From Allopusillimonas soli (GTDB lineage: Bacteria > Pseudomonadota > Gammaproteobacteria > Burkholderiales > Burkholderiaceae_B), in the NCBI RefSeq assembly GCF_004153445.1, contig NZ_SDQC01000002.1, positions 124,001 to 188,000 on the forward strand: a stretch of 64,000 nt of DNA. The letters are read 5' to 3'. The translations under genes and the position numbers were made by a program. Of the stretch, positions 1 through 64,000 are shown one piece after another (the stretch's first letter is position 1; each line of letters begins with the position of its first letter). The notes beneath the pieces are model-generated. The model made no database searches. It was given only the letters and a program-made list of their open reading frames with translations, and was not told where the DNA came from.

Positions 1-508
1 CAAGGCCCGTCATGCCGGACTTGGTTGCTGAGTAATGAGCGCCCGGCACTGGCGTGCGGGTGCGGGCCGCTTGGCTGGTGATCATGATGATGCGGCCCCA
101 GCCGGCAGCAACCAGCGTGGGCAGGCAGGTTTGTGTAACCAGGAATGTGCCCGTGAGATTCACATCAAGCACGCGCCGCCATTCCTCTATCGGCATGTCC
201 AGCACATCGCGCTTGCGGCCCTGGTGCTTGGGCGATATGCCTGCGTTGTTAACGACGATGGCGAGCTGCGGCCACCAGTCCCGGCATGCTTGCGGCAGGC
301 TGCGTACGGCGTTTTCGTCCGAGATGTCCAGACGCAGTCCCTTGGCCTGGAGCCCGCGCTCGGTCAGGCCCGCGGCGGCGTCGACAACATCCTGGCTGGC
401 ATCCAGCATAATGACCGGATGGCCGTCAAGGGCCAGACGGGTGGCGATGGCGAGACCGATGCCGCGTGCGGCTCCGGTAATCAGGGCGGTTCTGCCTGCG
501 GCAGTCAT
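1..508 (-). CDS. SDR family oxidoreductase, partial (3' end cut by window edge)
   Basis: Open from an ATG at 508 to the window edge, giving 169 visible residues of a short-chain dehydrogenase/reductase. The cofactor motif TGAARGIG lies near residue 12, NNAG follows mid-protein, and the catalytic Ser (ITSQ) and Tyr-x3-Lys (YSATK) are present near the visible end. The family uses NAD(P)H to oxidise or reduce alcohols and ketones in the cytoplasm; the substrate cannot be told. An ATG at 513 is out of frame and hits a stop at once, so 508 is the start. It is transcribed divergently from the LysR gene at 592, which is its likely regulator by position. Confidence 0.9.
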   Translation of the reverse strand, partial: MTAAGRTALITGAARGIGLAIATRLALDGHPVIMLDASQDVVDAAAGLTERGLQAKGLRLDISDENAVRSLPQACRDWWPQLAIVVNNAGISPKHQGRKRDVLDMPIEEWRRVLDVNLTGTFLVTQTCLPTLVAAGWGRIIMITSQAARTRTPVPGAHYSATKSGMTGL

Positions 509-591
509 GGCATGTTTCCTTTCAAGTTGAGTGTGGTTTGCGGGCCGCTATGGTTAAACTCACAGTTCTTCCATCCGTTCTGTGACCCGCC

Positions 592-1497
592 ATGGAATTA
601 CGTCATTTGCGCTACTTTCTGATGCTTGCGGAGACTTTGCATTTTGGCCGGGCGGCAAGCCGGCTGGGTATCGCGCAGCCCCCCTTGTCGCGCCAGATAC
701 GTGACCTGGAGGACCAGGTAGGCGCGGCGTTGTTCTACAGAAGCGCGCGTGGCGTGTCCCTCACGGAAGCTGGAGTTGCGTTTGCACAGCGTGCCGCACA
801 GATAGTCAGCGCCGCCGATGAGGCGATCTTCGAGGCGCGCGAAGCGGGGCAGGGCCGGACAGGCCGCATAGTGATCGGTTTTGTTCATTCCCTGGCGTAC
901 TCCCTGCTGCCCAGTGTGCTGCCGGGATTCCGCCGTAAACATCCTGGCATTGCCGTGTCCTTGCGCGAGGTCACTGTGGCCGACAAAGAAAGTGCATTGC
1001 TTTCCGGATCCATCGACAGCGGCATCTACCGGCCCCCTGTAAGGCACCCCGAGATTGCCACCTTGCCCGTATTCGAGGAAGGTTTTGTTCTGGCGCTGCC
1101 GAGCAGCCATCGGCTGGCGCGCAAGCGGCGTGTACCGGTGCGCAGCCTGCGCGATGAGCCATTGATTCTCTTTCGCGCTTTGCGCGGCGACGTGGGCTTG
1201 CATGGCACCATCGCGGCTTTCCTGCGTGCTCACGACGTGCCGGTCAAGGCGTGCGAGGAGGTTGGTACCATTCATGCGGGCATGGGTCTGGTACTGGCCG
1301 GCGTGGGCGTATGCATTATTCCCGAGACCTCGCGCATGGTGCACATAGACGGGGTGGTTACCCGGCCATTCATCGAGCCCACCACGCGGGTAAGCTCCAC
1401 CATTTGCTGGCGCCATCAGGAAACCAGCCACAGCGTCGAAGCCTGGGTGCGGCACGTGCGCGAACTGGCCCTGGCTGGCGGGAGCGCCGCTCGCTAA
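592..1497 (+). CDS. LysR-family transcriptional regulator
   Basis: 301 residues, the usual LTTR length. The N-terminal winged HTH is plain (ELRHLRYFLMLAE, then AASRLGIAQPPLSRQI), and the rest is a two-lobe effector-binding domain. The N-terminus resembles the BenM/CatM branch, which often responds to aromatic-acid intermediates; that is family knowledge, not proof here. It is divergent from the SDR at 508 (83-bp spacer) and convergent with the Bug receptor gene ending at 1524. Likely targets are the SDR and perhaps the receptor operon. I found no convincing T-N11-A operator in the spacer. Confidence 0.93.
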   Translation: MELRHLRYFLMLAETLHFGRAASRLGIAQPPLSRQIRDLEDQVGAALFYRSARGVSLTEAGVAFAQRAAQIVSAADEAIFEAREAGQGRTGRIVIGFVHSLAYSLLPSVLPGFRRKHPGIAVSLREVTVADKESALLSGSIDSGIYRPPVRHPEIATLPVFEEGFVLALPSSHRLARKRRVPVRSLRDEPLILFRALRGDVGLHGTIAAFLRAHDVPVKACEEVGTIHAGMGLVLAGVGVCIIPETSRMVHIDGVVTRPFIEPTTRVSSTICWRHQETSHSVEAWVRHVRELALAGGSAAR

Positions 1498-1523
1498 TGC
1501 ATTGAGCGCCCCGCCGGCCTGGA

Positions 1524-2507
1524 TCAAGGCTTGACGATATGCGCTGTCTCGATAACCTTGGCCCACTTCGCGGTGTCATCCTTCATGATCGCAGTATATT
1601 CGTCAGGTGTCGTCGTCTTTGGGGTTGCGCCCAGGTCACTCAGCTTTTTGCTGACCTCTGCGCTATGCACGATATCCTGAAGCGTCTTGTTCAGCTTCTG
1701 CACCACGTCCGCAGGGGTGCCGGCGGGCGCAAACAGGCCGAACCACGTCACCACGCTGAAGTCGGGATAGCCTGATTCCTTTACCGTAGGAATATCGGGT
1801 GCGCTCTTTTCACGCTCAGGTCCGGTAACCGCCAGCGCCCGCAGGGAGCCGTCTCGCACCATGCCTATGGCCGAAGGCATGTTGTCGAACATCACCGAGG
1901 GCCCGGTGCCGCCGACCAGGTCTATTAGCGCAGGCCCGCTGCCCTTGTATGGCACGTGCTCCATATGCAATCCCGTCGCCATGTTGAACAATTCGCCTGT
2001 CAGGTGAATGGTCGAGCCTACGCCCGAGGACGCAAAGAACACAGGCTTGGGGTTGTCTTTGACCCACGCGACGAATTCCTGCACGGTCTTGGCCGGTACT
2101 TTGTTGTTGACGACCATCAGGTTGGGCAGTGTGGCGATCAGGGATACGGGCTGGAAGTCCTTGATTGGGTCAAACGACATGTCCTTGTAGATGGAGGGGT
2201 TTACCGTCATGTTGCCGGCGGTGCCAAGCAACAGCGTGTAGCCGTCGGGCTTGGAGCGGGCAACTTGTTCCGTGCCGATATTGCCGCCGGCGCCGGCTTT
2301 GTTCTCCACGACCACCGGCTGTCCCAGCGCTGTGCCCATGTGCTGGCCAACCAGGCGCGCGATAAGATCCGTTGTGCCGCCGGCTGCATAGGGCACGATG
2401 ATGCGTATGGGTTGAGATGGATAGTCCGCGGCCAGGGCGCTGGTGCTGCCGCCCAGGGCCAGCGCCGACACAAGACAGGCTTGCGTGAACAGTTTGATGG
2501 GTTTCAT
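1524..2507 (-). CDS. Bug/TctC-family tripartite tricarboxylate transporter receptor
   Basis: 327 residues, standard for the Bug family of periplasmic solute receptors. There is a signal peptide of about 26 residues ending ALAADYPS, then family blocks IRIIVPYAAGGTTD, VVENKAGAGGNIG and RSKPDGYTLL. These proteins bind small carboxylates in the periplasm and hand them to TctA/TctB membrane partners, which are absent here. AAAGGAG sits 9 bases before the ATG. It is the last gene of a three-gene minus-strand operon after the dioxygenase and SDR, so its ligand is probably the substrate or a precursor of those enzymes. Confidence 0.93.
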   Translation of the reverse strand: MKPIKLFTQACLVSALALGGSTSALAADYPSQPIRIIVPYAAGGTTDLIARLVGQHMGTALGQPVVVENKAGAGGNIGTEQVARSKPDGYTLLLGTAGNMTVNPSIYKDMSFDPIKDFQPVSLIATLPNLMVVNNKVPAKTVQEFVAWVKDNPKPVFFASSGVGSTIHLTGELFNMATGLHMEHVPYKGSGPALIDLVGGTGPSVMFDNMPSAIGMVRDGSLRALAVTGPEREKSAPDIPTVKESGYPDFSVVTWFGLFAPAGTPADVVQKLNKTLQDIVHSAEVSKKLSDLGATPKTTTPDEYTAIMKDDTAKWAKVIETAHIVKP

Positions 2508-2567
2508 GGCATTGTCTCCTTTGGTGATCTAGTTTTGTCGTCTCGAGATTGCGGTGAAGCGGAGGTT

Positions 2568-3293
2568 TTACAGCCTTATCTGGCTGATGCTCGCACCACC
2601 GCAGACGAACAATGTCTGGCCGGTGGTGTATGCGGCATGAGGCGAAAGAAAATAATCGACGGCATGGGCGACTTCCTGTGGCGTGCCTAGCCGAGCGACA
2701 GGTATGGCTTCAACCAGCGCGCGGCTGCGCGCCAGATGGGGTGGGTTGTTGCGCTCGAACATCTCGGTTGCAACAGGTCCGGGCGCAACACAATTGACGG
2801 TAATGCCCTGCGAGGCCAGTTCCAATGCCCATGAACGCGTCAAGCCCACAAGCGCCGCCTTGGCGGCGGAGTACACACTGCCGCCGGCGCGTGCAAGCAG
2901 CGAGCGGCTGGCAATATTGACTATCCGGCCTGTGCCCGCAGCGGCCATGCCTGGCAGCACGGCCTGTGCGGCATCAATGGCAACGGCGATATTCAGGTCC
3001 AGGATACGCGATCGGGCGTCGTCGGTGATTGCGCCTAGCGGCTGCATGTGGTTGAACCCTGCGTTGTTGACCAGACGCAGAATGCCATGCAGCGAGGCGG
3101 CTTCCGCCAATACCTCACGCCGTTGCGCCGCGTCCAGCAAATCCGCCAGCAGCAACGGGCCCGGAAACGTATCGTCTCCCGACCGCGCGATGCCCAGGAC
3201 GGGCTCTCCGCGCTCGGCGAGCAACTCGGCAATGGCGCGTCCTATGCCTCGCGTGGCACCGGTAATCAGCGTGTGCCCTTGTGTCAGCTTCAT
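2568..3293 (-). CDS. SDR family oxidoreductase
   Basis: About 241 residues of a classical SDR. TGATRGIG is the nucleotide-binding motif, NNAG and NIASRS follow, and YSAAK carries the catalytic Tyr and Lys. The C-terminus VCGG is typical of FabG-like members. The ATG at 3293 overlaps the stop of the upstream dioxygenase as ATGA, which suggests translational coupling; an in-frame ATG at 3302 is an alternative. Placed between a TauD-type dioxygenase and a Bug receptor, it probably oxidises or reduces a product of the dioxygenase. The substrate is unknown. Confidence 0.92.
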   Translation of the reverse strand: MKLTQGHTLITGATRGIGRAIAELLAERGEPVLGIARSGDDTFPGPLLLADLLDAAQRREVLAEAASLHGILRLVNNAGFNHMQPLGAITDDARSRILDLNIAVAIDAAQAVLPGMAAAGTGRIVNIASRSLLARAGGSVYSAAKAALVGLTRSWALELASQGITVNCVAPGPVATEMFERNNPPHLARSRALVEAIPVARLGTPQEVAHAVDYFLSPHAAYTTGQTLFVCGGASISQIRL

Positions 3294-4138
3294 TGCGGAC
3301 ATGTGCCGGCAATCGTCATGCGATGCATTTCGCGCCGCTTGCCCTGATAATCATTGCAGGCATAGTGCATGGTGCAGCGGTTGTCCCAAAATGCCAGCGA
3401 TCCCTTGCGCCAGCGGAAGCGGCATGAAAACTCGGGCCGAGCCGCGTGCTCGTAGAGCTGATGAAGCAGCGGCAGGCTTTCCTCGCGGCTCATGCCTTCG
3501 ATCTGCCATGTGAACGGAAAATTCACATAGAGGCATTTGCGACCGGTTTCATCATGCGTGCGCACCATGGGATGCAGTGCAAGATTTTCCTTGACGTCCG
3601 CATCGGACTTGAGCCGCGTGGACCGGCCTGCATTGCGTTCGCTGATGCGCGAGGTCAGGTAGCGGTCGGAATGGTAGGCCTTGCGCCCGTCTATCATTTC
3701 CTTGAGCGGCTCGGGCAATGTGTCGTAGGCCAGGTACATATTGGCGAACAGCGTGTCGCCGCCATAGTCGGGAATCTCCCGGCCATAGAGGATCGAACCG
3801 AGCGGCGGCTCCTGCATATAGGACATATCGGTGTGCCAGGTGTCGCCGATGTTGTATTGGTCGTGTGGCTCCTTGACGACGGGCATGATGTCGGGATAGC
3901 CCTCCACATGGGCATATACAGGATTCACCACGACTTCGCCAAAGCGGCGCGTGAAGCTTCGGTGCTGTTCAGGCGTCAGCGATTGCTCGCGGAAGAAGAT
4001 GACGTTGTAATCCAGCAATGCCTGCCTGATGGACTTCACGGCTTCGTCGGAAAGCGGTTGCGCTATGTCAATGCCGAACAACTCGGCGCCACAGGAACCT
4101 GTTAGCGGTCTGATGTCCAGGCCGGCGTGCGTACCCAT
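3290..4138 (-). CDS. TauD/TfdA-family Fe(II)/2-oxoglutarate dioxygenase
   Basis: 282 residues, a normal length for this family. The iron ligands are visible as WHTD (His-x-Asp) near the first third and the His of CTMHYA near the C-terminus; the Arg of EMHRMTIAG would bind 2-oxoglutarate. Members hydroxylate taurine, phenoxyacetates or other small acids, releasing CO2 and succinate; some release sulfite or a phenol. AGGAGGAG precedes the ATG. It is first in an operon with an SDR and a Bug receptor. The adjacent three-PAS LuxR regulator and a 17-bp palindrome upstream suggest control. Substrate not determined. Confidence 0.92.
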   Translation of the reverse strand: MGTHAGLDIRPLTGSCGAELFGIDIAQPLSDEAVKSIRQALLDYNVIFFREQSLTPEQHRSFTRRFGEVVVNPVYAHVEGYPDIMPVVKEPHDQYNIGDTWHTDMSYMQEPPLGSILYGREIPDYGGDTLFANMYLAYDTLPEPLKEMIDGRKAYHSDRYLTSRISERNAGRSTRLKSDADVKENLALHPMVRTHDETGRKCLYVNFPFTWQIEGMSREESLPLLHQLYEHAARPEFSCRFRWRKGSLAFWDNRCTMHYACNDYQGKRREMHRMTIAGTCPQ

Positions 4139-4227
4139 GTCTTTGTCTCCTCCTGTGTGAACGTGCTGGATGAGAATAGATTAGGCGCAAACTTCCCGGG
4201 TGTCCAATATAAATTATGTACTTTTTC

Positions 4228-4244
4228 AATACCTTGTAGGTATT
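4228..4244. promoter_or_regulatory. 17-bp palindrome, candidate operator
   Basis: AATACC-TTGTA-GGTATT, a perfect 6-bp inverted repeat with a 5-bp spacer, in the 136-bp gap between the end of the PAS-LuxR gene and the start of the dioxygenase operon, about 90 bp above the dioxygenase ATG. There is no T-tract after it on the transcribed strand, so it is unlikely to be a terminator. A dimeric NarL/LuxR-type regulator site is plausible. Confidence 0.4.
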
Positions 4245-4274
4245 AGAAAGGCAGCGTGCACAAGTGCTGGCGTA

Positions 4275-5771
4275 CTATGTGCGCCGTCCGCTTCCCACAG
4301 GCCTGGCCGGCCCCAGAAAGCCTCGCTCGCGTCCCCAGATGATGGCGTCGCTGCGGCGATGAACGTCGATCTTGTTGTAGATCGTGGCCACGTGGTTGCG
4401 GATGGTGTTGCGGGATAAAGTGAGTTGCTCGCTGATCTGCACATCGCTGGCGCCTTGGCACATCAGGCCGAGAATCTCTCTTTCGCGCGGCGTGAGTTCG
4501 GCCACTTCAGCCTTGGCCGCCGGACTGCCGGGGCGGCGGATCTGCGCCAGCTTCTCAATGACTGTACGGCTGAACCAGGACGTGTCCTGCATCACGGCAT
4601 CCAATGCGGCCAATAGTTCGCCCTCGGTGTGCTTGCGTTCGGTGATGTCTTGAATGACCATCAGTACGCAGGGCGTATTCTGAATCGTCACGGCATCGGC
4701 AGACAGCAGGCAGTCGAGGACTTCGTCATCGCCGCCATAGAGCTGTATATCTTCATTGCGCAGGCTGCCCTCGGCTTTAAGGCGGGTATGGAGTGTATTC
4801 AAGGATCGAGCGTCGTGCCAAATGGGCAGCTGATTGATATCCCGCTCCTGTGTGTCGTCGAATGTCAGGCCGGTGGCCGTCAGAAAAGCATCATTCACCT
4901 CCATGATGTGCAGGGTGTCCAGTGTGCATAACATCATGGGCACTGGTGCGAGCCGGAAGGCCCTGGAAAAGCGTTCCTCCATCTGCCTGAGCGCATCCTC
5001 CGCCTGCTTTCTGGGGTCCAGGTCGATGAACGTGAATAGCATGCAGGTGCCCTCGCATTCTTCAAGCGGTTGACCCGCCAGAATGACGTGCTTCGATCCG
5101 CCGTCTGGCAGCGGTACCGTGCTTTCCATTTGTGGAATCGTCGTGCCTTCATGAAGGCCGGCCAGCGCTCTTTCCTTGTCCTGGGCATTGGCAAGAATGT
5201 CGATGTCATAGACGGAGCGGCCGAGAAGATCGCGTTGCAGATATCCCGTCATATCTAGAAACCCCATGTTGACGCGTATGTAGCGCAGGTCGGAAAGCCG
5301 GCATATAAGGGCAGGGGCGGGATTGGCATTGAAGGTGCGTTCGAAGCGCTGTTCTGCTTCAAACTGGTCAGTGAGGTCTTCCATGATCATCACATAGGTA
5401 ACCACCTTGTCATCCATGTTCTGAAGGGTCAATCCTCGGGTTTTCAGCATGCGGCATGTCTCGCTTTTCCTTCTCGAGACCTCCACCACAACGCTGTCGA
5501 ATTCGATTCCCTCGAAGAGCCGATGTATCGGGTACTGGCTGCGTTCCAGCTTGCGGTTATTGCGGTATCGCAGGACGTGCCGGCGGCAATAGCCTTGCAC
5601 AGTGCCGCCGAGATCAGACAGGCTTTCCGCACCGTGCATTTTCAATGCGGCATCGTTGGCCCAGCTGATCTTTCCATCTGGGTTGACGAAAATGACGCCG
5701 TCAATCAGGCCGCCGATGATCTGTTCCAGATGATTGCGTGTGTTGTCTGCGGGGCTGCTGCGCTTGGCCAT
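4275..5771 (-). CDS. Multi-PAS LuxR-type transcriptional regulator
   Basis: 498 residues. Three PAS-like sensor domains follow one another (about residues 10-125, 140-260 and 270-385), the first marked by GVIFVNPDGKISWAN. The C-terminal 65 residues are a LuxR/NarL helix-turn-helix: LTPREREILGLM, then SEQLTLSRNTIRNHV. There is no kinase or receiver domain and no membrane segment, so it looks like a one-component cytoplasmic sensor that binds a ligand or cofactor through PAS and DNA through the HTH. It lies just upstream of the dioxygenase-SDR-Bug operon on the same strand, and is its likely regulator. The signal is unknown. Confidence 0.9.
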   Translation of the reverse strand: MAKRSSPADNTRNHLEQIIGGLIDGVIFVNPDGKISWANDAALKMHGAESLSDLGGTVQGYCRRHVLRYRNNRKLERSQYPIHRLFEGIEFDSVVVEVSRRKSETCRMLKTRGLTLQNMDDKVVTYVMIMEDLTDQFEAEQRFERTFNANPAPALICRLSDLRYIRVNMGFLDMTGYLQRDLLGRSVYDIDILANAQDKERALAGLHEGTTIPQMESTVPLPDGGSKHVILAGQPLEECEGTCMLFTFIDLDPRKQAEDALRQMEERFSRAFRLAPVPMMLCTLDTLHIMEVNDAFLTATGLTFDDTQERDINQLPIWHDARSLNTLHTRLKAEGSLRNEDIQLYGGDDEVLDCLLSADAVTIQNTPCVLMVIQDITERKHTEGELLAALDAVMQDTSWFSRTVIEKLAQIRRPGSPAAKAEVAELTPREREILGLMCQGASDVQISEQLTLSRNTIRNHVATIYNKIDVHRRSDAIIWGRERGFLGPARPVGSGRRT

Positions 5772-5886
5772 GTTGCACCTCTATCCAAAACTACTAGTCC
5801 AATTAGTTAAATCGCATCTATGCCTTTGGCAAGACGAGTCCATAGAATTTGCTGTCTTAGCAACAATATCATTACGCAATTGTCAT

Positions 5887-6162
5887 ATGGATCACGATAT
5901 ATTCATCAAGAAGTTGGCCAGGGGACTGGAAGATATCATTCTGGCTTTTGACTATACCGATGATCAGCGCGGCTGTCTTGTCTATCTGAACTCGCCACGA
6001 TGTAAGCTGCTTGTCCCGACCGAGTTGATCGATTACCGGCTGGAGGATGCAGTGCAGGCATTGCGGGAAAGGATAAAGCGCGGCGTTTTCTCGTCGCCTT
6101 GCGAGGAGCTGACCGATATCGACGGAGAGCTGGTTCTGCGCGCGTCGGACAATTGTGACTGA
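5887..6162 (+). CDS. Small hypothetical protein
   Basis: 91 residues from ATG 5887 (MDHDIFIKKL). I do not recognise the family. It reads as a compact alpha/beta protein with acidic patches, no signal peptide and no membrane segment; two cysteines, in RGCLV and SPCEE, are not in a metal-like array. It is divergent from the PAS-LuxR gene with a 115-bp spacer and convergent with the DUF3604 gene. An upstream in-frame ATG (5734) would overlap the LuxR start and adds residues that do not look like protein, so the short form is preferred. Confidence 0.6.
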   Translation: MDHDIFIKKLARGLEDIILAFDYTDDQRGCLVYLNSPRCKLLVPTELIDYRLEDAVQALRERIKRGVFSSPCEELTDIDGELVLRASDNCD

Positions 6163-6226
6163 TGCTGTAAAGATGGCTAGTCGGTCGCTTTTTTCATTGT
6201 TTTCGGGCCTGGCCCAGCCTGGCGGG

Positions 6227-6240
6227 GCCGGTGCACCGGC
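6227..6240. repeat. 14-bp perfect palindrome between convergent genes
   Basis: GCCGGTGCACCGGC lies in the 175-bp space between the convergent ends of the small hypothetical gene and the DUF3604 gene. It could fold as a hairpin and help end transcription, but no U-run follows directly on either strand. The rest of the spacer shows no other clear signal. Confidence 0.3.
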
Positions 6241-6337
6241 GACAGCGTACGATGACGCACGACCCCGGTGCAACAACGGCTGACCGTCGCACCACGCCTG
6301 CCCGAGCAAGGTTGCAGGGCAGCCTGTCCGACGTCAT

Positions 6338-8584
6338 TCATTTTCGTACGACGTAGACCGGGCTGGAATATATGAAGAAGCCGTCCTCCGTTGTTGCGCG
6401 CAGATAGATGGCGTTGTCCTTGCCGCGATGCAGCGGCACGCGCACGCGGTGCTTGACCCGGCGGCACTCGTTGCGGTCTGGCAGCCGGTATATCTGAAGG
6501 CGGCGCTTGATGCCACCGTTCTCGAATGTCACGGGCTCCATGCCGATCGCCCCTACATCGACCGTTTCCTTGACCAACGGTGTGTCTATCCGCAACGTAC
6601 CGTTATGCGAGGCCTGCAGAAACACATCCACACCTGCAAAACCACCTGTCGTCAGCGATTTCCATTTAAGCAGGCCCGGTTCGTCATGAGTCAGTTGCTT
6701 GTCCAGATTCCAGAAATTGATGGAGGACGGATTTTCGAAGGCGTTGTCTTCGATGCTCGCCTGGCCATCCCAGATGGTCTGCCGGCCGCGTCCGCGATAG
6801 CCTGAACCCTCCCACATGATCCGGATGCGGCGACCGAGGTCTTGCTCGCCATAGGGTCGGAAGGTTTCGTGAACGGACATGAGATTGCGTATTTCGATGT
6901 TTTCGATGGAGCCATGAGTGAGTAGTTCGAATTCGAACTCAACGCTGTCACCTTCGTATTCTGTTACGGCACCCATGTCGGCTCGGGACGCTGGCTGGCT
7001 TTTCACCTTTCCGCCCAGATTTGGATCGTCGGAAAATAATGTGGCTGGTTTGTCGAATATGACGCTCGCCGATAGATGGGCTCGACAGCCGGTGGTGGCG
7101 TAGTGCCGTCTTTGCCGCAGGCACTCGGCCAGCGATTCGCGCGAAAGATCCTCGGCCAGCAGGCAGCTCAGTCCTCCGTAGGCGCCGAATAACGACGCGC
7201 CGGGATGGCTTGCCCCATGCCGGCCCTTGTGGCCATCGCTGTTGGCCAATATGCCGACGCGATATCCTTGCTCAAAGGCATCGGCCAGTAGCCATTCGAA
7301 TGTGCCCCAGTCGGAATGGATCTCCACGGAGCGTTCGATCTGGGCATTGTGGGACATGACAATGTCCGCGTAGCGGCCGCCAATGTGAGCGAAGACGATC
7401 ACGTCCTCATTCTTTAGCGCCTCGAACAACTCGTCCGCGCTGTTTGCATCCGTATCCACGTCCGACAGGTCTTCCACCAGGGCGTGCGAGGAGCGGTGTA
7501 TGGGGCGCCCTTCGTTAAGATACATGACATTGCGATCGCCGCCCAGGCCAGTATTCCCCGACCATTCGTAGCCTGGAAAGATAACGAATTCGCCATCCTT
7601 GTTGAATTCGCGGCAAAGGCGGTTCAGGTCTTCCCAGAACGGCGTGGTGATTTGAAAATCGTTGCCCTGATGACTCATGGCGTCAAGAAAGGCGCGATCC
7701 CGGGCAAACACGATCAGATCGCGGGCGGTGTTGGTGCCTATGGTCTCCTCCGACTGCCCATGCAGATCCGCCCAGAAATGCCGGTAACGGGATTGCGCGG
7801 CAATGCGGCAGGGGTTGGATCGCGCAATGACCTCGCCCTCATGCAATATCTCGATTTCAAGATCGCCAGGCTCCGCTGCCTCCAGCCCTTCCAGCGTGCG
7901 GGCGTGCTCGCCGCGCTCCATGCGGAAAGATGCCAGCATGTGTTTAAGAGACAGATTGCTGCGCAGTGTGAACTCGCCTTGTAGCTGATCGGACGGGTTG
8001 CCCCATTTGTCTTCACCCTTGAAGCCGAGCTTGAATGGCTCACCGACGCGAATCAGTGTCGGCAGCACTGCCTTGTAGCTTACTGGCGGGCCTGCAACGA
8101 TCGCGATGGAGGGTGATTCGGGCAGCTCGACATACTCATAGGTGGCGAAGGCATCCACCAGGACCTTGAATTCGAAATGCGGTTCAACGAATGTCTGCAC
8201 CCGCATGCCCGGCGATCCTTGCCGCGTATCGCCAAAACGCACGGTAATCGTGTCTCCTTCGCGCAGGAAACCTTGCACGACGCGGATGAATAGCGTTTTG
8301 TCCCAGGGGCGTATGTTGCGCTTTCCATCGTATTGCACATCGAGCACGGCGCCGTTGGATGCTTCGATGGTTGTGTAGTTCCATCCCTTGGGATCGTCAA
8401 ACTGCGGCTTGCCCATGTCGCTGGCAAAGCGATGCACAATCTTCAGCGAGCCGGTGTCATCAATGCCGAAGAAGCCGGCGGTGTACACCAGTGTGAACGA
8501 ATGGAAGCTGCCTGCCTCGAATGCCCCGGTCGGCGAGATGCTAGCCGAGCCCATACGCTCGGGTAGATAGCGTGAATGCCCCAT
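6338..8584 (-). CDS. DUF3604 family protein (PHP-like metal hydrolase fold)
   Basis: 748 residues. The N-terminal third looks beta-rich. A PHP-like region begins near residue 270 with FWADLHGQSEE and continues with DAMSHQGND, FPGYEWSG, VFAHIGG, EIHSDWGT and ANSDGHKG. The His/Asp/Glu clusters are what one expects for a multinuclear metal site. No signal peptide is seen. The family is widespread but poorly characterised. It is the last gene of the gntR-Bug-ComA-like operon, 28 bp after the ComA-like gene, so it probably hydrolyses an intermediate of the same pathway. The product name is deliberately kept at domain level. Confidence 0.85.
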   Translation of the reverse strand: MGHSRYLPERMGSASISPTGAFEAGSFHSFTLVYTAGFFGIDDTGSLKIVHRFASDMGKPQFDDPKGWNYTTIEASNGAVLDVQYDGKRNIRPWDKTLFIRVVQGFLREGDTITVRFGDTRQGSPGMRVQTFVEPHFEFKVLVDAFATYEYVELPESPSIAIVAGPPVSYKAVLPTLIRVGEPFKLGFKGEDKWGNPSDQLQGEFTLRSNLSLKHMLASFRMERGEHARTLEGLEAAEPGDLEIEILHEGEVIARSNPCRIAAQSRYRHFWADLHGQSEETIGTNTARDLIVFARDRAFLDAMSHQGNDFQITTPFWEDLNRLCREFNKDGEFVIFPGYEWSGNTGLGGDRNVMYLNEGRPIHRSSHALVEDLSDVDTDANSADELFEALKNEDVIVFAHIGGRYADIVMSHNAQIERSVEIHSDWGTFEWLLADAFEQGYRVGILANSDGHKGRHGASHPGASLFGAYGGLSCLLAEDLSRESLAECLRQRRHYATTGCRAHLSASVIFDKPATLFSDDPNLGGKVKSQPASRADMGAVTEYEGDSVEFEFELLTHGSIENIEIRNLMSVHETFRPYGEQDLGRRIRIMWEGSGYRGRGRQTIWDGQASIEDNAFENPSSINFWNLDKQLTHDEPGLLKWKSLTTGGFAGVDVFLQASHNGTLRIDTPLVKETVDVGAIGMEPVTFENGGIKRRLQIYRLPDRNECRRVKHRVRVPLHRGKDNAIYLRATTEDGFFIYSSPVYVVRK

Positions 8585-8612
8585 GACTGTCAGGCTCCGT
8601 AATAGTGGTTAT

Positions 8613-9419
8613 TCAATGACGTGCCGCGGCGCCTGGGCCCGCAGTGCCCAGCCCGACACGGCTGGCTTCGGTATCGATCAGTGTGTCGGCGGCCACATTG
8701 GCCAGGTTCAAGTCTGGGCCCAACTCCGCGATAAGCGCCTTCTTCATGCTTTCGATATCGCAGCTGCGCACATCGGCAATCCAGGGGCCCGGCAGTTCTA
8801 TCATGACCCGCGACATATCCAGCTCGCGCTTCAGCAGCGCAATGGTGTCGCCGCGCAGCTTGCCGTGATCGACGAGCTCGGCCGCTTCAACAAGAACCAG
8901 TTCGGCGCCCGCGTCGAAGCAGTCATGCGCCTGGCTGATAAGCAGGGCTGGATCGTTGAGCGTTTCCTTGGATCCCACCTCTCCAAACACGGTCAGGCCG
9001 CTCGCGATGGCATTGCGTATCTGGTTCATGCGCTGCTCGCGCGTCAGCGGCACGGTGTTGTCCGAGATTTCGATGGTCTCGAAACCCAGCGCCAGCGCTT
9101 CCTGGTAGAAAGCGGGCAGGGCGTCTTCACCCTGCGTGGCCAGCACATACTCGTGGAACTGGCCGCCCAGAAAACTGCGAACTTGATGCTTGCGATAAAG
9201 CGCCAGTTTCGCCAGCAGCTTGTCACGCGTGTACAGGCGAGCCGTACCCGTCTTTATCTTGGCCAGGTCGGCGTACTGGCCGGCCATGTCCAACAAGTCG
9301 GCCACGTAACCCAGTGGCAGCCCATCGTCTATCATCATGGTGCGGCCATTGCGCCGGGGTTTGTCGCAGCTGCGTTGCGCCGGCAGCGGTACGAATGAAA
9401 ACGGGGCAATGTTGGACAT
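8613..9419 (-). CDS. ComA-like phosphosulfolactate synthase family protein
   Basis: 268 residues. The sequence KPRRNGRTMMIDDGLPLG, then ADLAKIKTGTARLY, FLGGQFHEYV, TIEISDNTVPL and FGEVGSK follow the block order of ComA, the (2R)-phospho-3-sulfolactate synthase that joins sulfite to phosphoenolpyruvate in coenzyme M synthesis and in Bacillus YitD. A TIM-barrel fold is expected. AAGGAG precedes the ATG. It sits 14 bp after the Bug receptor and before DUF3604, with no other coenzyme M gene in view. The true reaction may be a relative of the ComA reaction or its reverse. Family call firm, substrate uncertain. Confidence 0.82.
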   Translation of the reverse strand: MSNIAPFSFVPLPAQRSCDKPRRNGRTMMIDDGLPLGYVADLLDMAGQYADLAKIKTGTARLYTRDKLLAKLALYRKHQVRSFLGGQFHEYVLATQGEDALPAFYQEALALGFETIEISDNTVPLTREQRMNQIRNAIASGLTVFGEVGSKETLNDPALLISQAHDCFDAGAELVLVEAAELVDHGKLRGDTIALLKRELDMSRVMIELPGPWIADVRSCDIESMKKALIAELGPDLNLANVAADTLIDTEASRVGLGTAGPGAAARH

Positions 9420-9433
9420 GGCGCGGCTCCTTC

Positions 9434-10423
9434 CTATTTGTTGATTTTCACACCGGAGTCCTTGACCAGCTTGCTGTACTTGCTGGACTCCTCATTGAGG
9501 TACTGCTTGAACGCTTCGACGGTATTGCCTACCGGATCGACGCCGCGGTCTATCATGGTTTTCTTGACTTCGGGGTCGTGCAGGATTTTCGCGTACGCTT
9601 CATTGAGCACCTTGATGGCTTCAGGCGGCGTGCCGCTGGGTACGAATACACCCATCCACTGGTAGACATCCACCGCTTCCGCACCCTTGGTTTCGCTGGC
9701 TACGGGCACATCGGGCAGCCACGGCAGGCGCTTGTTGTTCATGATGGCAAGCACCTTGACCTTGCCCGCCTTCCAGTGCGGCGTAACTGGCGCCATGCCG
9801 ACGCTGGCAAGGGGAATCTGGTCCGCGAGCACGTCCGCCGTCGCGGGTGCGGCGCCTTTGTAGGGTACGTCGAGCATCTTGATGCCGGTGCTGCGTGCGA
9901 TCCAGTCCACGGCAAGATGGTGTGCGCTGCCTACGCCCGGTGTGCCGTAGCTCACAGTGCCTGGATGCGCCTTCACATAGTCAACCAGTTCGGGCACGCT
10001 GCTGGGCGGGAAAGAGGGGTGGGCGATCAGCGCGATGGGTGTCACGCCCACGAGCGTGACCGGGCTTAGGTCCTTGGCCGGGTCGTAACTCATGTCGTGG
10101 TAAAGCATGGGCGAAATGACTGTCTCGGCGGGCGAGGACATGGTCATCGTGTACCCGTCGGGGGCGGACTGCGCCACGAAATGCGTGCCTATCATGCCGT
10201 TGGCGCCGGGCTTGTTGAGCACAACGACTTGCTGGCCCAGCACGTCGGTGAGTTTGGCTGCCATGAGGCGGGCGGTGAAGTCGTGTCCGCCGCCAGGCGA
10301 GAAGGGAACAACAATGGTAAGCGTGCGGTCGGGAAATGCCGCCTGCGCGCCCGCGGAACAGAACAACAGCCCAATGCAAACAGAGGAAAATACGAGACGC
10401 AGCTTCTTGTACAGCAGTGCCAT
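9434..10423 (-). CDS. Bug/TctC-family tripartite tricarboxylate transporter receptor
   Basis: 329 residues from the ATG at 10423, chosen over one at 10450 because AAGGAGA lies at proper spacing before it and the signal peptide (MALLYKKLRL to GAQAAFPD) then begins cleanly. Family blocks are TIVVPFSPGGGHDF, VVLNKPGANGMIG and DGYTMT. It is a periplasmic binding protein with no TctA/TctB nearby. It follows the GntR regulator by about 95 bp and precedes the ComA-like gene by 14 bp, so its ligand is probably the substrate of that operon, possibly a sulfonated or phosphorylated acid; this is inference. Confidence 0.93.
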   Translation of the reverse strand: MALLYKKLRLVFSSVCIGLLFCSAGAQAAFPDRTLTIVVPFSPGGGHDFTARLMAAKLTDVLGQQVVVLNKPGANGMIGTHFVAQSAPDGYTMTMSSPAETVISPMLYHDMSYDPAKDLSPVTLVGVTPIALIAHPSFPPSSVPELVDYVKAHPGTVSYGTPGVGSAHHLAVDWIARSTGIKMLDVPYKGAAPATADVLADQIPLASVGMAPVTPHWKAGKVKVLAIMNNKRLPWLPDVPVASETKGAEAVDVYQWMGVFVPSGTPPEAIKVLNEAYAKILHDPEVKKTMIDRGVDPVGNTVEAFKQYLNEESSKYSKLVKDSGVKINK

Positions 10424-10518
10424 AATCTTCTCCTTGTCCGGACAGTGCACATGCCAGGCCTGAACTGCTTGAGCCCCAGATGTTGTGAACGGAATAAGTG
10501 GTGGTGGTGGTGGAAAGC

Positions 10519-11304
10519 TCAGGATGAGCCGATGAAATCCATGTCTAGCTCGCAGTCTGTAGGGGGAACGAACATCTTCTGGTATGAAATGGCTTGCCTA
10601 CGGGCCTTGCCCAGGATGTTGATCCTGAGCGCCCAGCTTCCTTCGGGCAACTTCATGATGGCGCCAAGACGGGCGTCCAACTGCACCACGCGCGCAGCGC
10701 CCTTGGCTTCGGTCGTGGGGTAGCCGCACTCGGCATCGAGGATTTCCTTCAGGTTGATGTCTTCCAGCCGCTCTTCGGGGATATCGAGCATGGGCTGGAA
10801 GGGCGACGCCGGCAGATAGAGCTCGCTATAGCAGTTGAAGCGCTCGTCAATGGAAATAAGCCGGTCGATGCGGATGTATCCGGCTGGATCCGGGCCGAGA
10901 TGGTCCACCCAGGGGCCCGTCCCAACGATGCCGCGTCGCAGGAAGTGGGCAAAGACGGGAAGATGCTGGCCGGTATGCGGATCTGTGAACCGGTAGTGCC
11001 ATGCTTTCTGGATGGCACTGCGTGCCTGGCCTACGAAGGTGCCTATGCCTTGCTTGCGCACCACATATCCTTCGGCTGCGAGGCCAGACAGCGCCTTCTG
11101 CGCCGTGCCGAGGCTGATGCTGAGCATGTCGCCCAGCTCGCGCTCGGGCGGCAGCTTGTCCTCGAATTGCAGCTCCCCGTCTTCAAGCGCATGAATGATG
11201 GACTGGCGCAACTGGGCATGCTTGCTAAGACCCAGGGGAGCGAGCCGGTGGAAATACCGGGAAATGGTGCTGGCAGAAGACAGCTGGGGAGACTGCTGGG
11301 ACAT
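10519..11304 (-). CDS. GntR-family (HutC/UTRA type) transcriptional regulator
   Basis: 261 residues from ATG 11304, which has CGGAG seven bases upstream; a TTG at 11325 is a weaker choice. The N-terminal winged HTH shows LPPERELGDMLSISLGTAQKAL and VVRKQGIGTFV, the hallmark of GntR proteins. The remaining ~160 residues fit a UTRA effector-binding domain of the HutC subfamily. It heads the minus-strand Bug-ComA-DUF3604 operon and probably senses a substrate or intermediate of it. A 16-bp perfect palindrome 58 bp above its start is a likely autoregulatory site. Confidence 0.9.
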   Translation of the reverse strand: MSQQSPQLSSASTISRYFHRLAPLGLSKHAQLRQSIIHALEDGELQFEDKLPPERELGDMLSISLGTAQKALSGLAAEGYVVRKQGIGTFVGQARSAIQKAWHYRFTDPHTGQHLPVFAHFLRRGIVGTGPWVDHLGPDPAGYIRIDRLISIDERFNCYSELYLPASPFQPMLDIPEERLEDINLKEILDAECGYPTTEAKGAARVVQLDARLGAIMKLPEGSWALRINILGKARRQAISYQKMFVPPTDCELDMDFIGSS

Positions 11305-11361
11305 CACACCGCTCCGTTTTTTCAATTGTGGGAAGCGTAGCAGTGCATGCTGTAAACGTCA

Positions 11362-11377
11362 ATAGCTATATAGCTAT
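11362..11377. promoter_or_regulatory. 16-bp perfect palindrome upstream of the GntR gene
   Basis: ATAGCTATATAGCTAT reads the same on both strands and lies between the stop of the IclR gene (11385) and the start of the GntR gene (11304). GntR-family operators are typically short AT-centred palindromes, so this is a good candidate for autoregulation and control of the downstream operon. Confidence 0.5.
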
Positions 11378-11384
11378 AGATTAA

Positions 11385-12209
11385 TCATGGGTCATCACAA
11401 GAAGGCATGCTGCGCGTGTATCCCAGTTCTTGGGAAAGGCTTTGTGCCGCTTCTTGCAGCGCGTCTGTGAATTGATTCGGCTCTGGCTTGTTCCATCGGA
11501 ATGAAGGAATTAAAAAGCCCAGGCTACCTACGACTACGCCTTCGCTGTCGAAGAAGGGGGCTGCAACGCCGATCGTATTTTGCGTCCGATGCGAATGCGT
11601 GACGGCATAGCCGTCATGTCGTATGGAGGCAAGCGCTGCCAGGATCTCGTTCTTGTTGGGCAACAGGCCTTCTACGGGGGAAGGGGTCTGTTCAGCTATG
11701 GCCTGATGGATTTCGGTGTCTGTCAGATGGGCGAGTATGGCTCGCGCTGTGGCGCCCCACACAAGCGTCTCGAGAGAATTCAATTGAATGTTGTATCGCA
11801 TGGGATCAGAAGGGGATCCATTGGCGGCATGAAACATCTTGAGTCGATGCCGTTCAAGCAAAGTGAGAATGGAAGTCTCATGGAACCTTTCTGATAAACC
11901 TGAGAGGTAAGGTTGGGCGAGCTTGATGTACGGCATACGGCCGCCGAGTTTGGCGGCGAAACGATACAGTTCCAAGCCTGGGTAAAACGAACCTCCCGAT
12001 TCATGCGTAAGAAAATCGTGGTCGCGTAATGTGGCCAATAGCCTGTGGACCGAGCTGCGGGGCAAGTTAAGTCGCTTCGCGAGTGTCTGCACACTCTCCC
12101 CAGGGTAGTCCGTCACATAGCGCAGTAATAACAGCACACGTTTAACTGTGCTCGTTTCTTTTGGTGAGGCTCCTGCGGATGGAGACGAGCTTGTCTGGCT
12201 TTTTGGCAT
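11385..12209 (-). CDS. IclR-family transcriptional regulator
   Basis: 274 residues. An N-terminal winged HTH (KRVLLLLRYV, SVQTLAKRLNLPRSSVHRLLATL) is followed by a GAF-like IclR effector domain with IGVAAPFFDSEG and GSLGFLIPSFRW near the C-terminus. The first 20 residues are Ser/Thr/Pro-rich and probably disordered. AAGGAA precedes the ATG. It is divergent from the SDR-MmgE/PrpD-Bug operon at 12378, and the spacer carries a perfect 19-bp palindrome typical of an IclR site. Likely a ligand-responsive repressor or activator of that operon. Confidence 0.92.
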   Translation of the reverse strand: MPKSQTSSSPSAGASPKETSTVKRVLLLLRYVTDYPGESVQTLAKRLNLPRSSVHRLLATLRDHDFLTHESGGSFYPGLELYRFAAKLGGRMPYIKLAQPYLSGLSERFHETSILTLLERHRLKMFHAANGSPSDPMRYNIQLNSLETLVWGATARAILAHLTDTEIHQAIAEQTPSPVEGLLPNKNEILAALASIRHDGYAVTHSHRTQNTIGVAAPFFDSEGVVVGSLGFLIPSFRWNKPEPNQFTDALQEAAQSLSQELGYTRSMPSCDDP

Positions 12210-12282
12210 GATTTCCTTCGTTTATTTCTTGTCGCAAGGGGTGCGCGGTGTCCTCCGAAACTTATCACAGCGCAAATCCGTA

Positions 12283-12312
12283 TTGACAGTGATCAGCTTG
12301 GTCTTCAATAAT
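12283..12312 (+). promoter_or_regulatory. Predicted sigma70 promoter of the IclR-controlled operon
   Basis: A consensus -35 box TTGACA (12283-12288) is followed after 18 bp by AATAAT (12307-12312, five of six to TATAAT). Transcription would begin near 12319, about 60 bp before the SDR ATG, with the palindrome at 12332-12350 just downstream of the start point. Confidence 0.55.
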
Positions 12313-12331
12313 TATCATTATACGATACAAT

Positions 12332-12350
12332 TGTCTCATTCAATGAGACA
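12332..12350. promoter_or_regulatory. Perfect 19-bp palindrome, likely IclR operator
   Basis: TGTCTCATT-C-AATGAGACA is a perfect 9+9 inverted repeat with a one-base centre. It lies in the IclR/SDR divergent spacer, just below the predicted start of the SDR operon, so a bound dimer would block transcription of the operon. Position and symmetry fit IclR-family sites; binding is untested. Confidence 0.6.
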
Positions 12351-12377
12351 TTAATTCAGGCTCATTGGAGGCAAAAA

Positions 12378-13130
12378 ATGGAATTAAATTTTGAAGGACG
12401 AAGTGCACTTGTTACCGGAGCCAGCCAAGGCATAGGAAAAACGGTTGCCAGAATGCTTGCGAATGCTGGCGCAAATGTAGTGGGTGTGGCCCGCCGCGTT
12501 GAACTTGTTGAGCAATTGGCTGGCCAGGTCGCTTCCGGCAAAGGGAAGATAATTCCCTTAAAGGCAAACTTTTATGATGAGGGCGCTTCGGAGGAAGTTG
12601 CTGTACAGGCGGAAAAACTGCTCGGCGGCATAGATATTCTTATGAACGTTGCGGGTGCAAGCAGGCCTTTGCAGTTTGACGCAGGCAATGAGGCTTGGCA
12701 TGAAGGAATGCTGCTTAATTTCTTTAGGATTCGTGAGCTGACTCACGCTGTTGTTCCAGGAATGCGGCGGCGACAGTTTGGCCGAATCGTGAGTTTCACC
12801 GGCACATCCGAGCCCCGTATGCTCAATGCTGCCTTTACCGCCAAAGCTGCAGTACACGTTTGGTCTAAAGGCTTGTCCAGAGAGTTGGCTTCAGATGGAA
12901 TCACCGTCAATTGTCTTCAGCCGGGCCGTATTCATAGTGAGCAGATGTCGCGGCGCTATCCAACCCCAGAAAGCGAGCAGGAGTATGCAAAGGCTGAGAT
13001 TCCTGTCGGCAGATTCGGCGAGCCTGAAGAAATTGCTTCTGTGGCGCTGTTCCTGGCGTCTGACCACGCGAGTTATGTCACGGGCACTGTAATCCCGGTG
13101 GATGGCGGCTCTAGTCGCTTCGCGTTTTGA
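12378..13130 (+). CDS. SDR family oxidoreductase
   Basis: 250 residues. TGASQGIG is the cofactor motif, NVAGASR replaces the usual NNAG (Asn-Asn changed to Asn-Val), and VSFTGTSEPR precedes the active-site region. The expected Tyr-x3-Lys is not obvious: FTAKAAV stands where YSASKAA normally is, with Phe in place of Tyr but Lys kept. That suggests altered or lost classical catalysis, although related SDRs with such changes exist. TGGAGG lies seven bases before the ATG. First gene of the IclR-controlled operon, ending directly against the MmgE/PrpD gene. Confidence 0.88.
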   Translation: MELNFEGRSALVTGASQGIGKTVARMLANAGANVVGVARRVELVEQLAGQVASGKGKIIPLKANFYDEGASEEVAVQAEKLLGGIDILMNVAGASRPLQFDAGNEAWHEGMLLNFFRIRELTHAVVPGMRRRQFGRIVSFTGTSEPRMLNAAFTAKAAVHVWSKGLSRELASDGITVNCLQPGRIHSEQMSRRYPTPESEQEYAKAEIPVGRFGEPEEIASVALFLASDHASYVTGTVIPVDGGSSRFAF

Positions 13131-14540
13131 ATGCAGGTAAATGAAATGAATAATGCGTCGCAGCGCCAAGTGACGGTGCTTGAAAAGCTGGCGGACTTTA
13201 TTCATGGCATCGCGTACACAGATTTGCCTGAGCCGGTAATAGCCAGAGCCAAGGACCTGATGGCCGATAGTTTAGGCTGTGCCTTCGGGGCGCTCAGCAG
13301 CGAGCCAGGTTCCGCAGTGATCAAGTTTGCGCAAGACTGTGGCGGCCTTGAACAATCGACGCTTATTGCTGGAACCAAAACGTCCGCACCTCTCGCTACC
13401 CTTGTTAATGGAACGCTGCTGCGATACCTGGACAACAATGATTATTACTTCGGTCGGGATCCTGCGCATCCGAGCGGCAACCTGGCTGTTGTAATGGCTG
13501 TGGCAGAACGCCAGAAAAGCAGCGGGGCGGAGCTGCTTGCAACATTAATAGCAGCGTACGAGCTACACATACGGCTGGCTGATTATGCCGGTATTCCATC
13601 GCTTTGGAAGCGTGGCTGGCATCACGGAACCAATTTGCAGTTCTCATGCGCGGCGGCAGCTGGGAAATTATCTTGGTGCGATGCTCATCGAACAGCGCAT
13701 GCAATGGCAATCGCAGCAAGTCATGGCAATACGCTTGCCCAGCTTCAGAGTGGAAAAGTCTCCATGATCAAAGCATCTGCGGAGGCATGGGTGGCGAAGG
13801 GCGCTGTGGAGGCGGCAATGCTTGCAAGCTATGGCATGACCGGGCCATTGGACCTGATGGAAGGCCGGCATGGTTGGGCCAGTGTTGTGGCTGGGGAGGT
13901 GGATGCGGCGCACTTGACCTCTCCCGTTCAGCACGGGATGTATCGAATTCTGGATGTTTGCGCTAAGCCATATCCGGTGGTGGCTACCGCGATTGCGCCC
14001 GTGGGCGCCGCAATTGAATTACATGAGAAGAATTCGTTTGATGTCGCTTGCATTGACAGGGTAATTGTGTATTTGCCGCGATTTGCATTAACCAGCCCGT
14101 CTGCTGATCCAGGTCGCCGTCATCCCACGAGCATAGAAAGCGCCCAGCACAGCTTTTATTACTGCACCGCAGTGGCGCTGCTGGATGGCGCCTGCGGCCC
14201 CGAGCAATTCACAAATAAACGAATGCAGGATGCAGCGTTGCACTCGTTGCTGGACAAGGTTGTGCTGATGGGAGATGAGAACCTTGACGCGGGTTGGCCG
14301 AGCGCAGCGGGCGCCGCAGTACACGTATGTCTGGGCGATGGGAAGGTGCATATTTGCCGCCATGATTTCCCGTTGGGCCATCCAAAGCGTCCTCTGGATG
14401 CTGCAGCCCTGGCAAAAAAATTCCTCAATTATGCAGTTCCAGTGTTGTCATCGAGCCGCGCTCACGCTTTGCTTGACGCCATCTATTGCATCGAGGATTG
14501 TCGCGATGTGCGTGAATTCACAGCGCTATTGGCTCGCTAA
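13131..14540 (+). CDS. MmgE/PrpD family protein
   Basis: 469 residues, matching the MmgE/PrpD family, which includes 2-methylcitrate dehydratase, cis-aconitate decarboxylase and iminodisuccinate epimerase. Visible landmarks are DSLGCAFGAL, GTLLRYLDNNDYYFGRDPAHPSGN (the conserved Asp/His-containing loop) and HGNTLAQLQSGK. The start at 13131 abuts the SDR stop; an ATG at 13146 is an alternative. With an SDR and Bug receptors in the operon, a role in breaking down a hydroxylated di- or tricarboxylate is likely. There is no prpB/prpC here, so classical propionate metabolism is not supported. Confidence 0.88.
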   Translation: MQVNEMNNASQRQVTVLEKLADFIHGIAYTDLPEPVIARAKDLMADSLGCAFGALSSEPGSAVIKFAQDCGGLEQSTLIAGTKTSAPLATLVNGTLLRYLDNNDYYFGRDPAHPSGNLAVVMAVAERQKSSGAELLATLIAAYELHIRLADYAGIPSLWKRGWHHGTNLQFSCAAAAGKLSWCDAHRTAHAMAIAASHGNTLAQLQSGKVSMIKASAEAWVAKGAVEAAMLASYGMTGPLDLMEGRHGWASVVAGEVDAAHLTSPVQHGMYRILDVCAKPYPVVATAIAPVGAAIELHEKNSFDVACIDRVIVYLPRFALTSPSADPGRRHPTSIESAQHSFYYCTAVALLDGACGPEQFTNKRMQDAALHSLLDKVVLMGDENLDAGWPSAAGAAVHVCLGDGKVHICRHDFPLGHPKRPLDAAALAKKFLNYAVPVLSSSRAHALLDAIYCIEDCRDVREFTALLAR

Positions 14541-14572
14541 TAAATTTCCTATAACAAATGAAGGAGACTGTA

Positions 14573-15553
14573 ATGAATCATCATTTGAGAATGCGAAGTG
14601 TCCTGGGTGTTCTGGTGGGTTTGCTCGCCTTGCCTGTGGCGGCCATTGCCGCAAGCTATCCAAGTAAGCCTATTACCATGGTTGTGCCATTTCCTCCTGG
14701 AGGGGTGGCGGATCTTATCGCACGTCCGGTTGCAGAGAGGCTTGGAAAGTTGCTGGGGCAGGCGGTAGTTGTAGAGAATAAGGGTGGGGCAACAGGCACA
14801 ATCGGCGCTGCTTATGTTGCCAACGCTACACCTGACGGATACACAATCTTGTTCGGGACCACGAATGAGATTGCTATGAGCCCGACGCTATACAAGTCAC
14901 TGCCCTACGATCCGATAAAGTCATTCAGCCCTGTGATGCCCGTGGCAGAGTTTCCGAATGTCCTGGTGGTGGCGCCGTCAACCCAGGCGAGAGACTTGCA
15001 GGCGTTCATTGATGTGGCGCATGGCCAAGGGAAAAGCGTTTCGTTTGGCTCGTCGGGTGTTGGCAGTACAAATCATTTGACTGCGGAGCTTTTTGGCGAA
15101 CAGGCTCACGTAAAAATTTTGAACGTTCCATATAAAGGCGGAGGACCTGCTCTTGTGGGTTTGATCGGCGGCCAGGTGACGGCGATGTTTGCAACTTTGC
15201 CCTCCGCAATGGGCATGATCAAAGGCGGAAAACTGCATGCAATCGCAGTAACCGGAGCGCACCGTACATCAGCGCTACCCGACATTCCCACTGCGAAAGA
15301 GTCAGGCCTACCCGATCTTGTTGTTACAACCTGGAATGGTGTGCTTGCGCCGGCAGGAACGCCAGAGCCAGTGGTCACGCGACTGCACGATGCTCTGAAA
15401 AAAATCGTTGGTGAGCCGGACGTTATGCAGAAACTTAAAGCCGTAGGCGCGGAGCCAATGACCGCGACACCAGCCGAGTTCGCCGACAGCATAAAGGCGG
15501 ATTACAAAAGATGGGCAGCAGTCATACAGAATGCGGGCATTGAGCTGAAATAA
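14573..15553 (+). CDS. Bug/TctC-family tripartite tricarboxylate transporter receptor
   Basis: 326 residues from ATG 14573, which has AAGGAG at 14561-14566; an ATG at 14558 lies before that site and is rejected. The signal peptide ends near AAIAASYPS. Blocks ITMVVPFPPGGVAD, VVENKGGATGTIG and TPDGYTILFG identify the family. It is one of two receptors in this operon, without TctA/TctB, so it must borrow a membrane partner from elsewhere or act as a sensor. The ligand is probably a carboxylate handled by the MmgE/PrpD protein. Confidence 0.93.
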   Translation: MNHHLRMRSVLGVLVGLLALPVAAIAASYPSKPITMVVPFPPGGVADLIARPVAERLGKLLGQAVVVENKGGATGTIGAAYVANATPDGYTILFGTTNEIAMSPTLYKSLPYDPIKSFSPVMPVAEFPNVLVVAPSTQARDLQAFIDVAHGQGKSVSFGSSGVGSTNHLTAELFGEQAHVKILNVPYKGGGPALVGLIGGQVTAMFATLPSAMGMIKGGKLHAIAVTGAHRTSALPDIPTAKESGLPDLVVTTWNGVLAPAGTPEPVVTRLHDALKKIVGEPDVMQKLKAVGAEPMTATPAEFADSIKADYKRWAAVIQNAGIELK

Positions 15554-15568
15554 ATAAAAGGAGACATC

Positions 15569-16276
15569 GTGGGCAGATTACTAGGGGCGGGTGCGCTTGC
15601 ACTTTGGCTGAATGTTGCGTCTGAACTGGATGATGAAACAGATGCTTGGTATGTGACAGAACACTTGCCGGATCGCGTGAATATTGGAGGGTATCTGCGT
15701 GCGCGCCGCTATCAGTCTATCGACGGAGCGCGGGAGTATCTGACGCTTTTTGAAGCGAAAACAGTAGACGATTTGGCAAGTGAAGGTTATCTCGGGCTTG
15801 TAAGCCGAATCAGTGCCCAGTCTCAGCGCATACGGGCTGGCTTCTCAGGTGTAGTGCGTAACACCTTTCGGGTGATAAGCAGCCAGGGCGAAGGTACGGG
15901 CGGTGTGATTTCCAGCTGGAGAGTGGCGCCGCGTGATATAGCGCGCCAGATGGAGATGCAGGAAATTGCGCAGTGGATGCAGGAAGTTGCTGCACATGAC
16001 AGTGTTGCTGCAGTGCATTGGCTACAAGCCCAGCCTCAAGTGCGAGCACGTATGGATTCCGTTAGAGCTGTTGGAAAAGATGACGCGTTTGCGGAGACCG
16101 TGCTTCTCGTTGAGGCGACACGGGCGTCAGTTTTGCAAAGCCTGCGAGAGCACGTTCTTTCCCCAGCGCAGATGTATCAACACGGTTGGCGCGAAGAGGC
16201 TTATGGCCTTTACGCCCTGATGTACTCCATATCAGGCGCTGACAGAAAGCACAACAAATTGGGAGACACTTCATGA
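15569..16276 (+). CDS. EthD/DUF4286-like dimeric alpha-beta barrel protein, function unknown
   Basis: 235 residues starting at GTG 15569, preceded by a strong AAAGGAG; no ATG fits better. The first ~80 residues (LWLNVASELDDETDAWYV, then HLPDRVNIGGYLRARRYQS) resemble a ferredoxin-like dimeric alpha-beta barrel as in EthD-type proteins, and a second related half may follow, since FAETVLLVEA and YALMYSISG look like barrel strands. No catalytic motif can be named. It lies between two Bug receptor genes and overlaps the second by ATGA, so it is clearly part of the operon. Confidence 0.75.
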   Translation: MGRLLGAGALALWLNVASELDDETDAWYVTEHLPDRVNIGGYLRARRYQSIDGAREYLTLFEAKTVDDLASEGYLGLVSRISAQSQRIRAGFSGVVRNTFRVISSQGEGTGGVISSWRVAPRDIARQMEMQEIAQWMQEVAAHDSVAAVHWLQAQPQVRARMDSVRAVGKDDAFAETVLLVEATRASVLQSLREHVLSPAQMYQHGWREEAYGLYALMYSISGADRKHNKLGDTS

Positions 16277-17259
16277 TCACGATTAATTTCCGGATGAAAG
16301 TTCTGATGCTCATGCTTCTGGGGGCCGCTTCAGTCAGCCTTGCCGTGCAGGCGCAGGCTGAAGGCTACCCGGACAGGCCTATCACTTGGGTTGTTCCTTA
16401 TCCGCCTGGAGGAACGACGGATACTGTGGCGCGTAATATTGCTGACGTGATGGCTCCGCTGCTCGGGACATCGATCGTTGTGGAAAACAAGGCGGGGGCT
16501 GGTGGCCAGATTGCCATGGCTTATGTGGCACGCAGCAAACCGGACGGGTACACGCTGCTCGTAAGTGATGCCAGCCTGTCGACGGCCCCAAGCTTATATA
16601 AAAGCATGCAGGTGGATCCGTTGAAGGATCTTGCTGCAGTTTCGTTATTTGTGACGGTACCCCATGTGTTGGTTGTAAATCCGGAGGTTAAGGTAGCGTC
16701 CTTGTCGGAATTGGTGGCTCTGACCAAAAAGTATCCTGGCAAGCTTGATTTCGGATCAGGGGGTGTAGGCTCGCCGTTGCATCTTGCTGGCGCAGCGCTC
16801 AAGCTGGCCGCCGGCCTGCAGTGGACACATGTGCCATACAAGGGCGCTGGCCCCGCCATTCTGGCCGCGATCAGTCATCAGGTCGATGTGGCCACGCCAT
16901 CACTGCCATCGGCCTTGCCTCAAATATCGGCGGGAAAGCTCCGTGCTTTGGCTGTAACAAGTCCAGCACGTATTTCTGTATTGCCAGACATACCGACAGT
17001 GGGCGAGCTGGGATACCCAAAGGCTACGGTTTTTGGTTGGGTGGGCCTGCATGCGCCGGCAGGTATTCCTGAGGAGGCCAACTTGTCGCTTCAGAAGGCT
17101 GCTGCTGAAGCAATGAAAAATACCGATCTCGTCGAGCGCTTGCGATCTCTTGGGGCTGACATTACATACAAGAGCAGTGACGCTTATGCCAAACTGGTTT
17201 CAGACGAAGCGGTTCGTTGGGATGGCGTCGTCAAGAGATTGGGGCTTACGCCACAATAA
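16273..17259 (+). CDS. Bug/TctC-family tripartite tricarboxylate transporter receptor
   Basis: 328 residues, starting in a 4-bp ATGA overlap with the previous gene. The signal peptide ends near VQAQAEGYPD. Blocks ITWVVPYPPGGTTD, VVENKAGAGGQIA and SKPDGYTLLV mark the family. It is the second receptor of the IclR-controlled operon and the last gene before a hairpin terminator. Its sequence differs enough from the other receptor that two different ligands, or two affinities, are likely. Confidence 0.93.
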   Translation: MITINFRMKVLMLMLLGAASVSLAVQAQAEGYPDRPITWVVPYPPGGTTDTVARNIADVMAPLLGTSIVVENKAGAGGQIAMAYVARSKPDGYTLLVSDASLSTAPSLYKSMQVDPLKDLAAVSLFVTVPHVLVVNPEVKVASLSELVALTKKYPGKLDFGSGGVGSPLHLAGAALKLAAGLQWTHVPYKGAGPAILAAISHQVDVATPSLPSALPQISAGKLRALAVTSPARISVLPDIPTVGELGYPKATVFGWVGLHAPAGIPEEANLSLQKAAAEAMKNTDLVERLRSLGADITYKSSDAYAKLVSDEAVRWDGVVKRLGLTPQ

Positions 17260-17264
17260 ATGGT

Positions 17265-17288
17265 CAAGGCCTGCTTGCGCAGGCCTTG
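17265..17288. terminator. Bidirectional hairpin terminator between convergent genes
   Basis: A perfect 10-bp stem, CAAGGCCTGC-TTGC-GCAGGCCTTG, in the 41-bp gap between the Bug receptor (+) and lysS (-). The stem is GC-rich; a pyrimidine-rich stretch follows on the plus strand. It can serve both directions. Confidence 0.65.
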
Positions 17289-17300
17289 TCTCTATCTGGC

Positions 17301-18821
17301 TCAGTCTTCGCGCCGCAGATGCGGGAAAAGAATCACGTCGCGAATGCTAGGGCTGTCGGTGAGCAGCATGACCAGGCGGTCGATGCCGATGCCGCAGCCA
17401 CCGGTTGGCGGCATGCCGTATTCGAGTGCGCGGATGTAGTCGGCGTCGTAGTACATGGCTTCTTCGTCACCGGCGTCCTTGGCTGCCACCTGGGCCTGGA
17501 AGCGCGCTGCCTGATCCTCAGGGTCGTTCAACTCTGAAAACCCGTTGGCGATCTCGCGTCCGGTGATGAAAAGCTCGAAGCGCTCTGTAATGCCTTCCTG
17601 GGTATCGGAGGCGCGTGCAAGCGGAGACACCTCCACCGGGTAGTCGATGATGAAGGTGGGATTCCAGAGCTTGGCTTCCGCCGTTTCCTCGAACAGCGCT
17701 AACTGCAAGGCGCCCAGTCCCGCGCGCGAAAGCACAGGCCCTTCCGTATCGGCGCCCAGACGCTTGAGTTCGCTGCGCAGGAAGCCGGCGTCATCCAATT
17801 GGGTCGCCGTATATTCCGGCGCATATTTCTGTATCGCCTGCACGATGGTCAGTCGGTCGAAAGGCTGTGACAGGTCGACTACATTGCCCTGGTATTGCAG
17901 CGTTGCACTGCCGCAGGCATCGGTGGCCGCCTTGCGCAGCAACGATTCCGTGAAGTCCATGAGCCACTGGTAGTTCGTGTAGGCGGCATAGAACTCCATC
18001 ATCGTGAACTCGGGGTTGTGCCGCGGGCTGACACCCTCGTTGCGAAAGTTGCGGTTGACCTCGAATACCCGATCGAAGCCGCCGACGATCAGCCGCTTCA
18101 GGTAAAGCTCGGGTGCTATGCGCAGGTACATGTCCATGTCGAGCGCATTGTGGTGCGTAATGAAAGGCTTGGCCGCTGCGCCGCCGGGAATCGGGTGCAG
18201 CATAGGAGTTTCCACTTCCAGGAATCCGGCATCCACCATGAACTGGCGGATACTGGCCATGGCCTTGCTGCGGGCGATGAATGTGCGGCGCGTTTCATCG
18301 GTCATGATGAGGTCGACATACCGCTGCCGATACCGCATTTCCTGGTCCGCCAGGCCGTGGAATTTATCGGGCAGCGGGCGCAGCGACTTGGACAGCAGGC
18401 GCACGGAATCGGCATGCACCGACAGCTCGCCCTTGTTCGTCTTGAACACCTGGCCTTCCGCCGCCACAATGTCGCCGATATCCCAGGTCTTGAAGTCGGC
18501 ATAGGCCTCGTCGCCCAGCTTGGTGCGATCAAGAAAGACCTGGATGCGGCCGGATCCGTCCTGCATCGTTGCAAAGCTGGCCTTGCCCATGACGCGCTTG
18601 AGCATCATGCGTCCGGCAATACGGACTTGCTTGCCGGCTTGCTGCAGCTGGTCTTTGTCGAGCGCGTCGTAGGTATCGTGCAGATCGGCAGCCCGGCTGT
18701 CGGGACTGAAGTCATTGGGGTAGGCCACGCCGCCCGCGCGCAGGCGGGCAAGCTTGCCGCGCCGCTCGGCGATCAAGTGGTTGTCGTCTGTGGCGGGAGG
18801 GGCTGATGTTGAATCGTTCAT
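17301..18821 (-). CDS. lysS: Lysyl-tRNA synthetase, class II
   Basis: 506 residues, as in E. coli LysS. The N-terminal OB-fold anticodon domain ([17 protein letters not shown]) spans about 60-170. Class II motif 2 reads [20 protein letters not shown] and motif 3 [13 protein letters not shown]. It charges tRNA-Lys in the cytoplasm. In this window it follows an SDR gene that separates it from prfB; in relatives prfB and lysS are often adjacent. The enzyme is essential and highly conserved. Confidence 0.97.
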
Positions 18822-18833
18822 TCGGAAATGGTT

Positions 18834-19586
18834 TCAGTCGTATTGGCGTATGTCGTCCAGCACCTTGGAGCCGAAGTCGTCGCGCGCGATATAGCGCAGT
18901 ATGCGGGCGGCGGTGTCTTGCGGCGAAGCGAGCTGGCCCTTGTCGTGCATCTGGGCGAAGCGGTCCACATTGGGAAAATCGGACGGCGATGCGCTGCGGA
19001 TGGCTTGCTGCATGCCGGTGTCGACAACGCCTGGCGCCAGGGAGACCACGCGCACACCGTGATTCTCGGCGGCCAGCACGTTGGTGTAGTGGTCAAGCGC
19101 CGCCTTGGTGGCGCAGTAGACGCCCCAGCCCGTGGTGGCATTGCGCCCTGCGCCCGACGAGATATTCACGATGCGGCTGTCGGCCTGGCGCGGCTTGACG
19201 GCTTTCAGGAAAGCGGCTGTCAGGAGCATGACGCTGGTTACATTGAGGCTGAATGCAGCGGTGATGGCCGCGGGCTGGTCCAGGCCATCAGCGAGGCTGA
19301 CAGGGTCCACCATGCCTGCATTGTTAATGAGCAGATAGCGCTGCGCGCCCTCGGGCAGGGCATTGGCGATCTGCATGGCGGCGCGCTGGGCCGCGGCGGG
19401 ATTGGCCAGGTCGCTTTGTATGGGCTGCAGTTTCGCGTTCAGCTTGGCGGCTTCTGCCACCAGCTCGGCGTCGTGGCTGCGCGCCATGGTAATGACACAG
19501 TTTTCCGGTGCAAGCAGTTGCCGGGCGATTTCCCGGCCCAGGCCGCGCGATGCGCCGGTGATAATGGCGACGGTATTGATGCTCAT
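18834..19586 (-). CDS. SDR family oxidoreductase
   Basis: 250 residues. TGASRGLG is the cofactor site, LINNAGM the structural motif, NISSGAGR carries Ser and YCATKAAL the Tyr and Lys. The ATG at 19586 directly abuts the prfB stop codon, and the gene ends 12 bp before lysS, so it is inside a likely prfB-SDR-lysS transcription unit. It resembles sepiapterin-reductase-like or benzil-reductase-like SDRs in general layout, but the substrate cannot be assigned. Confidence 0.9.
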   Translation of the reverse strand: MSINTVAIITGASRGLGREIARQLLAPENCVITMARSHDAELVAEAAKLNAKLQPIQSDLANPAAAQRAAMQIANALPEGAQRYLLINNAGMVDPVSLADGLDQPAAITAAFSLNVTSVMLLTAAFLKAVKPRQADSRIVNISSGAGRNATTGWGVYCATKAALDHYTNVLAAENHGVRVVSLAPGVVDTGMQQAIRSASPSDFPNVDRFAQMHDKGQLASPQDTAARILRYIARDDFGSKVLDDIRQYD

Positions 19587-20691
19587 TTAGACCCCCTGTT
19601 TGAGGCTGGCTTGAATGAATGGATCGAGGTCGCCATCCAGCACTTTCTGTGTATTGGAGATTTCGACGCCCGTACGCAGGTCTTTGATGCGGCTTTGATC
19701 GAGCACGTAGGAACGGATCTGATGTCCCCAGCCCACGTCGGTCTTGGCATCTTCCATTTTCTGCTGCTCGGCCATGCGTTCGCGCATTTCCTTCTCGTAT
19801 AGCCTGGAACGCAGCATTTGCATCGCTTCGGCGCGGTTTCTGTGCTGCGAGCGATCGTTCTGGCATTGCACCACGATGCCGGTCGGCGTGTGGGTAATGC
19901 GTACCGCGGAGTCGGTCTTGTTGATGTGCTGTCCGCCGGCGCCGCTGGCACGATAGGTATCGATGCGCAGATCAGCCGGATTGATGTCGATTTCGACGGA
20001 GTCGTCGACTTCCGGATAGACGAAGATGCTGGCAAACGAAGTGTGGCGTCCGTTGGCGGAGTCGAAGGGGCTCTTGCGCACCAGGCGATGCACGCCCGTT
20101 TCGGTGCGCAGGAATCCAAAGGCGTAATCGCCTTCGATCTTGATGGTGGCTGATTTGATGCCCGCCACCTCGCCTTCGGATTCTTCCATGACGTCGGCCT
20201 TGAAGCCTTTGTGCTCGCAGTAGCGCAGGTACTGACGCAGCAGCATGGACGCCCAGTCCTGGGCTTCGGTGCCCCCGGCTCCGGCCTGGATATCCACAAA
20301 ACAGTTGAGTGGGTCGGCTGGGTTGGAAAACATCCTGCGAAACTCGAGTTCCTCGAGACGTTCTCCCAGGGCATCGGCATCGTGTTCGATGGCGGCCAGG
20401 GTGGCGTCGTCGTCATCGGACGCGGCAAGCTCGAAAAGCTCACGCGCATCGCTGACGCCGGCTTCGATCTCGGTCAGGGTGCCGACGACGATGTCCAGGC
20501 TTTTTTTCTCGCGGCCCAGGTCCTGGGCGTGCTTGGGATCGTTCCAGACATCGGGGCTTTCGAGTTCGGCGTTGACTACCTGCAGGCGCTGTGCTTTTGC
20601 ATCGTAGTCAAAGATACCTCCGCAAGGCGGCCTGGCGCTCTGCATAGTCGTCCAGGCGGGCAGCGAGTTGGTTCTGGCGTTCGGCTTCCAT
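19587..20691 (-). CDS. prfB: Peptide chain release factor 2, with programmed +1 frameshift
   Basis: The true start is the ATG at 20691. Twenty-seven codons ([20 protein letters not shown]...) are read up to CTT, then an in-frame TGA at 20608-20610 is bypassed by a +1 shift and reading continues at GAC ([12 protein letters not shown]) to the stop at 19587, for 367 residues in all. RF2 landmarks are SPFDS (stop-codon recognition tripeptide SPF) and GAGGQH (the GGQ that triggers peptide release). RF2 terminates at UGA and UAA. The frameshift is autoregulatory: low RF2 favours shifting at UGA. It is followed directly by an SDR and then lysS. Confidence 0.96.
20607..20621 (-). promoter_or_regulatory. 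prfB programmed +1 frameshift site
   Basis: On the minus strand the sequence is GGAGG-TAT-CTT-TGA-C: an internal Shine-Dalgarno-like GGAGG three bases before the slippery CTT, then the TGA stop and C. This matches the classical bacterial RF2 recoding site base for base in its key parts. Confidence 0.95.
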
Positions 20692-20728
20692 ATGGGTTCC
20701 TGTATAACGGCGTTGGAATTTTGCTTAA

Positions 20729-20752
20729 CCCGGCATTGTAACCTTTGCCGGG
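20729..20752 (-). terminator. Hairpin between clcB-like gene and prfB
   Basis: A 7-bp GC-rich stem, CCCGGCA with TGCCGGG, around a 10-base loop in the 69-bp gap between the ClC gene end and the prfB start. On the minus strand it is followed by TTAAGC rather than a full U-run, so it is a weak terminator or attenuator of readthrough from the ClC gene. Confidence 0.35.
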
Positions 20753-20760
20753 CCGCTGTA

Positions 20761-22593
20761 TCAGGATGCCGCCATTTTCCGGCGCTTGGCGATGCGTTTG
20801 GCCAGGCGTCGGTGTCTTGCAGTGGTCTTGCGGCGGAAATAGGCGACGCGTTCCTGTTCGTCGGACAGACGCAGCGCGCGCAAGCGCAGCAGATCCTTGC
20901 GGCCTATGAGGCCAAGAAGCTTGCCGGTGTCGGGGTCGACGATGGGCACGCGTCCGACGCCGGACACGGCCATCTGGTCGGCCAGCCTGCTGGCCAGGTC
21001 ATCGGGGTGACCAACCACAAGGTCGCGTCCCGACAATGCCTCTTCGAGCGTCTGCGTGCCGTCGGTTTCCTCCAGCGTCCAGGCCAGGCTGTCGCCGCGG
21101 GTCACCTTGCCGATCACCACATTGTCTTCATCGACGACGGGATAAGCCGTATGGCGGCGCTCGACAGTCGTGAAGTGGGCAATGGCCTGTTCCACGGTCA
21201 TGGAGGCGGGCAGCGTTTTCACGTCGGTAATCATCAGGCTCTTGACCCGGGTGAGCACGAAAGGGTCCACATGGTATTCACGGGTGATGTGATGGCCGCG
21301 CCGGGCGAGTTTCTCCGTGAGAATGGAGCGCTTGAGCAGCAGGACGGTGACGCCATAGGCAAAGGCGCTGGCTGTAAGCAACGGCATGAGCATGTTGATA
21401 TTGCCCGTGAGCTCAAGGGCGAACAGCGTGGATGTAAGCGGCGAGCGCATGGTGCCGCCCATCATGGCCGCCATGCCGAGCAGGGCCCAGAAGCCCGGAT
21501 CCGCGTCCGGCAGAATGCCGCTGGCCAGCGTGCCCAGGGCGCCGCCGAAAATCAGTAGCGGAGCCAGTACGCCGCCGGAGGTGCCCGAACCCAGCGCTAC
21601 GGACCAGATGACGACCTTGACGACCAGCACAAGCAGCGCGGCGCCGCCTATCAGGCTGCCGTCCAGAAGCTGGCGTATGTTGTCGTATCCCACGCCCAGG
21701 GCCGCCGGTTCGATGAGGCCGCCCACGCCGACGATCAGGCCGCCAATGGCGGGCCACCACATCCAATGTATGGGCAGCTTTTCGAACAGGCCTTCGGCGG
21801 CATAGACCAGCGCGGTCAGAATCCCGGACCCTATGCCCATCAGGATGCCGACCGCGGCGCAGGCCACCAGATGGGTGGCGGAGAACGTGAAGCTGCCGTC
21901 GTAGGCGAAGATCGGCCCATGACCCAGTATCAGTGGGCGCACGGCGGCGGCGACGATGGCTGCGACAGTAACCGGCAGGAAGCTGCGTGGCTTCCATTCG
22001 AACAGCAGCAGCTCGACGGCGAGCAGAATGGCGGCCATGGGCGTGGCGAAGATGGCCGTCATGCCGGCGGCGGCGCCGGCGACCAGCAGCGTCTTGCGCT
22101 CGGCCGAGCTCATATTGATGGTCTGGGCGAGCAGCGAGCCTATGGCACCGCCGGTCATGATGATGGGGCCTTCTGCGCCGAACGGACCACCGGTACCGAT
22201 GGAAACGGCGGAGGACAAGGGCTTGAGGACAGCCACTTTGGGTTGAATACGGCTGCGGCCGATGAGAATCGCCTCCATGGCTTCGGGGATGCCGTGGCCG
22301 CGGATTTTATCGGAGCCGTAGCGTGCCATGAGGCCGATGATGATGCAGCCCACGACGGGCACGAGCACGGCGCCGACGCCCAGGGTATTACCGGCGATGG
22401 GCAGGTCTTCAAATGAAAACCTGCCGTAATAGCCTATGTTGGTGCACAGGTAGATGAGCTTGAGCAACACCCATGCTGAGGCCACCCCGGCGATACCGAC
22501 AATGACCGCAAGGGCCATGAGCAGAACGACGCGGCGGTCGGTTGTGAAGTCGCCCAGCCGGGCGGCCTGTGAAGAACTTGTATGCGATGGCAT
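20761..22593 (-). CDS. ClC-family chloride channel/transporter with C-terminal CBS domains
   Basis: About 610 residues from ATG 22593 (an ATG at 22656 is possible). Ten or more membrane helices are followed by a CBS pair from about residue 450. Anion-site motifs are GHGIPE (GSGIP in E. coli ClcA, so Ser is His here), GAEGPI with the gating Glu kept, and GGVLAPLL. The kept Glu suggests a Cl-/H+ exchanger rather than a channel. The C-terminus is strongly basic. It stands alone between prfB and the TRAP operon. Roles in the family include acid resistance and anion balance. Confidence 0.9.
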
Positions 22594-22702
22594 GAATGCG
22601 GGAAGTGTTATGGAAGAGTGTGAGTAGATTTTTGTACTTGTCCCGCGAGCCCGCACATTGTAACGCGTCGGCCCATGATGGCGCCAACCCGTCGCTGCAG
22701 CG

Positions 22703-22733
22703 CAAAAAAGAAAGAGCGCCGTGGCGCTCTTTC
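22703..22733 (-). terminator. Rho-independent terminator of the TRAP operon
   Basis: On the minus strand an 11-bp stem, GAAAGAGCGCC with GGCGCTCTTTC, is followed at once by TTTTTT. It lies about 50 bp beyond the stop of the DctM-like gene. This is one of the strongest terminators in the window. Confidence 0.85.
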
Positions 22734-22783
22734 ATGGTGGCTGGCCGGGAAAAGGCCGGCCGGTGGAGCCGTGGCGTCCGGTA

Positions 22784-24064
22784 TCAGCCCCCCAGCAACT
22801 GGGGCAGTATCAGGGATATCTCAGGCACATAAGTGATGAGCATCAGGAAGGTCAACAGCAGCGCAAGCCACGGAGAGGCTGCGCGAACCACCTGGCCTAT
22901 CGTCATCTTGGTAATGCCCGCCGTTACGAACAGGTTCAGGCCTATGGGCGGCGTCACCATGCCGATCTCCAGATTGACCACCAGGATGATGCCCAGGTGC
23001 ACGGGATCTATGCCCAATTGCACGGCGATGGGGAACAGGATGGGCGCCAGAATCAGGATGATGCCGGTAGGTTCCATGAACATGCCCGCAATCAGCAACA
23101 GAATGTTCACCACGATCAGGAACTGCCAGGCGGCCATGTCCCAGGCGATGATATGCTCGGCAATGATCTGCGGGATACGCTCGGTTGTGAGCACATGGGC
23201 GAACAGCAGGGCATTGACGATGATGAACATCAGCATGATCGTCACTTTTGCTGCATCGATCAGCACTTCCGGCACCTGGCGCAGGCCGATGTCGCGGTAC
23301 ACGAACACGGCCACCAGGAAAGCGTAGACGGCGGATACCGCGGCTGCCTCGGTGGGCGTGAAGATGCCGCCATAGATACCGCCCAGGATGATGACGATAA
23401 GCATCAGGCCCCAGAACGAATCACGCCCGGCTGCGAGTACTTCCTTGAGCGAGGCGCGGGGCTGGCGCGGAAAGTTCTTGATGCGCGCAACGATATAGAT
23501 GGCAACCATCAGCAGCAGCCCGAGCAGAATGCCGGGCAGGACGCCGGCCATGAACAGTGCGCCGACGGAGGTCTCGGTGGCCGCCCCATACACCACGAGC
23601 ACGATGGATGGCGGGATGAGTATGCCCAGTGTGCCGGCGTTGCAAATGACACCGGCCGCAAACGACTGGGGATATCCCGAGCGAACCATGCCTGCAATGA
23701 CGATGGAACCCACGGCAACCACCGTGGCGGGGGAGGATCCGGATACCGCCGCAAACAGGCAGCAGGCCATGACCGAGGCAATGGCCAGGCCGCCGTGGAA
23801 ATGGCCGACTGTGGCGATGGCGAAGCGGATCATGCGCTTGGCGACGCCGCCGGTGGTCATGAAGGCGCCGGCCAGCACGAAGAAGGGGATCGCCATGAGC
23901 GTGAAATGCTCGGACGTTTCATACATCTTCAGCGACAAGGACGCGAGCGAGTCATGGCCGAAGAAAAGAATGGTCAGGATGGAAGACAGGCCGAGTGCAA
24001 CGGCCACGGGCGTGCCCATGAACATGAACACGAACAGCATGATGAAGAGAGCGGTCGTGGTCAT
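22784..24064 (-). CDS. TRAP transporter large permease (DctM-like)
   Basis: 426 residues, almost entirely hydrophobic, about 12 membrane helices; typical DctM length. Landmarks include FMGTPVAVALGLSS near the N-terminus, PPSIVLVVYG and TPPIGLNLFV. It forms the ion-driven channel of the tripartite periplasmic transporter and works with the DctQ and DctP proteins encoded upstream. Its ATG overlaps the DctQ stop by 4 bp. The set imports a C4-dicarboxylate or similar acid into the cytoplasm. Confidence 0.95.
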   Translation of the reverse strand: MTTTALFIMLFVFMFMGTPVAVALGLSSILTILFFGHDSLASLSLKMYETSEHFTLMAIPFFVLAGAFMTTGGVAKRMIRFAIATVGHFHGGLAIASVMACCLFAAVSGSSPATVVAVGSIVIAGMVRSGYPQSFAAGVICNAGTLGILIPPSIVLVVYGAATETSVGALFMAGVLPGILLGLLLMVAIYIVARIKNFPRQPRASLKEVLAAGRDSFWGLMLIVIILGGIYGGIFTPTEAAAVSAVYAFLVAVFVYRDIGLRQVPEVLIDAAKVTIMLMFIIVNALLFAHVLTTERIPQIIAEHIIAWDMAAWQFLIVVNILLLIAGMFMEPTGIILILAPILFPIAVQLGIDPVHLGIILVVNLEIGMVTPPIGLNLFVTAGITKMTIGQVVRAASPWLALLLTFLMLITYVPEISLILPQLLGG

Positions 24065-24609
24065 TTCTGTTCCTGAGTGATGACGGACGTGTCGTCGCTG
24101 GCGTACTTCATGGCGTCTTCGGCTTCATCGCCCAGCAACTGGGCGCGCCGGCCACGCAGCATGTCCAGGAGCACCGCGCCGAAACGGATGAACAGCAGGC
24201 CGAAGCCTATGGGCAGGACCAGACGGGGTATCCACTGGGGAACGGGCATGTCTTGGGCCAGGATGCCGATGATGTACATTTTGTCGACGTAGATCCAGGC
24301 GCCGTAGAAGACAATGACGGTATAGACCAGACACAGCAGGCAGGCGACGATGGCTACGACACGGGCCGCGCCGCGAGGCAGGACCTTGACCAGCGCGTCC
24401 ACGCCGATATGTGCGCTGATGCGCACGCCGTAGGAAAGCCCCAGGAAAATAAGGCCACCGAATATGAAGGTGGCAAGCTCCAGAGCCCAGGTAAAGCTGT
24501 AGTTGAAGATATAGCGTGCAACCACCTGGCCAAAGGTAATGAGGGTCATGGCGGCAAGAAGCAGGGCGATCAACCCCTCTTCCAGTCGCTCGAACCAGCG
24601 AAAGTTCAT
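24061..24609 (-). CDS. TRAP transporter small permease (DctQ-like)
   Basis: 182 residues from ATG 24609, which has GGAG eight bases upstream; an ATG at 24648 gives an unlikely extension. Four membrane helices are visible, with ARYIFNYSFTWALELATFIF in the second region, typical of DctQ. It bridges the receptor and the DctM channel. Its stop overlaps the DctM start, and the DctP receptor gene lies about 120 bp upstream. Confidence 0.94.
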   Translation of the reverse strand: MNFRWFERLEEGLIALLLAAMTLITFGQVVARYIFNYSFTWALELATFIFGGLIFLGLSYGVRISAHIGVDALVKVLPRGAARVVAIVACLLCLVYTVIVFYGAWIYVDKMYIIGILAQDMPVPQWIPRLVLPIGFGLLFIRFGAVLLDMLRGRRAQLLGDEAEDAMKYASDDTSVITQEQK

Positions 24610-24730
24610 GGTAATGCTCCAGGCTGGATACGGATAAAGGCCGCCCATAGGGCGGCCCCACGGTACTGCATTGCCTGCACGGAAAAGATCTCTTTCACCT
24701 GTGCAGGCGGTCGGTAGTGTAGCAGCTTGC

Positions 24731-25750
<1,020 letters not shown>

Positions 25751-25802
25751 TTAAGGATGTCGGAGTTTGCAAAACGGGTACAGCAAAATCGACAACGTGC
25801 TA

Positions 25803-25832
25803 AATGTACTCATCACCGAAACTTTGTGTCAA
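25803..25832 (-). promoter_or_regulatory. Predicted sigma70 promoter of the TRAP operon
   Basis: Reading the minus strand, TTGACA (25832-25827) is followed after 18 bp by TACATT (25808-25803). The start point would be about 60 bp above the DctP ATG. This agrees with the TRAP genes being a separate transcription unit from the Pot-like operon that ends at 25883. Confidence 0.45.
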
Positions 25833-25882
25833 AAGTTTTGCTTAGGGGTTTGCCATAATGGCGGCCCGCGCCCGAAGGTGAT

Positions 25883-26734
25883 TCATTCCCCCAGCCTGAT
25901 GCGTTCGCTGCGCCGGCGCAGCATTTCCAGCGTGGCTAGCAGCACGATGGACACGATGATCAAGAGGGTTGCCACGGCCAGAATGGCCGGATTGATCTGC
26001 TCGCGCAGGCCTGCGAACATCTGGCGCGGAATGGTGCCTTGCTCCGGACCGGCGAGGAACAGCACGAGCACGATTTCGTCGAAGGAAGTTACAAAGGCGA
26101 AAAGGGCGCCTGAAATGACGCCGGGTCTTATCAGGGGCATCACGACATCGCGAAAGACGCGAAACGGCGATGCACCCATGCTGAGTCCGGCGCGGTACAG
26201 CGACTGGTCGAAACCCGTCAGGGTGGCCGTGACGGTGATGATCACAAAGGGCACGCCCAGGGCTGCATGGGCGATGATGATACCGGTGTAGGTTCCGACG
26301 AGGTCGAAACGCGTATAGAAAAAAAACATGCCCGCCGCCACGATGATGAGCGGCACAATCATGGGCGAAAGCAGCAAGGCGGTAATCAGGCGACGCTGCG
26401 GCATGGCATCGCTGGCCAGCCCGACTGCCGCGATTGTGCCTAGCGTGGTGGCGATGAACGTGGCGCAGATGCCGATGAAAAAGCTGTTGCGTATGGCCAG
26501 CAGCCAGTTCTGGCTATGGAATACCGATGCGTACCACTTGAGGGAATAGGCGGCCGGGTCCAGCTTGAGCATGCCTGGCGTAAAACTGAAGAAAGGCTCG
26601 GCATTGAATGACAGCGGAATAATGACCAGTATCGGCAGTATAAGAAAGAACAGGACGCTCCATGCCCCGAGGCGCAGCGCCCATGCGCCCAGTTTCAGGC
26701 GCCATGTGTAGTAGGAAGGATAGGCCTCTTGCAT
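25883..26734 (-). CDS. ABC transporter permease, PotC-like
   Basis: 283 residues with six predicted membrane helices and the cytoplasmic EAA loop YRAGLSMGASPFRVFRDVVMP. It belongs to the spermidine/putrescine-type permeases that pair with a PotB-like partner. It is the last gene of a four-gene minus-strand operon in the order ATPase, binding protein, PotB-like, PotC-like. Six bases separate it from the PotB-like stop. The ligand may be a polyamine or another small organic solute. Confidence 0.92.
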   Translation of the reverse strand: MQEAYPSYYTWRLKLGAWALRLGAWSVLFFLILPILVIIPLSFNAEPFFSFTPGMLKLDPAAYSLKWYASVFHSQNWLLAIRNSFFIGICATFIATTLGTIAAVGLASDAMPQRRLITALLLSPMIVPLIIVAAGMFFFYTRFDLVGTYTGIIIAHAALGVPFVIITVTATLTGFDQSLYRAGLSMGASPFRVFRDVVMPLIRPGVISGALFAFVTSFDEIVLVLFLAGPEQGTIPRQMFAGLREQINPAILAVATLLIIVSIVLLATLEMLRRRSERIRLGE

Positions 26735-26740
26735 GATGCG

Positions 26741-28000
26741 TCATCCCAGCTTGATGTTGCGGGCGCCGACCAGCCGGTCGTAGACCCAGTACAGCGTCAG
26801 TATCAGCACGAGCAGCAGCGTGCCGAGCGCCGCAGCCAGGCCCCAGTTGTTGGAGCGCTGCATGTGGAAGGCGATGATGTTGGAAATCATCTGGCCGTCG
26901 GTGCCACCCACCAGTGCGGGTGTGATGTAGTACCCCACAGAAATAATGAAGACCAGCAGCGAGCCGGCGCTCAGCCCAGGCAGGGTCAATGGCAGATAGA
27001 CGCGCATGAAAGCGGACCAGGGGCGGCTGCCCAGCGATAGTGCCGCCCGTACATAGCTTTCATCCATGCTTTTCATGACGCTGTAAAGCGGCAGGATCAT
27101 GAAGGGCAGCAGAATATGCGTCATGGCAATGATGGTGGCCATGCGGGTGTAGAGCATCTCCAGCGGCGCATCGATCAGTCCGATCGCCTCAAAGAAGGAA
27201 TTGAGCACGCCGTGCGTCTGCAGCAGCGCTATCCACGCCGTGGTCCGCACGAGCAGGGATGTCCAGAATGGCAGCAATACCAGCACCATGAGCGCGCCGG
27301 CCACGCGTCGGGGCGCATGTGCCAGGTAATAGGCCAGCGGGTAGCCAAGCAGAATGCACAGCACAGTGATGGTCAGCGCTATGCCCAGCGTGCGGCCGTA
27401 CAGTTGCAGATAGATGCGCGCGGACTTGCGCCAGTGGATGTTGCGGTCGCGGTCCCGGTCAAGATCCAGCGCAGTCAGGTAATTTGTGTCGGTGAAAGGT
27501 TGGCCGACCTGCTTGATGGCCAGCCACATGCCAGTCTGCTCCCAGCGCGGATCGGCGCCGTGAAGCGTGGCGGCGCCCTGTTCGGCAATCTGGGTGTCAT
27601 CCAGGCGGCGCATCTTGCGGGCGCTGGAATTGATAAGGCTGGACGAGCCGGGCTGGATGCGGTTGACAGCCGCGGCCAATATGCCTGCCTTGCGTTCCCT
27701 GGCCAGCGAACGCAGCTCGCCCGCCATGGCCTTGTAGGTGACGTCGTCAGGCACGCCTTCGCCTTTCCAGCGTTTGAGCTCATGCACGGTGTCTGGAATC
27801 AGCTCGGCGACCGACGGGTTGTACACGCTCCGATAGAGCATGGTGGCGATGGGCGCCACGAAGGCAAAGAAAACGAAAACCAGCAGGGGCAACACCAGCG
27901 CAAGCGCAACGCGCCTGCGCCGATTGTGCTCCCGCCGCTCGGCGCGGATCTCGGTTGGAGACAGCGCGCCGGCCGCCGCGGCGGTTACTTCAACAGCCAT
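26741..28000 (-). CDS. ABC transporter permease, PotB-like, with a periplasmic insertion
   Basis: 419 residues, over 100 longer than E. coli PotB. After a basic N-terminus (RREHNRRRRVAL) and a first helix comes a hydrophilic stretch from about residue 60 to 195 that is predicted to lie outside the membrane, then five further helices with the EAA loop VRAALSLGSRPWSAFMRVYLP. Such long forms occur in betaproteobacterial polyamine-type transporters. Its start overlaps the end of the binding-protein gene by 16 bp. It forms the channel with the PotC-like protein. Confidence 0.92.
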   Translation of the reverse strand: MAVEVTAAAAGALSPTEIRAERREHNRRRRVALALVLPLLVFVFFAFVAPIATMLYRSVYNPSVAELIPDTVHELKRWKGEGVPDDVTYKAMAGELRSLARERKAGILAAAVNRIQPGSSSLINSSARKMRRLDDTQIAEQGAATLHGADPRWEQTGMWLAIKQVGQPFTDTNYLTALDLDRDRDRNIHWRKSARIYLQLYGRTLGIALTITVLCILLGYPLAYYLAHAPRRVAGALMVLVLLPFWTSLLVRTTAWIALLQTHGVLNSFFEAIGLIDAPLEMLYTRMATIIAMTHILLPFMILPLYSVMKSMDESYVRAALSLGSRPWSAFMRVYLPLTLPGLSAGSLLVFIISVGYYITPALVGGTDGQMISNIIAFHMQRSNNWGLAAALGTLLLVLILTLYWVYDRLVGARNIKLG

Positions 28001-29052
28001 TCGTTGAATTTCTCACCCAGGGATTCGCCATAATCGGCCCAGAAAATGCCATCGGCCTTGATGCCTTCCTTCACATGAGAGCTCGGGAGATGCTCGATGA
28101 CCGCCTTGTCGACCAATGCCATGGATGACTGGCGCGGCGGGCCGTAAGCGACATCCTGGAAGCCTGCCAGCGCTTTGGTGCTGGTGGTGAAGGCGACAAA
28201 CTTCTTGGCTTCCTCGAGATTGGGCGTTCCCTTGACAATGCCCCAGGCGTCCAGGTCGAACAGGTTGCCGTCCCATACCATGGTGAAGGGCTTGCCTTCC
28301 TTCTTGATGGCTTCAAAGAAGCGGCCATTGGCCGACTGCACCATAATGGCGCCGCCATCGTTCAGGAGTTGAGGCGCCTGCGACCAGCTGTCGAACCAGA
28401 CAATGTCGTTCTTGATGGTATCCAGCTTGGCAAAGGCGCGCGCCTGGCCTTCGGGTGTCGCGAGCACTTTGTAGACATCCTCGGGCTTGACGCCGTCTGC
28501 CAGGAGCGCCCATTCGAGATTGACCTGCGGACGCTTGCGCAGGGCGCGTTTGCCGGGGAATTTCTTGAGGTCAAAGAGGTCTTCGATGGTGGAGGGCTTC
28601 TTGTCGCCTATTGTCTTGTTGTTGTAAGCGTAGACCGTTGCCCAGACGATTTCCCCCACGCCGCATTCGTTCTCCAGCGCTTGCGGGATGAAATCTTCCT
28701 CGGCCGGCGTGCCGTCCGCACCGGGCAGCAGAATGTCCCGAGGAATGACTTCCAGCAGGCCTTCCGAGCAGGCGCGCTCCAAGTCTATGGTTTCAATGTC
28801 GACGACATCCCACTGGATCTTGCCTGCCTGCACCTGCGCCTTGATCTCGGCCACGCCGCCGGTATAGTTCTCGAACAGAACGTTGTTGCCGGTTTCCTTC
28901 ATGTAGGGGTCTATCTGGTGCACCTTCTGCGCTGCACCGTAGGCGCCGCCAAAAGATGTCACGGTTAGCGTTTTGCCTTCCGCGTGCGCGCTTCCCCATG
29001 CTGCCATGCCCAGCACCAGCGCGGATGCAAGCGTTCTTGTATATGTTTTCAC
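27985..29052 (-). CDS. ABC transporter substrate-binding protein, PotD-like
   Basis: 355 residues from a GTG at 29052 with AAGGAG seven bases before it; upstream in-frame ATG 29100 would place the signal peptide too far in. Signal peptide MKTYTRTLASALVLGMAAW... ends SAHAEGK. TVTSFGGAYGAAQ and WDVVDIE mark the PotD/spermidine-type family. The GTG overlaps the ATPase stop by 4 bp (GTGA). It supplies ligand to the PotB/PotC-like channel; polyamine binding is likely but not certain. Confidence 0.92.
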   Translation of the reverse strand: MKTYTRTLASALVLGMAAWGSAHAEGKTLTVTSFGGAYGAAQKVHQIDPYMKETGNNVLFENYTGGVAEIKAQVQAGKIQWDVVDIETIDLERACSEGLLEVIPRDILLPGADGTPAEEDFIPQALENECGVGEIVWATVYAYNNKTIGDKKPSTIEDLFDLKKFPGKRALRKRPQVNLEWALLADGVKPEDVYKVLATPEGQARAFAKLDTIKNDIVWFDSWSQAPQLLNDGGAIMVQSANGRFFEAIKKEGKPFTMVWDGNLFDLDAWGIVKGTPNLEEAKKFVAFTTSTKALAGFQDVAYGPPRQSSMALVDKAVIEHLPSSHVKEGIKADGIFWADYGESLGEKFNEWLLK

Positions 29053-30173
29053 TGCAGTTCTCCTTGGACGGGTAAGGGTTCTTTCCTGAACGCAAAACAA
29101 TCTCGCGTGCGCCAGCCCAGCGTGGTGGTCTGTCCATCGCGTAGGTCCGGCGCGCGCGTGTCGTTCAAAGTCTTGACAGCTACTTTGCCGCCGCTTGGCA
29201 GCTCGAAATAATAGCGAATGAAATCGCCCACGTAATGCCGCGTGATGAAACGAGCCTCGACCTGGTTGTCGAGCACTGGGCCGCCTGCCTGGATGACAAG
29301 TTTCTCGGGGCGTACGGAGATGATGCTCTCGGCGTCGCCGGCTTGGCAGTTGCCATTCTGGGCAGTGATGGATGTGCCGCCTGGCAGGCTGCTGCGCACG
29401 ACGTCGCGTTCGAGGATCGGCGCCTGAGCGGAAATAAGATTGTTTTCGCCGATGAAGTTGGCGACAAAGGCATTGGCGGGCCGTTCGTAGAGGTCGTCGG
29501 GCGCGGCATACTGCTGCACGACGCCTTCGTTGAATACAGCGATGCGGCTGGACATCGTAAGCGCCTCGACCTGATCGTGCGTGACGTATATGACAGTGAA
29601 TCCCAGCTGCTTGTGCAGGCGCGTAATCTCGAACTGCATCTGCTCGCGCAGCTTCTTGTCCAGCGCTCCCAAGGGTTCGTCCATAAGCACGAGCGTCGGC
29701 TCGAAGATCAGTGCGCGGGCAAGCGCGACCCGCTGGCGTTGGCCGCCCGACAACTGGCCCGGATGACGGTTGCCGAAATGACTCAGTTCGATCAGCTTGA
29801 GATATTCATCGACGCGCTGGCGTATTTGCACCTTCGGCATCTTGCGGACAGTCAGGGGATATGCCAGATTTTCCGCCACCGTCATGTGGGGAAACAGGGC
29901 ATAGTTCTGGAACACCATGCCGATGTTGCGCTTGTAGGGGGCCGTCTTGGTAATGGGGCGACCGTCCATGGTAATGGTGCCGCTGGTTACATTTTCGAAC
30001 CCGGCCAGCATCATGAGTACGGTGGTCTTGCCCGACCCCGACGGACCAAGCAGGGTCACGAATTCGCCTTGCTTTACGTCCAGATTGAAATTCTTGACTA
30101 CCAGTGTCTTCTGGTCATAGGTTTTTTTGACGTTGGCGAACTGCAGGAATTCGCCTGCCTTGGATGCTTCCAT
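29049..30173 (-). CDS. ABC transporter ATP-binding protein, PotA-like
   Basis: About 374 residues from ATG 30173. Walker A is GPSGSGKTT, the signature [15 protein letters not shown], Walker B LVLMDEP, with the switch His in YVTHDQ. A C-terminal TOBE domain (about 270-374) carries ISVRPEKLVI, typical of PotA/FbpC-type ATPases. It powers the PotB/PotC-like permease. An in-frame ATG at 30257 would add 28 residues without family similarity. First gene of the operon. Confidence 0.93.
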   Translation of the reverse strand: MEASKAGEFLQFANVKKTYDQKTLVVKNFNLDVKQGEFVTLLGPSGSGKTTVLMMLAGFENVTSGTITMDGRPITKTAPYKRNIGMVFQNYALFPHMTVAENLAYPLTVRKMPKVQIRQRVDEYLKLIELSHFGNRHPGQLSGGQRQRVALARALIFEPTLVLMDEPLGALDKKLREQMQFEITRLHKQLGFTVIYVTHDQVEALTMSSRIAVFNEGVVQQYAAPDDLYERPANAFVANFIGENNLISAQAPILERDVVRSSLPGGTSITAQNGNCQAGDAESIISVRPEKLVIQAGGPVLDNQVEARFITRHYVGDFIRYYFELPSGGKVAVKTLNDTRAPDLRDGQTTTLGWRTRDCFAFRKEPLPVQGELQ

Positions 30174-30308
30174 GAATGTCCTGTTCTTCTTCGACGCAAG
30201 AGGCGTTCCGCTGACGCCTCGTGGGCGCATCGTCCCTTCCCGCCGGAAGAATAGCATTGTGTCGGGGCATGGAAAACCGAGGGTTTCCCCTTGTGAAAGG
30301 CCTGCTGT

Positions 30309-30863
30309 TCAGATCTGATCGTCAGTGATGCCGCGACGTAGCCGCATGCTGCGCCCCATGGCCTGCAGAGCGGTGTCGTCCAGAAGGCGTTCGGCCATGG
30401 GAAACACTTCGTCCTCCTCGATGCGCATATGGCGCGCATAAGCCTCGATGAAGGCATCGATATCGCTTTCGGATAGCGGCACTTGAACGCCGGCTTCGAT
30501 TTGCAGCAGTTGCTGGCGGATGCGGCGCCAGGCGGCCTCGAGCTGGCGGTGATCATCCTGCAGACCTTGGGTAAGCTGTCGTATGCAAACGGCATCCGAG
30601 CCAGCCATGGCTTCGAGCAGGGCGGGAAAGAGGTCTTTTTCCTCGTCTTCGTGATGATGGACAGCCGCGGTGTCGAAGTAGCGCATCACGTTGCGCGCGG
30701 CCTGGCGGGCCTGCTGATCGCTTCCGTGCTGCGGCAGGTGCTCTCGCAGACGCCTCAGAGTGGCGCACTGACGCTGGATGCGGTAGTGGCAGGCCGCCAG
30801 CATCTCGAGGGGAGCCTCGGTGCTGGCGCTTGGGCCCTGGAAGCCGGGCAATGAGGTGGACAT
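30309..30863 (-). CDS. Hemerythrin HHE-domain protein
   Basis: 184 residues from ATG 30863, which has GGAG at good spacing (30911 is an alternative). Metal ligands of the four-helix hemerythrin fold are visible as CHYRIQ, VHHHEDEEKDLFP, DDHRQLE and RHMRIEEDEVFP. Such cytoplasmic proteins carry a di-iron site and sense or store O2, NO or iron. It is monocistronic and divergent from an AhpD-like peroxidase gene at 31012, with a 148-bp spacer; a shared role in oxidative or nitrosative stress is possible. Confidence 0.9.
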   Translation of the reverse strand: MSTSLPGFQGPSASTEAPLEMLAACHYRIQRQCATLRRLREHLPQHGSDQQARQAARNVMRYFDTAAVHHHEDEEKDLFPALLEAMAGSDAVCIRQLTQGLQDDHRQLEAAWRRIRQQLLQIEAGVQVPLSESDIDAFIEAYARHMRIEEDEVFPMAERLLDDTALQAMGRSMRLRRGITDDQI

Positions 30864-31011
30864 GGTTGCTCCGATAGCGCGCGACATGCGTAGCGGCCGG
30901 CTCGCCGACATTGCCTCTTGAGGCGCGGCCGGCGCGCGCGCTGCGAGGTGTTAAAGTGAACTGCGCTGTTTTCGACAATCATGATACCAAGCAGAGAAGA
31001 AGGAGGCATGC

Positions 31012-31614
31012 ATGCCGCAACCCGATTACGTGTCGTCCCTGGGCGCCGCCGATCCCGCCACGCTGGACGAAGACTTGCAGATCGTGTTCCAGAAGTGCGT
31101 GGACAAACTGGGTTTTGTTCCGAACGTCTTGTCGGCCTACAGCCTGCGTCCGAACAAGCTGCGCAATTTCATGGCGATGTACAACGAACTGATGCTGGCG
31201 CCTTCCGGCTTGAGCAAGTTGGAGCGGGAGATGGTGGCGGTGGTGGTGTCCAGCGCAAATCACTGCTATTACTGCTTGGTGGCGCATGGCCAGGCGGTGC
31301 GTTCATTGTCAGGCGATCCGCAACTGGGCGAGATGATGGTGATGAACTACCGCGTCGCGCCGCTCGACAGCCGGCAGCGGGCGATGCTGGATTTTGCATG
31401 GAAGCTGACCAAATCGCCGGAGCAGGTCATTGAGGCGGACAGGGAAAAGCTGCGCGAGGCGGGACTGTCGAGCGAAGATATTTTCGATCTGGCGGATACA
31501 GTGGGCTTCTTTAATATGTCGAACCGTATGGCGATAGGGGTGGACATGATGCCCAATGTGGAATATCACGGCATGGACAGGCCCGAGAAATTCGTACCGC
31601 CCGGAAAGAAATAG
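31012..31614 (+). CDS. AhpD-like peroxidase-related enzyme
   Basis: 200 residues, ATG preceded by AGGAGG at 31001-31006. The AhpD/CMD fold is marked by NHCYYCLVAHGQAVR, giving Cys85-x2-Cys88-x3-His92, the redox pair and proton relay of alkylhydroperoxidase D. The length fits the uncharacterised peroxidase-related family rather than AhpD proper. It likely reduces peroxides with an unknown electron donor. Divergent from the hemerythrin gene. The nested inverted repeat at 31702 lies downstream of it. Confidence 0.9.
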   Translation: MPQPDYVSSLGAADPATLDEDLQIVFQKCVDKLGFVPNVLSAYSLRPNKLRNFMAMYNELMLAPSGLSKLEREMVAVVVSSANHCYYCLVAHGQAVRSLSGDPQLGEMMVMNYRVAPLDSRQRAMLDFAWKLTKSPEQVIEADREKLREAGLSSEDIFDLADTVGFFNMSNRMAIGVDMMPNVEYHGMDRPEKFVPPGKK

Positions 31615-31701
31615 TCTGGGGTGAAAGCGCGTATTCCACCGACTCAGCAAGCCGTCATCCGACGCATTCAACCAATCGCGAATTCTGGCAACCCTTCGTG
31701 A

Positions 31702-31891
31702 GGTCCGGCAGTACGGGCATATGGCGGACGATTTTGAGCGCGCCGTTTCTGGCGTCCGTCTCCAGGGAGAAGAGGACGCGCTGTCCGAGCGCAGCGAGTT
31801 CGCGTCCGGCCCTGGAGACGGGCGCCAGGGGCGGGAAGTCCTCGAAGAGGACCGCGCGAACGAGTCCGCCATATGCCCGTACTGCCGGGCC
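31702..31891. repeat. Nested long inverted repeat (about 190 bp)
   Basis: Outer arms 31702-31729 and 31864-31891 match at 27 of 28 positions when one is reverse-complemented. Inner arms 31749-31767 and 31810-31828 match at 18 of 19. A third pair, GGACGCG (31774-31780) and CGCGTCC (31801-31807), closes around a 20-base loop. A separate small hairpin, GTCCTC-GAA-GAGGAC (31838-31852), sits on the right side only. Both strands could fold into a long branched stem. It may be a palindromic repeat element, a MITE remnant or a structured RNA; no transposase is near. Confidence 0.75.
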
Positions 31892-32046
31892 GCCTTAAGA
31901 ACCCGAAAAAACACCCGAACACAAAACACCCGAACAAAGAACAAAATCGCTGAAAAACCCGCGCCCCAATGTTTATATCCATAACTTATAAGCAAAGAGA
32001 ATAAAAATTCTTGTGAGCTATTAGGCCGCCGAAGTACATTTCGATA

Positions 32047-32060
32047 TAACCAATTGGTTA
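32047..32060. promoter_or_regulatory. 14-bp perfect palindrome before the ABC ATPase gene
   Basis: TAACCAATTGGTTA ends 11 bases before the ATG at 32072 and covers the place where a ribosome site would be; no clear Shine-Dalgarno is present. It may be an operator for a repressor acting at the leader, but no regulator gene adjoins the operon. Confidence 0.4.
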
Positions 32061-32071
32061 ATCGGTCTGGT

Positions 32072-32875
32072 ATGAAACTCTCTTTCAAGAATATAGAAAA
32101 GCAATTTTCGGGCTTGCAGGTTATCAAGGAATTTTCCCGGGATATCGATGATGGCGAACTGGTGGCGCTCGTTGGCCCGTCGGGTTGCGGAAAATCCACG
32201 CTTTTGCATATTGCGGCCGGACTGGAACAGCCCAGCGCGGGGCAGCTGCTTGCGGACGGACAAGAGGTCCGCAGCGCCCATCCCGAGCGCACGCTTATGT
32301 TCCAGGAGAATGCACTGTATCCATGGCTGACCCTCGCCGAAAATGTTGCGCTGGCGCTGGAGTTTCAGAAGCAGGATAAAAAAGAAGCCCGCAAGCAGGC
32401 AGTCGCCTGGCTGGAGAAAGTGAATCTGAAAGGATTCGAAGACTATTTTCCCCATCAGGTATCGGGTGGCATGCGCCAGCGCGCGGCGCTGGCCCGCGCC
32501 TTTATTTCACATCCCAAGGCACTGCTGCTGGACGAACCTTTTGGCGCGCTGGACGCCTTGACGCGGATGACGCTCCAGGATGCGCTGCGGCAGCTGATAC
32601 GCGAAGCCGGGCCGACAGTGCTGCTGGTGACGCACGATGTGGACGAAGCCCTGTTTCTGGCCGACCGCATCCTCGTATTCAGTGCAAGGCCCGCGACGGT
32701 GCTCAAGGAGTTCAACCTGGCGCACCATGAAAAAACCCACGATTTGTCGGAGTTCGCGCCGATGCGCCGTGAAATCCTGGGTTTGCTGGGCATTCATGCC
32801 GAGTCAGGCGACGACGCGCATGCCGTCGGTTCGCTCAGGACCGCTGCGCGCGAGCAAGAGGTGCTTGCCGCCTGA
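32072..32875 (+). CDS. ABC transporter ATP-binding protein, NitT/TauT family
   Basis: 267 residues from ATG 32072 (MKLSFKNIEKQF). Walker A GPSGCGKST, signature VSGGMRQRAALARAF, Walker B ALLLDEPFGALD and switch His in LVTHDVDEA. These match SsuB/TauB/NrtD-type ATPases. It energises the permease encoded at 34093. First gene of an operon with a binding protein, a permease and a second binding protein. The start has a weak ribosome site and an overlying palindrome. Confidence 0.93.
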   Translation: MKLSFKNIEKQFSGLQVIKEFSRDIDDGELVALVGPSGCGKSTLLHIAAGLEQPSAGQLLADGQEVRSAHPERTLMFQENALYPWLTLAENVALALEFQKQDKKEARKQAVAWLEKVNLKGFEDYFPHQVSGGMRQRAALARAFISHPKALLLDEPFGALDALTRMTLQDALRQLIREAGPTVLLVTHDVDEALFLADRILVFSARPATVLKEFNLAHHEKTHDLSEFAPMRREILGLLGIHAESGDDAHAVGSLRTAAREQEVLAA

Positions 32876-32971
32876 CCGCGTCCAACGAAAAAGATTATCG
32901 ACAACACTGGGCCCGCAAGGGCGATCTTGCCCGATGCCGTGACGGTATGGCGGGCCGCATGGAGTAATTTT

Positions 32972-33967
32972 ATGAAGCTATCACGTCTACTGGTGCCCGC
33001 GCTCGCGGCATTTGCCTTTGCCACCACATCGTTTGCGGCGGAGAAGCTGCGCGTGGGATACCAGCGAGTGATGGATGATGCGCAGGCTATTGTCGGCTAC
33101 GAGGCGGGGTTCTACAAAAAGCATGGACTGGATGTGGAACTGGTGGAATTCAAGTCGGGTACCGATCTGATCAAGGCCATCGTCGGCGGCCAACTCGATC
33201 TCGGTGTGCTGGGGTTTACCAATGCGGCTTCATGGTCCTCGCGCGGCGCCGACCTCAAAGTAGTGGGCGGCGCCCAACAGGGCTACCATGCGTTGGTGGT
33301 GCGTGAGGATGCCGGCATCAGCAACGTGGCCGATCTGAAAGGCCACACGCTGGCTTCGCAGAAGCAGGGCAGCACGGCTGACACGGTGCTCAAGGGCGTG
33401 GTGCTCAAGAACGCGGGCCTGACGCCTAACGATGTGAACATTATGGGTGTAAGCCCGCAGATCGCCGTGCAGTCGTTGGTCGGCAAGCGCGTGGACGCCG
33501 CTTTCCTGTTTGAGCCGCAGGCGACGATTGCGCAGCTGATCGCACCCGTAAAGCAAATCTACGAGATCGGCGACGTCTGGCCCTTCCCTTGCATGGTGGT
33601 CATTACCTCGGGCAAAGTGCTCAAGGAGCGCAAGGACGTCGTATGGAACTACCTGGATGCCCAGCGCGAAGCCATTGATATGCTCAAGAACAAGCCGGCT
33701 GACTCGGCCAAGCTCATTGCCAGCTATTTCATCGCCGAGCCTACGCTCAAGACCATGAACAAAGGTGAACTGCCCCGCGAGCAGGTCGTGCAGGGCGCCA
33801 TTGAAAGCCAGACGTTCAGCGCCGCGCTGACGGAAAAGGACCTTGCCCGCATGCAGGAAATCGCGGACATCATGCAAGCCCAAGGGTCCTTGAAAACGCG
33901 TGATGGCGAACCGTTCGACGTTGGCAGCATCGTCGACCTGTCATGGCAGCACGCGCGCAAGCTGTAA
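32972..33967 (+). CDS. ABC transporter substrate-binding protein, NitT/TauT (SsuA-like) family
   Basis: 331 residues from ATG 32972 with GGAG upstream; the signal peptide ends TTSFAAEKL. LRVGYQRVMDDAQAIVGYEAGFYKKHGLDVEL is typical of the SsuA/ThiY-like family, which binds sulfonates, nitrate, pyrimidine precursors or similar solutes. The ligand cannot be chosen from sequence alone. It lies 96 bp after the ATPase gene and 125 bp before the permease gene, the latter gap being rich in hairpins. Confidence 0.92.
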   Translation: MKLSRLLVPALAAFAFATTSFAAEKLRVGYQRVMDDAQAIVGYEAGFYKKHGLDVELVEFKSGTDLIKAIVGGQLDLGVLGFTNAASWSSRGADLKVVGGAQQGYHALVVREDAGISNVADLKGHTLASQKQGSTADTVLKGVVLKNAGLTPNDVNIMGVSPQIAVQSLVGKRVDAAFLFEPQATIAQLIAPVKQIYEIGDVWPFPCMVVITSGKVLKERKDVVWNYLDAQREAIDMLKNKPADSAKLIASYFIAEPTLKTMNKGELPREQVVQGAIESQTFSAALTEKDLARMQEIADIMQAQGSLKTRDGEPFDVGSIVDLSWQHARKL

Positions 33968-34092
33968 GACATAGAACCGCCGTCCGGCTCACCAGAAGCC
34001 AGCCGGCGGACGTCATTTCACGGGCCGCGCAGGCGCAGCGGCCCATCGATTTGCAAGGCACGCAGCTCGCGGCCATTTTGTTTTGATTTTTG
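33968..34092 (+). other. Hairpin-rich spacer between binding-protein and permease genes
   Basis: Two GC-rich inverted repeats stand here: CCGGCT/AGCCGG just after the stop, and a perfect 7-bp GGGCCGC/GCGGCCC stem at 34022-34044 with a 9-base loop. A short T-rich run follows only near 34076-34092. Such structures often protect or attenuate mRNA so that the binding protein is made in excess over the membrane part. Confidence 0.45.
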
Positions 34093-34866
34093 ATGAGCAC
34101 CCAGAAACATCTTTCGTCCGGTAGTAAAAAATTGGCCATGTTCCTGGCCGTCGTGGTCATTCTGCTGTTCTGGCAGGTGGCGGCGTGGATGCTGCCTGAT
34201 TTTCTGATGCCGGATGTGCCTGGCGTTTTTGTGCGGCTCTTCAATGACGTGCAGACATCGGATTTCCGCGCGGCGCTGAGCGGCAGCCTGGGGCGCCTTG
34301 GGTTGGGATACGTGGCCGCGCTGGTATTCGGAATAGGCTTTGGCCTCATCGGCGGCATCCTGTTTTTCTTCCGGGAAGTGCTGAAATCGGCCATCATCAT
34401 CCTGCAATCGATTCCGTCGATTGCCTGGGTTCCATTGTTTCTGATCATGATGGGCTTTGGCAACCTGCCCATCATCGTGGTCGTGGCCTTGGCGGCATTC
34501 TTCCCGGCGGCGCTGTCGGTGATGAACGCCACGGAAAGTGTGCTCAATGTACATGTCTCTGCAGCCAAGGTCATGGGAGCGAGCCGCTGGGACATGCTCA
34601 AGCGCGTCTATCTGCCGGCCGTGATGCCGGAGCTGATCACCGGCGCACAGCTTGCCTTCGGCAACGCATGGCGGGCACTGATTTCCGCGGAGATGTTGAT
34701 CGGTTTCGGCCAGGGGCTTGGCCGCACCCTGGCGTATTCGGGCGAAACAGCGGACATGATGGGCGTGATGGGCAACATTCTCACCATCGCCATTCTTGCC
34801 ACGCTGATCGACCAGGTCATACTCGAGAACCTGAAGCGGCGGGTATTGCGCTATCAATACGTATAG
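34093..34866 (+). CDS. ABC transporter permease, NitT/TauT family
   Basis: 257 residues from ATG 34093, six membrane helices. The EAA loop is AAKVMGASRWDMLKRVYLPAVMPE, typical of SsuC/TauC. It pairs with the ATPase at 32072 and the binding protein at 32972. A TTG immediately before the ATG is not needed as a start. 28 bases separate it from the next gene, a second solute-binding-like protein. Confidence 0.93.
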   Translation: MSTQKHLSSGSKKLAMFLAVVVILLFWQVAAWMLPDFLMPDVPGVFVRLFNDVQTSDFRAALSGSLGRLGLGYVAALVFGIGFGLIGGILFFFREVLKSAIIILQSIPSIAWVPLFLIMMGFGNLPIIVVVALAAFFPAALSVMNATESVLNVHVSAAKVMGASRWDMLKRVYLPAVMPELITGAQLAFGNAWRALISAEMLIGFGQGLGRTLAYSGETADMMGVMGNILTIAILATLIDQVILENLKRRVLRYQYV

Positions 34867-34894
34867 CGGCGGTCGTGAAAAAAGAAGGCCTGTC

Positions 34895-35704
34895 ATGAAA
34901 CGGATGTTCAGTGTGTTCGGCTGCGCTGCGCTGGTGCTGGCGAGCGTCGGACTGCTGTGGACCAGTGAGCCGGAGGCGCAGGCCACGCCGCTGGCTGTGG
35001 GACTCAATTATGTGGTGCCGCCGTTCGTGCCAGGCGCAAAGCCGCGCACGCCGGAGTCGCCCGACGAAACCCTTGCGGCACAACTGGCAGAAAAGCTGGG
35101 TGCCAAAGAGGTGGATGCCAGGCGGATATCCGCCGGCAGCGTGCCGGCTGATATCGCCAAGGGCGAGGTGGACATCGCGCTGCTGCCATTGAGTTCTGGC
35201 CGGCAGCAGGCCTTGTCCGACGCGGGCATGGCCATCGTTCCCACCGGCTATGTGGCCAGGCCCATGGCCATTATGCGGTCGGACACGGATATCAAGTCTT
35301 GGGAGCAACTGAAAGGCCGGACGGTGTGTCTGTCGGAGGGCGGCCTGTACACCGGCCACATCGCTTCGCAATATGGCGCGGTGGAGTTGGTCAAGCGCGC
35401 GCCTGCCGATTCCTTACTTGCGCTCAGAACAGGTGGCTGCGATGCGGCGGTGCATGACGCCTATATGCTGAACACGCTGCTTGCGTATCCCGAGTGGAAG
35501 AAGTTTTCCGCGACGCTGCCGCCAGGGCCGAAGAGGGATCTGGTATTCGTGGCGTCCAGGGACAACGCGAAGGCGGTCGCCGCGCTGCATTCACTGACGC
35601 GCGGTTGGCGCGGCAAACACTACCTGGACGAGCTGAACGAGACGCGGGTGCGGGACATCGCCTTCGAGGTCTATCTGGACCAGGAAGTGCCCGATTGCCA
35701 TTAA
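34895..35704 (+). CDS. Periplasmic solute-binding-like protein (SBP family 3 type)
   Basis: 269 residues with a signal peptide ending near EPEAQATPLAV. The layout (DETLAAQLAEKLGAK, GEVDIALLPLSSG, WEQLKGRTVCLSEGG, GGCDAAVHDAYML) resembles bacterial solute-binding family 3, which usually serves polar amino acid transporters. Its place right behind a NitT/TauT permease is unusual: it may be a second receptor for that system or a periplasmic sensor. Two cysteines in the mature part (TVCLSE and GGCDA) could pair. Exact role unknown. Confidence 0.8.
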   Translation: MKRMFSVFGCAALVLASVGLLWTSEPEAQATPLAVGLNYVVPPFVPGAKPRTPESPDETLAAQLAEKLGAKEVDARRISAGSVPADIAKGEVDIALLPLSSGRQQALSDAGMAIVPTGYVARPMAIMRSDTDIKSWEQLKGRTVCLSEGGLYTGHIASQYGAVELVKRAPADSLLALRTGGCDAAVHDAYMLNTLLAYPEWKKFSATLPPGPKRDLVFVASRDNAKAVAALHSLTRGWRGKHYLDELNETRVRDIAFEVYLDQEVPDCH

Positions 35705-35747
35705 GCCGCGCCCAGGCGCTGGCAACCGGTCGCTCCCGGGGCCGCTG

Positions 35748-36686
35748 TCAGGACTTTTCGACGGCGCCTTCCTCGGCGGGATCGCAGGTGCGTGTACCCT
35801 GGAAAGCAGCTTGGGTGACATGACTGCCGGGCGGCACATCGTCAATAAGCCATACATTGCCGCCTATGGTGCAGCCGCGTCCCAGCGTGACCCGGCCCAG
35901 TATGGTTGCACCGGCATAGATGACCACGTCGTCCTCCACGATGGGGTGGCGGGGCAGGCCTTTCTCGAGTTTGCCATTCGCATCGAGCGGGAAGCGCTTG
36001 GCGCCTAGGGTTACGTGCTGATAGATGCGCACGCGCTCGCCGATGATGGCTGTTTCGCCTATGACCACGCCGGTTCCGTGATCGATGAAGAAGCTGGATC
36101 CTATGGTGGCGCCAGGGTGTATGTCGATGCCTGTCTTGGAATGCGCAATTTCGGATGACATGCGCGCAAGCAGGGGCAGTTCGAGCTTATAGAACTGATG
36201 CGCGATGCGGTGATGGATCATGGCCAACACCCCCGGATAGCAGAGCAGGACTTCGTCCACGCTGCGCGCGGCCGGGTCGCCCTGATAGGCGGCGAGCACA
36301 TCGAGATCGAGCTGCCTGCGTATGTCGGGAAGGCAGTTGGCGAAGGCCTGTACCGCTTCGGTGGCGCGACTGTCGATCTGGGCTTCGGTGGCGCAATTGG
36401 CTCGCATCTGATAATGCAGTTCGAGCCTGACCTGGCGCACCAGCGCATGCAGCGTGGAGTCGAGCGTGTGGCCGATATAGAAGTCTTCGCTTTCCTGACG
36501 CAGATCGAGAGGCCCCAGGCGCATGGGAAAAATAATGCCCTTCAGATCGTCGATGATGCGGGCAATGGCGTCTGGCGAGGGAAACTCGCGGCCCCCCGGC
36601 TCGCGCGAACGATGCTGCATGGTCCGCCAGTCCTGGCGAATGTCGTTGAGGGCGGAAACAATGGGCTGAATATTGAATACGGCCAT
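35748..36686 (-). CDS. Serine O-acetyltransferase, EpsC/CysE type
   Basis: 312 residues. The N-terminal ~190 residues are helical and the rest is a left-handed beta-helix of hexapeptide repeats: DIHPGATIGSSFFIDHGTGVVIGETAIIG, which contains the catalytic Asp-His pair found in CysE, then HPIVEDDVVIYAGATILG. It acetylates serine with acetyl-CoA, the first step of cysteine synthesis. GGAG lies before the ATG. It is longer than E. coli CysE (273 residues), as in the EpsC group. Divergent from the DUF2007 gene; cysK is not near. Confidence 0.88.
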   Translation of the reverse strand: MAVFNIQPIVSALNDIRQDWRTMQHRSREPGGREFPSPDAIARIIDDLKGIIFPMRLGPLDLRQESEDFYIGHTLDSTLHALVRQVRLELHYQMRANCATEAQIDSRATEAVQAFANCLPDIRRQLDLDVLAAYQGDPAARSVDEVLLCYPGVLAMIHHRIAHQFYKLELPLLARMSSEIAHSKTGIDIHPGATIGSSFFIDHGTGVVIGETAIIGERVRIYQHVTLGAKRFPLDANGKLEKGLPRHPIVEDDVVIYAGATILGRVTLGRGCTIGGNVWLIDDVPPGSHVTQAAFQGTRTCDPAEEGAVEKS

Positions 36687-36776
36687 TTAAGGGATAGCTC
36701 CGGATGGCAAGTTGGTGTACAACAGGGTGAAGGTAGTGCGACGGCGCGCGAATGCGCGCATGCGGGGGAAATAACT

Positions 36777-36992
36777 ATGATACCAATCTATTCGCCCAGG
36801 ACGGAATCCGAGGCGGCCGTCATTGTTGCCTTGATGCAGGCTTATGACATTCCGCATGTGATGCAAGGCGGTGCATTCAGCACGATGTATCCAGGCCCTG
36901 TGCGTACCAGCCTGAATGTGCAGACATTGCTGGTTGACGAGGCCTATGCCGATATTGCCGGAGAGCTCGTGGCGCCTTTTGCGGACCAATAG
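36777..36992 (+). CDS. DUF2007-family small protein
   Basis: 71 residues from ATG 36777, with GGGGGA upstream. MIPIYSPRTESEAAVIVALMQ, then IPHVMQGG and VLVDEAYADIAGEL-like text match small DUF2007 proteins, annotated as putative signal-transducing proteins without tested function. A single alpha/beta domain with no membrane segment. The longer frame starting at 36198 merely runs antisense to the acetyltransferase gene and is not used. Confidence 0.75.
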   Translation: MIPIYSPRTESEAAVIVALMQAYDIPHVMQGGAFSTMYPGPVRTSLNVQTLLVDEAYADIAGELVAPFADQ

Positions 36993-37036
36993 GCAATTTT
37001 CCCCGTGTGCCGCCGTGCCGATTCGCGTAAGGCAGC

Positions 37037-37783
37037 TCATGGCGCGGGGGACGCAAGGGAAGCCGGCGGTGGCTGATACCGCGAAGGCAGGCTGAACAGA
37101 GACAGAAACCGCTGCAGTGCGGGCAGGCTGCCCTGGTATCGGAGCCGTCCTGCCCGGACCGCGTCGTCGGGATGAAGGCCGCCGAAGGCAAGCGCAAGAA
37201 ACGTGGCTGAATCCGCCTGCGCAGCCGCATCGGGCAGAGCCCGAGGCGCTGGCGCAGGCGCTGTGGTTTGCATCGTCGTCTCGTTCAGGCGAATGGCATT
37301 GAAGCGGGTTTTTGCAACCTGCACGCGAAACAGACGCCCCGCTACCGTAAGATCCACCGCAAGCGCCTTTCTCCCCGCGGCTGTCTGGTTGAACATGGCC
37401 TTGAGCGACAGTATGAGCGCATCAGGACCCAGTGCCGCGCCGCGCTGATATGCCCAAGAGCGTGCACCCCATCGGGCAAGCTGGAGCACGATGGACTCGA
37501 GTTCCATGCCCCAGTCGGTGAGCGCATATACATGCACACTTGCGGGGCGGGGCAGTTTGCATCGTTGGAGCACCTGCGCCGATTCCAGTTCGTTGAGGCG
37601 CTGCGTGAGCACATTGGCGCTGATACCAGGCAAATCCGAGCGCAGTTCGCCAAAGCGTTTGGGCCCGAGCAGCAGTTCGCGAACAATGAGCAAGGCCCAG
37701 CGTTCGCCGACCAGGTCCAGCGCATGGGCGGCTGCGCAGCAGTCGGCATAACAGCGTTTGTTGAGTGCATCGGATGAGTTCAT
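37037..37783 (-). CDS. HxlR-family regulator with C-terminal SCP2-like extension
   Basis: 248 residues, about twice a usual HxlR protein. Residues 1-110 are the HxlR winged helix: CAAAHALDLVGERWALLIV, GPKRFGELRSDLPGIS and VLTQRLNELE. The remainder looks like an SCP2-type sterol-carrier fold (ALILSLKAMFNQTAAGRKA, DLTVAGRLFRV), ending in a Pro/Ala-rich tail. This two-part form is known among actinobacterial and proteobacterial regulators and may bind a hydrophobic ligand. It is divergent from the VOC gene, with an inverted repeat in the spacer. Confidence 0.85.
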   Translation of the reverse strand: MNSSDALNKRCYADCCAAAHALDLVGERWALLIVRELLLGPKRFGELRSDLPGISANVLTQRLNELESAQVLQRCKLPRPASVHVYALTDWGMELESIVLQLARWGARSWAYQRGAALGPDALILSLKAMFNQTAAGRKALAVDLTVAGRLFRVQVAKTRFNAIRLNETTMQTTAPAPAPRALPDAAAQADSATFLALAFGGLHPDDAVRAGRLRYQGSLPALQRFLSLFSLPSRYQPPPASLASPAP

Positions 37784-37812
37784 GCAGCAATATTACTCCT
37801 TTTTTACAAGTT

Positions 37813-37835
37813 GTTAGTTGTTTTTTAGGACTAAC
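37813..37835. promoter_or_regulatory. Inverted repeat in the HxlR/VOC divergent spacer
   Basis: GTTAGT (37813-37818) and ACTAAC (37830-37835) are perfect inverted halves 17 bp apart, set in an AT-rich stretch between the HxlR gene and the VOC gene. HxlR-type proteins bind such divergent spacers as dimers, so this is a candidate operator for both genes. Confidence 0.45.
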
Positions 37836-37930
37836 TGATGATACATTGCGCCGCATGGCGACACGCAAGCGGTGTTGCCGCCAGCACGGCCGGCATCCGC
37901 CCGTCCGTCATTTCCAATAGGAGACAGTCC

Positions 37931-38476
37931 ATGGAAAACAAACAAGACAATGCCGGCGCACAGAAGGCGGGGCACGGCGGGGTGTCGCCCATCCCGCCGG
38001 ATATGGCTACCGTAACGCCTCATCTGGTGTGCGCTGGCGCCGCCGACGCAATAGCGTTCTATAAGAAGGCGTTCGGCGCGGTTGAGAAAAGCCGCCTGGA
38101 ACTCATGCCTGGAAAGATCGCGCACGCATACCTGCGTATAGGTGATTCGGCCATCTTCTTGATGGACGAGGTGCCGGAGTGGAATGCGCGGGGTCCGAAA
38201 ATGCTGAAGGGTTCGCCCGTTTCATTGCATCTATATGTTCAGGATGTCGACGCGGCAACGGAGCAAGCCATTGCGGCGGGCGCAACGGTCGTTATGCCTG
38301 TTGAGGATATGTTCTGGGGAGATCGCTATGGCGTGGTGGAAGATCCATTCGGCCATCGCTGGTCGCTGGCCACGCATGTGCAAGACCTGACGCCCGAAGA
38401 AATCGGCCGCAATGCGCAGGAAATGATGGCGCGTGGCGGTGGCGACGGATGCGCCGGGAACCAGGATACGGCCTGA
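37931..38476 (+). CDS. VOC-family (glyoxalase/PhnB-like) protein
   Basis: 181 residues from ATG 37931 with AGGAGAC upstream. VTPHLVCAGAADAIAFYKKAFGA is the start of a PhnB-like vicinal-oxygen-chelate domain, with SVSLHLYVQDVDAATEQAI-type text (starting SPVSLH) and DRYGVVEDPFGHRWSLATH at the second half. The family includes glyoxalases and resistance proteins; PhnB-like members have no proven reaction. An N-terminal 25-residue low-complexity tail precedes the domain. Likely under control of the divergent HxlR regulator. Confidence 0.88.
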   Translation: MENKQDNAGAQKAGHGGVSPIPPDMATVTPHLVCAGAADAIAFYKKAFGAVEKSRLELMPGKIAHAYLRIGDSAIFLMDEVPEWNARGPKMLKGSPVSLHLYVQDVDAATEQAIAAGATVVMPVEDMFWGDRYGVVEDPFGHRWSLATHVQDLTPEEIGRNAQEMMARGGGDGCAGNQDTA

Positions 38477-38486
38477 ACCGCACGCA

Positions 38487-40214
38487 TCACGCTGTGTCGC
38501 CGCAGGCGTACTCCACGATAAGCTGCGCGGAGACGCGGCCGTTCCAGATGTTCTGATCCAGACGGTATGCCACGTCGACGAACTCGGGCAGCATTTCGGC
38601 GTGGTTGAACCAGATGGCGTCAAAGCGCTGGTGTCCACGCTCCAGGCTGAGCTTCAGGTGCTTGTCTTTGAGCAGCCGCTGCTGGCGCACCAAAAACGTG
38701 TCGCGAAACACCGGAGCCGGAAATCCCGCACCCCATACCTGGCGCTGCAACAGGCCAGCGACATCGGCGTTGGCATAGCCGGTTTCCAGTGAACCATCGG
38801 TTTCGATGACGGGTTCGAAAGTCGTTCGGCCCGTCAGTTCGGCGACTGCCGCGTCAAAACCCTGTGAGAACACGCTGTAGGCTTCCTCGCGCAGCGTCAG
38901 GCCGGCTGCCATGGCGTGCCCGCCGAATTTCAGAATAACACCGGGGTGCCGCTTGGAAACAAGGTCCAGCACGTCGCGCAAATGAACATCGGGTATGGAG
39001 CGGCCCGAGCCGCGCAGCTCGCCGCTGTCCGAGCGCGCAAAAGCCAGCGTGGGGCGCCAGTAGGCTTCTTTCAGGCGCGATGCAACCAGGCCTACGACGC
39101 CCTGATGCCACTCCGGATGATAGACGCACACTGTCGCGCGCCCCTCGGGCTGCGGCGATGCCGCGAGCGCCGCCAGGGCCTCTTCGCGCATGGTGTTTTC
39201 GATGCCCCGGCGCTCCTGGTTCATGGCATCAAGCTGGCGCGCCAGCTCCAGGGCGCGCGCTTCGTCGTCGGTGGTCAGGCATTCTATGCCGATGCTCATG
39301 TCGGCAAGGCGTCCAGCGGCGTTGATGCGCGGTCCGAGCGCAAAGCCGAGATCAAAGCCGCTGGCCTGCCTGGGTTCGCGGCCAGCCACGGCGAACAGGG
39401 CACGTATGCCGGCCTGCATGCGCCCATTGCGCATTTTTTGCAGCCCCTGGCTTACCAGCAGTCGGTTGTTGCTGTCCAGCTTGACCACATCGGCCACCGT
39501 GCCCAGCGCCACAAGATCGGCAAGTTGATCCAGGCGTGGGCCTCCATCTGCGGGATAGACACCGCGGCGGCGCAACGTGGCCCGCAGTGCCAGCATGAGA
39601 TAGAAAATAACACCCACGCCGGCCAGATTCTTGGAAGGAAAGCCGCAGCCAGGCTGGTTGGGGTTGACGATGGCCAGCGCCCGCGGCAGGACATCGCCGG
39701 GAAGATGATGGTCGGTCACCAGCACCTGCATGCCTGCCGCATGGGCAGCCTCCACGCCGTCCAGGCTCGCGATGCCGTTGTCGACCGTCACCAGAATATC
39801 GGGCTTGCCCGAAGGGTGCGACGCGGCCAGCTCCACCACTGCCGGCGACAGGCCGTAGCCGGTTTCAAAGCGATTGGGCACCAGATAGTCCACCACGGCA
39901 CCCATGTTGCGCAATGCACGAAGCCCGACGGCGCAGGCGGTTGCCCCGTCGCAGTCGTAGTCGGCCACGATGAGCAGCCGCTTACGGTCGCGGATGGCGT
40001 CGGCCAAAAGCGCTGCAGCCTGATCCACATGCGTCAGTTGCCCCGGTGGTATCAGCGCCGTCCAGCTCATTTGAGCTTCCCCAGGGCTGCTTACGCCGCG
40101 CGCCGCCCACAGGCGCGACAGAAGAGGATGGATGCCGGCTGCTTCAAGCGCGCGCGCCGCATCCGGATTTGCGGCTCGTACGCTCAGTTTTGGGATGACC
40201 ACCAGGTTCTCCAT
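38487..40214 (-). CDS. recJ: Single-stranded-DNA-specific exonuclease RecJ
   Basis: 575 residues, as in E. coli RecJ (577). DHH-family phosphoesterase motifs are IVADYDCDGATA, VTVDNGIA and LVTDHHLPGD; the DHHA1 domain shows KFGGHAMAAGLTL. The OB-like C-terminal part is present. RecJ degrades single-stranded DNA 5' to 3' in recombination and mismatch repair, using Mn2+ or Mg2+. Its start overlaps the end of the phosphoglycerate-mutase-like gene by 31 bp, suggesting coupled translation. In relatives it lies near prfB and lysS; here 17.8 kb separates them. Confidence 0.97.
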   Translation of the reverse strand: MENLVVIPKLSVRAANPDAARALEAAGIHPLLSRLWAARGVSSPGEAQMSWTALIPPGQLTHVDQAAALLADAIRDRKRLLIVADYDCDGATACAVGLRALRNMGAVVDYLVPNRFETGYGLSPAVVELAASHPSGKPDILVTVDNGIASLDGVEAAHAAGMQVLVTDHHLPGDVLPRALAIVNPNQPGCGFPSKNLAGVGVIFYLMLALRATLRRRGVYPADGGPRLDQLADLVALGTVADVVKLDSNNRLLVSQGLQKMRNGRMQAGIRALFAVAGREPRQASGFDLGFALGPRINAAGRLADMSIGIECLTTDDEARALELARQLDAMNQERRGIENTMREEALAALAASPQPEGRATVCVYHPEWHQGVVGLVASRLKEAYWRPTLAFARSDSGELRGSGRSIPDVHLRDVLDLVSKRHPGVILKFGGHAMAAGLTLREEAYSVFSQGFDAAVAELTGRTTFEPVIETDGSLETGYANADVAGLLQRQVWGAGFPAPVFRDTFLVRQQRLLKDKHLKLSLERGHQRFDAIWFNHAEMLPEFVDVAYRLDQNIWNGRVSAQLIVEYACGDTA

Positions 40215-41119
40215 GTTTGTTTTCGGCCAGGCAACCGGCCCAGCCAGCGGTGCGCGCGGCTGGGAGTCAGTGACACGCTGCGCTCGCGTCCAGTCAGGAT
40301 GAGTTGGGACGGCATGGTGCCAAGCGGCGCAAACACATGGTTCTCGAGCGCGGCAAGCGCCGTGATCCAGCCTCCCCAGTCTTGTTTGTACAAGGGTTCA
40401 AGCAGGTTTTCATGTATTTGCGTGTCGTCTGCGGGGATGCTTGCGAGCTGGCCAGGTCGGGCTCCTCCGTACAGCCACAGACTGTTGACGGGGGGCAGGC
40501 CCTGTTCCTGCCTGGCTGCATTGATCGGATGCGCAAACCAGAGCATCTGTATCTCATTGACCAGCCTGCGCCATGGTCTGGCCTGCGCCGCCTGCGGCCA
40601 CCAGTCGTTGACAGAGGTGACGCTGACAAGCGCAGGGCTGGCGCTTGCGGCGGTGAACCCTTCCGGCGGCGTGAGGCGCCAATGTTCTGTATCGATATGT
40701 TCGAGTTGGAATCCGTCTTCCAGGAAGCGATCGTGCACGGATTCGAACAAGGCTACACTCTGGTCTGGTGTGATGGCCAGTTCGCGCGCGGGAAGCAGCG
40801 CCGCCCCATCCCGGGATGGGGCGACATGCACCAGCTCGGCAACCCATATGGGTTGATCGTCGTGGTGGCCGGCCTTCCCGGCATGAAGCGGCCCAAGGCC
40901 TGTGGCAAAATTCTGGTCACCTTCGGGTTGGAAGCCGCAGGCCTGTAGCAGCCACAATTCATGCGGCAGGCAGCCGGATGCCGCCGTGTCGGCGGCATGG
41001 GCGGTGCACCGCGCGTGCGACAGCCATTGCAGCAGGGTGGGCGCGCTGTTCCCCAAGTGGGCAGCCAGTTCGCCGGCAACGGCCGGGTCGGGCAGGGCGC
41101 CAGGTAGTACGATACGCAT
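40184..41119 (-). CDS. Phosphoglycerate-mutase-like protein of unknown function
   Basis: 311 residues from ATG 41119 (MRIVLPGALPDP). Upstream in-frame starts at 41164 and 41209 would overlap the divergent lolC gene. Homologues next to recJ in betaproteobacteria are annotated as cofactor-independent phosphoglycerate mutase or regulatory protein, but I see none of the metal-binding Asp/His motifs of a real iPGM. Visible blocks are WLSHA, EIQMLWFAHPIN and VNSLWLYGGA. It overlaps recJ by 31 bp and is divergent from lolC with a 38-bp gap. Treat as conserved, function unknown. Confidence 0.75.
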   Translation of the reverse strand: MRIVLPGALPDPAVAGELAAHLGNSAPTLLQWLSHARCTAHAADTAASGCLPHELWLLQACGFQPEGDQNFATGLGPLHAGKAGHHDDQPIWVAELVHVAPSRDGAALLPARELAITPDQSVALFESVHDRFLEDGFQLEHIDTEHWRLTPPEGFTAASASPALVSVTSVNDWWPQAAQARPWRRLVNEIQMLWFAHPINAARQEQGLPPVNSLWLYGGARPGQLASIPADDTQIHENLLEPLYKQDWGGWITALAALENHVFAPLGTMPSQLILTGRERSVSLTPSRAHRWLGRLPGRKQTWRTWWSSQN

Positions 41120-41157
41120 GCCCGAATTGTAGTGGAAAGGGAAACGGTGGCTTGAAG

Positions 41158-42429
41158 ATGTCATATGAATTCTGGATCGGTGCGCGCTATGCCGGCTTGG
41201 CGCGGGCAAAACGCAAACGCGGCGGTGGCGATCGCTTCGTCTCTTTCATCGCGGCCAGCTCCATGGTGGGCATCGCCCTGGGTGTGGCGGCGCTGATCGT
41301 GGTGCTGTCGGTCATGAACGGCTTCCAGAAGGAGGTGCGTGACCGCATGCTGTCGGTCTTGCCGCACATCGAGCTCTACGCCACCAATCAGCCGCCTTCG
41401 GCTATTCTGTCCGGCTGGAAGGCGGTGGCCAAGCTGGCGGAAGAAAATCCCGAAGTCAAGGGCGCGGCGCCTTTCGTATCGGGACAAGGCATGATCATGC
41501 GCGGCGAGCAACTGAACGGTGTGCAGATCCGGGGCATAGATCCACCACTCGAAGGCGCGGTTTCCGACATCTCGGGTCAAATGACGTCTGGCAAGCTGTC
41601 TACATTGACCCCGGACAGCTATTCCATCGTTCTGGGCAACTACCTGGCCTACACATTAGGCGTCAAGGTGGGCGACACGGTGCTGCTGCTGGCGCCGCAA
41701 GGCTCCATCTCGCCCGCGGGGTTTTCCCCGCGCATGCGGCAATTTACTGTCACGGGCATATTCTCGTCAGGCTATTACGAAGTTGATGCCTCCATGGCTT
41801 TCATCAATTTCGAGGACGCATCCAAGGTGTTTCGCAATTCCGCGCAAACGGGCGTCAGGCTGCGTATTGCCGACATGCAGAAGGCGCCTCTGGTGGCAAG
41901 CAACCTGCAGGCCGCCATGCCCAAGGGCCTGGAAGTACGCGACTGGACAGACAACAATCGAAGCTGGTTTGCCGCGGTGCAGACCGAAAAGCGCATGATG
42001 TTCCTGATTCTCGCACTGATCGTGGCTGTGGCTGCTTTCAATCTGCTGTCTTCCCTGGTGATGGCGGTAAAGGACAAGCGTTCGGACATTGCCATCCTGC
42101 GCACGCTGGGCGCCAGGCCTGCCGAGGTGGCGCGCATATTCCTGGTGCAGGGCTCGTTGATCGGCATCGTCGGAACAGTGGCGGGCGTATTGTTCGGCAT
42201 TCTGCTGGCTTTCAATGTGGCCGACATTGTTGCCTTCATCGAGCGGTTGCTGGGTGTGCACTTTCTGCCGGCGCAGGTTTATTTCATCAGCGAGCTGCCG
42301 TCGGATCCGCAATTGATGGACATCGTCATCATCGCTGTAACCTCGCTGGTGCTTTCGCTGCTGGCGACCATTTATCCGAGCTGGCGGGCGTCCAGTCTGC
42401 AACCGGCACAGGTGCTCCGCCATGATTGA
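41158..42429 (+). CDS. lolC: Lipoprotein-releasing ABC transporter permease LolC/LolE
   Basis: 423 residues from ATG 41158 ([13 protein letters not shown]). One N-terminal helix, a large periplasmic domain (about 50-270) and three C-terminal helices give the LolC/E pattern. [17 protein letters not shown] near residue 310 is the typical FtsX-family loop. With LolD it extracts lipoproteins from the inner membrane and passes them to LolA. Only one such permease gene is present, as in many betaproteobacteria where it serves as both LolC and LolE. The longer frame from 40816 is not used. Confidence 0.94.
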
Positions 42430-43117
42430 AGCTTCCAGAGATCACGTTTTGCAGGCCACGCACCTGGTCAAGACCTACACAGAAGGCGGCAACATGGTGG
42501 AGGTTCTGCGCGACGTCAGCCTGCATGTGGAACGCGGCGAGATGGTGGCCATCGTGGGCGCCTCTGGGTCGGGCAAGAGTACGCTGCTGCATACGCTGGG
42601 CCTGCTTGACTTGCCGACATCAGGCAAAGTCTTTATCAATGGCGACGATACCAGCAGTCTGAACGAGGCGGAGCGCAGCCAATTGCGCAACCGGCATCTT
42701 GGCTTCGTGTATCAGTTCCATCATCTGCTCCCGGAGTTTTCCGCATTGGACAACGTCGCGATGCCGCTCATTGTGCGTCGCCTCGGCAGGCCGCAGGCGC
42801 GAGAACAGGCCAAGATGGTGCTGGAGCAGGTGGGGTTGGCGCATCGCATCGACCACTATCCGGGGCAGCTCTCTGGCGGGGAGCGCCAGCGGGTGGCCCT
42901 GGCGCGGGCGCTGGTCACGAAACCCGATTGCGTGCTCGCGGACGAGCCGACAGGCAATCTGGACAGGAATACCGCTGAGTCCATGTTCGAGTTGCTGGTA
43001 AGGGTAAACCGGGAGTTCGGCACAGGGTTTGCTATCGTCACACATGACCTGGCGCTGGCGGCGCTTGCGCATCGTCGGCTGTCCATGGTCAAGGGGCAGT
43101 TGGACGACGCATGCTGA
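42422..43117 (+). CDS. lolD: Lipoprotein-releasing ABC transporter ATP-binding protein LolD
   Basis: 231 residues, 8-bp overlap with lolC. Walker [13 protein letters not shown], signature [16 protein letters not shown], Walker B CVLADEP, switch His in IVTHD. The segment [21 protein letters not shown] with the LolD motif is characteristic. It powers lipoprotein release with LolC. A 7-bp overlap joins it to tatD. Confidence 0.97.
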
Positions 43118-43935
43118 TAGACACGCATTGCCATCTCGATGCCAACGAATTCGACGCCGATCGCAGCGCGGTCATTGAGCGGGCCGCCATGCGCGGGGTC
43201 GGCGCCGTAGTCATTCCCGCCGTTTGTCGTGGCAACTTCGATACGGTTCGCGGGCTGGCTGGGTCGTTCAAAGGCGGCGTGTACGCGCTGGGCCTGCACC
43301 CGCTCTATGTTCCCGAGGCCACTGATCACGATATGGAAGCGCTGGAGGCGGCGGTCGAAAGCGCGCTGGACGATCCACGCTTTGTGGCCATCGGAGAAAT
43401 CGGCCTTGATTTCTTTGTGCCGCATCTCAAGGATGCACGCATGGTGGAGCGGCAGGAATATTTTTATATCGCGCAGCTGGATCTGGCTCAACGCCATGGT
43501 CTGCCGGTGCTTTTGCACGTGCGCCGTTCGCAAGACAACATCCTCAAGCATTTGCGCCGGTATCCGCAGGTAGGGGGCATTGCGCATGCCTTCAATGGCA
43601 GCTTCCAGCAGGCCAGACAATTCATAGATCGGGGCTTTGCCCTGGGCATGGGCGGCGCCATGACCTTCCCGCGTGCGCTGCAGATCCGCCGGCTGGCCGC
43701 GCAATTGCCCTTGGAATCGCTGGTGCTCGAAACCGATGCGCCGGATATTCCGCCGGCCTGGCTGGGCAAACCTGGCGGGCCAGTCGCGCGGAACGAGCCT
43801 GGCGAGGTGGCCGGTATCGCCGATGCATTGGCGGCGCTGCGCGGCATGCCGCGCGATGAGGTTGTACGGCGCACAGGCGCGGCCGCTCGCCGAGTGCTGC
43901 CCCGCCTGAGCGGCGCGGGGCGGCCACAGGCCTGA
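43111..43935 (+). CDS. tatD: TatD-family metal-dependent hydrolase (DNase)
   Basis: 274 residues. Metal ligands of the amidohydrolase-type TIM barrel: THCHLD at the N-terminus, GEIGLDFF with Glu, VLLHVRR, HAFNG and ETDAPDIPP near the C-terminus. TatD proteins are 3'-5' DNases that process damaged DNA and peptidyl bonds in some accounts. Translation is probably coupled to lolD through the 7-bp overlap. This ends the conserved recJ-lolCD-tatD block; the next conserved neighbour, comEC, is displaced 12 kb downstream. Confidence 0.93.
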
Positions 43936-44145
43936 GGCTGGCCCTGCGGCGCGGCGCTCTCCGAGCCTTTGCGCTCAACAAAAGCTGATTGCGCGATATC
44001 CAACTTGTGAAGCAGGGCGCTTGCATGCAAACTCTTTCGCACAGACCGGAATACCAACCGGCAACGATCAATAATGCGAGAGAGACAAGGAAGCAAACAT
44101 GCCTACGATTTCATCCTGTGAGTGCGGCCAGGAGGGCATGCAGCC
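43936..44145. other. Spacer before the Dpp-like operon
   Basis: The 210-bp gap between tatD and the first permease gene holds no coding frame I can support and no clear hairpin terminator. It must contain the promoter of the Dpp-like operon; I see no consensus -35/-10 pair. A GGAGG at 44131-44135 is the ribosome site of the permease gene. Confidence 0.5.
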
Positions 44146-45120
44146 ATGACGGGTTGGCTTGCAAGGCGGCTGTTCCAGTCGATAGGTGTCATCCTGCTGA
44201 TGACGATTATTGTTTTTATCGGCATTCACGCCATAGGCGACCCGGTTGCCATCCTGGTGGGCCAGGAAGCGGATCAGGTGGAGCGTGCGCGCATCATTGC
44301 GGAGCTCGGCCTGGATCAACCGCTCTGGCGCCAATACCTGTCTTTCCTCAACAGTGCGCTGCACGGCGATCTTGGCACGAGCTTCGTATACAACATTCCC
44401 GCAATCAAGCTAATTCTGATGCGGCTTCCCGCCACAGTGGAGCTGGCCGTGGGTGCGCTGTTTCTGGCGATTGTGCTTGGCGTTCCCATCGGCCTGCTGG
44501 CGGGGCTTAAGCCTGAAAGCCCCTTTTCCAGGGCGGTCATGGCGGGCAGCATCCTGGGCTTCTCTCTGCCCACCTTCTGGGTCGGCCTGATGTTCATCAT
44601 GTGCTTCAGCGTAATACTCGGTTGGTTACCGGCTGGCGGACGCGGACAGACGGTCGAGTTCCTGGGCATGCAGTGGTCGTTTCTTACCTGGGATGGTCTG
44701 CGCCACATGTTTTTGCCCGCGCTGAATCTGGCGCTGTTCAAGATTTCGCTGGTGATACGCCTGACATGCGCCGGTGTGCGGGAAATCGTGCCGCTGGACT
44801 ATATCAAGTTTGCCCGTGCCAAGGGGCTGTCGCCGTCACGCATTGTGTGCGTGCATGTGCTGCGCAACATTCTCATTCCGCTGGTTACGGTGCTGGGCAT
44901 GGAGCTGGGCGCAACGATAGCCGGCGCGGTCGTTACGGAATCCATTTTTTCATGGCCAGGCGCGGGCAAACTGATACTGGACAGCATCAACTCGCTGGAC
45001 AGGCCCGTCATAGTGGGATACCTGATCGTGATTGTCTGTCTTTTCATCACTTTGAATCTCATCGTCGATATCCTCTATCGCCTGCTTGATCCACGTGTGC
45101 GTCTTGGGGGCGAATCATGA
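44146..45120 (+). CDS. Dipeptide/oligopeptide-type ABC transporter permease, DppB-like
   Basis: 324 residues from ATG 44146, with GGAGG about ten bases upstream; a GTG at 44122 precedes that site. Six membrane helices. GDPVAILVGQEADQVERARIIAELGLDQPL is the typical DppB N-terminal segment and the EAA loop reads KFARAKGLSPSRIVCVHVLRN. First gene of a five-gene importer set (two permeases, two ATPases, binding protein). In this cluster the cargo may not be a peptide. Confidence 0.93.
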   Translation: MTGWLARRLFQSIGVILLMTIIVFIGIHAIGDPVAILVGQEADQVERARIIAELGLDQPLWRQYLSFLNSALHGDLGTSFVYNIPAIKLILMRLPATVELAVGALFLAIVLGVPIGLLAGLKPESPFSRAVMAGSILGFSLPTFWVGLMFIMCFSVILGWLPAGGRGQTVEFLGMQWSFLTWDGLRHMFLPALNLALFKISLVIRLTCAGVREIVPLDYIKFARAKGLSPSRIVCVHVLRNILIPLVTVLGMELGATIAGAVVTESIFSWPGAGKLILDSINSLDRPVIVGYLIVIVCLFITLNLIVDILYRLLDPRVRLGGES

Positions 45121-46040
45121 GTACAACAACCATGCCGCCGGCACAGGCACCCGTGCCTTTTACATTGGAATCCAACTGGCGCCAGTTCCGCATTGGGTTC
45201 TTTGCATCGAAGACGGCCGTGGTTGGCCTGATGGTTGCCATGCTGCTGATACTCGCGGCGATTTTTGCTCCCTGGCTTGCACCACAGAATCCGTATGATT
45301 TGATGCAGATCAGCATACTGGACGCACGTTTGGCGCCAGGCACGCCGAGCGCGATGGATAACTTTTCGTATGTGCTGGGCACGGATGGGCAGGGGAGGGA
45401 CCTGTTTTCCGCCATTCTGTATGGCCTGCGCATCAGCTTGACGGTGGGCGTGGGATCCGCGCTGGCGGCGGCGATGCTGGGCACGGTACTGGGGCTGGTT
45501 GCGGCGTACTTCGGTGGCAGGACAGATGCGATCATCATGCGGCTGGTGGATTTGCTGCTGTCCATGCCTTCGATTCTGGTGGCCATGATGATTCTGGCGT
45601 ATCTGGGCAAGAGCATAGGCAATGTGATCCTGACATTGGTGATCATGGAGTGGGCCTATTATGCGCGCACCGCCCGTGCCCAGGCGCTCGTTGAGCGACA
45701 GCGCGACTACGTCGAGGCAGCGCGCTGCCTGGCCATACCGCAATGGCGGATTCTTCTGCGCCACATCCTGCCCAACTGCCTGCCTCCGCTGATCGTCATC
45801 GGCACGCTGCAGGTGGCGCGCGCCATCACGCTTGAGGCCACGCTGAGCTTTCTCGGCCTTGGCGTTCCGATCACGGAACCCTCGCTGGGGCTGCTGATCG
45901 CAAACGGCTATCAGTACATGCTTTCCGGAGAGTATTGGATCAGCTTCTATCCCGGCATAGCCCTGCTGGTGACCATCGTCAGTCTGAATCTGGTGGGCGA
46001 TCGTCTCCGGGAAATATTCAATCCGAGGTTGCAGAAATGA
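45117..46040 (+). CDS. Dipeptide/oligopeptide-type ABC transporter permease, DppC-like
   Basis: 307 residues, ATGA overlap with the previous gene. Six helices. LGTDGQGRDLFSAILYGLRISL is the DppC/OppC hallmark and YVEAARCLAIPQWRILLRHILPN the EAA loop. It forms the channel with the DppB-like protein. A hydrophobic N-terminal helix (MVAMLLILAAIF) follows a short cytosolic tail. It ends four bases inside the first ATPase gene. Confidence 0.94.
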   Translation: MSTTTMPPAQAPVPFTLESNWRQFRIGFFASKTAVVGLMVAMLLILAAIFAPWLAPQNPYDLMQISILDARLAPGTPSAMDNFSYVLGTDGQGRDLFSAILYGLRISLTVGVGSALAAAMLGTVLGLVAAYFGGRTDAIIMRLVDLLLSMPSILVAMMILAYLGKSIGNVILTLVIMEWAYYARTARAQALVERQRDYVEAARCLAIPQWRILLRHILPNCLPPLIVIGTLQVARAITLEATLSFLGLGVPITEPSLGLLIANGYQYMLSGEYWISFYPGIALLVTIVSLNLVGDRLREIFNPRLQK

Positions 46041-47020
46041 GCCATCATCCATTGCTGGAGGTACGCGGCCTGCAGACCCGGTTCTTCACCCGGGCCGGTG
46101 CGGTGAACGCTGTCAACAATGTGTCTTTCACGCTCGAGCGGGGCAAGATATTGGGGCTGGTTGGCGAGTCGGGCTCTGGAAAATCGGTCACCGGTTTTTC
46201 CATCATGGGTCTGGTCGACAAGCCTGGCCGCGTCGTGGGCGGACAGGTCCTGTTCAATGGGCGAGACCTGGGCCAATTGCGGGAAAGAGAAATGCGCAAG
46301 CTGCGGGGCAACCGCATTGCCATGATCTTCCAGGATCCGATGATGACGCTTAATCCGGTGCTGCGTATCGACACCCAGATGATAGAGACCGTACTGGCGC
46401 ACAAGAAGGTGAGCCGTGCCCAGGCGCGCGAACTCGCACGCGACACAATCGGCATGATGGGCATCGCCTCTCCCGAGGACCGCCTCATGGCCTACCCGCA
46501 TCAACTGTCTGGGGGCATGCGCCAACGCATCGCCATCGCCATTGCGCTGCTGCATCAGCCGGACGTCATTATTGCCGATGAGCCAACCACGGCGCTGGAT
46601 GTCACTATCCAAGGCCAGATCCTGTCGGAAATTCAGAATCTGACGGAGCGCTATGGAACCTCGCTGATCTGGATAACGCACGATCTGTCGGTGGTGGCGG
46701 GCCTTGCGGATGAGGTCGCCGTCATGTATGCGGGACGTATCGTCGAGTATGGTTCGGTTTCGGATGTGCTCGACCGCACGACGCATCCGTACACGATGGG
46801 ACTGCTCAACAGCCTGCCCAGCAACAACCGCCATGGCACCCGCCTGAAACAGATACCTGGCATGACGCCCAGTCTGCTTTCGCTTCCGGATCGCTGCGCC
46901 TTTGCCGATCGCTGTGCCCATCGCACGCAGGCCTGTGAGCGCATGCCGGAACGCACTGCGGTCTCCGAATCCCATTGGGTGCGCTGCTTCAATCCGATTC
47001 TGATCGAGGAGGCGGCATGA
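46037..47020 (+). CDS. Dipeptide-type ABC transporter ATP-binding protein, DppD-like
   Basis: 327 residues from ATG 46037, in ATGA overlap with the permease. Walker A GESGSGKSV, signature LSGGMRQRIAIAIAL, Walker B VIIADEPTTALD. The C-terminal oligopeptide-ABC domain (PGMTPSLLSLPDRCAFADRC...) carries Cys residues that in the family bind an Fe-S cluster or metal: FADRCAHRTQACERMP. It and the next gene form the ATPase heterodimer. Confidence 0.95.
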   Translation: MSHHPLLEVRGLQTRFFTRAGAVNAVNNVSFTLERGKILGLVGESGSGKSVTGFSIMGLVDKPGRVVGGQVLFNGRDLGQLREREMRKLRGNRIAMIFQDPMMTLNPVLRIDTQMIETVLAHKKVSRAQARELARDTIGMMGIASPEDRLMAYPHQLSGGMRQRIAIAIALLHQPDVIIADEPTTALDVTIQGQILSEIQNLTERYGTSLIWITHDLSVVAGLADEVAVMYAGRIVEYGSVSDVLDRTTHPYTMGLLNSLPSNNRHGTRLKQIPGMTPSLLSLPDRCAFADRCAHRTQACERMPERTAVSESHWVRCFNPILIEEAA

Positions 47021-48024
47021 GCGCTTCGCCAGACCTCTTGACGCTGAGGGGCATTAACCACCGTTTCGGAGAACGCGCGCCTTCGCTTGCCGACCGCATT
47101 CTTGGTCGTATCCGCCCGCCGAAACCGCAGAGCGTGACACACGCTGTCAATAATGTGGACCTGAGCATACGAACGGGCGAGGTCGTGGGTCTTGTGGGCG
47201 AGTCGGGTTGTGGCAAGTCGACACTGGGCCGCATCGCCGCCGGACTGATCCGCCCGAGCGCGGGCCGCGTCGAGATTGACGGCGTATCTGTATCGGACAT
47301 GGATGCGGAGCAGGCGCGGCGTACGCGCCTGCGGGTGCAGATGATATTTCAGGATCCGTATGCCAGCCTGAATCCGCGCCGGCGCATCATGGATACGGTG
47401 GGCGAGGCTGTACGCATACATCGCATTGTGCCGCCACAGGATCTCGATGCCTATGTATGCAGCCAGCTTGAGCGCGCAGGGCTGGACCCGTCGCTGCGCG
47501 GACGCTATCCGCATCAGTTCAGCGGCGGACAGCGCCAGCGGATAGGCATAGCACGCGCGCTGGCGGTGAATCCGGACATGCTGGTTTGCGACGAGGCCGT
47601 TGCCGCGCTGGATGTGTCGATTCAGGCCCAGGTCTTGAACGTGTTCATGGATCTACGCGAACAGCTGAACCTGACGTATTTGTTTATCAGCCACGATTTA
47701 GGTGTGGTGGAGCATCTGTCGGACCGCGTGGTGGTGATGTATCTGGGACGCGTCGTGGAGACCGCTACAGTGCATGAGCTGTTTCAGCATCCCACGCATC
47801 CCTACACCCAGGCGCTACTTGCCGAGGTGCCGCGCATCGATGTCCGCGGCAAGCGCTTTGCCGCAATCAAGGGCGAGATTCCAAGTCCTATGAATCCGCC
47901 ATCGGGCTGTCATTTCCATCCACGATGCCCTTTCGCCACGGACCGCTGCAGATCGGAGGCGCCCGCCCTCAGGCAGGTGGCCGCAGACCATTGGAGCGCC
48001 TGTCATTTGACGGAAGCAGGCTGA
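47017..48024 (+). CDS. Dipeptide-type ABC transporter ATP-binding protein, DppF-like
   Basis: 335 residues, again joined by ATGA. Walker A GESGCGKST, signature FSGGQRQRIGIARAL. Walker B/D-loop reads MLVCDEAVAALDVS, where DEPVSALD is usual, so the common Pro after Glu is Ala; catalysis should survive because the Asp and Glu are kept. The C-terminal Cys block CHFHPRCPFATDRC resembles that of DppD. Partner of the preceding ATPase. Confidence 0.95.
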   Translation: MSASPDLLTLRGINHRFGERAPSLADRILGRIRPPKPQSVTHAVNNVDLSIRTGEVVGLVGESGCGKSTLGRIAAGLIRPSAGRVEIDGVSVSDMDAEQARRTRLRVQMIFQDPYASLNPRRRIMDTVGEAVRIHRIVPPQDLDAYVCSQLERAGLDPSLRGRYPHQFSGGQRQRIGIARALAVNPDMLVCDEAVAALDVSIQAQVLNVFMDLREQLNLTYLFISHDLGVVEHLSDRVVVMYLGRVVETATVHELFQHPTHPYTQALLAEVPRIDVRGKRFAAIKGEIPSPMNPPSGCHFHPRCPFATDRCRSEAPALRQVAADHWSACHLTEAG

Positions 48025-48067
48025 CCCAACACTTTCAGATCCATTCATTCAACAACGGAGACGAGAC

Positions 48068-49645
48068 ATGAAAAGAACACTGGCAGGTATTCTCGCCGCA
48101 GGCGCCCTGGCGCTTAGCGCACAGGCGGGCGCGCAGACACTGACGATAGGCTTTGCCGATCCTCTGTCGTCGCTTGATCCGCAATTGAACAACTTTGCGG
48201 GAGACCGTTCCTCAGACCTGCATTTCTTCAGTATGCTGCTGCAAAAGCGTGGCACGGAGCTGACGCCTGATCTTGCTGAAAGCTGGAAGGTTGTTGATCC
48301 GAATACATGGGAATTCAAGCTTCGCCCCGGCGTGAAATGGACGGACGGCCAGCCGTTGCGTCCTGAGGACATTGTCTTTTCCATCAAGCGCGCTGGCCAT
48401 GTGCCGGGCTCTGTGGCCTCATTCGGCGGGTTTGTGCGCATGATAGAAAGTGTGGAGCAGAAAGGCGACGACACTATCGTTGTGAAGACCAAAACGCCCA
48501 GCCCGAATCTACCGCTGAACCTTGCGTCCATTCACATCGTGAGCAAGCATGTCGGAGAGACTGCGAAATCCGAGGACTACAACAGTGGCAAGGCGCTGGT
48601 TGGAACCGGCCCCTACAAGCTGGTTTCCTACACCCCTGGCGATCGCGTTGTCATGACGCGCAATGATGATTTCTGGGATGGTCCGCAACCCTGGGAAAAG
48701 GTTGTGTATCGCTATATTGCCAACGCCGCTTCGCGTACGGCGGCCTTGCTGTCGGGCGATGTCGATGTCATAGACAAGGTATCTGTATCCGATCTGCCGC
48801 GGCTCAAGAAAGCGGAAGATGTCTCGGTGTATGCCTATAACGGTCTTCGGGTCATGTTGCTTCAGCCCAGCTTTCGCAAGGGGCCGAATCCCTTCCTGAA
48901 GGACAATAGCGGAAAGGAGCTTCCGGAGAACCCGCTGCTCGATGTCCGCGTGCGCAAGGCGCTTTCGCTGGCGATCAATCGCAAGGCGATTGCCGATCGT
49001 ATTATGCAGGACACGGTTACGGTGGCAAATCAGTGGATGCCGGAGGGAACGTTCGGCTACAACCCTGAGTTGAAGGATATACCCTACGATCCCGCCAAGG
49101 CCAAGGCGCTCCTGAAGGAAGCGGGCTTCCCCGATGGGTTCCAGATGACCATGCATGTTCCGTCGGACCGCTATCCGCTTGCGCCGCAAACGGCGCAGGC
49201 CGCGGCGCAGTTCTGGGCGCGTATCGGTGTGAAAACCAATGTGGAAGTTGTGCCATGGGCTGTCTATGCCGGACAGGCGCGCAAGAACGAATACGCCATG
49301 AGCATGATTGCATGGGGTAACGGCACAGGTGAAGCAAGCTACGCATTGGTGAATATCCTGGCCACGGTATCGCCCGAAAAAGGTCTGGGCGCCTCCAACT
49401 GGGGCCATTACAGCAGCGCCAAAGTGGATGATTATCTGCGCCAGGCAACAGCCGAATTCGACGACGCGAAGCGCGAGGCCGTTTTGCGGGAGTCGGCGGT
49501 TGCGGTGCGCGATGATGTTGGCATCATTCCGCTGTATCACTACAAGAACATCTGGGCTGCGCGCAAGGGCCTGAAAGTCGTGCCGTGGACCAGCGATCGG
49601 ACGGTAGCGATGATGGTTACCAAGATCGGCGACAAGCAGGACTAG
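48068..49645 (+). CDS. Periplasmic substrate-binding protein, DppA/NikA-type (SBP family 5)
   Basis: 525 residues with a signal peptide ending SAQAGAQTL. LTPDLAESWKVVDPNTWEFKLRPGVKWTDGQPL is the family 5 signature (peptides, nickel, opines and others). GGAGACGAG precedes the ATG by a few bases. It is the receptor of the Dpp-like importer. The mature N-terminus DPLSSLDPQLNNFAGDR lacks the usual lipobox, so it is soluble. Ligand class unknown; the enzyme genes downstream argue against plain peptide uptake. Confidence 0.93.
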   Translation: MKRTLAGILAAGALALSAQAGAQTLTIGFADPLSSLDPQLNNFAGDRSSDLHFFSMLLQKRGTELTPDLAESWKVVDPNTWEFKLRPGVKWTDGQPLRPEDIVFSIKRAGHVPGSVASFGGFVRMIESVEQKGDDTIVVKTKTPSPNLPLNLASIHIVSKHVGETAKSEDYNSGKALVGTGPYKLVSYTPGDRVVMTRNDDFWDGPQPWEKVVYRYIANAASRTAALLSGDVDVIDKVSVSDLPRLKKAEDVSVYAYNGLRVMLLQPSFRKGPNPFLKDNSGKELPENPLLDVRVRKALSLAINRKAIADRIMQDTVTVANQWMPEGTFGYNPELKDIPYDPAKAKALLKEAGFPDGFQMTMHVPSDRYPLAPQTAQAAAQFWARIGVKTNVEVVPWAVYAGQARKNEYAMSMIAWGNGTGEASYALVNILATVSPEKGLGASNWGHYSSAKVDDYLRQATAEFDDAKREAVLRESAVAVRDDVGIIPLYHYKNIWAARKGLKVVPWTSDRTVAMMVTKIGDKQD

Positions 49646-49647
49646 TC

Positions 49648-50952
49648 ATGAGCAAAGTGTGTCTGACAGTACAGCCTGCGGATGACCTCGTCGACGTGCC
49701 CCGCCGCATACGCCTGGAAGGCCTCGCGCCGTGCAGCCAGGTTACGCTGCGGGCGCATACGCGGCGCGCGGATGGCGTCGACTGGCACAGCACGGCGCGG
49801 TTCGAGGCGGATGCAGAGGGACGGCTCGATCTGGGCAGCACGGCGCCACTGGATGGCGACTACGAAGGCGTTTCGGCAATGGGGCTGATATGGTCCCAGA
49901 AACCGGATGGTGACGGGGTGAGCAACGTCTTTCCGGACAATTTGCTGGAACCCCTGGTGACGCATCTGTTTGCCGAAACGAGCCAGGGCAGCGCCGAGGC
50001 CACGCTGGTGCAGCGCTTTGCAGGACAAGGTGTTGTGCGGGAAGATGTGAGGGCAGATGGGCTGGTGGGCACGCTGTTCCGGCCCGCCACGCCGGGGCCT
50101 CATCCCGCGGTGATGATATTGAACGGCTCAGGTGGCGGCATCAACGAGCCGCGCGCGGCGCTGTACGCGTCGCACGGCTACGTGGCCCTGGCGCTGGCCT
50201 ATTTCAAGGCGCCGGGATTGTCCGACTATATTTCCAATACGCCGCTGGAGTACTTCAAGCGCGGACTGGACTGGATACGTGCCACTCAGAAACCGGCCAA
50301 GGGTTTTGTCGCCCTGAATGGCCAGTCGCGTGGCGGCGAGCTGGTGCTGCTTCTGGCCTCTATTTACCCGAAGGACGTATCCGCGGTCGTGGCCTATGTG
50401 CCGGGTGCTGTGGTACATGGGGGCCAGAATGCGTGTGACCCTGCTGTCGGTCGCGATGGCCCGGCATGGCTGCTGGATGGCAAGCCGCTGGTCCACATCT
50501 GGAATGACAACCGAACCGCAAGCTGGGCCGCCTTTGATGCGGGCCAGCGGCACGAGGTTTCCATCAGGACGGCGCTCAGGGATACGGAAGCGGTTGCGCG
50601 GGCCCGCATACCCGTGGAGCGCATACGCGCGCCCATTATCCTGCTGTCGGGCACGGACGATGCGGCATGGCCTTCCAGTCTCTACAGCCGGATGGTCGTG
50701 GATGCCTTGCGGGCGAATCACTACCCTTATGACTACCAATGGGTGGATACGCCCGACGCCGGCCATGCCATCGTGTTTCCCTATGTGCCGACAACCCAGA
50801 TCACGCACAGGCATCCGGTGACCGGGCGTCTGTTTACAGGCGGCGGCGCGCCGGGCCCCAATGCGCTTTCCAATGAGAGAACGTGGGAAAGCATCAAGGC
50901 TTTTCTGCAGCGCGCTGTGGCCGGTTACGCGGCTGGCTGGCCGGGGCGCTGA
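49648..50952 (+). CDS. Acyl-CoA thioesterase/BAAT-family alpha/beta hydrolase
   Basis: 434 residues from ATG 49648, two bases after the binding-protein stop. The N-terminal ~130 residues are the beta-sandwich of acyl-CoA thioesterase/bile-acid N-acyltransferase proteins; the rest is an alpha/beta hydrolase. The triad is visible: Ser227 in GQSRGGE, Asp337 or Asp338 in SGTDDAAW, and His373 in DAGHAIVF. Likely hydrolyses a thioester or ester of the imported solute. Its last 28 bp overlap the end of the convergent LysR gene, which is unusual. Confidence 0.85.
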   Translation: MSKVCLTVQPADDLVDVPRRIRLEGLAPCSQVTLRAHTRRADGVDWHSTARFEADAEGRLDLGSTAPLDGDYEGVSAMGLIWSQKPDGDGVSNVFPDNLLEPLVTHLFAETSQGSAEATLVQRFAGQGVVREDVRADGLVGTLFRPATPGPHPAVMILNGSGGGINEPRAALYASHGYVALALAYFKAPGLSDYISNTPLEYFKRGLDWIRATQKPAKGFVALNGQSRGGELVLLLASIYPKDVSAVVAYVPGAVVHGGQNACDPAVGRDGPAWLLDGKPLVHIWNDNRTASWAAFDAGQRHEVSIRTALRDTEAVARARIPVERIRAPIILLSGTDDAAWPSSLYSRMVVDALRANHYPYDYQWVDTPDAGHAIVFPYVPTTQITHRHPVTGRLFTGGGAPGPNALSNERTWESIKAFLQRAVAGYAAGWPGR

Positions 50953-51863
50953 GCAGGTTCGGGGTTGCAGCCCATCTTGGGCGCCGACAAGAGGCAGTCA
51001 AGCAAGGCCTGTACATATGGCGTCATGTACCGGTCGTCGCGCCGCTTGCAGATGGTAAGCGGCCGAATGGCCCACTCTTCATCCAGCGGAATCAGTTTCA
51101 CGCCCTTGCAATTCAACGTCTGCAAGACAGGCCGGGGCACAAGCCCTATGCCTGCGTTGGCGCGCACCAGCGAAAGAATGGAGGAAAAGCTGCTGACCTG
51201 TATGCGCACATCGATATGCCGTCGCAGTGCGGCGGCCTGGTTGACGATGTAGGTGTATATCGCCGTGCCGCTGTTCATGCAGATGAAGGGGCGCTCAAGG
51301 CAGGTGGCGAATGTGACTGATTTCCGGGTGGCCAGCGGATCGTCAGGCGGCACGACCACGACCAACTCGTTAAGCCGGTATGGCAGAAAGACGAGATCTG
51401 GATGGTCTTGATTCCAGGTGACGATGCCAAGGTCGGCGCGGCCGCCGACCACGGCGTCAATGGTTTCATGGCTGAGCCGCTCTTCCATGGCCACGCGCAC
51501 TTCGGGGTAGTCCCGCAGATAGGTGCGCAGGTCGTTAGGTACGAAGGTGGCGATGGCGCTGCTGTTTGCGAACAGGGTTATCTGCGCCTTGATGCCGTTG
51601 GCAAACGGCGCCAGGTCGGCATGCATTTGCTCCAGGTCGGCCAGGCAGCGGCGGCAGTGCTCGAGCAGGATCTGGCCTGCGCGGGTTAGCGACACGCCGC
51701 GCGCTTCGCGTTTGAACAATTGGGTGCCCAAGGTCTCCTCGAGCTGTTTGATGCGCAGGCTGGCCGAGGAGGGGGCGAGAAAACAGGCTGCGCCACCTCG
51801 CGATACGTTGCCCGCATCGGCAACCGCTGCAAAGAGTTTGAGGTCGGTAAGGTCGTAGCGCAT
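50925..51863 (-). CDS. LysR-family transcriptional regulator
   Basis: 312 residues from ATG 51863 (MRYDLTDLKLFAAV); an ATG at 52010 adds a tail unlike the family. N-terminal HTH: ACFLAPSSASLRIKQLEETLG. The effector domain covers 90-300. It is divergent from the flavin monooxygenase gene at 52062, and a perfect TTTGTC-GCA-GACAAA sits in the spacer. It probably controls the monooxygenase-CMD-AhpD operon, perhaps also the importer. Its 3' end overlaps the hydrolase gene by 28 bp. Confidence 0.92.
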   Translation of the reverse strand: MRYDLTDLKLFAAVADAGNVSRGGAACFLAPSSASLRIKQLEETLGTQLFKREARGVSLTRAGQILLEHCRRCLADLEQMHADLAPFANGIKAQITLFANSSAIATFVPNDLRTYLRDYPEVRVAMEERLSHETIDAVVGGRADLGIVTWNQDHPDLVFLPYRLNELVVVVPPDDPLATRKSVTFATCLERPFICMNSGTAIYTYIVNQAAALRRHIDVRIQVSSFSSILSLVRANAGIGLVPRPVLQTLNCKGVKLIPLDEEWAIRPLTICKRRDDRYMTPYVQALLDCLLSAPKMGCNPEPAQRPGQPAA

Positions 51864-51900
51864 GAGGTGTTGTTCCAGACGAAAGTTGCTTTTTATATAA

Positions 51901-51920
51901 CCCGCTTGTTGCGAGGCGGG
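51901..51920. repeat. Short inverted repeat in the LysR/monooxygenase spacer
   Basis: CCCGC-TTGTTGCGAG-GCGGG, a 5-bp inverted repeat close to the LysR start. It may be a second protein site or a minor hairpin; it is weaker than the palindrome at 51964. Confidence 0.25.
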
Positions 51921-51963
51921 CTGGCATGAAAGACTACGCCCAAGGGTAGATAGCGTCAACGAG

Positions 51964-51978
51964 TTTGTCGCAGACAAA
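51964..51978. promoter_or_regulatory. Candidate LysR box
   Basis: TTTGTC-GCA-GACAAA is a perfect 6+6 palindrome and contains the T-N11-A pattern of LysR sites. It lies between the divergent LysR (51863) and flavin monooxygenase (52062) genes, 85 bp above the latter, which is where an LTTR would bind. Confidence 0.55.
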
Positions 51979-52061
51979 ACGTGGCACGGCATCGGGACGG
52001 ATTTCTTCACGCCGTTTGCGGATGCCGGACTGCAGAACGAGACAAGGAAAGTGCGAAAGAC

Positions 52062-53570
52062 ATGGCTTATTCAGACAACAGCATGCACAGGGCAGGATAT
52101 GCGGACGGCAATCTCACCGTACAGGTGGATTGGGGAGAGGAGGCCGAGGCAGGCGTCCGGCCCGGCGGGCTGGCCGCGCTGGAACAGCGGCTGGCGCAGG
52201 ACCTGGCATGGTTGGACCTGCCGGCGAAGCGCTGGGTGCCAGCGGGCCGTGCGGGAGGCGAGTGCCTGCAGGACGTCGTTATCATCGGCGCGGGCATGGC
52301 TGGTCTGGCAGCGGGCACCTGCATGAAGCACCTGGGCATGCAGGCTGTCTTGCTGGACGCGGCACCCGAGGGGTTCGAGGGGCCGTGGGCAACCACGGCG
52401 CGCATGGAAACACTGCGCTCGCCCAAGCAATTGACGGGGCCGGCCTTGGGGCTGCCGGCATTGACGTTCAGGGCATGGTACGAAGCACAGTTCGGCCTGG
52501 ACGCCTGGGACGCGCTGGACAAGATACCTCGATTGCAATGGATGGAGTATTTGCGTTGGTATCGGCGGGTGATGGACCTGGATATTCGCAACAGGCATCG
52601 CGTCGTGCGCATCCAGCCTCGCGCGGACCATGTACGCATCGAGTTTGAAGCGCCCGCTGGCCCCGGCGTGTTGCATGCGCGCCGCCTGGTACTGGCGACG
52701 GGCCGTGCCGGCCTGGGCGGGCCGTATATACCCGATTTCATGGAGAATATTCCCCGCCGCTATTGGGCGCATTCGTCGGACACCATGGACTATGACACAT
52801 TGCGCGGCTTGCGCGTTGGTGTCGTGGGCGCGGGCGCGTCCGCCATGGATTCGGCCAGTACCGCGCTCGAGGCAGGCGCCGCACATGTGGACATGCTGAT
52901 ACGCAGATCCGATATTCCCCGGGTAAACAAAGGCAAGGGCGCAGGCAGTGCTGGTTTTACGCATGGCTACCAGCAACTGCCGGACGCCTGGAAGTGGCGG
53001 ATCAGGCATTACATCAACCGCAGCCAGGTTCCGCCTCCGCGCGGCAGCATGCTACGCGTGTCACGCCATGAAAACGTCAGCTTCAATCTTGCTAGCCCCG
53101 TAGTGCGTGTTGCCGAACATGAAGGCCGCCTGCGGGTGGACACCGCGAGCAAGACGTTCGATTTCGACTTCCTCATTCTGTCAACCGGGTTCATGGTCGA
53201 TTGGGAAACCCGGCCCGAGTATGCGGAAATCGCGCCGCATGTGCGCACTTGGATCGAGCGCTACACGCCGGGTGCTGGGGAGGAAGATCAAGAGCTTGCG
53301 ACTTCGCCCGACCTTGGACCCAGTTTCGAGTTTCAGGCCAAGGCTGGGCATGACGTGCCGGGGCTGTCGCGCATCCATTGCCTTTGTTATCCCGCAGCCA
53401 TGTCGCATGGAACCGTATCCGGCGACATCCCCGCGATCAGCGACGGCGCCGAAAGACTGGCCAAAGGCATAGCGGCGCTGCTGTTTGTGGAGAACATCGA
53501 CACGCATTTTGATCAGCTGGAGAAGTATGACGAGCCCGAGGTGTTCGGCGACGAATGGACTCCTGCCTGA
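52062..53570 (+). CDS. FAD/NAD(P)-binding flavin monooxygenase
   Basis: 502 residues from ATG 52062, preceded by AAGGAAAG. Two Rossmann motifs are seen: VVIIGAGMAGLAAG (FAD, near residue 72) and VGVVGAGASAMDSAS (NAD(P)H, near 255). The layout is that of flavin-containing or Baeyer-Villiger-like monooxygenases, although the classical BVMO fingerprint is not obvious. The ~70 residues before the first motif are an extension. It would oxidise a substrate in the cytoplasm and heads the operon with two AhpD-fold proteins. Confidence 0.88.
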   Translation: MAYSDNSMHRAGYADGNLTVQVDWGEEAEAGVRPGGLAALEQRLAQDLAWLDLPAKRWVPAGRAGGECLQDVVIIGAGMAGLAAGTCMKHLGMQAVLLDAAPEGFEGPWATTARMETLRSPKQLTGPALGLPALTFRAWYEAQFGLDAWDALDKIPRLQWMEYLRWYRRVMDLDIRNRHRVVRIQPRADHVRIEFEAPAGPGVLHARRLVLATGRAGLGGPYIPDFMENIPRRYWAHSSDTMDYDTLRGLRVGVVGAGASAMDSASTALEAGAAHVDMLIRRSDIPRVNKGKGAGSAGFTHGYQQLPDAWKWRIRHYINRSQVPPPRGSMLRVSRHENVSFNLASPVVRVAEHEGRLRVDTASKTFDFDFLILSTGFMVDWETRPEYAEIAPHVRTWIERYTPGAGEEDQELATSPDLGPSFEFQAKAGHDVPGLSRIHCLCYPAAMSHGTVSGDIPAISDGAERLAKGIAALLFVENIDTHFDQLEKYDEPEVFGDEWTPA

Positions 53571-53605
53571 TTTGACCGTTGTCAGCACAGGGTCGTATCG
53601 CATGC

Positions 53606-53632
53606 GCGGCGGCCCGTGCGGATTGCCGCCGC
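53606..53632 (+). repeat. Hairpin between monooxygenase and CMD genes
   Basis: An 8-bp GC stem, GCGGCGGC with GCCGCCGC, around an 11-base loop in the 127-bp gap after the monooxygenase stop. No U-run follows, so readthrough is expected; it may tune expression of the downstream pair. Confidence 0.4.
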
Positions 53633-53697
53633 CAAGTCCGGCCATGGCCGCCATCCGACGGCATTGGCCTTTCGGCACACTAAAGAGGAGATAAAGC

Positions 53698-54246
53698 GTG
53701 CAAACCTTGAAGGAAGAACTGCATGACGTGCAGACCCACGGCGCCGCCGCGGGGGATGTCATGGATATCGTCACGGGCCTGGTTCCGCCCGATCCACTGT
53801 ATGACGTGCGCCATGCGCGCGAGAAAGTCGCCGTAGCCATGCAGAAGAGCTATGACGTATTCTTCGATGCCTCGGCACGGGGCCTTGCGTTGCGCGAACG
53901 GCTGCTTGTCGCGCTCTATGCGTGCTCATTGTCGGAATCCTCCGCGTTGAGTGCGCATTACAGACAGGCCCTGCATGCGCAAGGCGTGGAGCAGGCTGTG
54001 TTGGCCGCCATAGAGACGGATGCCCTGGCGTCCTTGAACGACACACGCTTGACCGTGATCTTGGGTTTCGCCCGCAAGCTCATCGTCAAACCGGTGGAAG
54101 GGGATGCAGAGGAGATCAAGCGGCTGCGCGACGCAGGTGTTGCCACACCGGATATCGTCACACTCGCTCAGCTCATTGCGTTTCTTTCGTATCAGATCCG
54201 TGTTGCTGCTGGGTTGCTTGCAATGAAGGAGTTGGCATCCAAATGA
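53698..54246 (+). CDS. CMD-domain (carboxymuconolactone decarboxylase-like) protein, Avi_7170-like
   Basis: 182 residues from a GTG at 53698 with GAGGAG upstream. The helical AhpD/CMD fold is suggested by LALRERLLVALYACSLSESSALSAHYRQAL, where the usual redox Cys-x2-Cys pair is replaced by Ser-containing text. From memory it fits a TIGRFAM group named for Agrobacterium Avi_7170, which accompanies the Avi_7169 peroxidase. It overlaps the next gene by ATGA. It may be a non-redox partner or subunit of the following protein. Confidence 0.78.
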   Translation: MQTLKEELHDVQTHGAAAGDVMDIVTGLVPPDPLYDVRHAREKVAVAMQKSYDVFFDASARGLALRERLLVALYACSLSESSALSAHYRQALHAQGVEQAVLAAIETDALASLNDTRLTVILGFARKLIVKPVEGDAEEIKRLRDAGVATPDIVTLAQLIAFLSYQIRVAAGLLAMKELASK

Positions 54247-54833
54247 AAACTGTGATCGAAAACAATGGGTTCACCAACGAAACCCTGGACTGGAAGGCGT
54301 GGGTGGACGTCGTGGATTGCGATACGGCCACGCCCGAGCAGATTGAAGTGTTGGAGATGAGCCACCCGCAGGCCAAGTCGTCGGATTACTATCTGGCGTT
54401 GGCGCATCAGCCTGAAATACTGCGCCAGCGATCGGAAGCCTACAACACCATTATGTATGCGCCAGGCGGCCTGCCGCGCGCCGAGCGCGAACTGGGTGCA
54501 CTGACTGTTTCGCGTATCAATGGCTGCGTATATTGCTGCTCGGTGCATGCACAGCGCTATGAACAGATGGCCAAACGCAACGATACTGTGGCGCAAGTAT
54601 TTGATGATCCACATGGAGCCGGCGCAACGGAAAGAGAGCAGGCCGTGGTCGCCTTTTCCATCAAAATCACGGAATCTCCCGAGCATATCAACGCCTCGGA
54701 CATTGCGGCGCTCAGGGATGCGGGCCTTGCCGACGCGGAAATTCTGGATCTGATCAACGCCACGTCTATATTTGCGTGGGCCAATCGGCTGATGATGAAC
54801 TTGGGCGAAGCAGTTCGGCGACGCCGGGCCTGA
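54243..54833 (+). CDS. Alkylhydroperoxidase-domain protein, Avi_7169-like
   Basis: 196 residues from ATG 54243. The AhpD redox motif is intact: Cys95-x2-Cys98-x3-His102 in NGCVYCCSVHAQR, with an extra Cys99. The order of text (LPRAERELGALTVSRINGC) fits the Avi_7169 group. It would remove peroxides made by the flavin enzyme or take part directly in the pathway. It ends the operon; a good terminator follows at 54899. The same Cys-x2-Cys-x3-His spacing is seen in the AhpD-like protein at 31012. Confidence 0.85.
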   Translation: MKTVIENNGFTNETLDWKAWVDVVDCDTATPEQIEVLEMSHPQAKSSDYYLALAHQPEILRQRSEAYNTIMYAPGGLPRAERELGALTVSRINGCVYCCSVHAQRYEQMAKRNDTVAQVFDDPHGAGATEREQAVVAFSIKITESPEHINASDIAALRDAGLADAEILDLINATSIFAWANRLMMNLGEAVRRRRA

Positions 54834-54851
54834 TACACCTGGGAAGCAAAC

Positions 54852-54876
54852 GCCCGGCTGCCTGAAGGCGCCGGGC
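54852..54876 (+). repeat. GC-rich hairpin after the AhpD-like gene
   Basis: GCCCGGC (54852-54858) pairs with GCCGGGC (54870-54876), with GCC/GGC extending the stem inside. No U-run follows; it precedes the terminator at 54899. Confidence 0.4.
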
Positions 54877-54898
54877 ATTGAAAAGCGGCTGAAAACAG

Positions 54899-54935
54899 AA
54901 ATGGCGAGTCCTTGATGTGGCCCGCCATTTTTTTT
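54899..54935 (+). terminator. Rho-independent terminator of the monooxygenase operon
   Basis: AAATGGCG (54899-54906) pairs with CGCCATTT (54923-54930), followed by five more T. It lies between the convergent AhpD-like and cupin genes and ends the plus-strand operon. Confidence 0.7.
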
Positions 54936-54965
54936 GTCGTCCTGCGCGGCGGTGCCGCGGGCTGA

Positions 54966-55532
54966 TCAGGCCAGTTCGGCCTCGCGCTGGCTTTCATGCG
55001 CTTCGGGCGCAAGGCGATTGACATGCGTGGAGACGCGCGCGGCGTCAACGCCGTAGACATGGATGGAAATGGCGGGGTGCGCCGATGTATTGCGTAGCCG
55101 GTGTATTTGGTCCATGCCGGCATGGCCGAACCCTGTTTGTCCTGCAACACGCGCGACCGTTGCGCCGTGGTGGGCGCAGGCATGGCCGGCATCCCATTGA
55201 TAACGGTCTTCTTCAAGACTGCCACTGAATACGCGGTAGGCGCACCATGTGTAATGCGCATGGACGGGCGTCTGCTGGCCAGGCGACCATACGATGGCCA
55301 CGACGGTATAGCGCCCCGCGGGATCCGCATACAGCAGATGCCGCGTATAGCACTGGTCATTGCCTTTGCATTGCTCGGGAGTCAGCAGAACGGCATCCGA
55401 CCCCTGCTCGCAGAGGATGCGCGCCACGGCCTGGGGAAGCTTGTCGGCCGCGCCCTGGCATGCAAGGTCTATTTTCCTGGCCATTGCGGTCAGCAAGGAC
55501 GCGCGGTGGGAATAGGCTGTTGTACTGTGCAT
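54966..55532 (-). CDS. Cysteine-dioxygenase-type cupin protein
   Basis: 188 residues from ATG 55532. The cupin metal site is visible as PVHAHYTWCAYRVFSG (two His of the first motif) and the His of DQIHRLRN in the second. TVVAIVWSPGQQTP precedes it, as in cysteine or other thiol dioxygenases. These non-heme iron enzymes oxidise a thiol to a sulfinate. It lies convergent with the monooxygenase operon and may serve it or be independent. The start has no strong ribosome site; 55577 is an alternative. Confidence 0.82.
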   Translation of the reverse strand: MHSTTAYSHRASLLTAMARKIDLACQGAADKLPQAVARILCEQGSDAVLLTPEQCKGNDQCYTRHLLYADPAGRYTVVAIVWSPGQQTPVHAHYTWCAYRVFSGSLEEDRYQWDAGHACAHHGATVARVAGQTGFGHAGMDQIHRLRNTSAHPAISIHVYGVDAARVSTHVNRLAPEAHESQREAELA

Positions 55533-55820
55533 GGTGGTTGGCTCGCAAACTATTTTGATACTTAAAATTCTAAGCAATGCGGCCTGGAAAATTTGCCCCT
55601 TTTTGTTGTGAAAAAATCAAAAAACAGCAAGTAATTTTCACATGGCGATGTAATGAGGAATATTTTTCCTTTGCTTCTTCAGAGATAGAAAAAATTCCCT
55701 GAATTGGGTGAAAAAACCGCCGCAGCGCATATTCCGATATGGGCAAATTCCGACGCTTCGACCGCACAGCCATCATGTGGCCTATTACGCTGGCGGGCTG
55801 TTCTGGTCTTGGGGAGCGGT

Positions 55821-58403
55821 ATGGTGGGGCGCTGTGCGTTGGTGGCGCTTGTGGGAGGGTGCTGGCTGGCGCACGTGCTGCCGGCAATGCCGCAGACGCG
55901 CGAACTGGCGTGGATGGCCGCAGCCTTGCTGCTGCCAACGGCATTGGTGGCCTGGTGGCCCGTCCGGCGGGCGAGGTGTCTGGTACTCGCAGGCTGGTTG
56001 TTCTGCATCGGGCTGGCTTTGACCGTCATGCGTATTGAATATCGCCTGAGCGATGCGCTCGAGGAAGACAACGAGAACCAGGTGTCGCGCGTGACGTTAC
56101 GCATAGCGTCCTTGCCCCGGCTGGATGCCGGCCGCCGCCAGTTCGAGGCCGATGTGCTGCATGCGCACCCAGACGGCGTGCCCCGGCGCATCCTGGTCAC
56201 CTGGGGCGCGTCAGATTGGCGCGGCCCTTATGGCGCGCCGCGTAAAGGCGGCGATGATTTTCCGGTTCTGCGTCCGGGCGAGGTCTGGCGCATGGCGCTT
56301 GTGCTTCGGCCAGTGTATGGTGCGCGCAATCTGCAAGGATACGATTATGAGGGTCATCTGTTTGCGCAAGGCGTGCGCGCAAGCGGCACGGTACGCGGCC
56401 GCCCACAGTTGCTGCGCGACGAACCTTGGGCTGATCTTCCCACTGTTGCCCAGCGCGCCCGGCACTACGTGAGGGCAGCTTTGCTGCCCCATATAGAGAT
56501 CCGTCGGTATGGCGGGGTGCTGCTTGCCCTGGCCATAGGCGACCAGGCGGCGGTGCCGGCAGGCGACTGGCAGATATTCAATCGTAGCGGGATCACGCAT
56601 CTCGTTTCCATCAGCGGCTCGCATGTGACCATGGTGGCTGCGCTGGCAGGCGTATCGGTGCTTTGGTTGTGGCGGCGTGTGCGCTGGGGCCGCCACGGCC
56701 TGGCCGAGCGCGTTCCGGCGCGGCTTGCCGCGTCGTGGAGCGCGCTGCTTGTGGCGTGGCTGTATTGCCTGCTTGCCGGCTGGGGCGTGCCGGCCCGGCG
56801 CACGTTCTTCATGCTTGCGATTGTCGCCCTTGCCTATGGTGTGCGCCTGCCCATCAGCGGTTCGCGCATTCTGTGCCTTGCCGCAGCGGTGGTGGTCATG
56901 CTGGACCCGTGGGCCTTGCTGTCCAGCGGCTTTTGGCTGTCGTTCGGTGCCGTGGCGGTGCTGTTTGCCAGCCGAATGTGGCTGGGAATATCAATGAGAC
57001 ACAACTCAGCCGAGAACGGTCTGGCGGCGCAAGATATCCGGCATGCATCGTACTGGGTCGGACTGCGTGCGTCCCTGGTCGCGGCTGCCCGCTTGCAGCT
57101 GAGCGTGACATTGGCACTCACGCCGATATTGGCCGTACTGTTTCACGAGGTTTCAGCGGTTTCGCCGCTGGCAAATGCCTATGCGATTCCTGTCATCGGC
57201 CTGTTCGTGACGCCTGTGGCGCTGTTGGCGGCCGCGGCCGCCTGCGTGCCCGGACTGAGCTGGTTGGCTCAGAGCCTGGTCTGGCTTGGGCATCTGGGCC
57301 TTGAGGCGGTCATGGCGCCCACAGCGTGGCTGGCCAGCCTGCCTGTCGCCAGCTTTGCGGTCGCCGCCGCACCATGGTGGATTACCGCATTGGCTGTGGC
57401 GGGCGCGGCCTGCATCCTGATGCCTTATGGTGCACCGTTCCGCCGCATGGGCTGGTTGCTGCTGGTGCCCGCGCTGTGCTGGCGGCCCGCGCGTCCGCCA
57501 GAGGGCGGCTGGGCGCTGCATGCACTGGATGTGGGTCAGGCCGGCGCGGTTGTCGTGCTTACCGCGCGCCACACGCTGCTGTTCGATACAGGCGCGCGCC
57601 GAAGTCCCGAATCCGAGGACGGCAGCCGGATTATCGTGCCGTTTCTGCGCGCGCAGGGCGTGCGCAGCGTGGATACGTTGGTGGTATCTCATGCGGATAT
57701 CGACCACGCGGGCGGATTGCGCGGCGTGCTGGCGAATTTTCCCGTAAAGAGATCCTATGCGCCGTTCGACATCGAGGCGCATATGGCCGAGGAGGCGCGC
57801 AAGCTGCAGCAGGGTGCTCAGCGGCAGCCAGGCAAACACGAAGATGCGCTTGCGTTGCCGCTTGCCAGGGATCGGTGCATGGCCGGCATGGCGTGGACGG
57901 TGGATGGCGTCCGGTTTGAGTTTCTTTGGCCGGCGCACCCGGCACGCGATAACCAGGCCATGCACAAACGCTCGGGGCGGCGCAATGAACGCAATCACGG
58001 AGGATGCGTGCTGCATATCAAAGGCAGGCACCATGCCGCGCTGCTTACAGGCGATATTGGTGCTCTGCAGGAGCAGGCGCTGGTGCGCCAGGGCCTGGCC
58101 GCAACCGATCTGGTCATGGCGCCGCATCACGGTTCGGCATCCTCTTCGAGCGAAGCGCTGATTCAGGCTACGAATGCGCGCCATGCCGTTGCCCAAGCGG
58201 CGCGCTGGAGCAGGCATGGCCATCCCAGCCCGTTGGTGCAGGCGCGCTGGGAGGACAGCGGCGCCGTATTCTGGCGCACCGACCTGCATGGTTCCATCCA
58301 CGCAAATTCCAGTGCCAAGGGGTTGGATGTGCGCAGCGCCAGGCAAATGCACCGCAGGCGCTGGGATGCGTCGCCTGTCAACTTGCGCATCGAACGCGAA
58401 TAG
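55821..58403 (+). CDS. comEC: DNA internalization/competence protein ComEC/Rec2
   Basis: About 860 residues from ATG 55821, which has GGGGAG just upstream; the open frame reaches back to a TTG at 55704, so the start is uncertain. Order of domains: N-terminal helices, an OB-like DUF4131 region (about 60-190), the competence domain with many helices (HLVSISGSHVTMVAALAG) and a C-terminal metallo-beta-lactamase domain with VVSHADIDHAGG and MAPHHGSASSSS. It forms the inner-membrane DNA channel. Preceded by a 288-bp AT-rich spacer without a gene. Confidence 0.9.
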   Translation: MVGRCALVALVGGCWLAHVLPAMPQTRELAWMAAALLLPTALVAWWPVRRARCLVLAGWLFCIGLALTVMRIEYRLSDALEEDNENQVSRVTLRIASLPRLDAGRRQFEADVLHAHPDGVPRRILVTWGASDWRGPYGAPRKGGDDFPVLRPGEVWRMALVLRPVYGARNLQGYDYEGHLFAQGVRASGTVRGRPQLLRDEPWADLPTVAQRARHYVRAALLPHIEIRRYGGVLLALAIGDQAAVPAGDWQIFNRSGITHLVSISGSHVTMVAALAGVSVLWLWRRVRWGRHGLAERVPARLAASWSALLVAWLYCLLAGWGVPARRTFFMLAIVALAYGVRLPISGSRILCLAAAVVVMLDPWALLSSGFWLSFGAVAVLFASRMWLGISMRHNSAENGLAAQDIRHASYWVGLRASLVAAARLQLSVTLALTPILAVLFHEVSAVSPLANAYAIPVIGLFVTPVALLAAAAACVPGLSWLAQSLVWLGHLGLEAVMAPTAWLASLPVASFAVAAAPWWITALAVAGAACILMPYGAPFRRMGWLLLVPALCWRPARPPEGGWALHALDVGQAGAVVVLTARHTLLFDTGARRSPESEDGSRIIVPFLRAQGVRSVDTLVVSHADIDHAGGLRGVLANFPVKRSYAPFDIEAHMAEEARKLQQGAQRQPGKHEDALALPLARDRCMAGMAWTVDGVRFEFLWPAHPARDNQAMHKRSGRRNERNHGGCVLHIKGRHHAALLTGDIGALQEQALVRQGLAATDLVMAPHHGSASSSSEALIQATNARHAVAQAARWSRHGHPSPLVQARWEDSGAVFWRTDLHGSIHANSSAKGLDVRSARQMHRRRWDASPVNLRIERE

Positions 58404-58413
58404 GCGATGATAG

Positions 58414-59745
<1,332 letters not shown>

Positions 59746-59746
59746 C

Positions 59747-60835
59747 ATGAGCCAGCAAAAGAAAGCCAATACACACCCCATGACCATGATTCAGGCGCTG
59801 CGTTCGGCCATGGATGTCATGCTCGAGAACGACGAGAACGTCGTGATTTTCGGCCAGGATGTCGGCTATTTCGGCGGCGTTTTCCGTTGCACCGAGGGTT
59901 TGCAGGCTAAATATGGCAAGCATCGGGTTTTCGATGCGCCGATTTCCGAGGGCGGCATCGTGGGCGCCGCGGTAGGCATGGGCGCCTATGGTCTCAGGCC
60001 TGTGGTGGAGATCCAGTTTGCTGATTACTTTTATCCCGCCACCGACCAGATCGTGTCGGAAGCGGCAAGGCTGCGCTACCGGTCGGCGGGCGATTTCACC
60101 GCGCCCTTGACCATACGCATGCCCTGCGGCGGCGGCATCTACGGCGGACAAACGCACAGTCAGAGTCCCGAGGCGCTATTCACGCACGTTACCGGTTTGC
60201 GCACTGTCATGCCGTCCAATCCCTACGATGCAAAAGGTCTGCTGATTGCCGCGATCGAGTGTGATGACCCGGTCATTTTCCTGGAGCCCAAGCGTCTCTA
60301 CAACGGGCCTTTTGACGGACACCATGATCAACCTGTGGTGCCGTGGTCCAAGCATCCCCTGGGCAATGTGCCTGACGGCCACTACGCAATTCCACTGGAG
60401 TCCGCATCGGTGTTTCGTCCCGGAAAAGACCTTACTGTCATTACATACGGCACCATGGTCTTCGTGGCCGAGGTTGCCGCACGGGAAACCGGCATCGATG
60501 CCGAAATCATCGATCTTCGCAGCCTCTGGCCGCTGGACATCGATACGATCACCGCTTCCGTGCGAAAGACCGGCCGCTGCGTGGTGCTGCACGAGGCCAC
60601 GCTGACCAGCGGCTTTGGTGCGGAAATCACGGCGCTCGTGCAGGAGCACTGCTTCTATCACCTGGAGGCGCCCATAGAACGGGTTGCGGGTTGGGACACG
60701 CCCTATCCACATGCGCATGAATGGGCTTATTTTCCAAGTCCCGAGCGGGTAGGCAATGCCTTCAAGCATGTCATGGACGAGTCTCCGGGCCGGTTCGACA
60801 GCGGCGCGGCCGGCGCAATCGCAGGAGGGCGTTGA
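59747..60835 (+). CDS. bkdA2: Branched-chain 2-oxoacid dehydrogenase E1 beta subunit
   Basis: 362 residues from ATG 59747, one base after the E1 alpha stop. MTMIQALRSAMDVML, FGQDVGYFGGVFRCTEGL and FDAPISEGGIVGAAVGMG are typical of transketolase-like E1 beta. It completes the thiamine-diphosphate active site with E1 alpha. C-terminal half VITYGTMVFVAEVAA belongs to the transketolase C domain. Confidence 0.96.
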   Translation: MSQQKKANTHPMTMIQALRSAMDVMLENDENVVIFGQDVGYFGGVFRCTEGLQAKYGKHRVFDAPISEGGIVGAAVGMGAYGLRPVVEIQFADYFYPATDQIVSEAARLRYRSAGDFTAPLTIRMPCGGGIYGGQTHSQSPEALFTHVTGLRTVMPSNPYDAKGLLIAAIECDDPVIFLEPKRLYNGPFDGHHDQPVVPWSKHPLGNVPDGHYAIPLESASVFRPGKDLTVITYGTMVFVAEVAARETGIDAEIIDLRSLWPLDIDTITASVRKTGRCVVLHEATLTSGFGAEITALVQEHCFYHLEAPIERVAGWDTPYPHAHEWAYFPSPERVGNAFKHVMDESPGRFDSGAAGAIAGGR

Positions 60836-60837
60836 CC

Positions 60838-62187
60838 ATGGGCGTGCATATCATCAAGATGCCTGACATCGGGGAAGGGATTGCCGAGGTCGAGCTGGTC
60901 GAATGGCATGTCAAGCCGGGCGATGTCGTCGCGGAAGACCAGGTCCTGGCCGACGTCATGACGGATAAGGCGACGGTGCAGGTGCCTTCGCCGGTCGACG
61001 GCAAAGTGCTGACGCTTGGCGGCGAGGTGGGCGAGATCATGGCCGTGGGCGCCGAACTCATCCACCTGGAGGTGGAAGGCGAAGGCAATGCGCACCATGC
61101 CAAAGCCCGTGCGCAGCGTGCGGACGCACCAAAGCAGGATGACGCAACAGTGCGCGAGGCGCAGCCGACGGCGCGGGCTGCCGATGCCGATGCCGATACC
61201 GGTACGCCATCGTCGGCGGCCGTGCAGGCCACGACTGACGCGGAGCGTGAGCAGGATCGCGATGGCGCGGCGCGCACGGCAACCCCAGCCGGGCCGGCGC
61301 GTCCCAACGGCGGCAGGCCGCTTGCATCGCCTGCCGTGCGCAAGCGGGCATGGGAGATGGGCGTGGAGCTGCAGTTCGTGCCAGGCACCGGACCGGCGGG
61401 TCAGATCACCCATATCGACCTGGATCGTTATCTGGAGCGCAGCGCGAAGGGCAGTCCGGTTGCCGGCGGCATGGCGTATGCGCGGCGTGACGGCGAGGAG
61501 CAGATCAAAGTCATAGGATTGCGCCGGAAAATTGCCGAGAAGATGCAGGAATCCAAGCGGCGCATTCCCCATTTCAGCTATGTGGAGGAAGTGGATGTCA
61601 CAGAGGTGGAGACCTTGCGTGCGCGCCTCAATGAACAATGGGGCGCCGAGCGTGGCAAGCTGACGCTTCTGCCTTTTCTTGCGCGCGCCATGGTGCTTGC
61701 ACTGCGGGAATTCCCGCAAGTGAACGCGCGCTACGATGATGAGGCCGGCGTGATCACCCGTTATGGCGCCGTGCACATGGGCATTGCGGCACAGACGCAG
61801 TCGGGGCTGATGGTGCCGGTGCTGCAGCATGCGGAAACCTTGGATCTATGGGCCGCGGGTGCGGAAATTTCACGACTTGCCGAGGCCGTGCGCCAGGGCA
61901 AGGCGGCTCGGGACGAGCTGTCGGGGTCAACGATTACCTTGAGCAGCCTGGGTGCGCTGGGCGGCATCGTTTCCACGCCGGTTATCAATTACCCGGAGGT
62001 GGCCATCATCGGCGTCAACCGCATTGTGGAGCGACCCATGATAGTGGGTGGGGCGGTCGTTGCGCGCAAGATGATGAACCTGTCCTCGTCCTTTGATCAC
62101 AGAGTGGTCGACGGTATGGATGCCGCCCAGTTCGTGCAGCGCATACGCAACTGCCTCGAATGCCCGGCCCTGTTGTTCGTGGAGTGA
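60838..62187 (+). CDS. bkdB: Branched-chain 2-oxoacid dehydrogenase E2 (dihydrolipoyl acyltransferase)
   Basis: 449 residues from ATG 60838. A single lipoyl domain with Lys44 in [10 protein letters not shown], a long Ala/Asp-rich linker, a peripheral-subunit-binding domain ([14 protein letters not shown], about 160-200) and the catalytic domain with His421 and Asp425 in FDHRVVDG. It moves the acyl group to CoA. AGGAGG stands a few bases before the ATG. The linker is low-complexity but in frame. Confidence 0.96.
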
Positions 62188-62189
62188 GC

Positions 62190-63620
62190 ATGGTCATGCA
62201 AAGTACGACATTATTGATTATCGGCGGCGGACCCGGAGGGTATGTGGCGGCCATTCGCGCCGGACAATTGGGTATACCCACCACGCTGGTCGAGGCCGGC
62301 GAGGTCGGCGGCACTTGCTTGAACATCGGCTGCATTCCCTCCAAGGCATTGATTCATGCCGCGGAGCAATTCCATGACGCGGCTGGTCATGCGGGCCGTT
62401 CGCTGCTGGGTATCGAGGCTGCCGCTCCCACCATCGACATCGGCAAGACAGTGGCCTGGAAGAACGGCATCGTCAAGCGCTTGACGGGCGGCGTGGCGGC
62501 GCTCCTGAAAAAGAACGGCGTGCAGGTGCTGCGTGGCAGGGCGCACATCCTCGACGGCAAAACAGTGGAAGTGCACATGGCGCCGGTGGGCGAGGCCGAC
62601 GGTGAGCCGGTAAAGGGGCGGGGCAGGACTCTGCGCATCGGATGCGATCATCTTTTGCTGGCAACCGGATCCGAGCCGGTGGAGCTGCCTTTCCTGCCCT
62701 TCGACGGCAAAGTGATTTCATCCACGGAAGCGCTATCCCCGTCTGCGCTGCCCGCGTCCCTGGCTGTCGTGGGTGCCGGGTACATCGGCCTGGAGCTTGG
62801 CGTCGCTTATCGAAAGCTGGGCGTGGCCGTCACTGTTATCGAGGCGCAGGACCGCATCCTGCCCGCCTACGATGCAGAGCTGGTCAAGCCCGTGGCGAAG
62901 TCGCTCAAGGATCTGGGCATCGAAGTGCGTCTCAGTTGCGCAGTGGAAGGCCTGTCCGCCGACGGCGGGTTGCTGGTTCGCGGCAAAGACGCGACACAGG
63001 AAACGCTTGATGTGGATCAGGTGCTTGTGGCAGTTGGCCGGCGCCCGCGCATACAGGGCTACGGACTGGAGTCTCTGGCGCTGGAGATGCATGGCAAGGC
63101 TGTGCGGGTGGATGACCAGTGCCGGACCGCAATGAACAAGGTATGGGCCATCGGCGATCTGACCGGCGAACCCATGCTCGCGCATCGCGCCATGGCCCAG
63201 GGGGAGATGGTGGCCGAGATTATTGCGGGCCACGCGCGGCGCTTCGTGCCGGCGTCCATTCCGGCAGTGTGCTTTACCGATCCAGAGGTCGTGGTGGCGG
63301 GGCTGTCTCCGCAGGAGGCTGCGGAACAGGGGATGGACTGTGTTGCCGCCCAGTTCCCATTCTCCGCCAACGGCCGGGCCATGACCTTGGCGTCGTCCAG
63401 CGGCTTTGTGCGTGTTGTGGCGCGCCGCGACAATCATCTCATTCTCGGATGGCAGGCCGTGGGCCGCAATGTGTCCGAGCTCGCCGCCGCGTTCTCGCAG
63501 TCGCTGGAGATGGGAGCGAGGCTGGAGGATGTGGCTGGCACGATACATGCCCATCCGTCCTTGGGAGAGGCGATACAGGAGGCGGCACTGCGCGCGCTGG
63601 GCCATGCGCTGCATATTTAG
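62190..63620 (+). CDS. lpdV: Dihydrolipoyl dehydrogenase (E3) of the branched-chain complex
   Basis: 476 residues from ATG 62190. FAD motif [12 protein letters not shown], redox pair Cys43-x4-Cys48 in [16 protein letters not shown] motif [12 protein letters not shown], and the His455-Glu460 pair in HAHPSLGEA. It reoxidises lipoamide and passes electrons to NAD+. It closes the four-gene bkd operon. A 57-bp gap separates it from the hydrolase gene. Confidence 0.95.
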
Positions 63621-63677
63621 CCCGCGGTCAGCCACGCAGCATATACTTGGCCTTTCATTGTCCTTGCACAGTTCTCC

Positions 63678-64000
63678 ATGACCGACATCACCGCAACCTC
63701 TCTGGCCGCTGGCTCCTCCTCGCCCGAGCCCGGGCGCATGAACCATGTCCGCAACAGCGAAGCCGGTGGCGCAAGCGAACCCCGGCTGGACCATGTCATG
63801 TGCGCAAGCCCGGCCGGCACGCACCGCATGGCTTACTGGGAATGGGGAGATGCCGACAATCCTCGCGTATTGTTGTGTGTGCATGGGCTTACGCGCACGG
63901 GACGCGACTTCGACGCGCTGGCCCGGCGACTGGCTGGCTCGTATCGCGTAGTATGCCCCGATGTGGTTGGCCGGGGCCGTTCCGACTGGCTGGTAAACCC
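63678..64000 (+). CDS. Alpha/beta hydrolase, partial (3' end cut by window edge)
   Basis: The frame from ATG 63678 stays open to the window edge, 107 residues. The core HRMAYWEWGDADNPRVLLCVHGLTRTGRDFDALA carries the oxyanion-hole HG motif of alpha/beta hydrolases, followed by VVCPDVVGRGRSDWL. The nucleophile elbow lies beyond the window. The first ~45 residues are a low-complexity tail; an in-frame ATG at 63738 is an alternative start. It may be co-transcribed with bkd or be separate. Substrate unknown. Confidence 0.85.
   Translation, partial: MTDITATSLAAGSSSPEPGRMNHVRNSEAGGASEPRLDHVMCASPAGTHRMAYWEWGDADNPRVLLCVHGLTRTGRDFDALARRLAGSYRVVCPDVVGRGRSDWLVN

Follow-up and report, generated by a model that had tools for sequence, protein, structure and literature searches.

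Phosphosulfolactate synthase, ComA, belongs to the context of coenzyme M biosynthesis, and its family (PF02679) includes TIM-barrel proteins such as M. jannaschii ComA (1qwg) and B. subtilis YitD (1u83). A bacterial member is encoded on a plasmid of Xanthobacter autotrophicus Py2, where it lies near 2-hydroxypropyl-CoM lyase; we take its role to be in the coenzyme M pathway. ComA homologues on many plasmid records carry the annotation phosphosulfolactate synthase. For the degradation of sulfolactate, a cluster of SlcC/ComC, SuyAB and TauE has been described, along with a DHPS cluster of Cupriavidus (PMC12421959). The portion of that account used here does not name ComA-like or DUF3604 proteins in the sulfolactate cluster. 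It also contains a cluster 3, labelled 'fumarate and tartrate metabolism' and including a TauE homologue, that is raised on sulfofucose.

The locus considered here lies in the window, the 64 kb stretch of Allopusillimonas soli DNA that was analysed as a whole. Its ComA-family gene is found in a GntR-Bug-DUF3604 context, in contrast to the coenzyme M context of phosphosulfolactate synthase. The gntR-bug-comA-DUF3604 unit is a patchily distributed module whose closest relatives stand beside sulfolactate-type genes. Because such genes adjoin it in those relatives, the module probably aids the breakdown of a natural sulfonate, a link that is moderately supported. The four minus-strand genes of the original prediction were recovered as open reading frames with Pfam matches (Table 1). 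The tight spacing described for them, 14 bp between comA and bug and 28 bp between DUF3604 and comA, was borne out; with the GTG start of bug, 68 bp separate it from gntR.

Table 1. Features of the module, with positions in the window
Feature	Position	Strand	Remarks
DUF3604-like metal hydrolase candidate	6338..8584	-	748 aa; PF12228
TIM-barrel enzyme of the ComA family, without the R-ESGxGxG loop	8613..9419	-	PF02679
Bug/TctC periplasmic solute-binding receptor	9434..10450	-	PF03401; GTG start
GntR/HutC-type repressor (GntR HTH + UTRA)	10519..11304	-	PF00392, PF07702; ATG start
Palindromic operator candidate, arms TCTATAGCTAT/ATAGCTATTGA	11359..11380	.	core AGCTATATAGCT at 11364-11375

The GntR protein matches PF00392 (56.8 bits) and the UTRA profile PF07702 (29.9 bits), and has orthologues of 68-71% identity in loci L017, L018 and L031. 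The mechanical ORF of gntR begins at a TTG (11325), upstream of the ATG at 11304. The palindrome predicted at this regulator is real and lies before gntR, with arms (11359-11370 and 11369-11380) that are 92% complementary. Its 12-base core, AGCTATATAGCT, has one exact occurrence in the window and one more, at 4741, with 2 mismatches. Upstream of related gntR genes the core was found with at most 2 mismatches in 14/14 loci scanned and with at most 1 in 13/14; the 14 comprise 13 distinct loci, since L017 and L030 are one contig. The scan took in the GntR cluster, L017, L018, L068, L129 and the window; it left out L052 and L062, where the GntR near DUF3604 is less closely related (34-35%). Letter-shuffled upstream stretches, the control, matched in just 0-2.3%. 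The palindrome, conserved upstream of the gene, is a candidate operator of the GntR/HutC regulator. The Bug/TctC receptor (PF03401, 214.2 bits) has orthologues of 67-71% identity in L017/L018. Its start is probably the ATG at 10423 rather than the GTG, judging by eye from the better ribosome site.

The ComA-like protein, product of the one ComA-family gene in its genome, scores 175.2 bits against PF02679 (cut-off 25.2). With the NCBIfam model TIGR03849 (arch_ComA) it reaches 146.7 bits, under the cut-off of 280, a weak test since that model is archaeal. The best PDB match of its AlphaFold model (pLDDT 88.7) is 1qwg (Foldseek E 1.6e-20, TMq 0.80). The fold is also like that of many TIM-barrel aldolases. 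The original prediction would fall if the sulfite/PEP site residues were missing, and on this point the outcome is mixed. The ComA core is kept: D20, D40, K43, G74, G75, E79, E103, S105, E133 and K137 (Mj numbering) are present in 24/24 subfamily members, as are E168, E171, E205, N227, E237 and R240. What has gone is the R170-ESGxGxG loop, missing in all 24 members yet present in the three references, M. jannaschii ComA, B. subtilis YitD and Xanthobacter ComA. This comparison dropped L017 (duplicate) and L029 (partial); an earlier one found the loop absent in 20/20. The subfamily also differs from reference ComA/YitD by T76Q, G107N, A206L and an inserted GPWI stretch. The loop motif is likewise absent in 12/12 other divergent ComA relatives compared, and loss of R170 is thus not specific to the subfamily. 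The Xanthobacter protein, 32% identical to the ComA-like one, keeps the loop that the latter lacks, and the neighbourhoods of the two genes differ.

The lost loop would be the holder of the PEP phosphate. Since it is absent in 24/24 members, the ComA-like protein is, from its residues, probably not a PEP-using phosphosulfolactate synthase, and the loss speaks against a phospho-substrate. Coenzyme M biosynthesis as the main reading was rejected because the reference loop is missing and the relatives sit among catabolic genes.

The neighbourhoods of the closest relatives resemble the sulfolactate cluster as far as PMC12421959 was covered. In L017/L030 (G065, a Candidimonas sp. MAG) and L018 (G041), a set of SuyA-, SuyB-, ABC permease-, SlcC-, ComC- and TauE-like genes is divergent to gntR-bug-comA-DUF3604; in L031 (Candidimonas nitroreducens) the same set accompanies DUF3604, and no comA was found there. 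One extra ORF lies between gntR and suyA in L018. Locus L095 has the order SuyA-SuyB-SdhB-like-TauE-ComA-DUF3604-Bug, interspersed with small ORFs. A SuyB of at least 80% identity is found near DUF3604 in L017/L030, L018, L031, L046, L059 and L095. That of L030 is 83.5% identical to a UxaA-family protein encoded on a Cupriavidus pinatubonensis plasmid, where hpsN/hpsO and a TTT receptor gene are its neighbours; Cupriavidus thus also has a TTT-type receptor beside SuyAB, comparable to the Bug receptor of the module. The names SuyA, SuyB and SlcC are given by analogy, the NCBIfam matches being galactarate dehydratase for SuyB (150 of 731 bits needed) and phosphoglycerate dehydrogenase for SlcC (283 of 454). 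For the ComC-like proteins the best model is L-sulfolactate dehydrogenase (243.6 and 248.9 bits, under the cut-off of 500), and the TauE-like protein matches PF01925 with 99.4 bits.

Sulfolactate-type genes occur within 10 kb on five contigs with ComA and DUF3604 (L030, L053, L060, L088, L095), and also in L018. None was seen within 10 kb of available sequence at 11/16 loci with both genes or at 70/80 DUF3604 loci, where some contigs end early. The window genome, searched for SuyB and ComC, differs from the described degradation cluster in having no close SuyB (best match 33%) or ComC (36%). The original prediction spoke of a route for a sulfo- or phospho-carboxylate; sulfo-carboxylate catabolism is the best-supported context, given the SuyAB/SlcC/ComC/TauE-like genes of L017 and L018, whereas loop loss counts against the phospho-substrate. 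The 80 DUF3604 loci also include fumarase (6), SDH flavoprotein (7), SDH iron-sulfur (10) and AcnX (7) genes, from which sulfosuccinate as substrate is only an idea; one literature search showed no genetics of sulfosuccinate catabolism. The FumA/SDH/TauE-like genes beside DUF3604 resemble cluster 3 by the description in the part of PMC12421959 covered.

The DUF3604 loci (80 kept out of 125 confirmed) contain ComA in 16 cases, in varying orders and orientations. The gene pair, supposed to be conserved together, does recur in other genomes but is not obligatory: 64/80 loci have no ComA in the available sequence (within 10 kb; some contigs end early), and DUF3604 is absent from 6/9 other ComA genomes. 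Three genomes carry both (p=6e-4), a count that includes the window genome, the source of the query, and so favours overlap. The ComA-like protein is rare. Among the 151 genomes of the family draw, only G065 and G041 besides the window's own have a ComA about 80% identical, and a class-wide draw, which shows rarity only, found ComA at E<=1e-30 in 1/369, again the window's own. More distant examples are a haloarchaeal Natrinema plasmid, whose ComA is one gene away from TauE and some 8 kb away from DUF3604, and a Chelativorans plasmid, with about 9 kb between ComA and DUF3604.

Genomes with the ComA-like protein also tend to encode SuyB. In the order draw, SuyB (E<=1e-150) is present in 68/399 genomes versus 5/6 ComA-like carriers (E<=1e-30; hypergeometric p=6.6e-4), the sole carrier without it being the window's own genome. 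The family draw gave 4/5 ComA carriers versus 44/151 genomes (p=0.026), although two of the five (G030, G068; 38%) lie outside the ComA-like subfamily; at a loose cut-off (E<=0.001) SuyB occurs in 7/12 ComA-family carriers. These are small numbers with no phylogenetic correction, and counting the window genome works against the SuyB overlap.

Full-text search of one limited collection, in which DUF3604 occurs in a single unrelated paper, found no described function for it. The window protein matches PF12228 with 33.6 bits (cut-off 20.4), and its best stretch, residues 264-364, covers about 100 of 591 profile positions; the low score and short stretch mark it as a divergent DUF3604. An NCBIfam search gave no match. 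Among plasmid homologues, several bear the annotation DUF3604 domain-containing protein. The window protein has an alpha/beta centre (about 264-510) flanked by beta-rich N- and C-terminal parts, and the best 50 Foldseek matches of the model (pLDDT 90.3) are beta-sandwich types only, with TM about 0.1. PHP enzymes bind metal through the pattern H-x-H, H, E, H, D-x-H. Across 46 sequences H275, Q277, H305, E340, H400, E421, H423, D450 and H452 are invariant. Of these, H275-x-Q277, H305, E340, H400 and D450-x-H452 may correspond to this pattern, with the second His replaced; Q277, H305 and H423 are only nearly invariant in a wider set of 53. On these residues the protein is a candidate metal hydrolase.

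Tentatively, and with rather less than even confidence, we read the locus as an accessory module under GntR control that serves to break down a natural, sulfolactate-class organosulfonate and combines a hydrolase with a phosphate-independent ComA-fold enzyme. We infer its substrate, cell location, catalytic steps and their direction as follows. In the periplasm the Bug receptor would bind the substrate. Within the cell, DUF3604, as a metal hydrolase, could strip a masking (ester-type) group from the substrate and so unmask it. The ComA-fold enzyme, without its presumed phosphate loop, would then act as a lyase, breaking the C-SO3 bond beta to the carboxylate, with making of that bond less likely. 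ComA-like enolate chemistry would yield sulfite and a pyruvate-like acid. In the relatives this route may be joined to enzymes like SuyAB, SlcC and ComC and to a sulfite exporter of the TauE type.

Several other explanations share part of this evidence. A true phosphosulfolactate synthase would join PEP and sulfite, for scavenging or detoxification, with DUF3604 as a phosphatase replacing ComB. In fold and in most core residues the protein agrees with 1qwg and 1u83, the TauE-like genes of relatives suggest that sulfite arises, and phosphatase activity is conceivable for a hydrolase of the PHP type. This is nevertheless improbable in view of the loop lost throughout the subfamily, the changes at T76 and G107, the GPWI insertion and the shortfall against the archaeal model. 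Rather doubtful is a role outside sulfur chemistry, in which a ComA-fold lyase or aldolase acts on another hydroxy- or keto-acid and catabolic-island clustering accounts for the sulfolactate-type neighbours. The aldolase-like fold fits this, as do the majority of ComA+DUF3604 loci without sulfolactate-type genes nearby and the Chelativorans neighbourhood of FAH-family, SDR and amidohydrolase genes, with no annotated Suy gene; the six loci that have such genes and the genome-level co-occurrence with SuyB do not.

An organosulfate route is suggested by relatives in which sulfatases seem to take the place of DUF3604. In G749, G573, G686 and G643 the ComA-like gene (58-72%) adjoins genes of the sulfatase family in which C-x-P-x-R sites can be made out by eye; no DUF3604 was found in these genomes, and three of the four have a Bug gene within 2.5 kb. 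Choline-sulfatase and arylsulfatase models were matched, under cut-off, by the five of these sulfatases scanned. Weak sulfatase matches (25-31%) lie near the 37% ComA of L019 and L020, and an arylsulfatase-like gene occurs at 9/80 DUF3604 loci. The natural substrate would then bear an ester of sulfate or a similar group, the sulfatases and DUF3604 would be interchangeable as ester hydrolases, and the ComA-like enzyme would take the freed acid, perhaps with no sulfonate involved. We consider this unlikely, as it leaves the SuyAB/ComC/SlcC/TauE-like genes of the closest relatives unexplained, and all four sulfatase-type genomes encode SuyB too (78-84%).

Returning to the sulfonate reading, loss of the loop distinguishes one ComA subfamily. 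Gene neighbourhood and co-occurrence across genomes link this subfamily to catabolism of the sulfolactate type, and it has a defined partner and lies under a candidate operator. In its boldest form, which we think quite unlikely, the ComA-like protein would be a second sulfo-lyase for acids of the sulfolactate class, unrelated in fold to the first and using ComA chemistry in reverse without the phosphate. Its partner would be the first DUF3604 enzyme of definable role, and in the window genome the ComA-like protein would replace the missing SuyAB. If true, a phosphate-free desulfonation route would be concealed under a coenzyme M annotation. The substrates of DUF3604 and of this orphan ComA branch become directly testable, and the module could extend the C3-sulfonate part of the sulfur cycle by one step.

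The observation of four neighbouring minus-strand genes is confirmed; ORF calls and domain profiles return the coordinates and spacing of the original prediction. Gaps within 6338-11304 are 28 bp (DUF3604/ComA), 14 bp (ComA/Bug) and 68 bp (Bug/GntR). DUF3604 is the least secure of the four domain calls, scoring 33.6 bits with a best-matching stretch of about 100 residues; several plasmid homologues of this protein carry the annotation DUF3604. Upstream of the cluster, 11385-17259 encodes an IclR regulator, an SDR, an MmgE/PrpD-family protein and two Bug receptors, a catabolic set separate from the four genes. At 592-4138 a LysR-type gene (assigned by eye) is divergent from a Bug-SDR-TauD run. 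The TauD (3290-4138; 273.9 bits against taurine dioxygenase NF007104, not reaching the cut-off of 313) is possibly a second desulfonating enzyme near the cluster.

Features of the gntR-Bug-ComA-DUF3604 cluster
Feature	Position	Strand	Assignment or location
DUF3604-like gene	6338-8584	-	PF12228
ComA gene	8613-9419	-	ComA family
Bug/TctC gene	9434-10450	-	receptor
GntR/UTRA gene	10519-11304	-	regulator
Palindrome, 22 bp	11359-11380		between gntR and end of IclR-type gene

The palindrome claimed for gntR is real and conserved. Its core, AGCTATATAGCT (most loci show AGCTATATAGCT or AGCTCTATAGCT), lies 14-71 bp upstream of the called start of related gntR genes in 14/14 scanned loci (13 distinct; L052 and L062, with a more distant GntR, were left out), and matches with at most one mismatch in 13. 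The exact core occurs once in the 64-kb window, and letter-shuffled upstream stretches match at 0-2.3%. Because eight of the scanned loci (L031, L067-L070, L073, L077, L083) pair GntR with DUF3604, ComA not being found nearby, we infer that regulator and DUF3604 form the core unit and ComA is a frequent third partner.

Neighbourhood comparison shows that the pairing of ComA-like and DUF3604 genes recurs in other genomes. In a DUF3604-seeded scan (80 of 125 confirmed loci form the basis of the counts), ComA at 55-80% identity is found within 10 kb of DUF3604 in 16 loci and within 3 kb in 15, in upstream, downstream or divergent position. Bug lies no more than 3 kb away in 53/80, Bug genes being common in many of these loci anyway. 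When nine genomes besides the window's (family and order draws) were seeded from ComA (E<=1e-30), DUF3604 was near ComA in three (G041, G065, G843) and was not found genome-wide in six. Sulfatase-family genes adjoin ComA in four of the six (G749, G573, G686, G643), three of which have Bug within 2.5 kb of ComA. By locus, the ComA-like genes without DUF3604 at L126 (10.0-14.7 kb), L130 (1.7-6.4 kb), L127 and L128 are each next to one or two genes of the sulfatase family that have the C-x-P-x-R site and resemble choline-sulfatase or arylsulfatase; with Bug, close by in three of the four, these are an alternative partner set.

The DUF3604-like protein has no signal peptide apparent by eye. Its model (pLDDT 90.3) has beta-rich N- and C-terminal parts flanking an alpha/beta core, and Foldseek gave it no placement. 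Core residues H275, Q277, H305, E340, H400, E421, H423, D450 and H452 are invariant in 46 sequences (Q277, H305 and H423 only nearly so in a wider set of 53). The set comes close to a PHP metal site, with Gln in place of the second His. Since sulfatases adjoin ComA where DUF3604 is missing, the protein may be an ester-type hydrolase working before or with the ComA-like step. The DUF3604 frame is split in two at L095 (5688-7803) and G092 (C1:1868001-1870246) by frameshift or sequencing error.

The ComA-like protein is modelled as a TIM barrel (pLDDT 88.7), with top PDB matches 1qwg (M. jannaschii ComA), 9cm1 (a designed particle whose chain carries the name phosphosulfolactate synthase) and 1u83 (B. 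subtilis YitD). The expected likeness to the ComA site holds in part. Conserved throughout the 24 subfamily members are D20, D40, K43, G74, G75, E79, E103 and S105 (compared with M. jannaschii ComA, YitD and Xanthobacter ComA), as well as E133, K137, E168, E171, E205, N227, E237 and R240; R170 and the S172-G177 loop are absent in 24/24. Further changes are T76 to Q, G107 to N, and A206 to L plus an inserted GPWI stretch. A branch of 0.998 local support (FastTree) splits the subfamily from other relatives. The motif is also missing in 12/12 other divergent relatives compared, so this cluster is not alone in having lost it. Glycine-rich and with an Arg, the missing loop may have served to grip phosphate. 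The most fitting description of the enzyme is a variant of the ComA family, rather than a phosphosulfolactate synthase. With the chemistry kept and the phosphate dropped, the natural analogue of the ComA product would be unphosphorylated sulfolactate, from which beta-elimination of sulfite would yield enolpyruvate. The boldest reading is that it putatively runs the SuyAB reaction by another fold.

Sulfolactate-type genes are found beside related clusters. Divergent to gntR, L017/L030 of the Candidimonas sp. MAG and L018 of G041 encode SuyA-like (93 aa) and SuyB-like (389 aa) proteins, an ABC transporter, a D-2-hydroxyacid dehydrogenase (SlcC-like), an Ldh_2 dehydrogenase (ComC-like) and TauE/SafE. 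The names SuyA, SuyB and SlcC are assigned by analogy; the nearest NCBIfam entries for SuyB (galactarate dehydratase) and SlcC (phosphoglycerate dehydrogenase) are well under cut-off, and the top match of the ComC-like protein, L-sulfolactate dehydrogenase, is under cut-off. SuyB is 83.5% identical to a protein adjoining hpsN and hpsO in Cupriavidus pinatubonensis, which degrades DHPS via sulfolactate. At least one of SuyA, SuyB, TauE, ComC and SlcC (set identities, within 10 kb) accompanies 10/80 DUF3604 loci, five with ComA (Fisher p=0.024); L053 and L088, both short contigs, count by TauE alone. The SlcC/ComC-SuyAB-TauE route, as described in section 6 of PMC12421959, yields pyruvate and sulfite.

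By genome, SuyB is present in 5/6 ComA-like carriers of the order draw (background 68/399, p=6.6e-4), in 4/5 of the family draw (44/151, p=0.026; these five include two ComAs of 38% identity that fall outside the subfamily) and in 5/7 DUF3604 genomes (p=0.023; in G134 both are distant). Genomes were counted as independent, so these p-values are optimistic. The sole ComA carrier without SuyB at the draw cut-off, in both draws, is the window genome, which has no close SuyB or ComC (best matches 33% and 36%).

Class-I fumarase and SDH-like genes adjoin DUF3604 in L046, L055, L059, L060, L087, L100 and L115, with SuyB or TauE near them in 4/7; one idea is a C4 sulfonate such as sulfosuccinate. AcnX (aconitase X) is within 10 kb of DUF3604 in 7/80 loci (L051, L060, L069, L080, L087, L101, L109).

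ComA-family genes are patchy, in 12/151 family-draw genomes (E<=0.001), 6/399 order-draw (E<=1e-30) and 1/369 class-draw genomes. The window genome has one; none was detected in four sampled genomes of its genus (family draw), and about 80% identity or more is reached in only three family-draw genomes (window, G041, G065). DUF3604 of the window kind is in 7/151. Among 72,556 plasmid records, 19 hold ComA relatives and 58 DUF3604 relatives, all below 60% identity. For example, a Chelativorans plasmid carries the two about 9 kb apart, flanked on both sides by transposition genes. Beyond Proteobacteria, a Natrinema plasmid (haloarchaeal) places ComA one gene away from TauE and roughly 8 kb from DUF3604. 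On the Natrinema halophilum plasmid (L114, 2-19 kb) ComA, TauE, a putative sulfate exporter, LLM oxidoreductases, a CoA transferase, MaoC and DUF3604 look like an archaeal sulfonate pathway. Several Klebsiella pneumoniae plasmids (H43, H47-H50) encode hypothetical proteins that share about 28% identity with the DUF3604-like protein.

Given the patchy genome spread and the plasmid relatives, the module is probably accessory and horizontally moving. The pair recurs and the palindrome is conserved; the sulfonate-catabolism neighbourhood is context that lay beyond the view of the original prediction.
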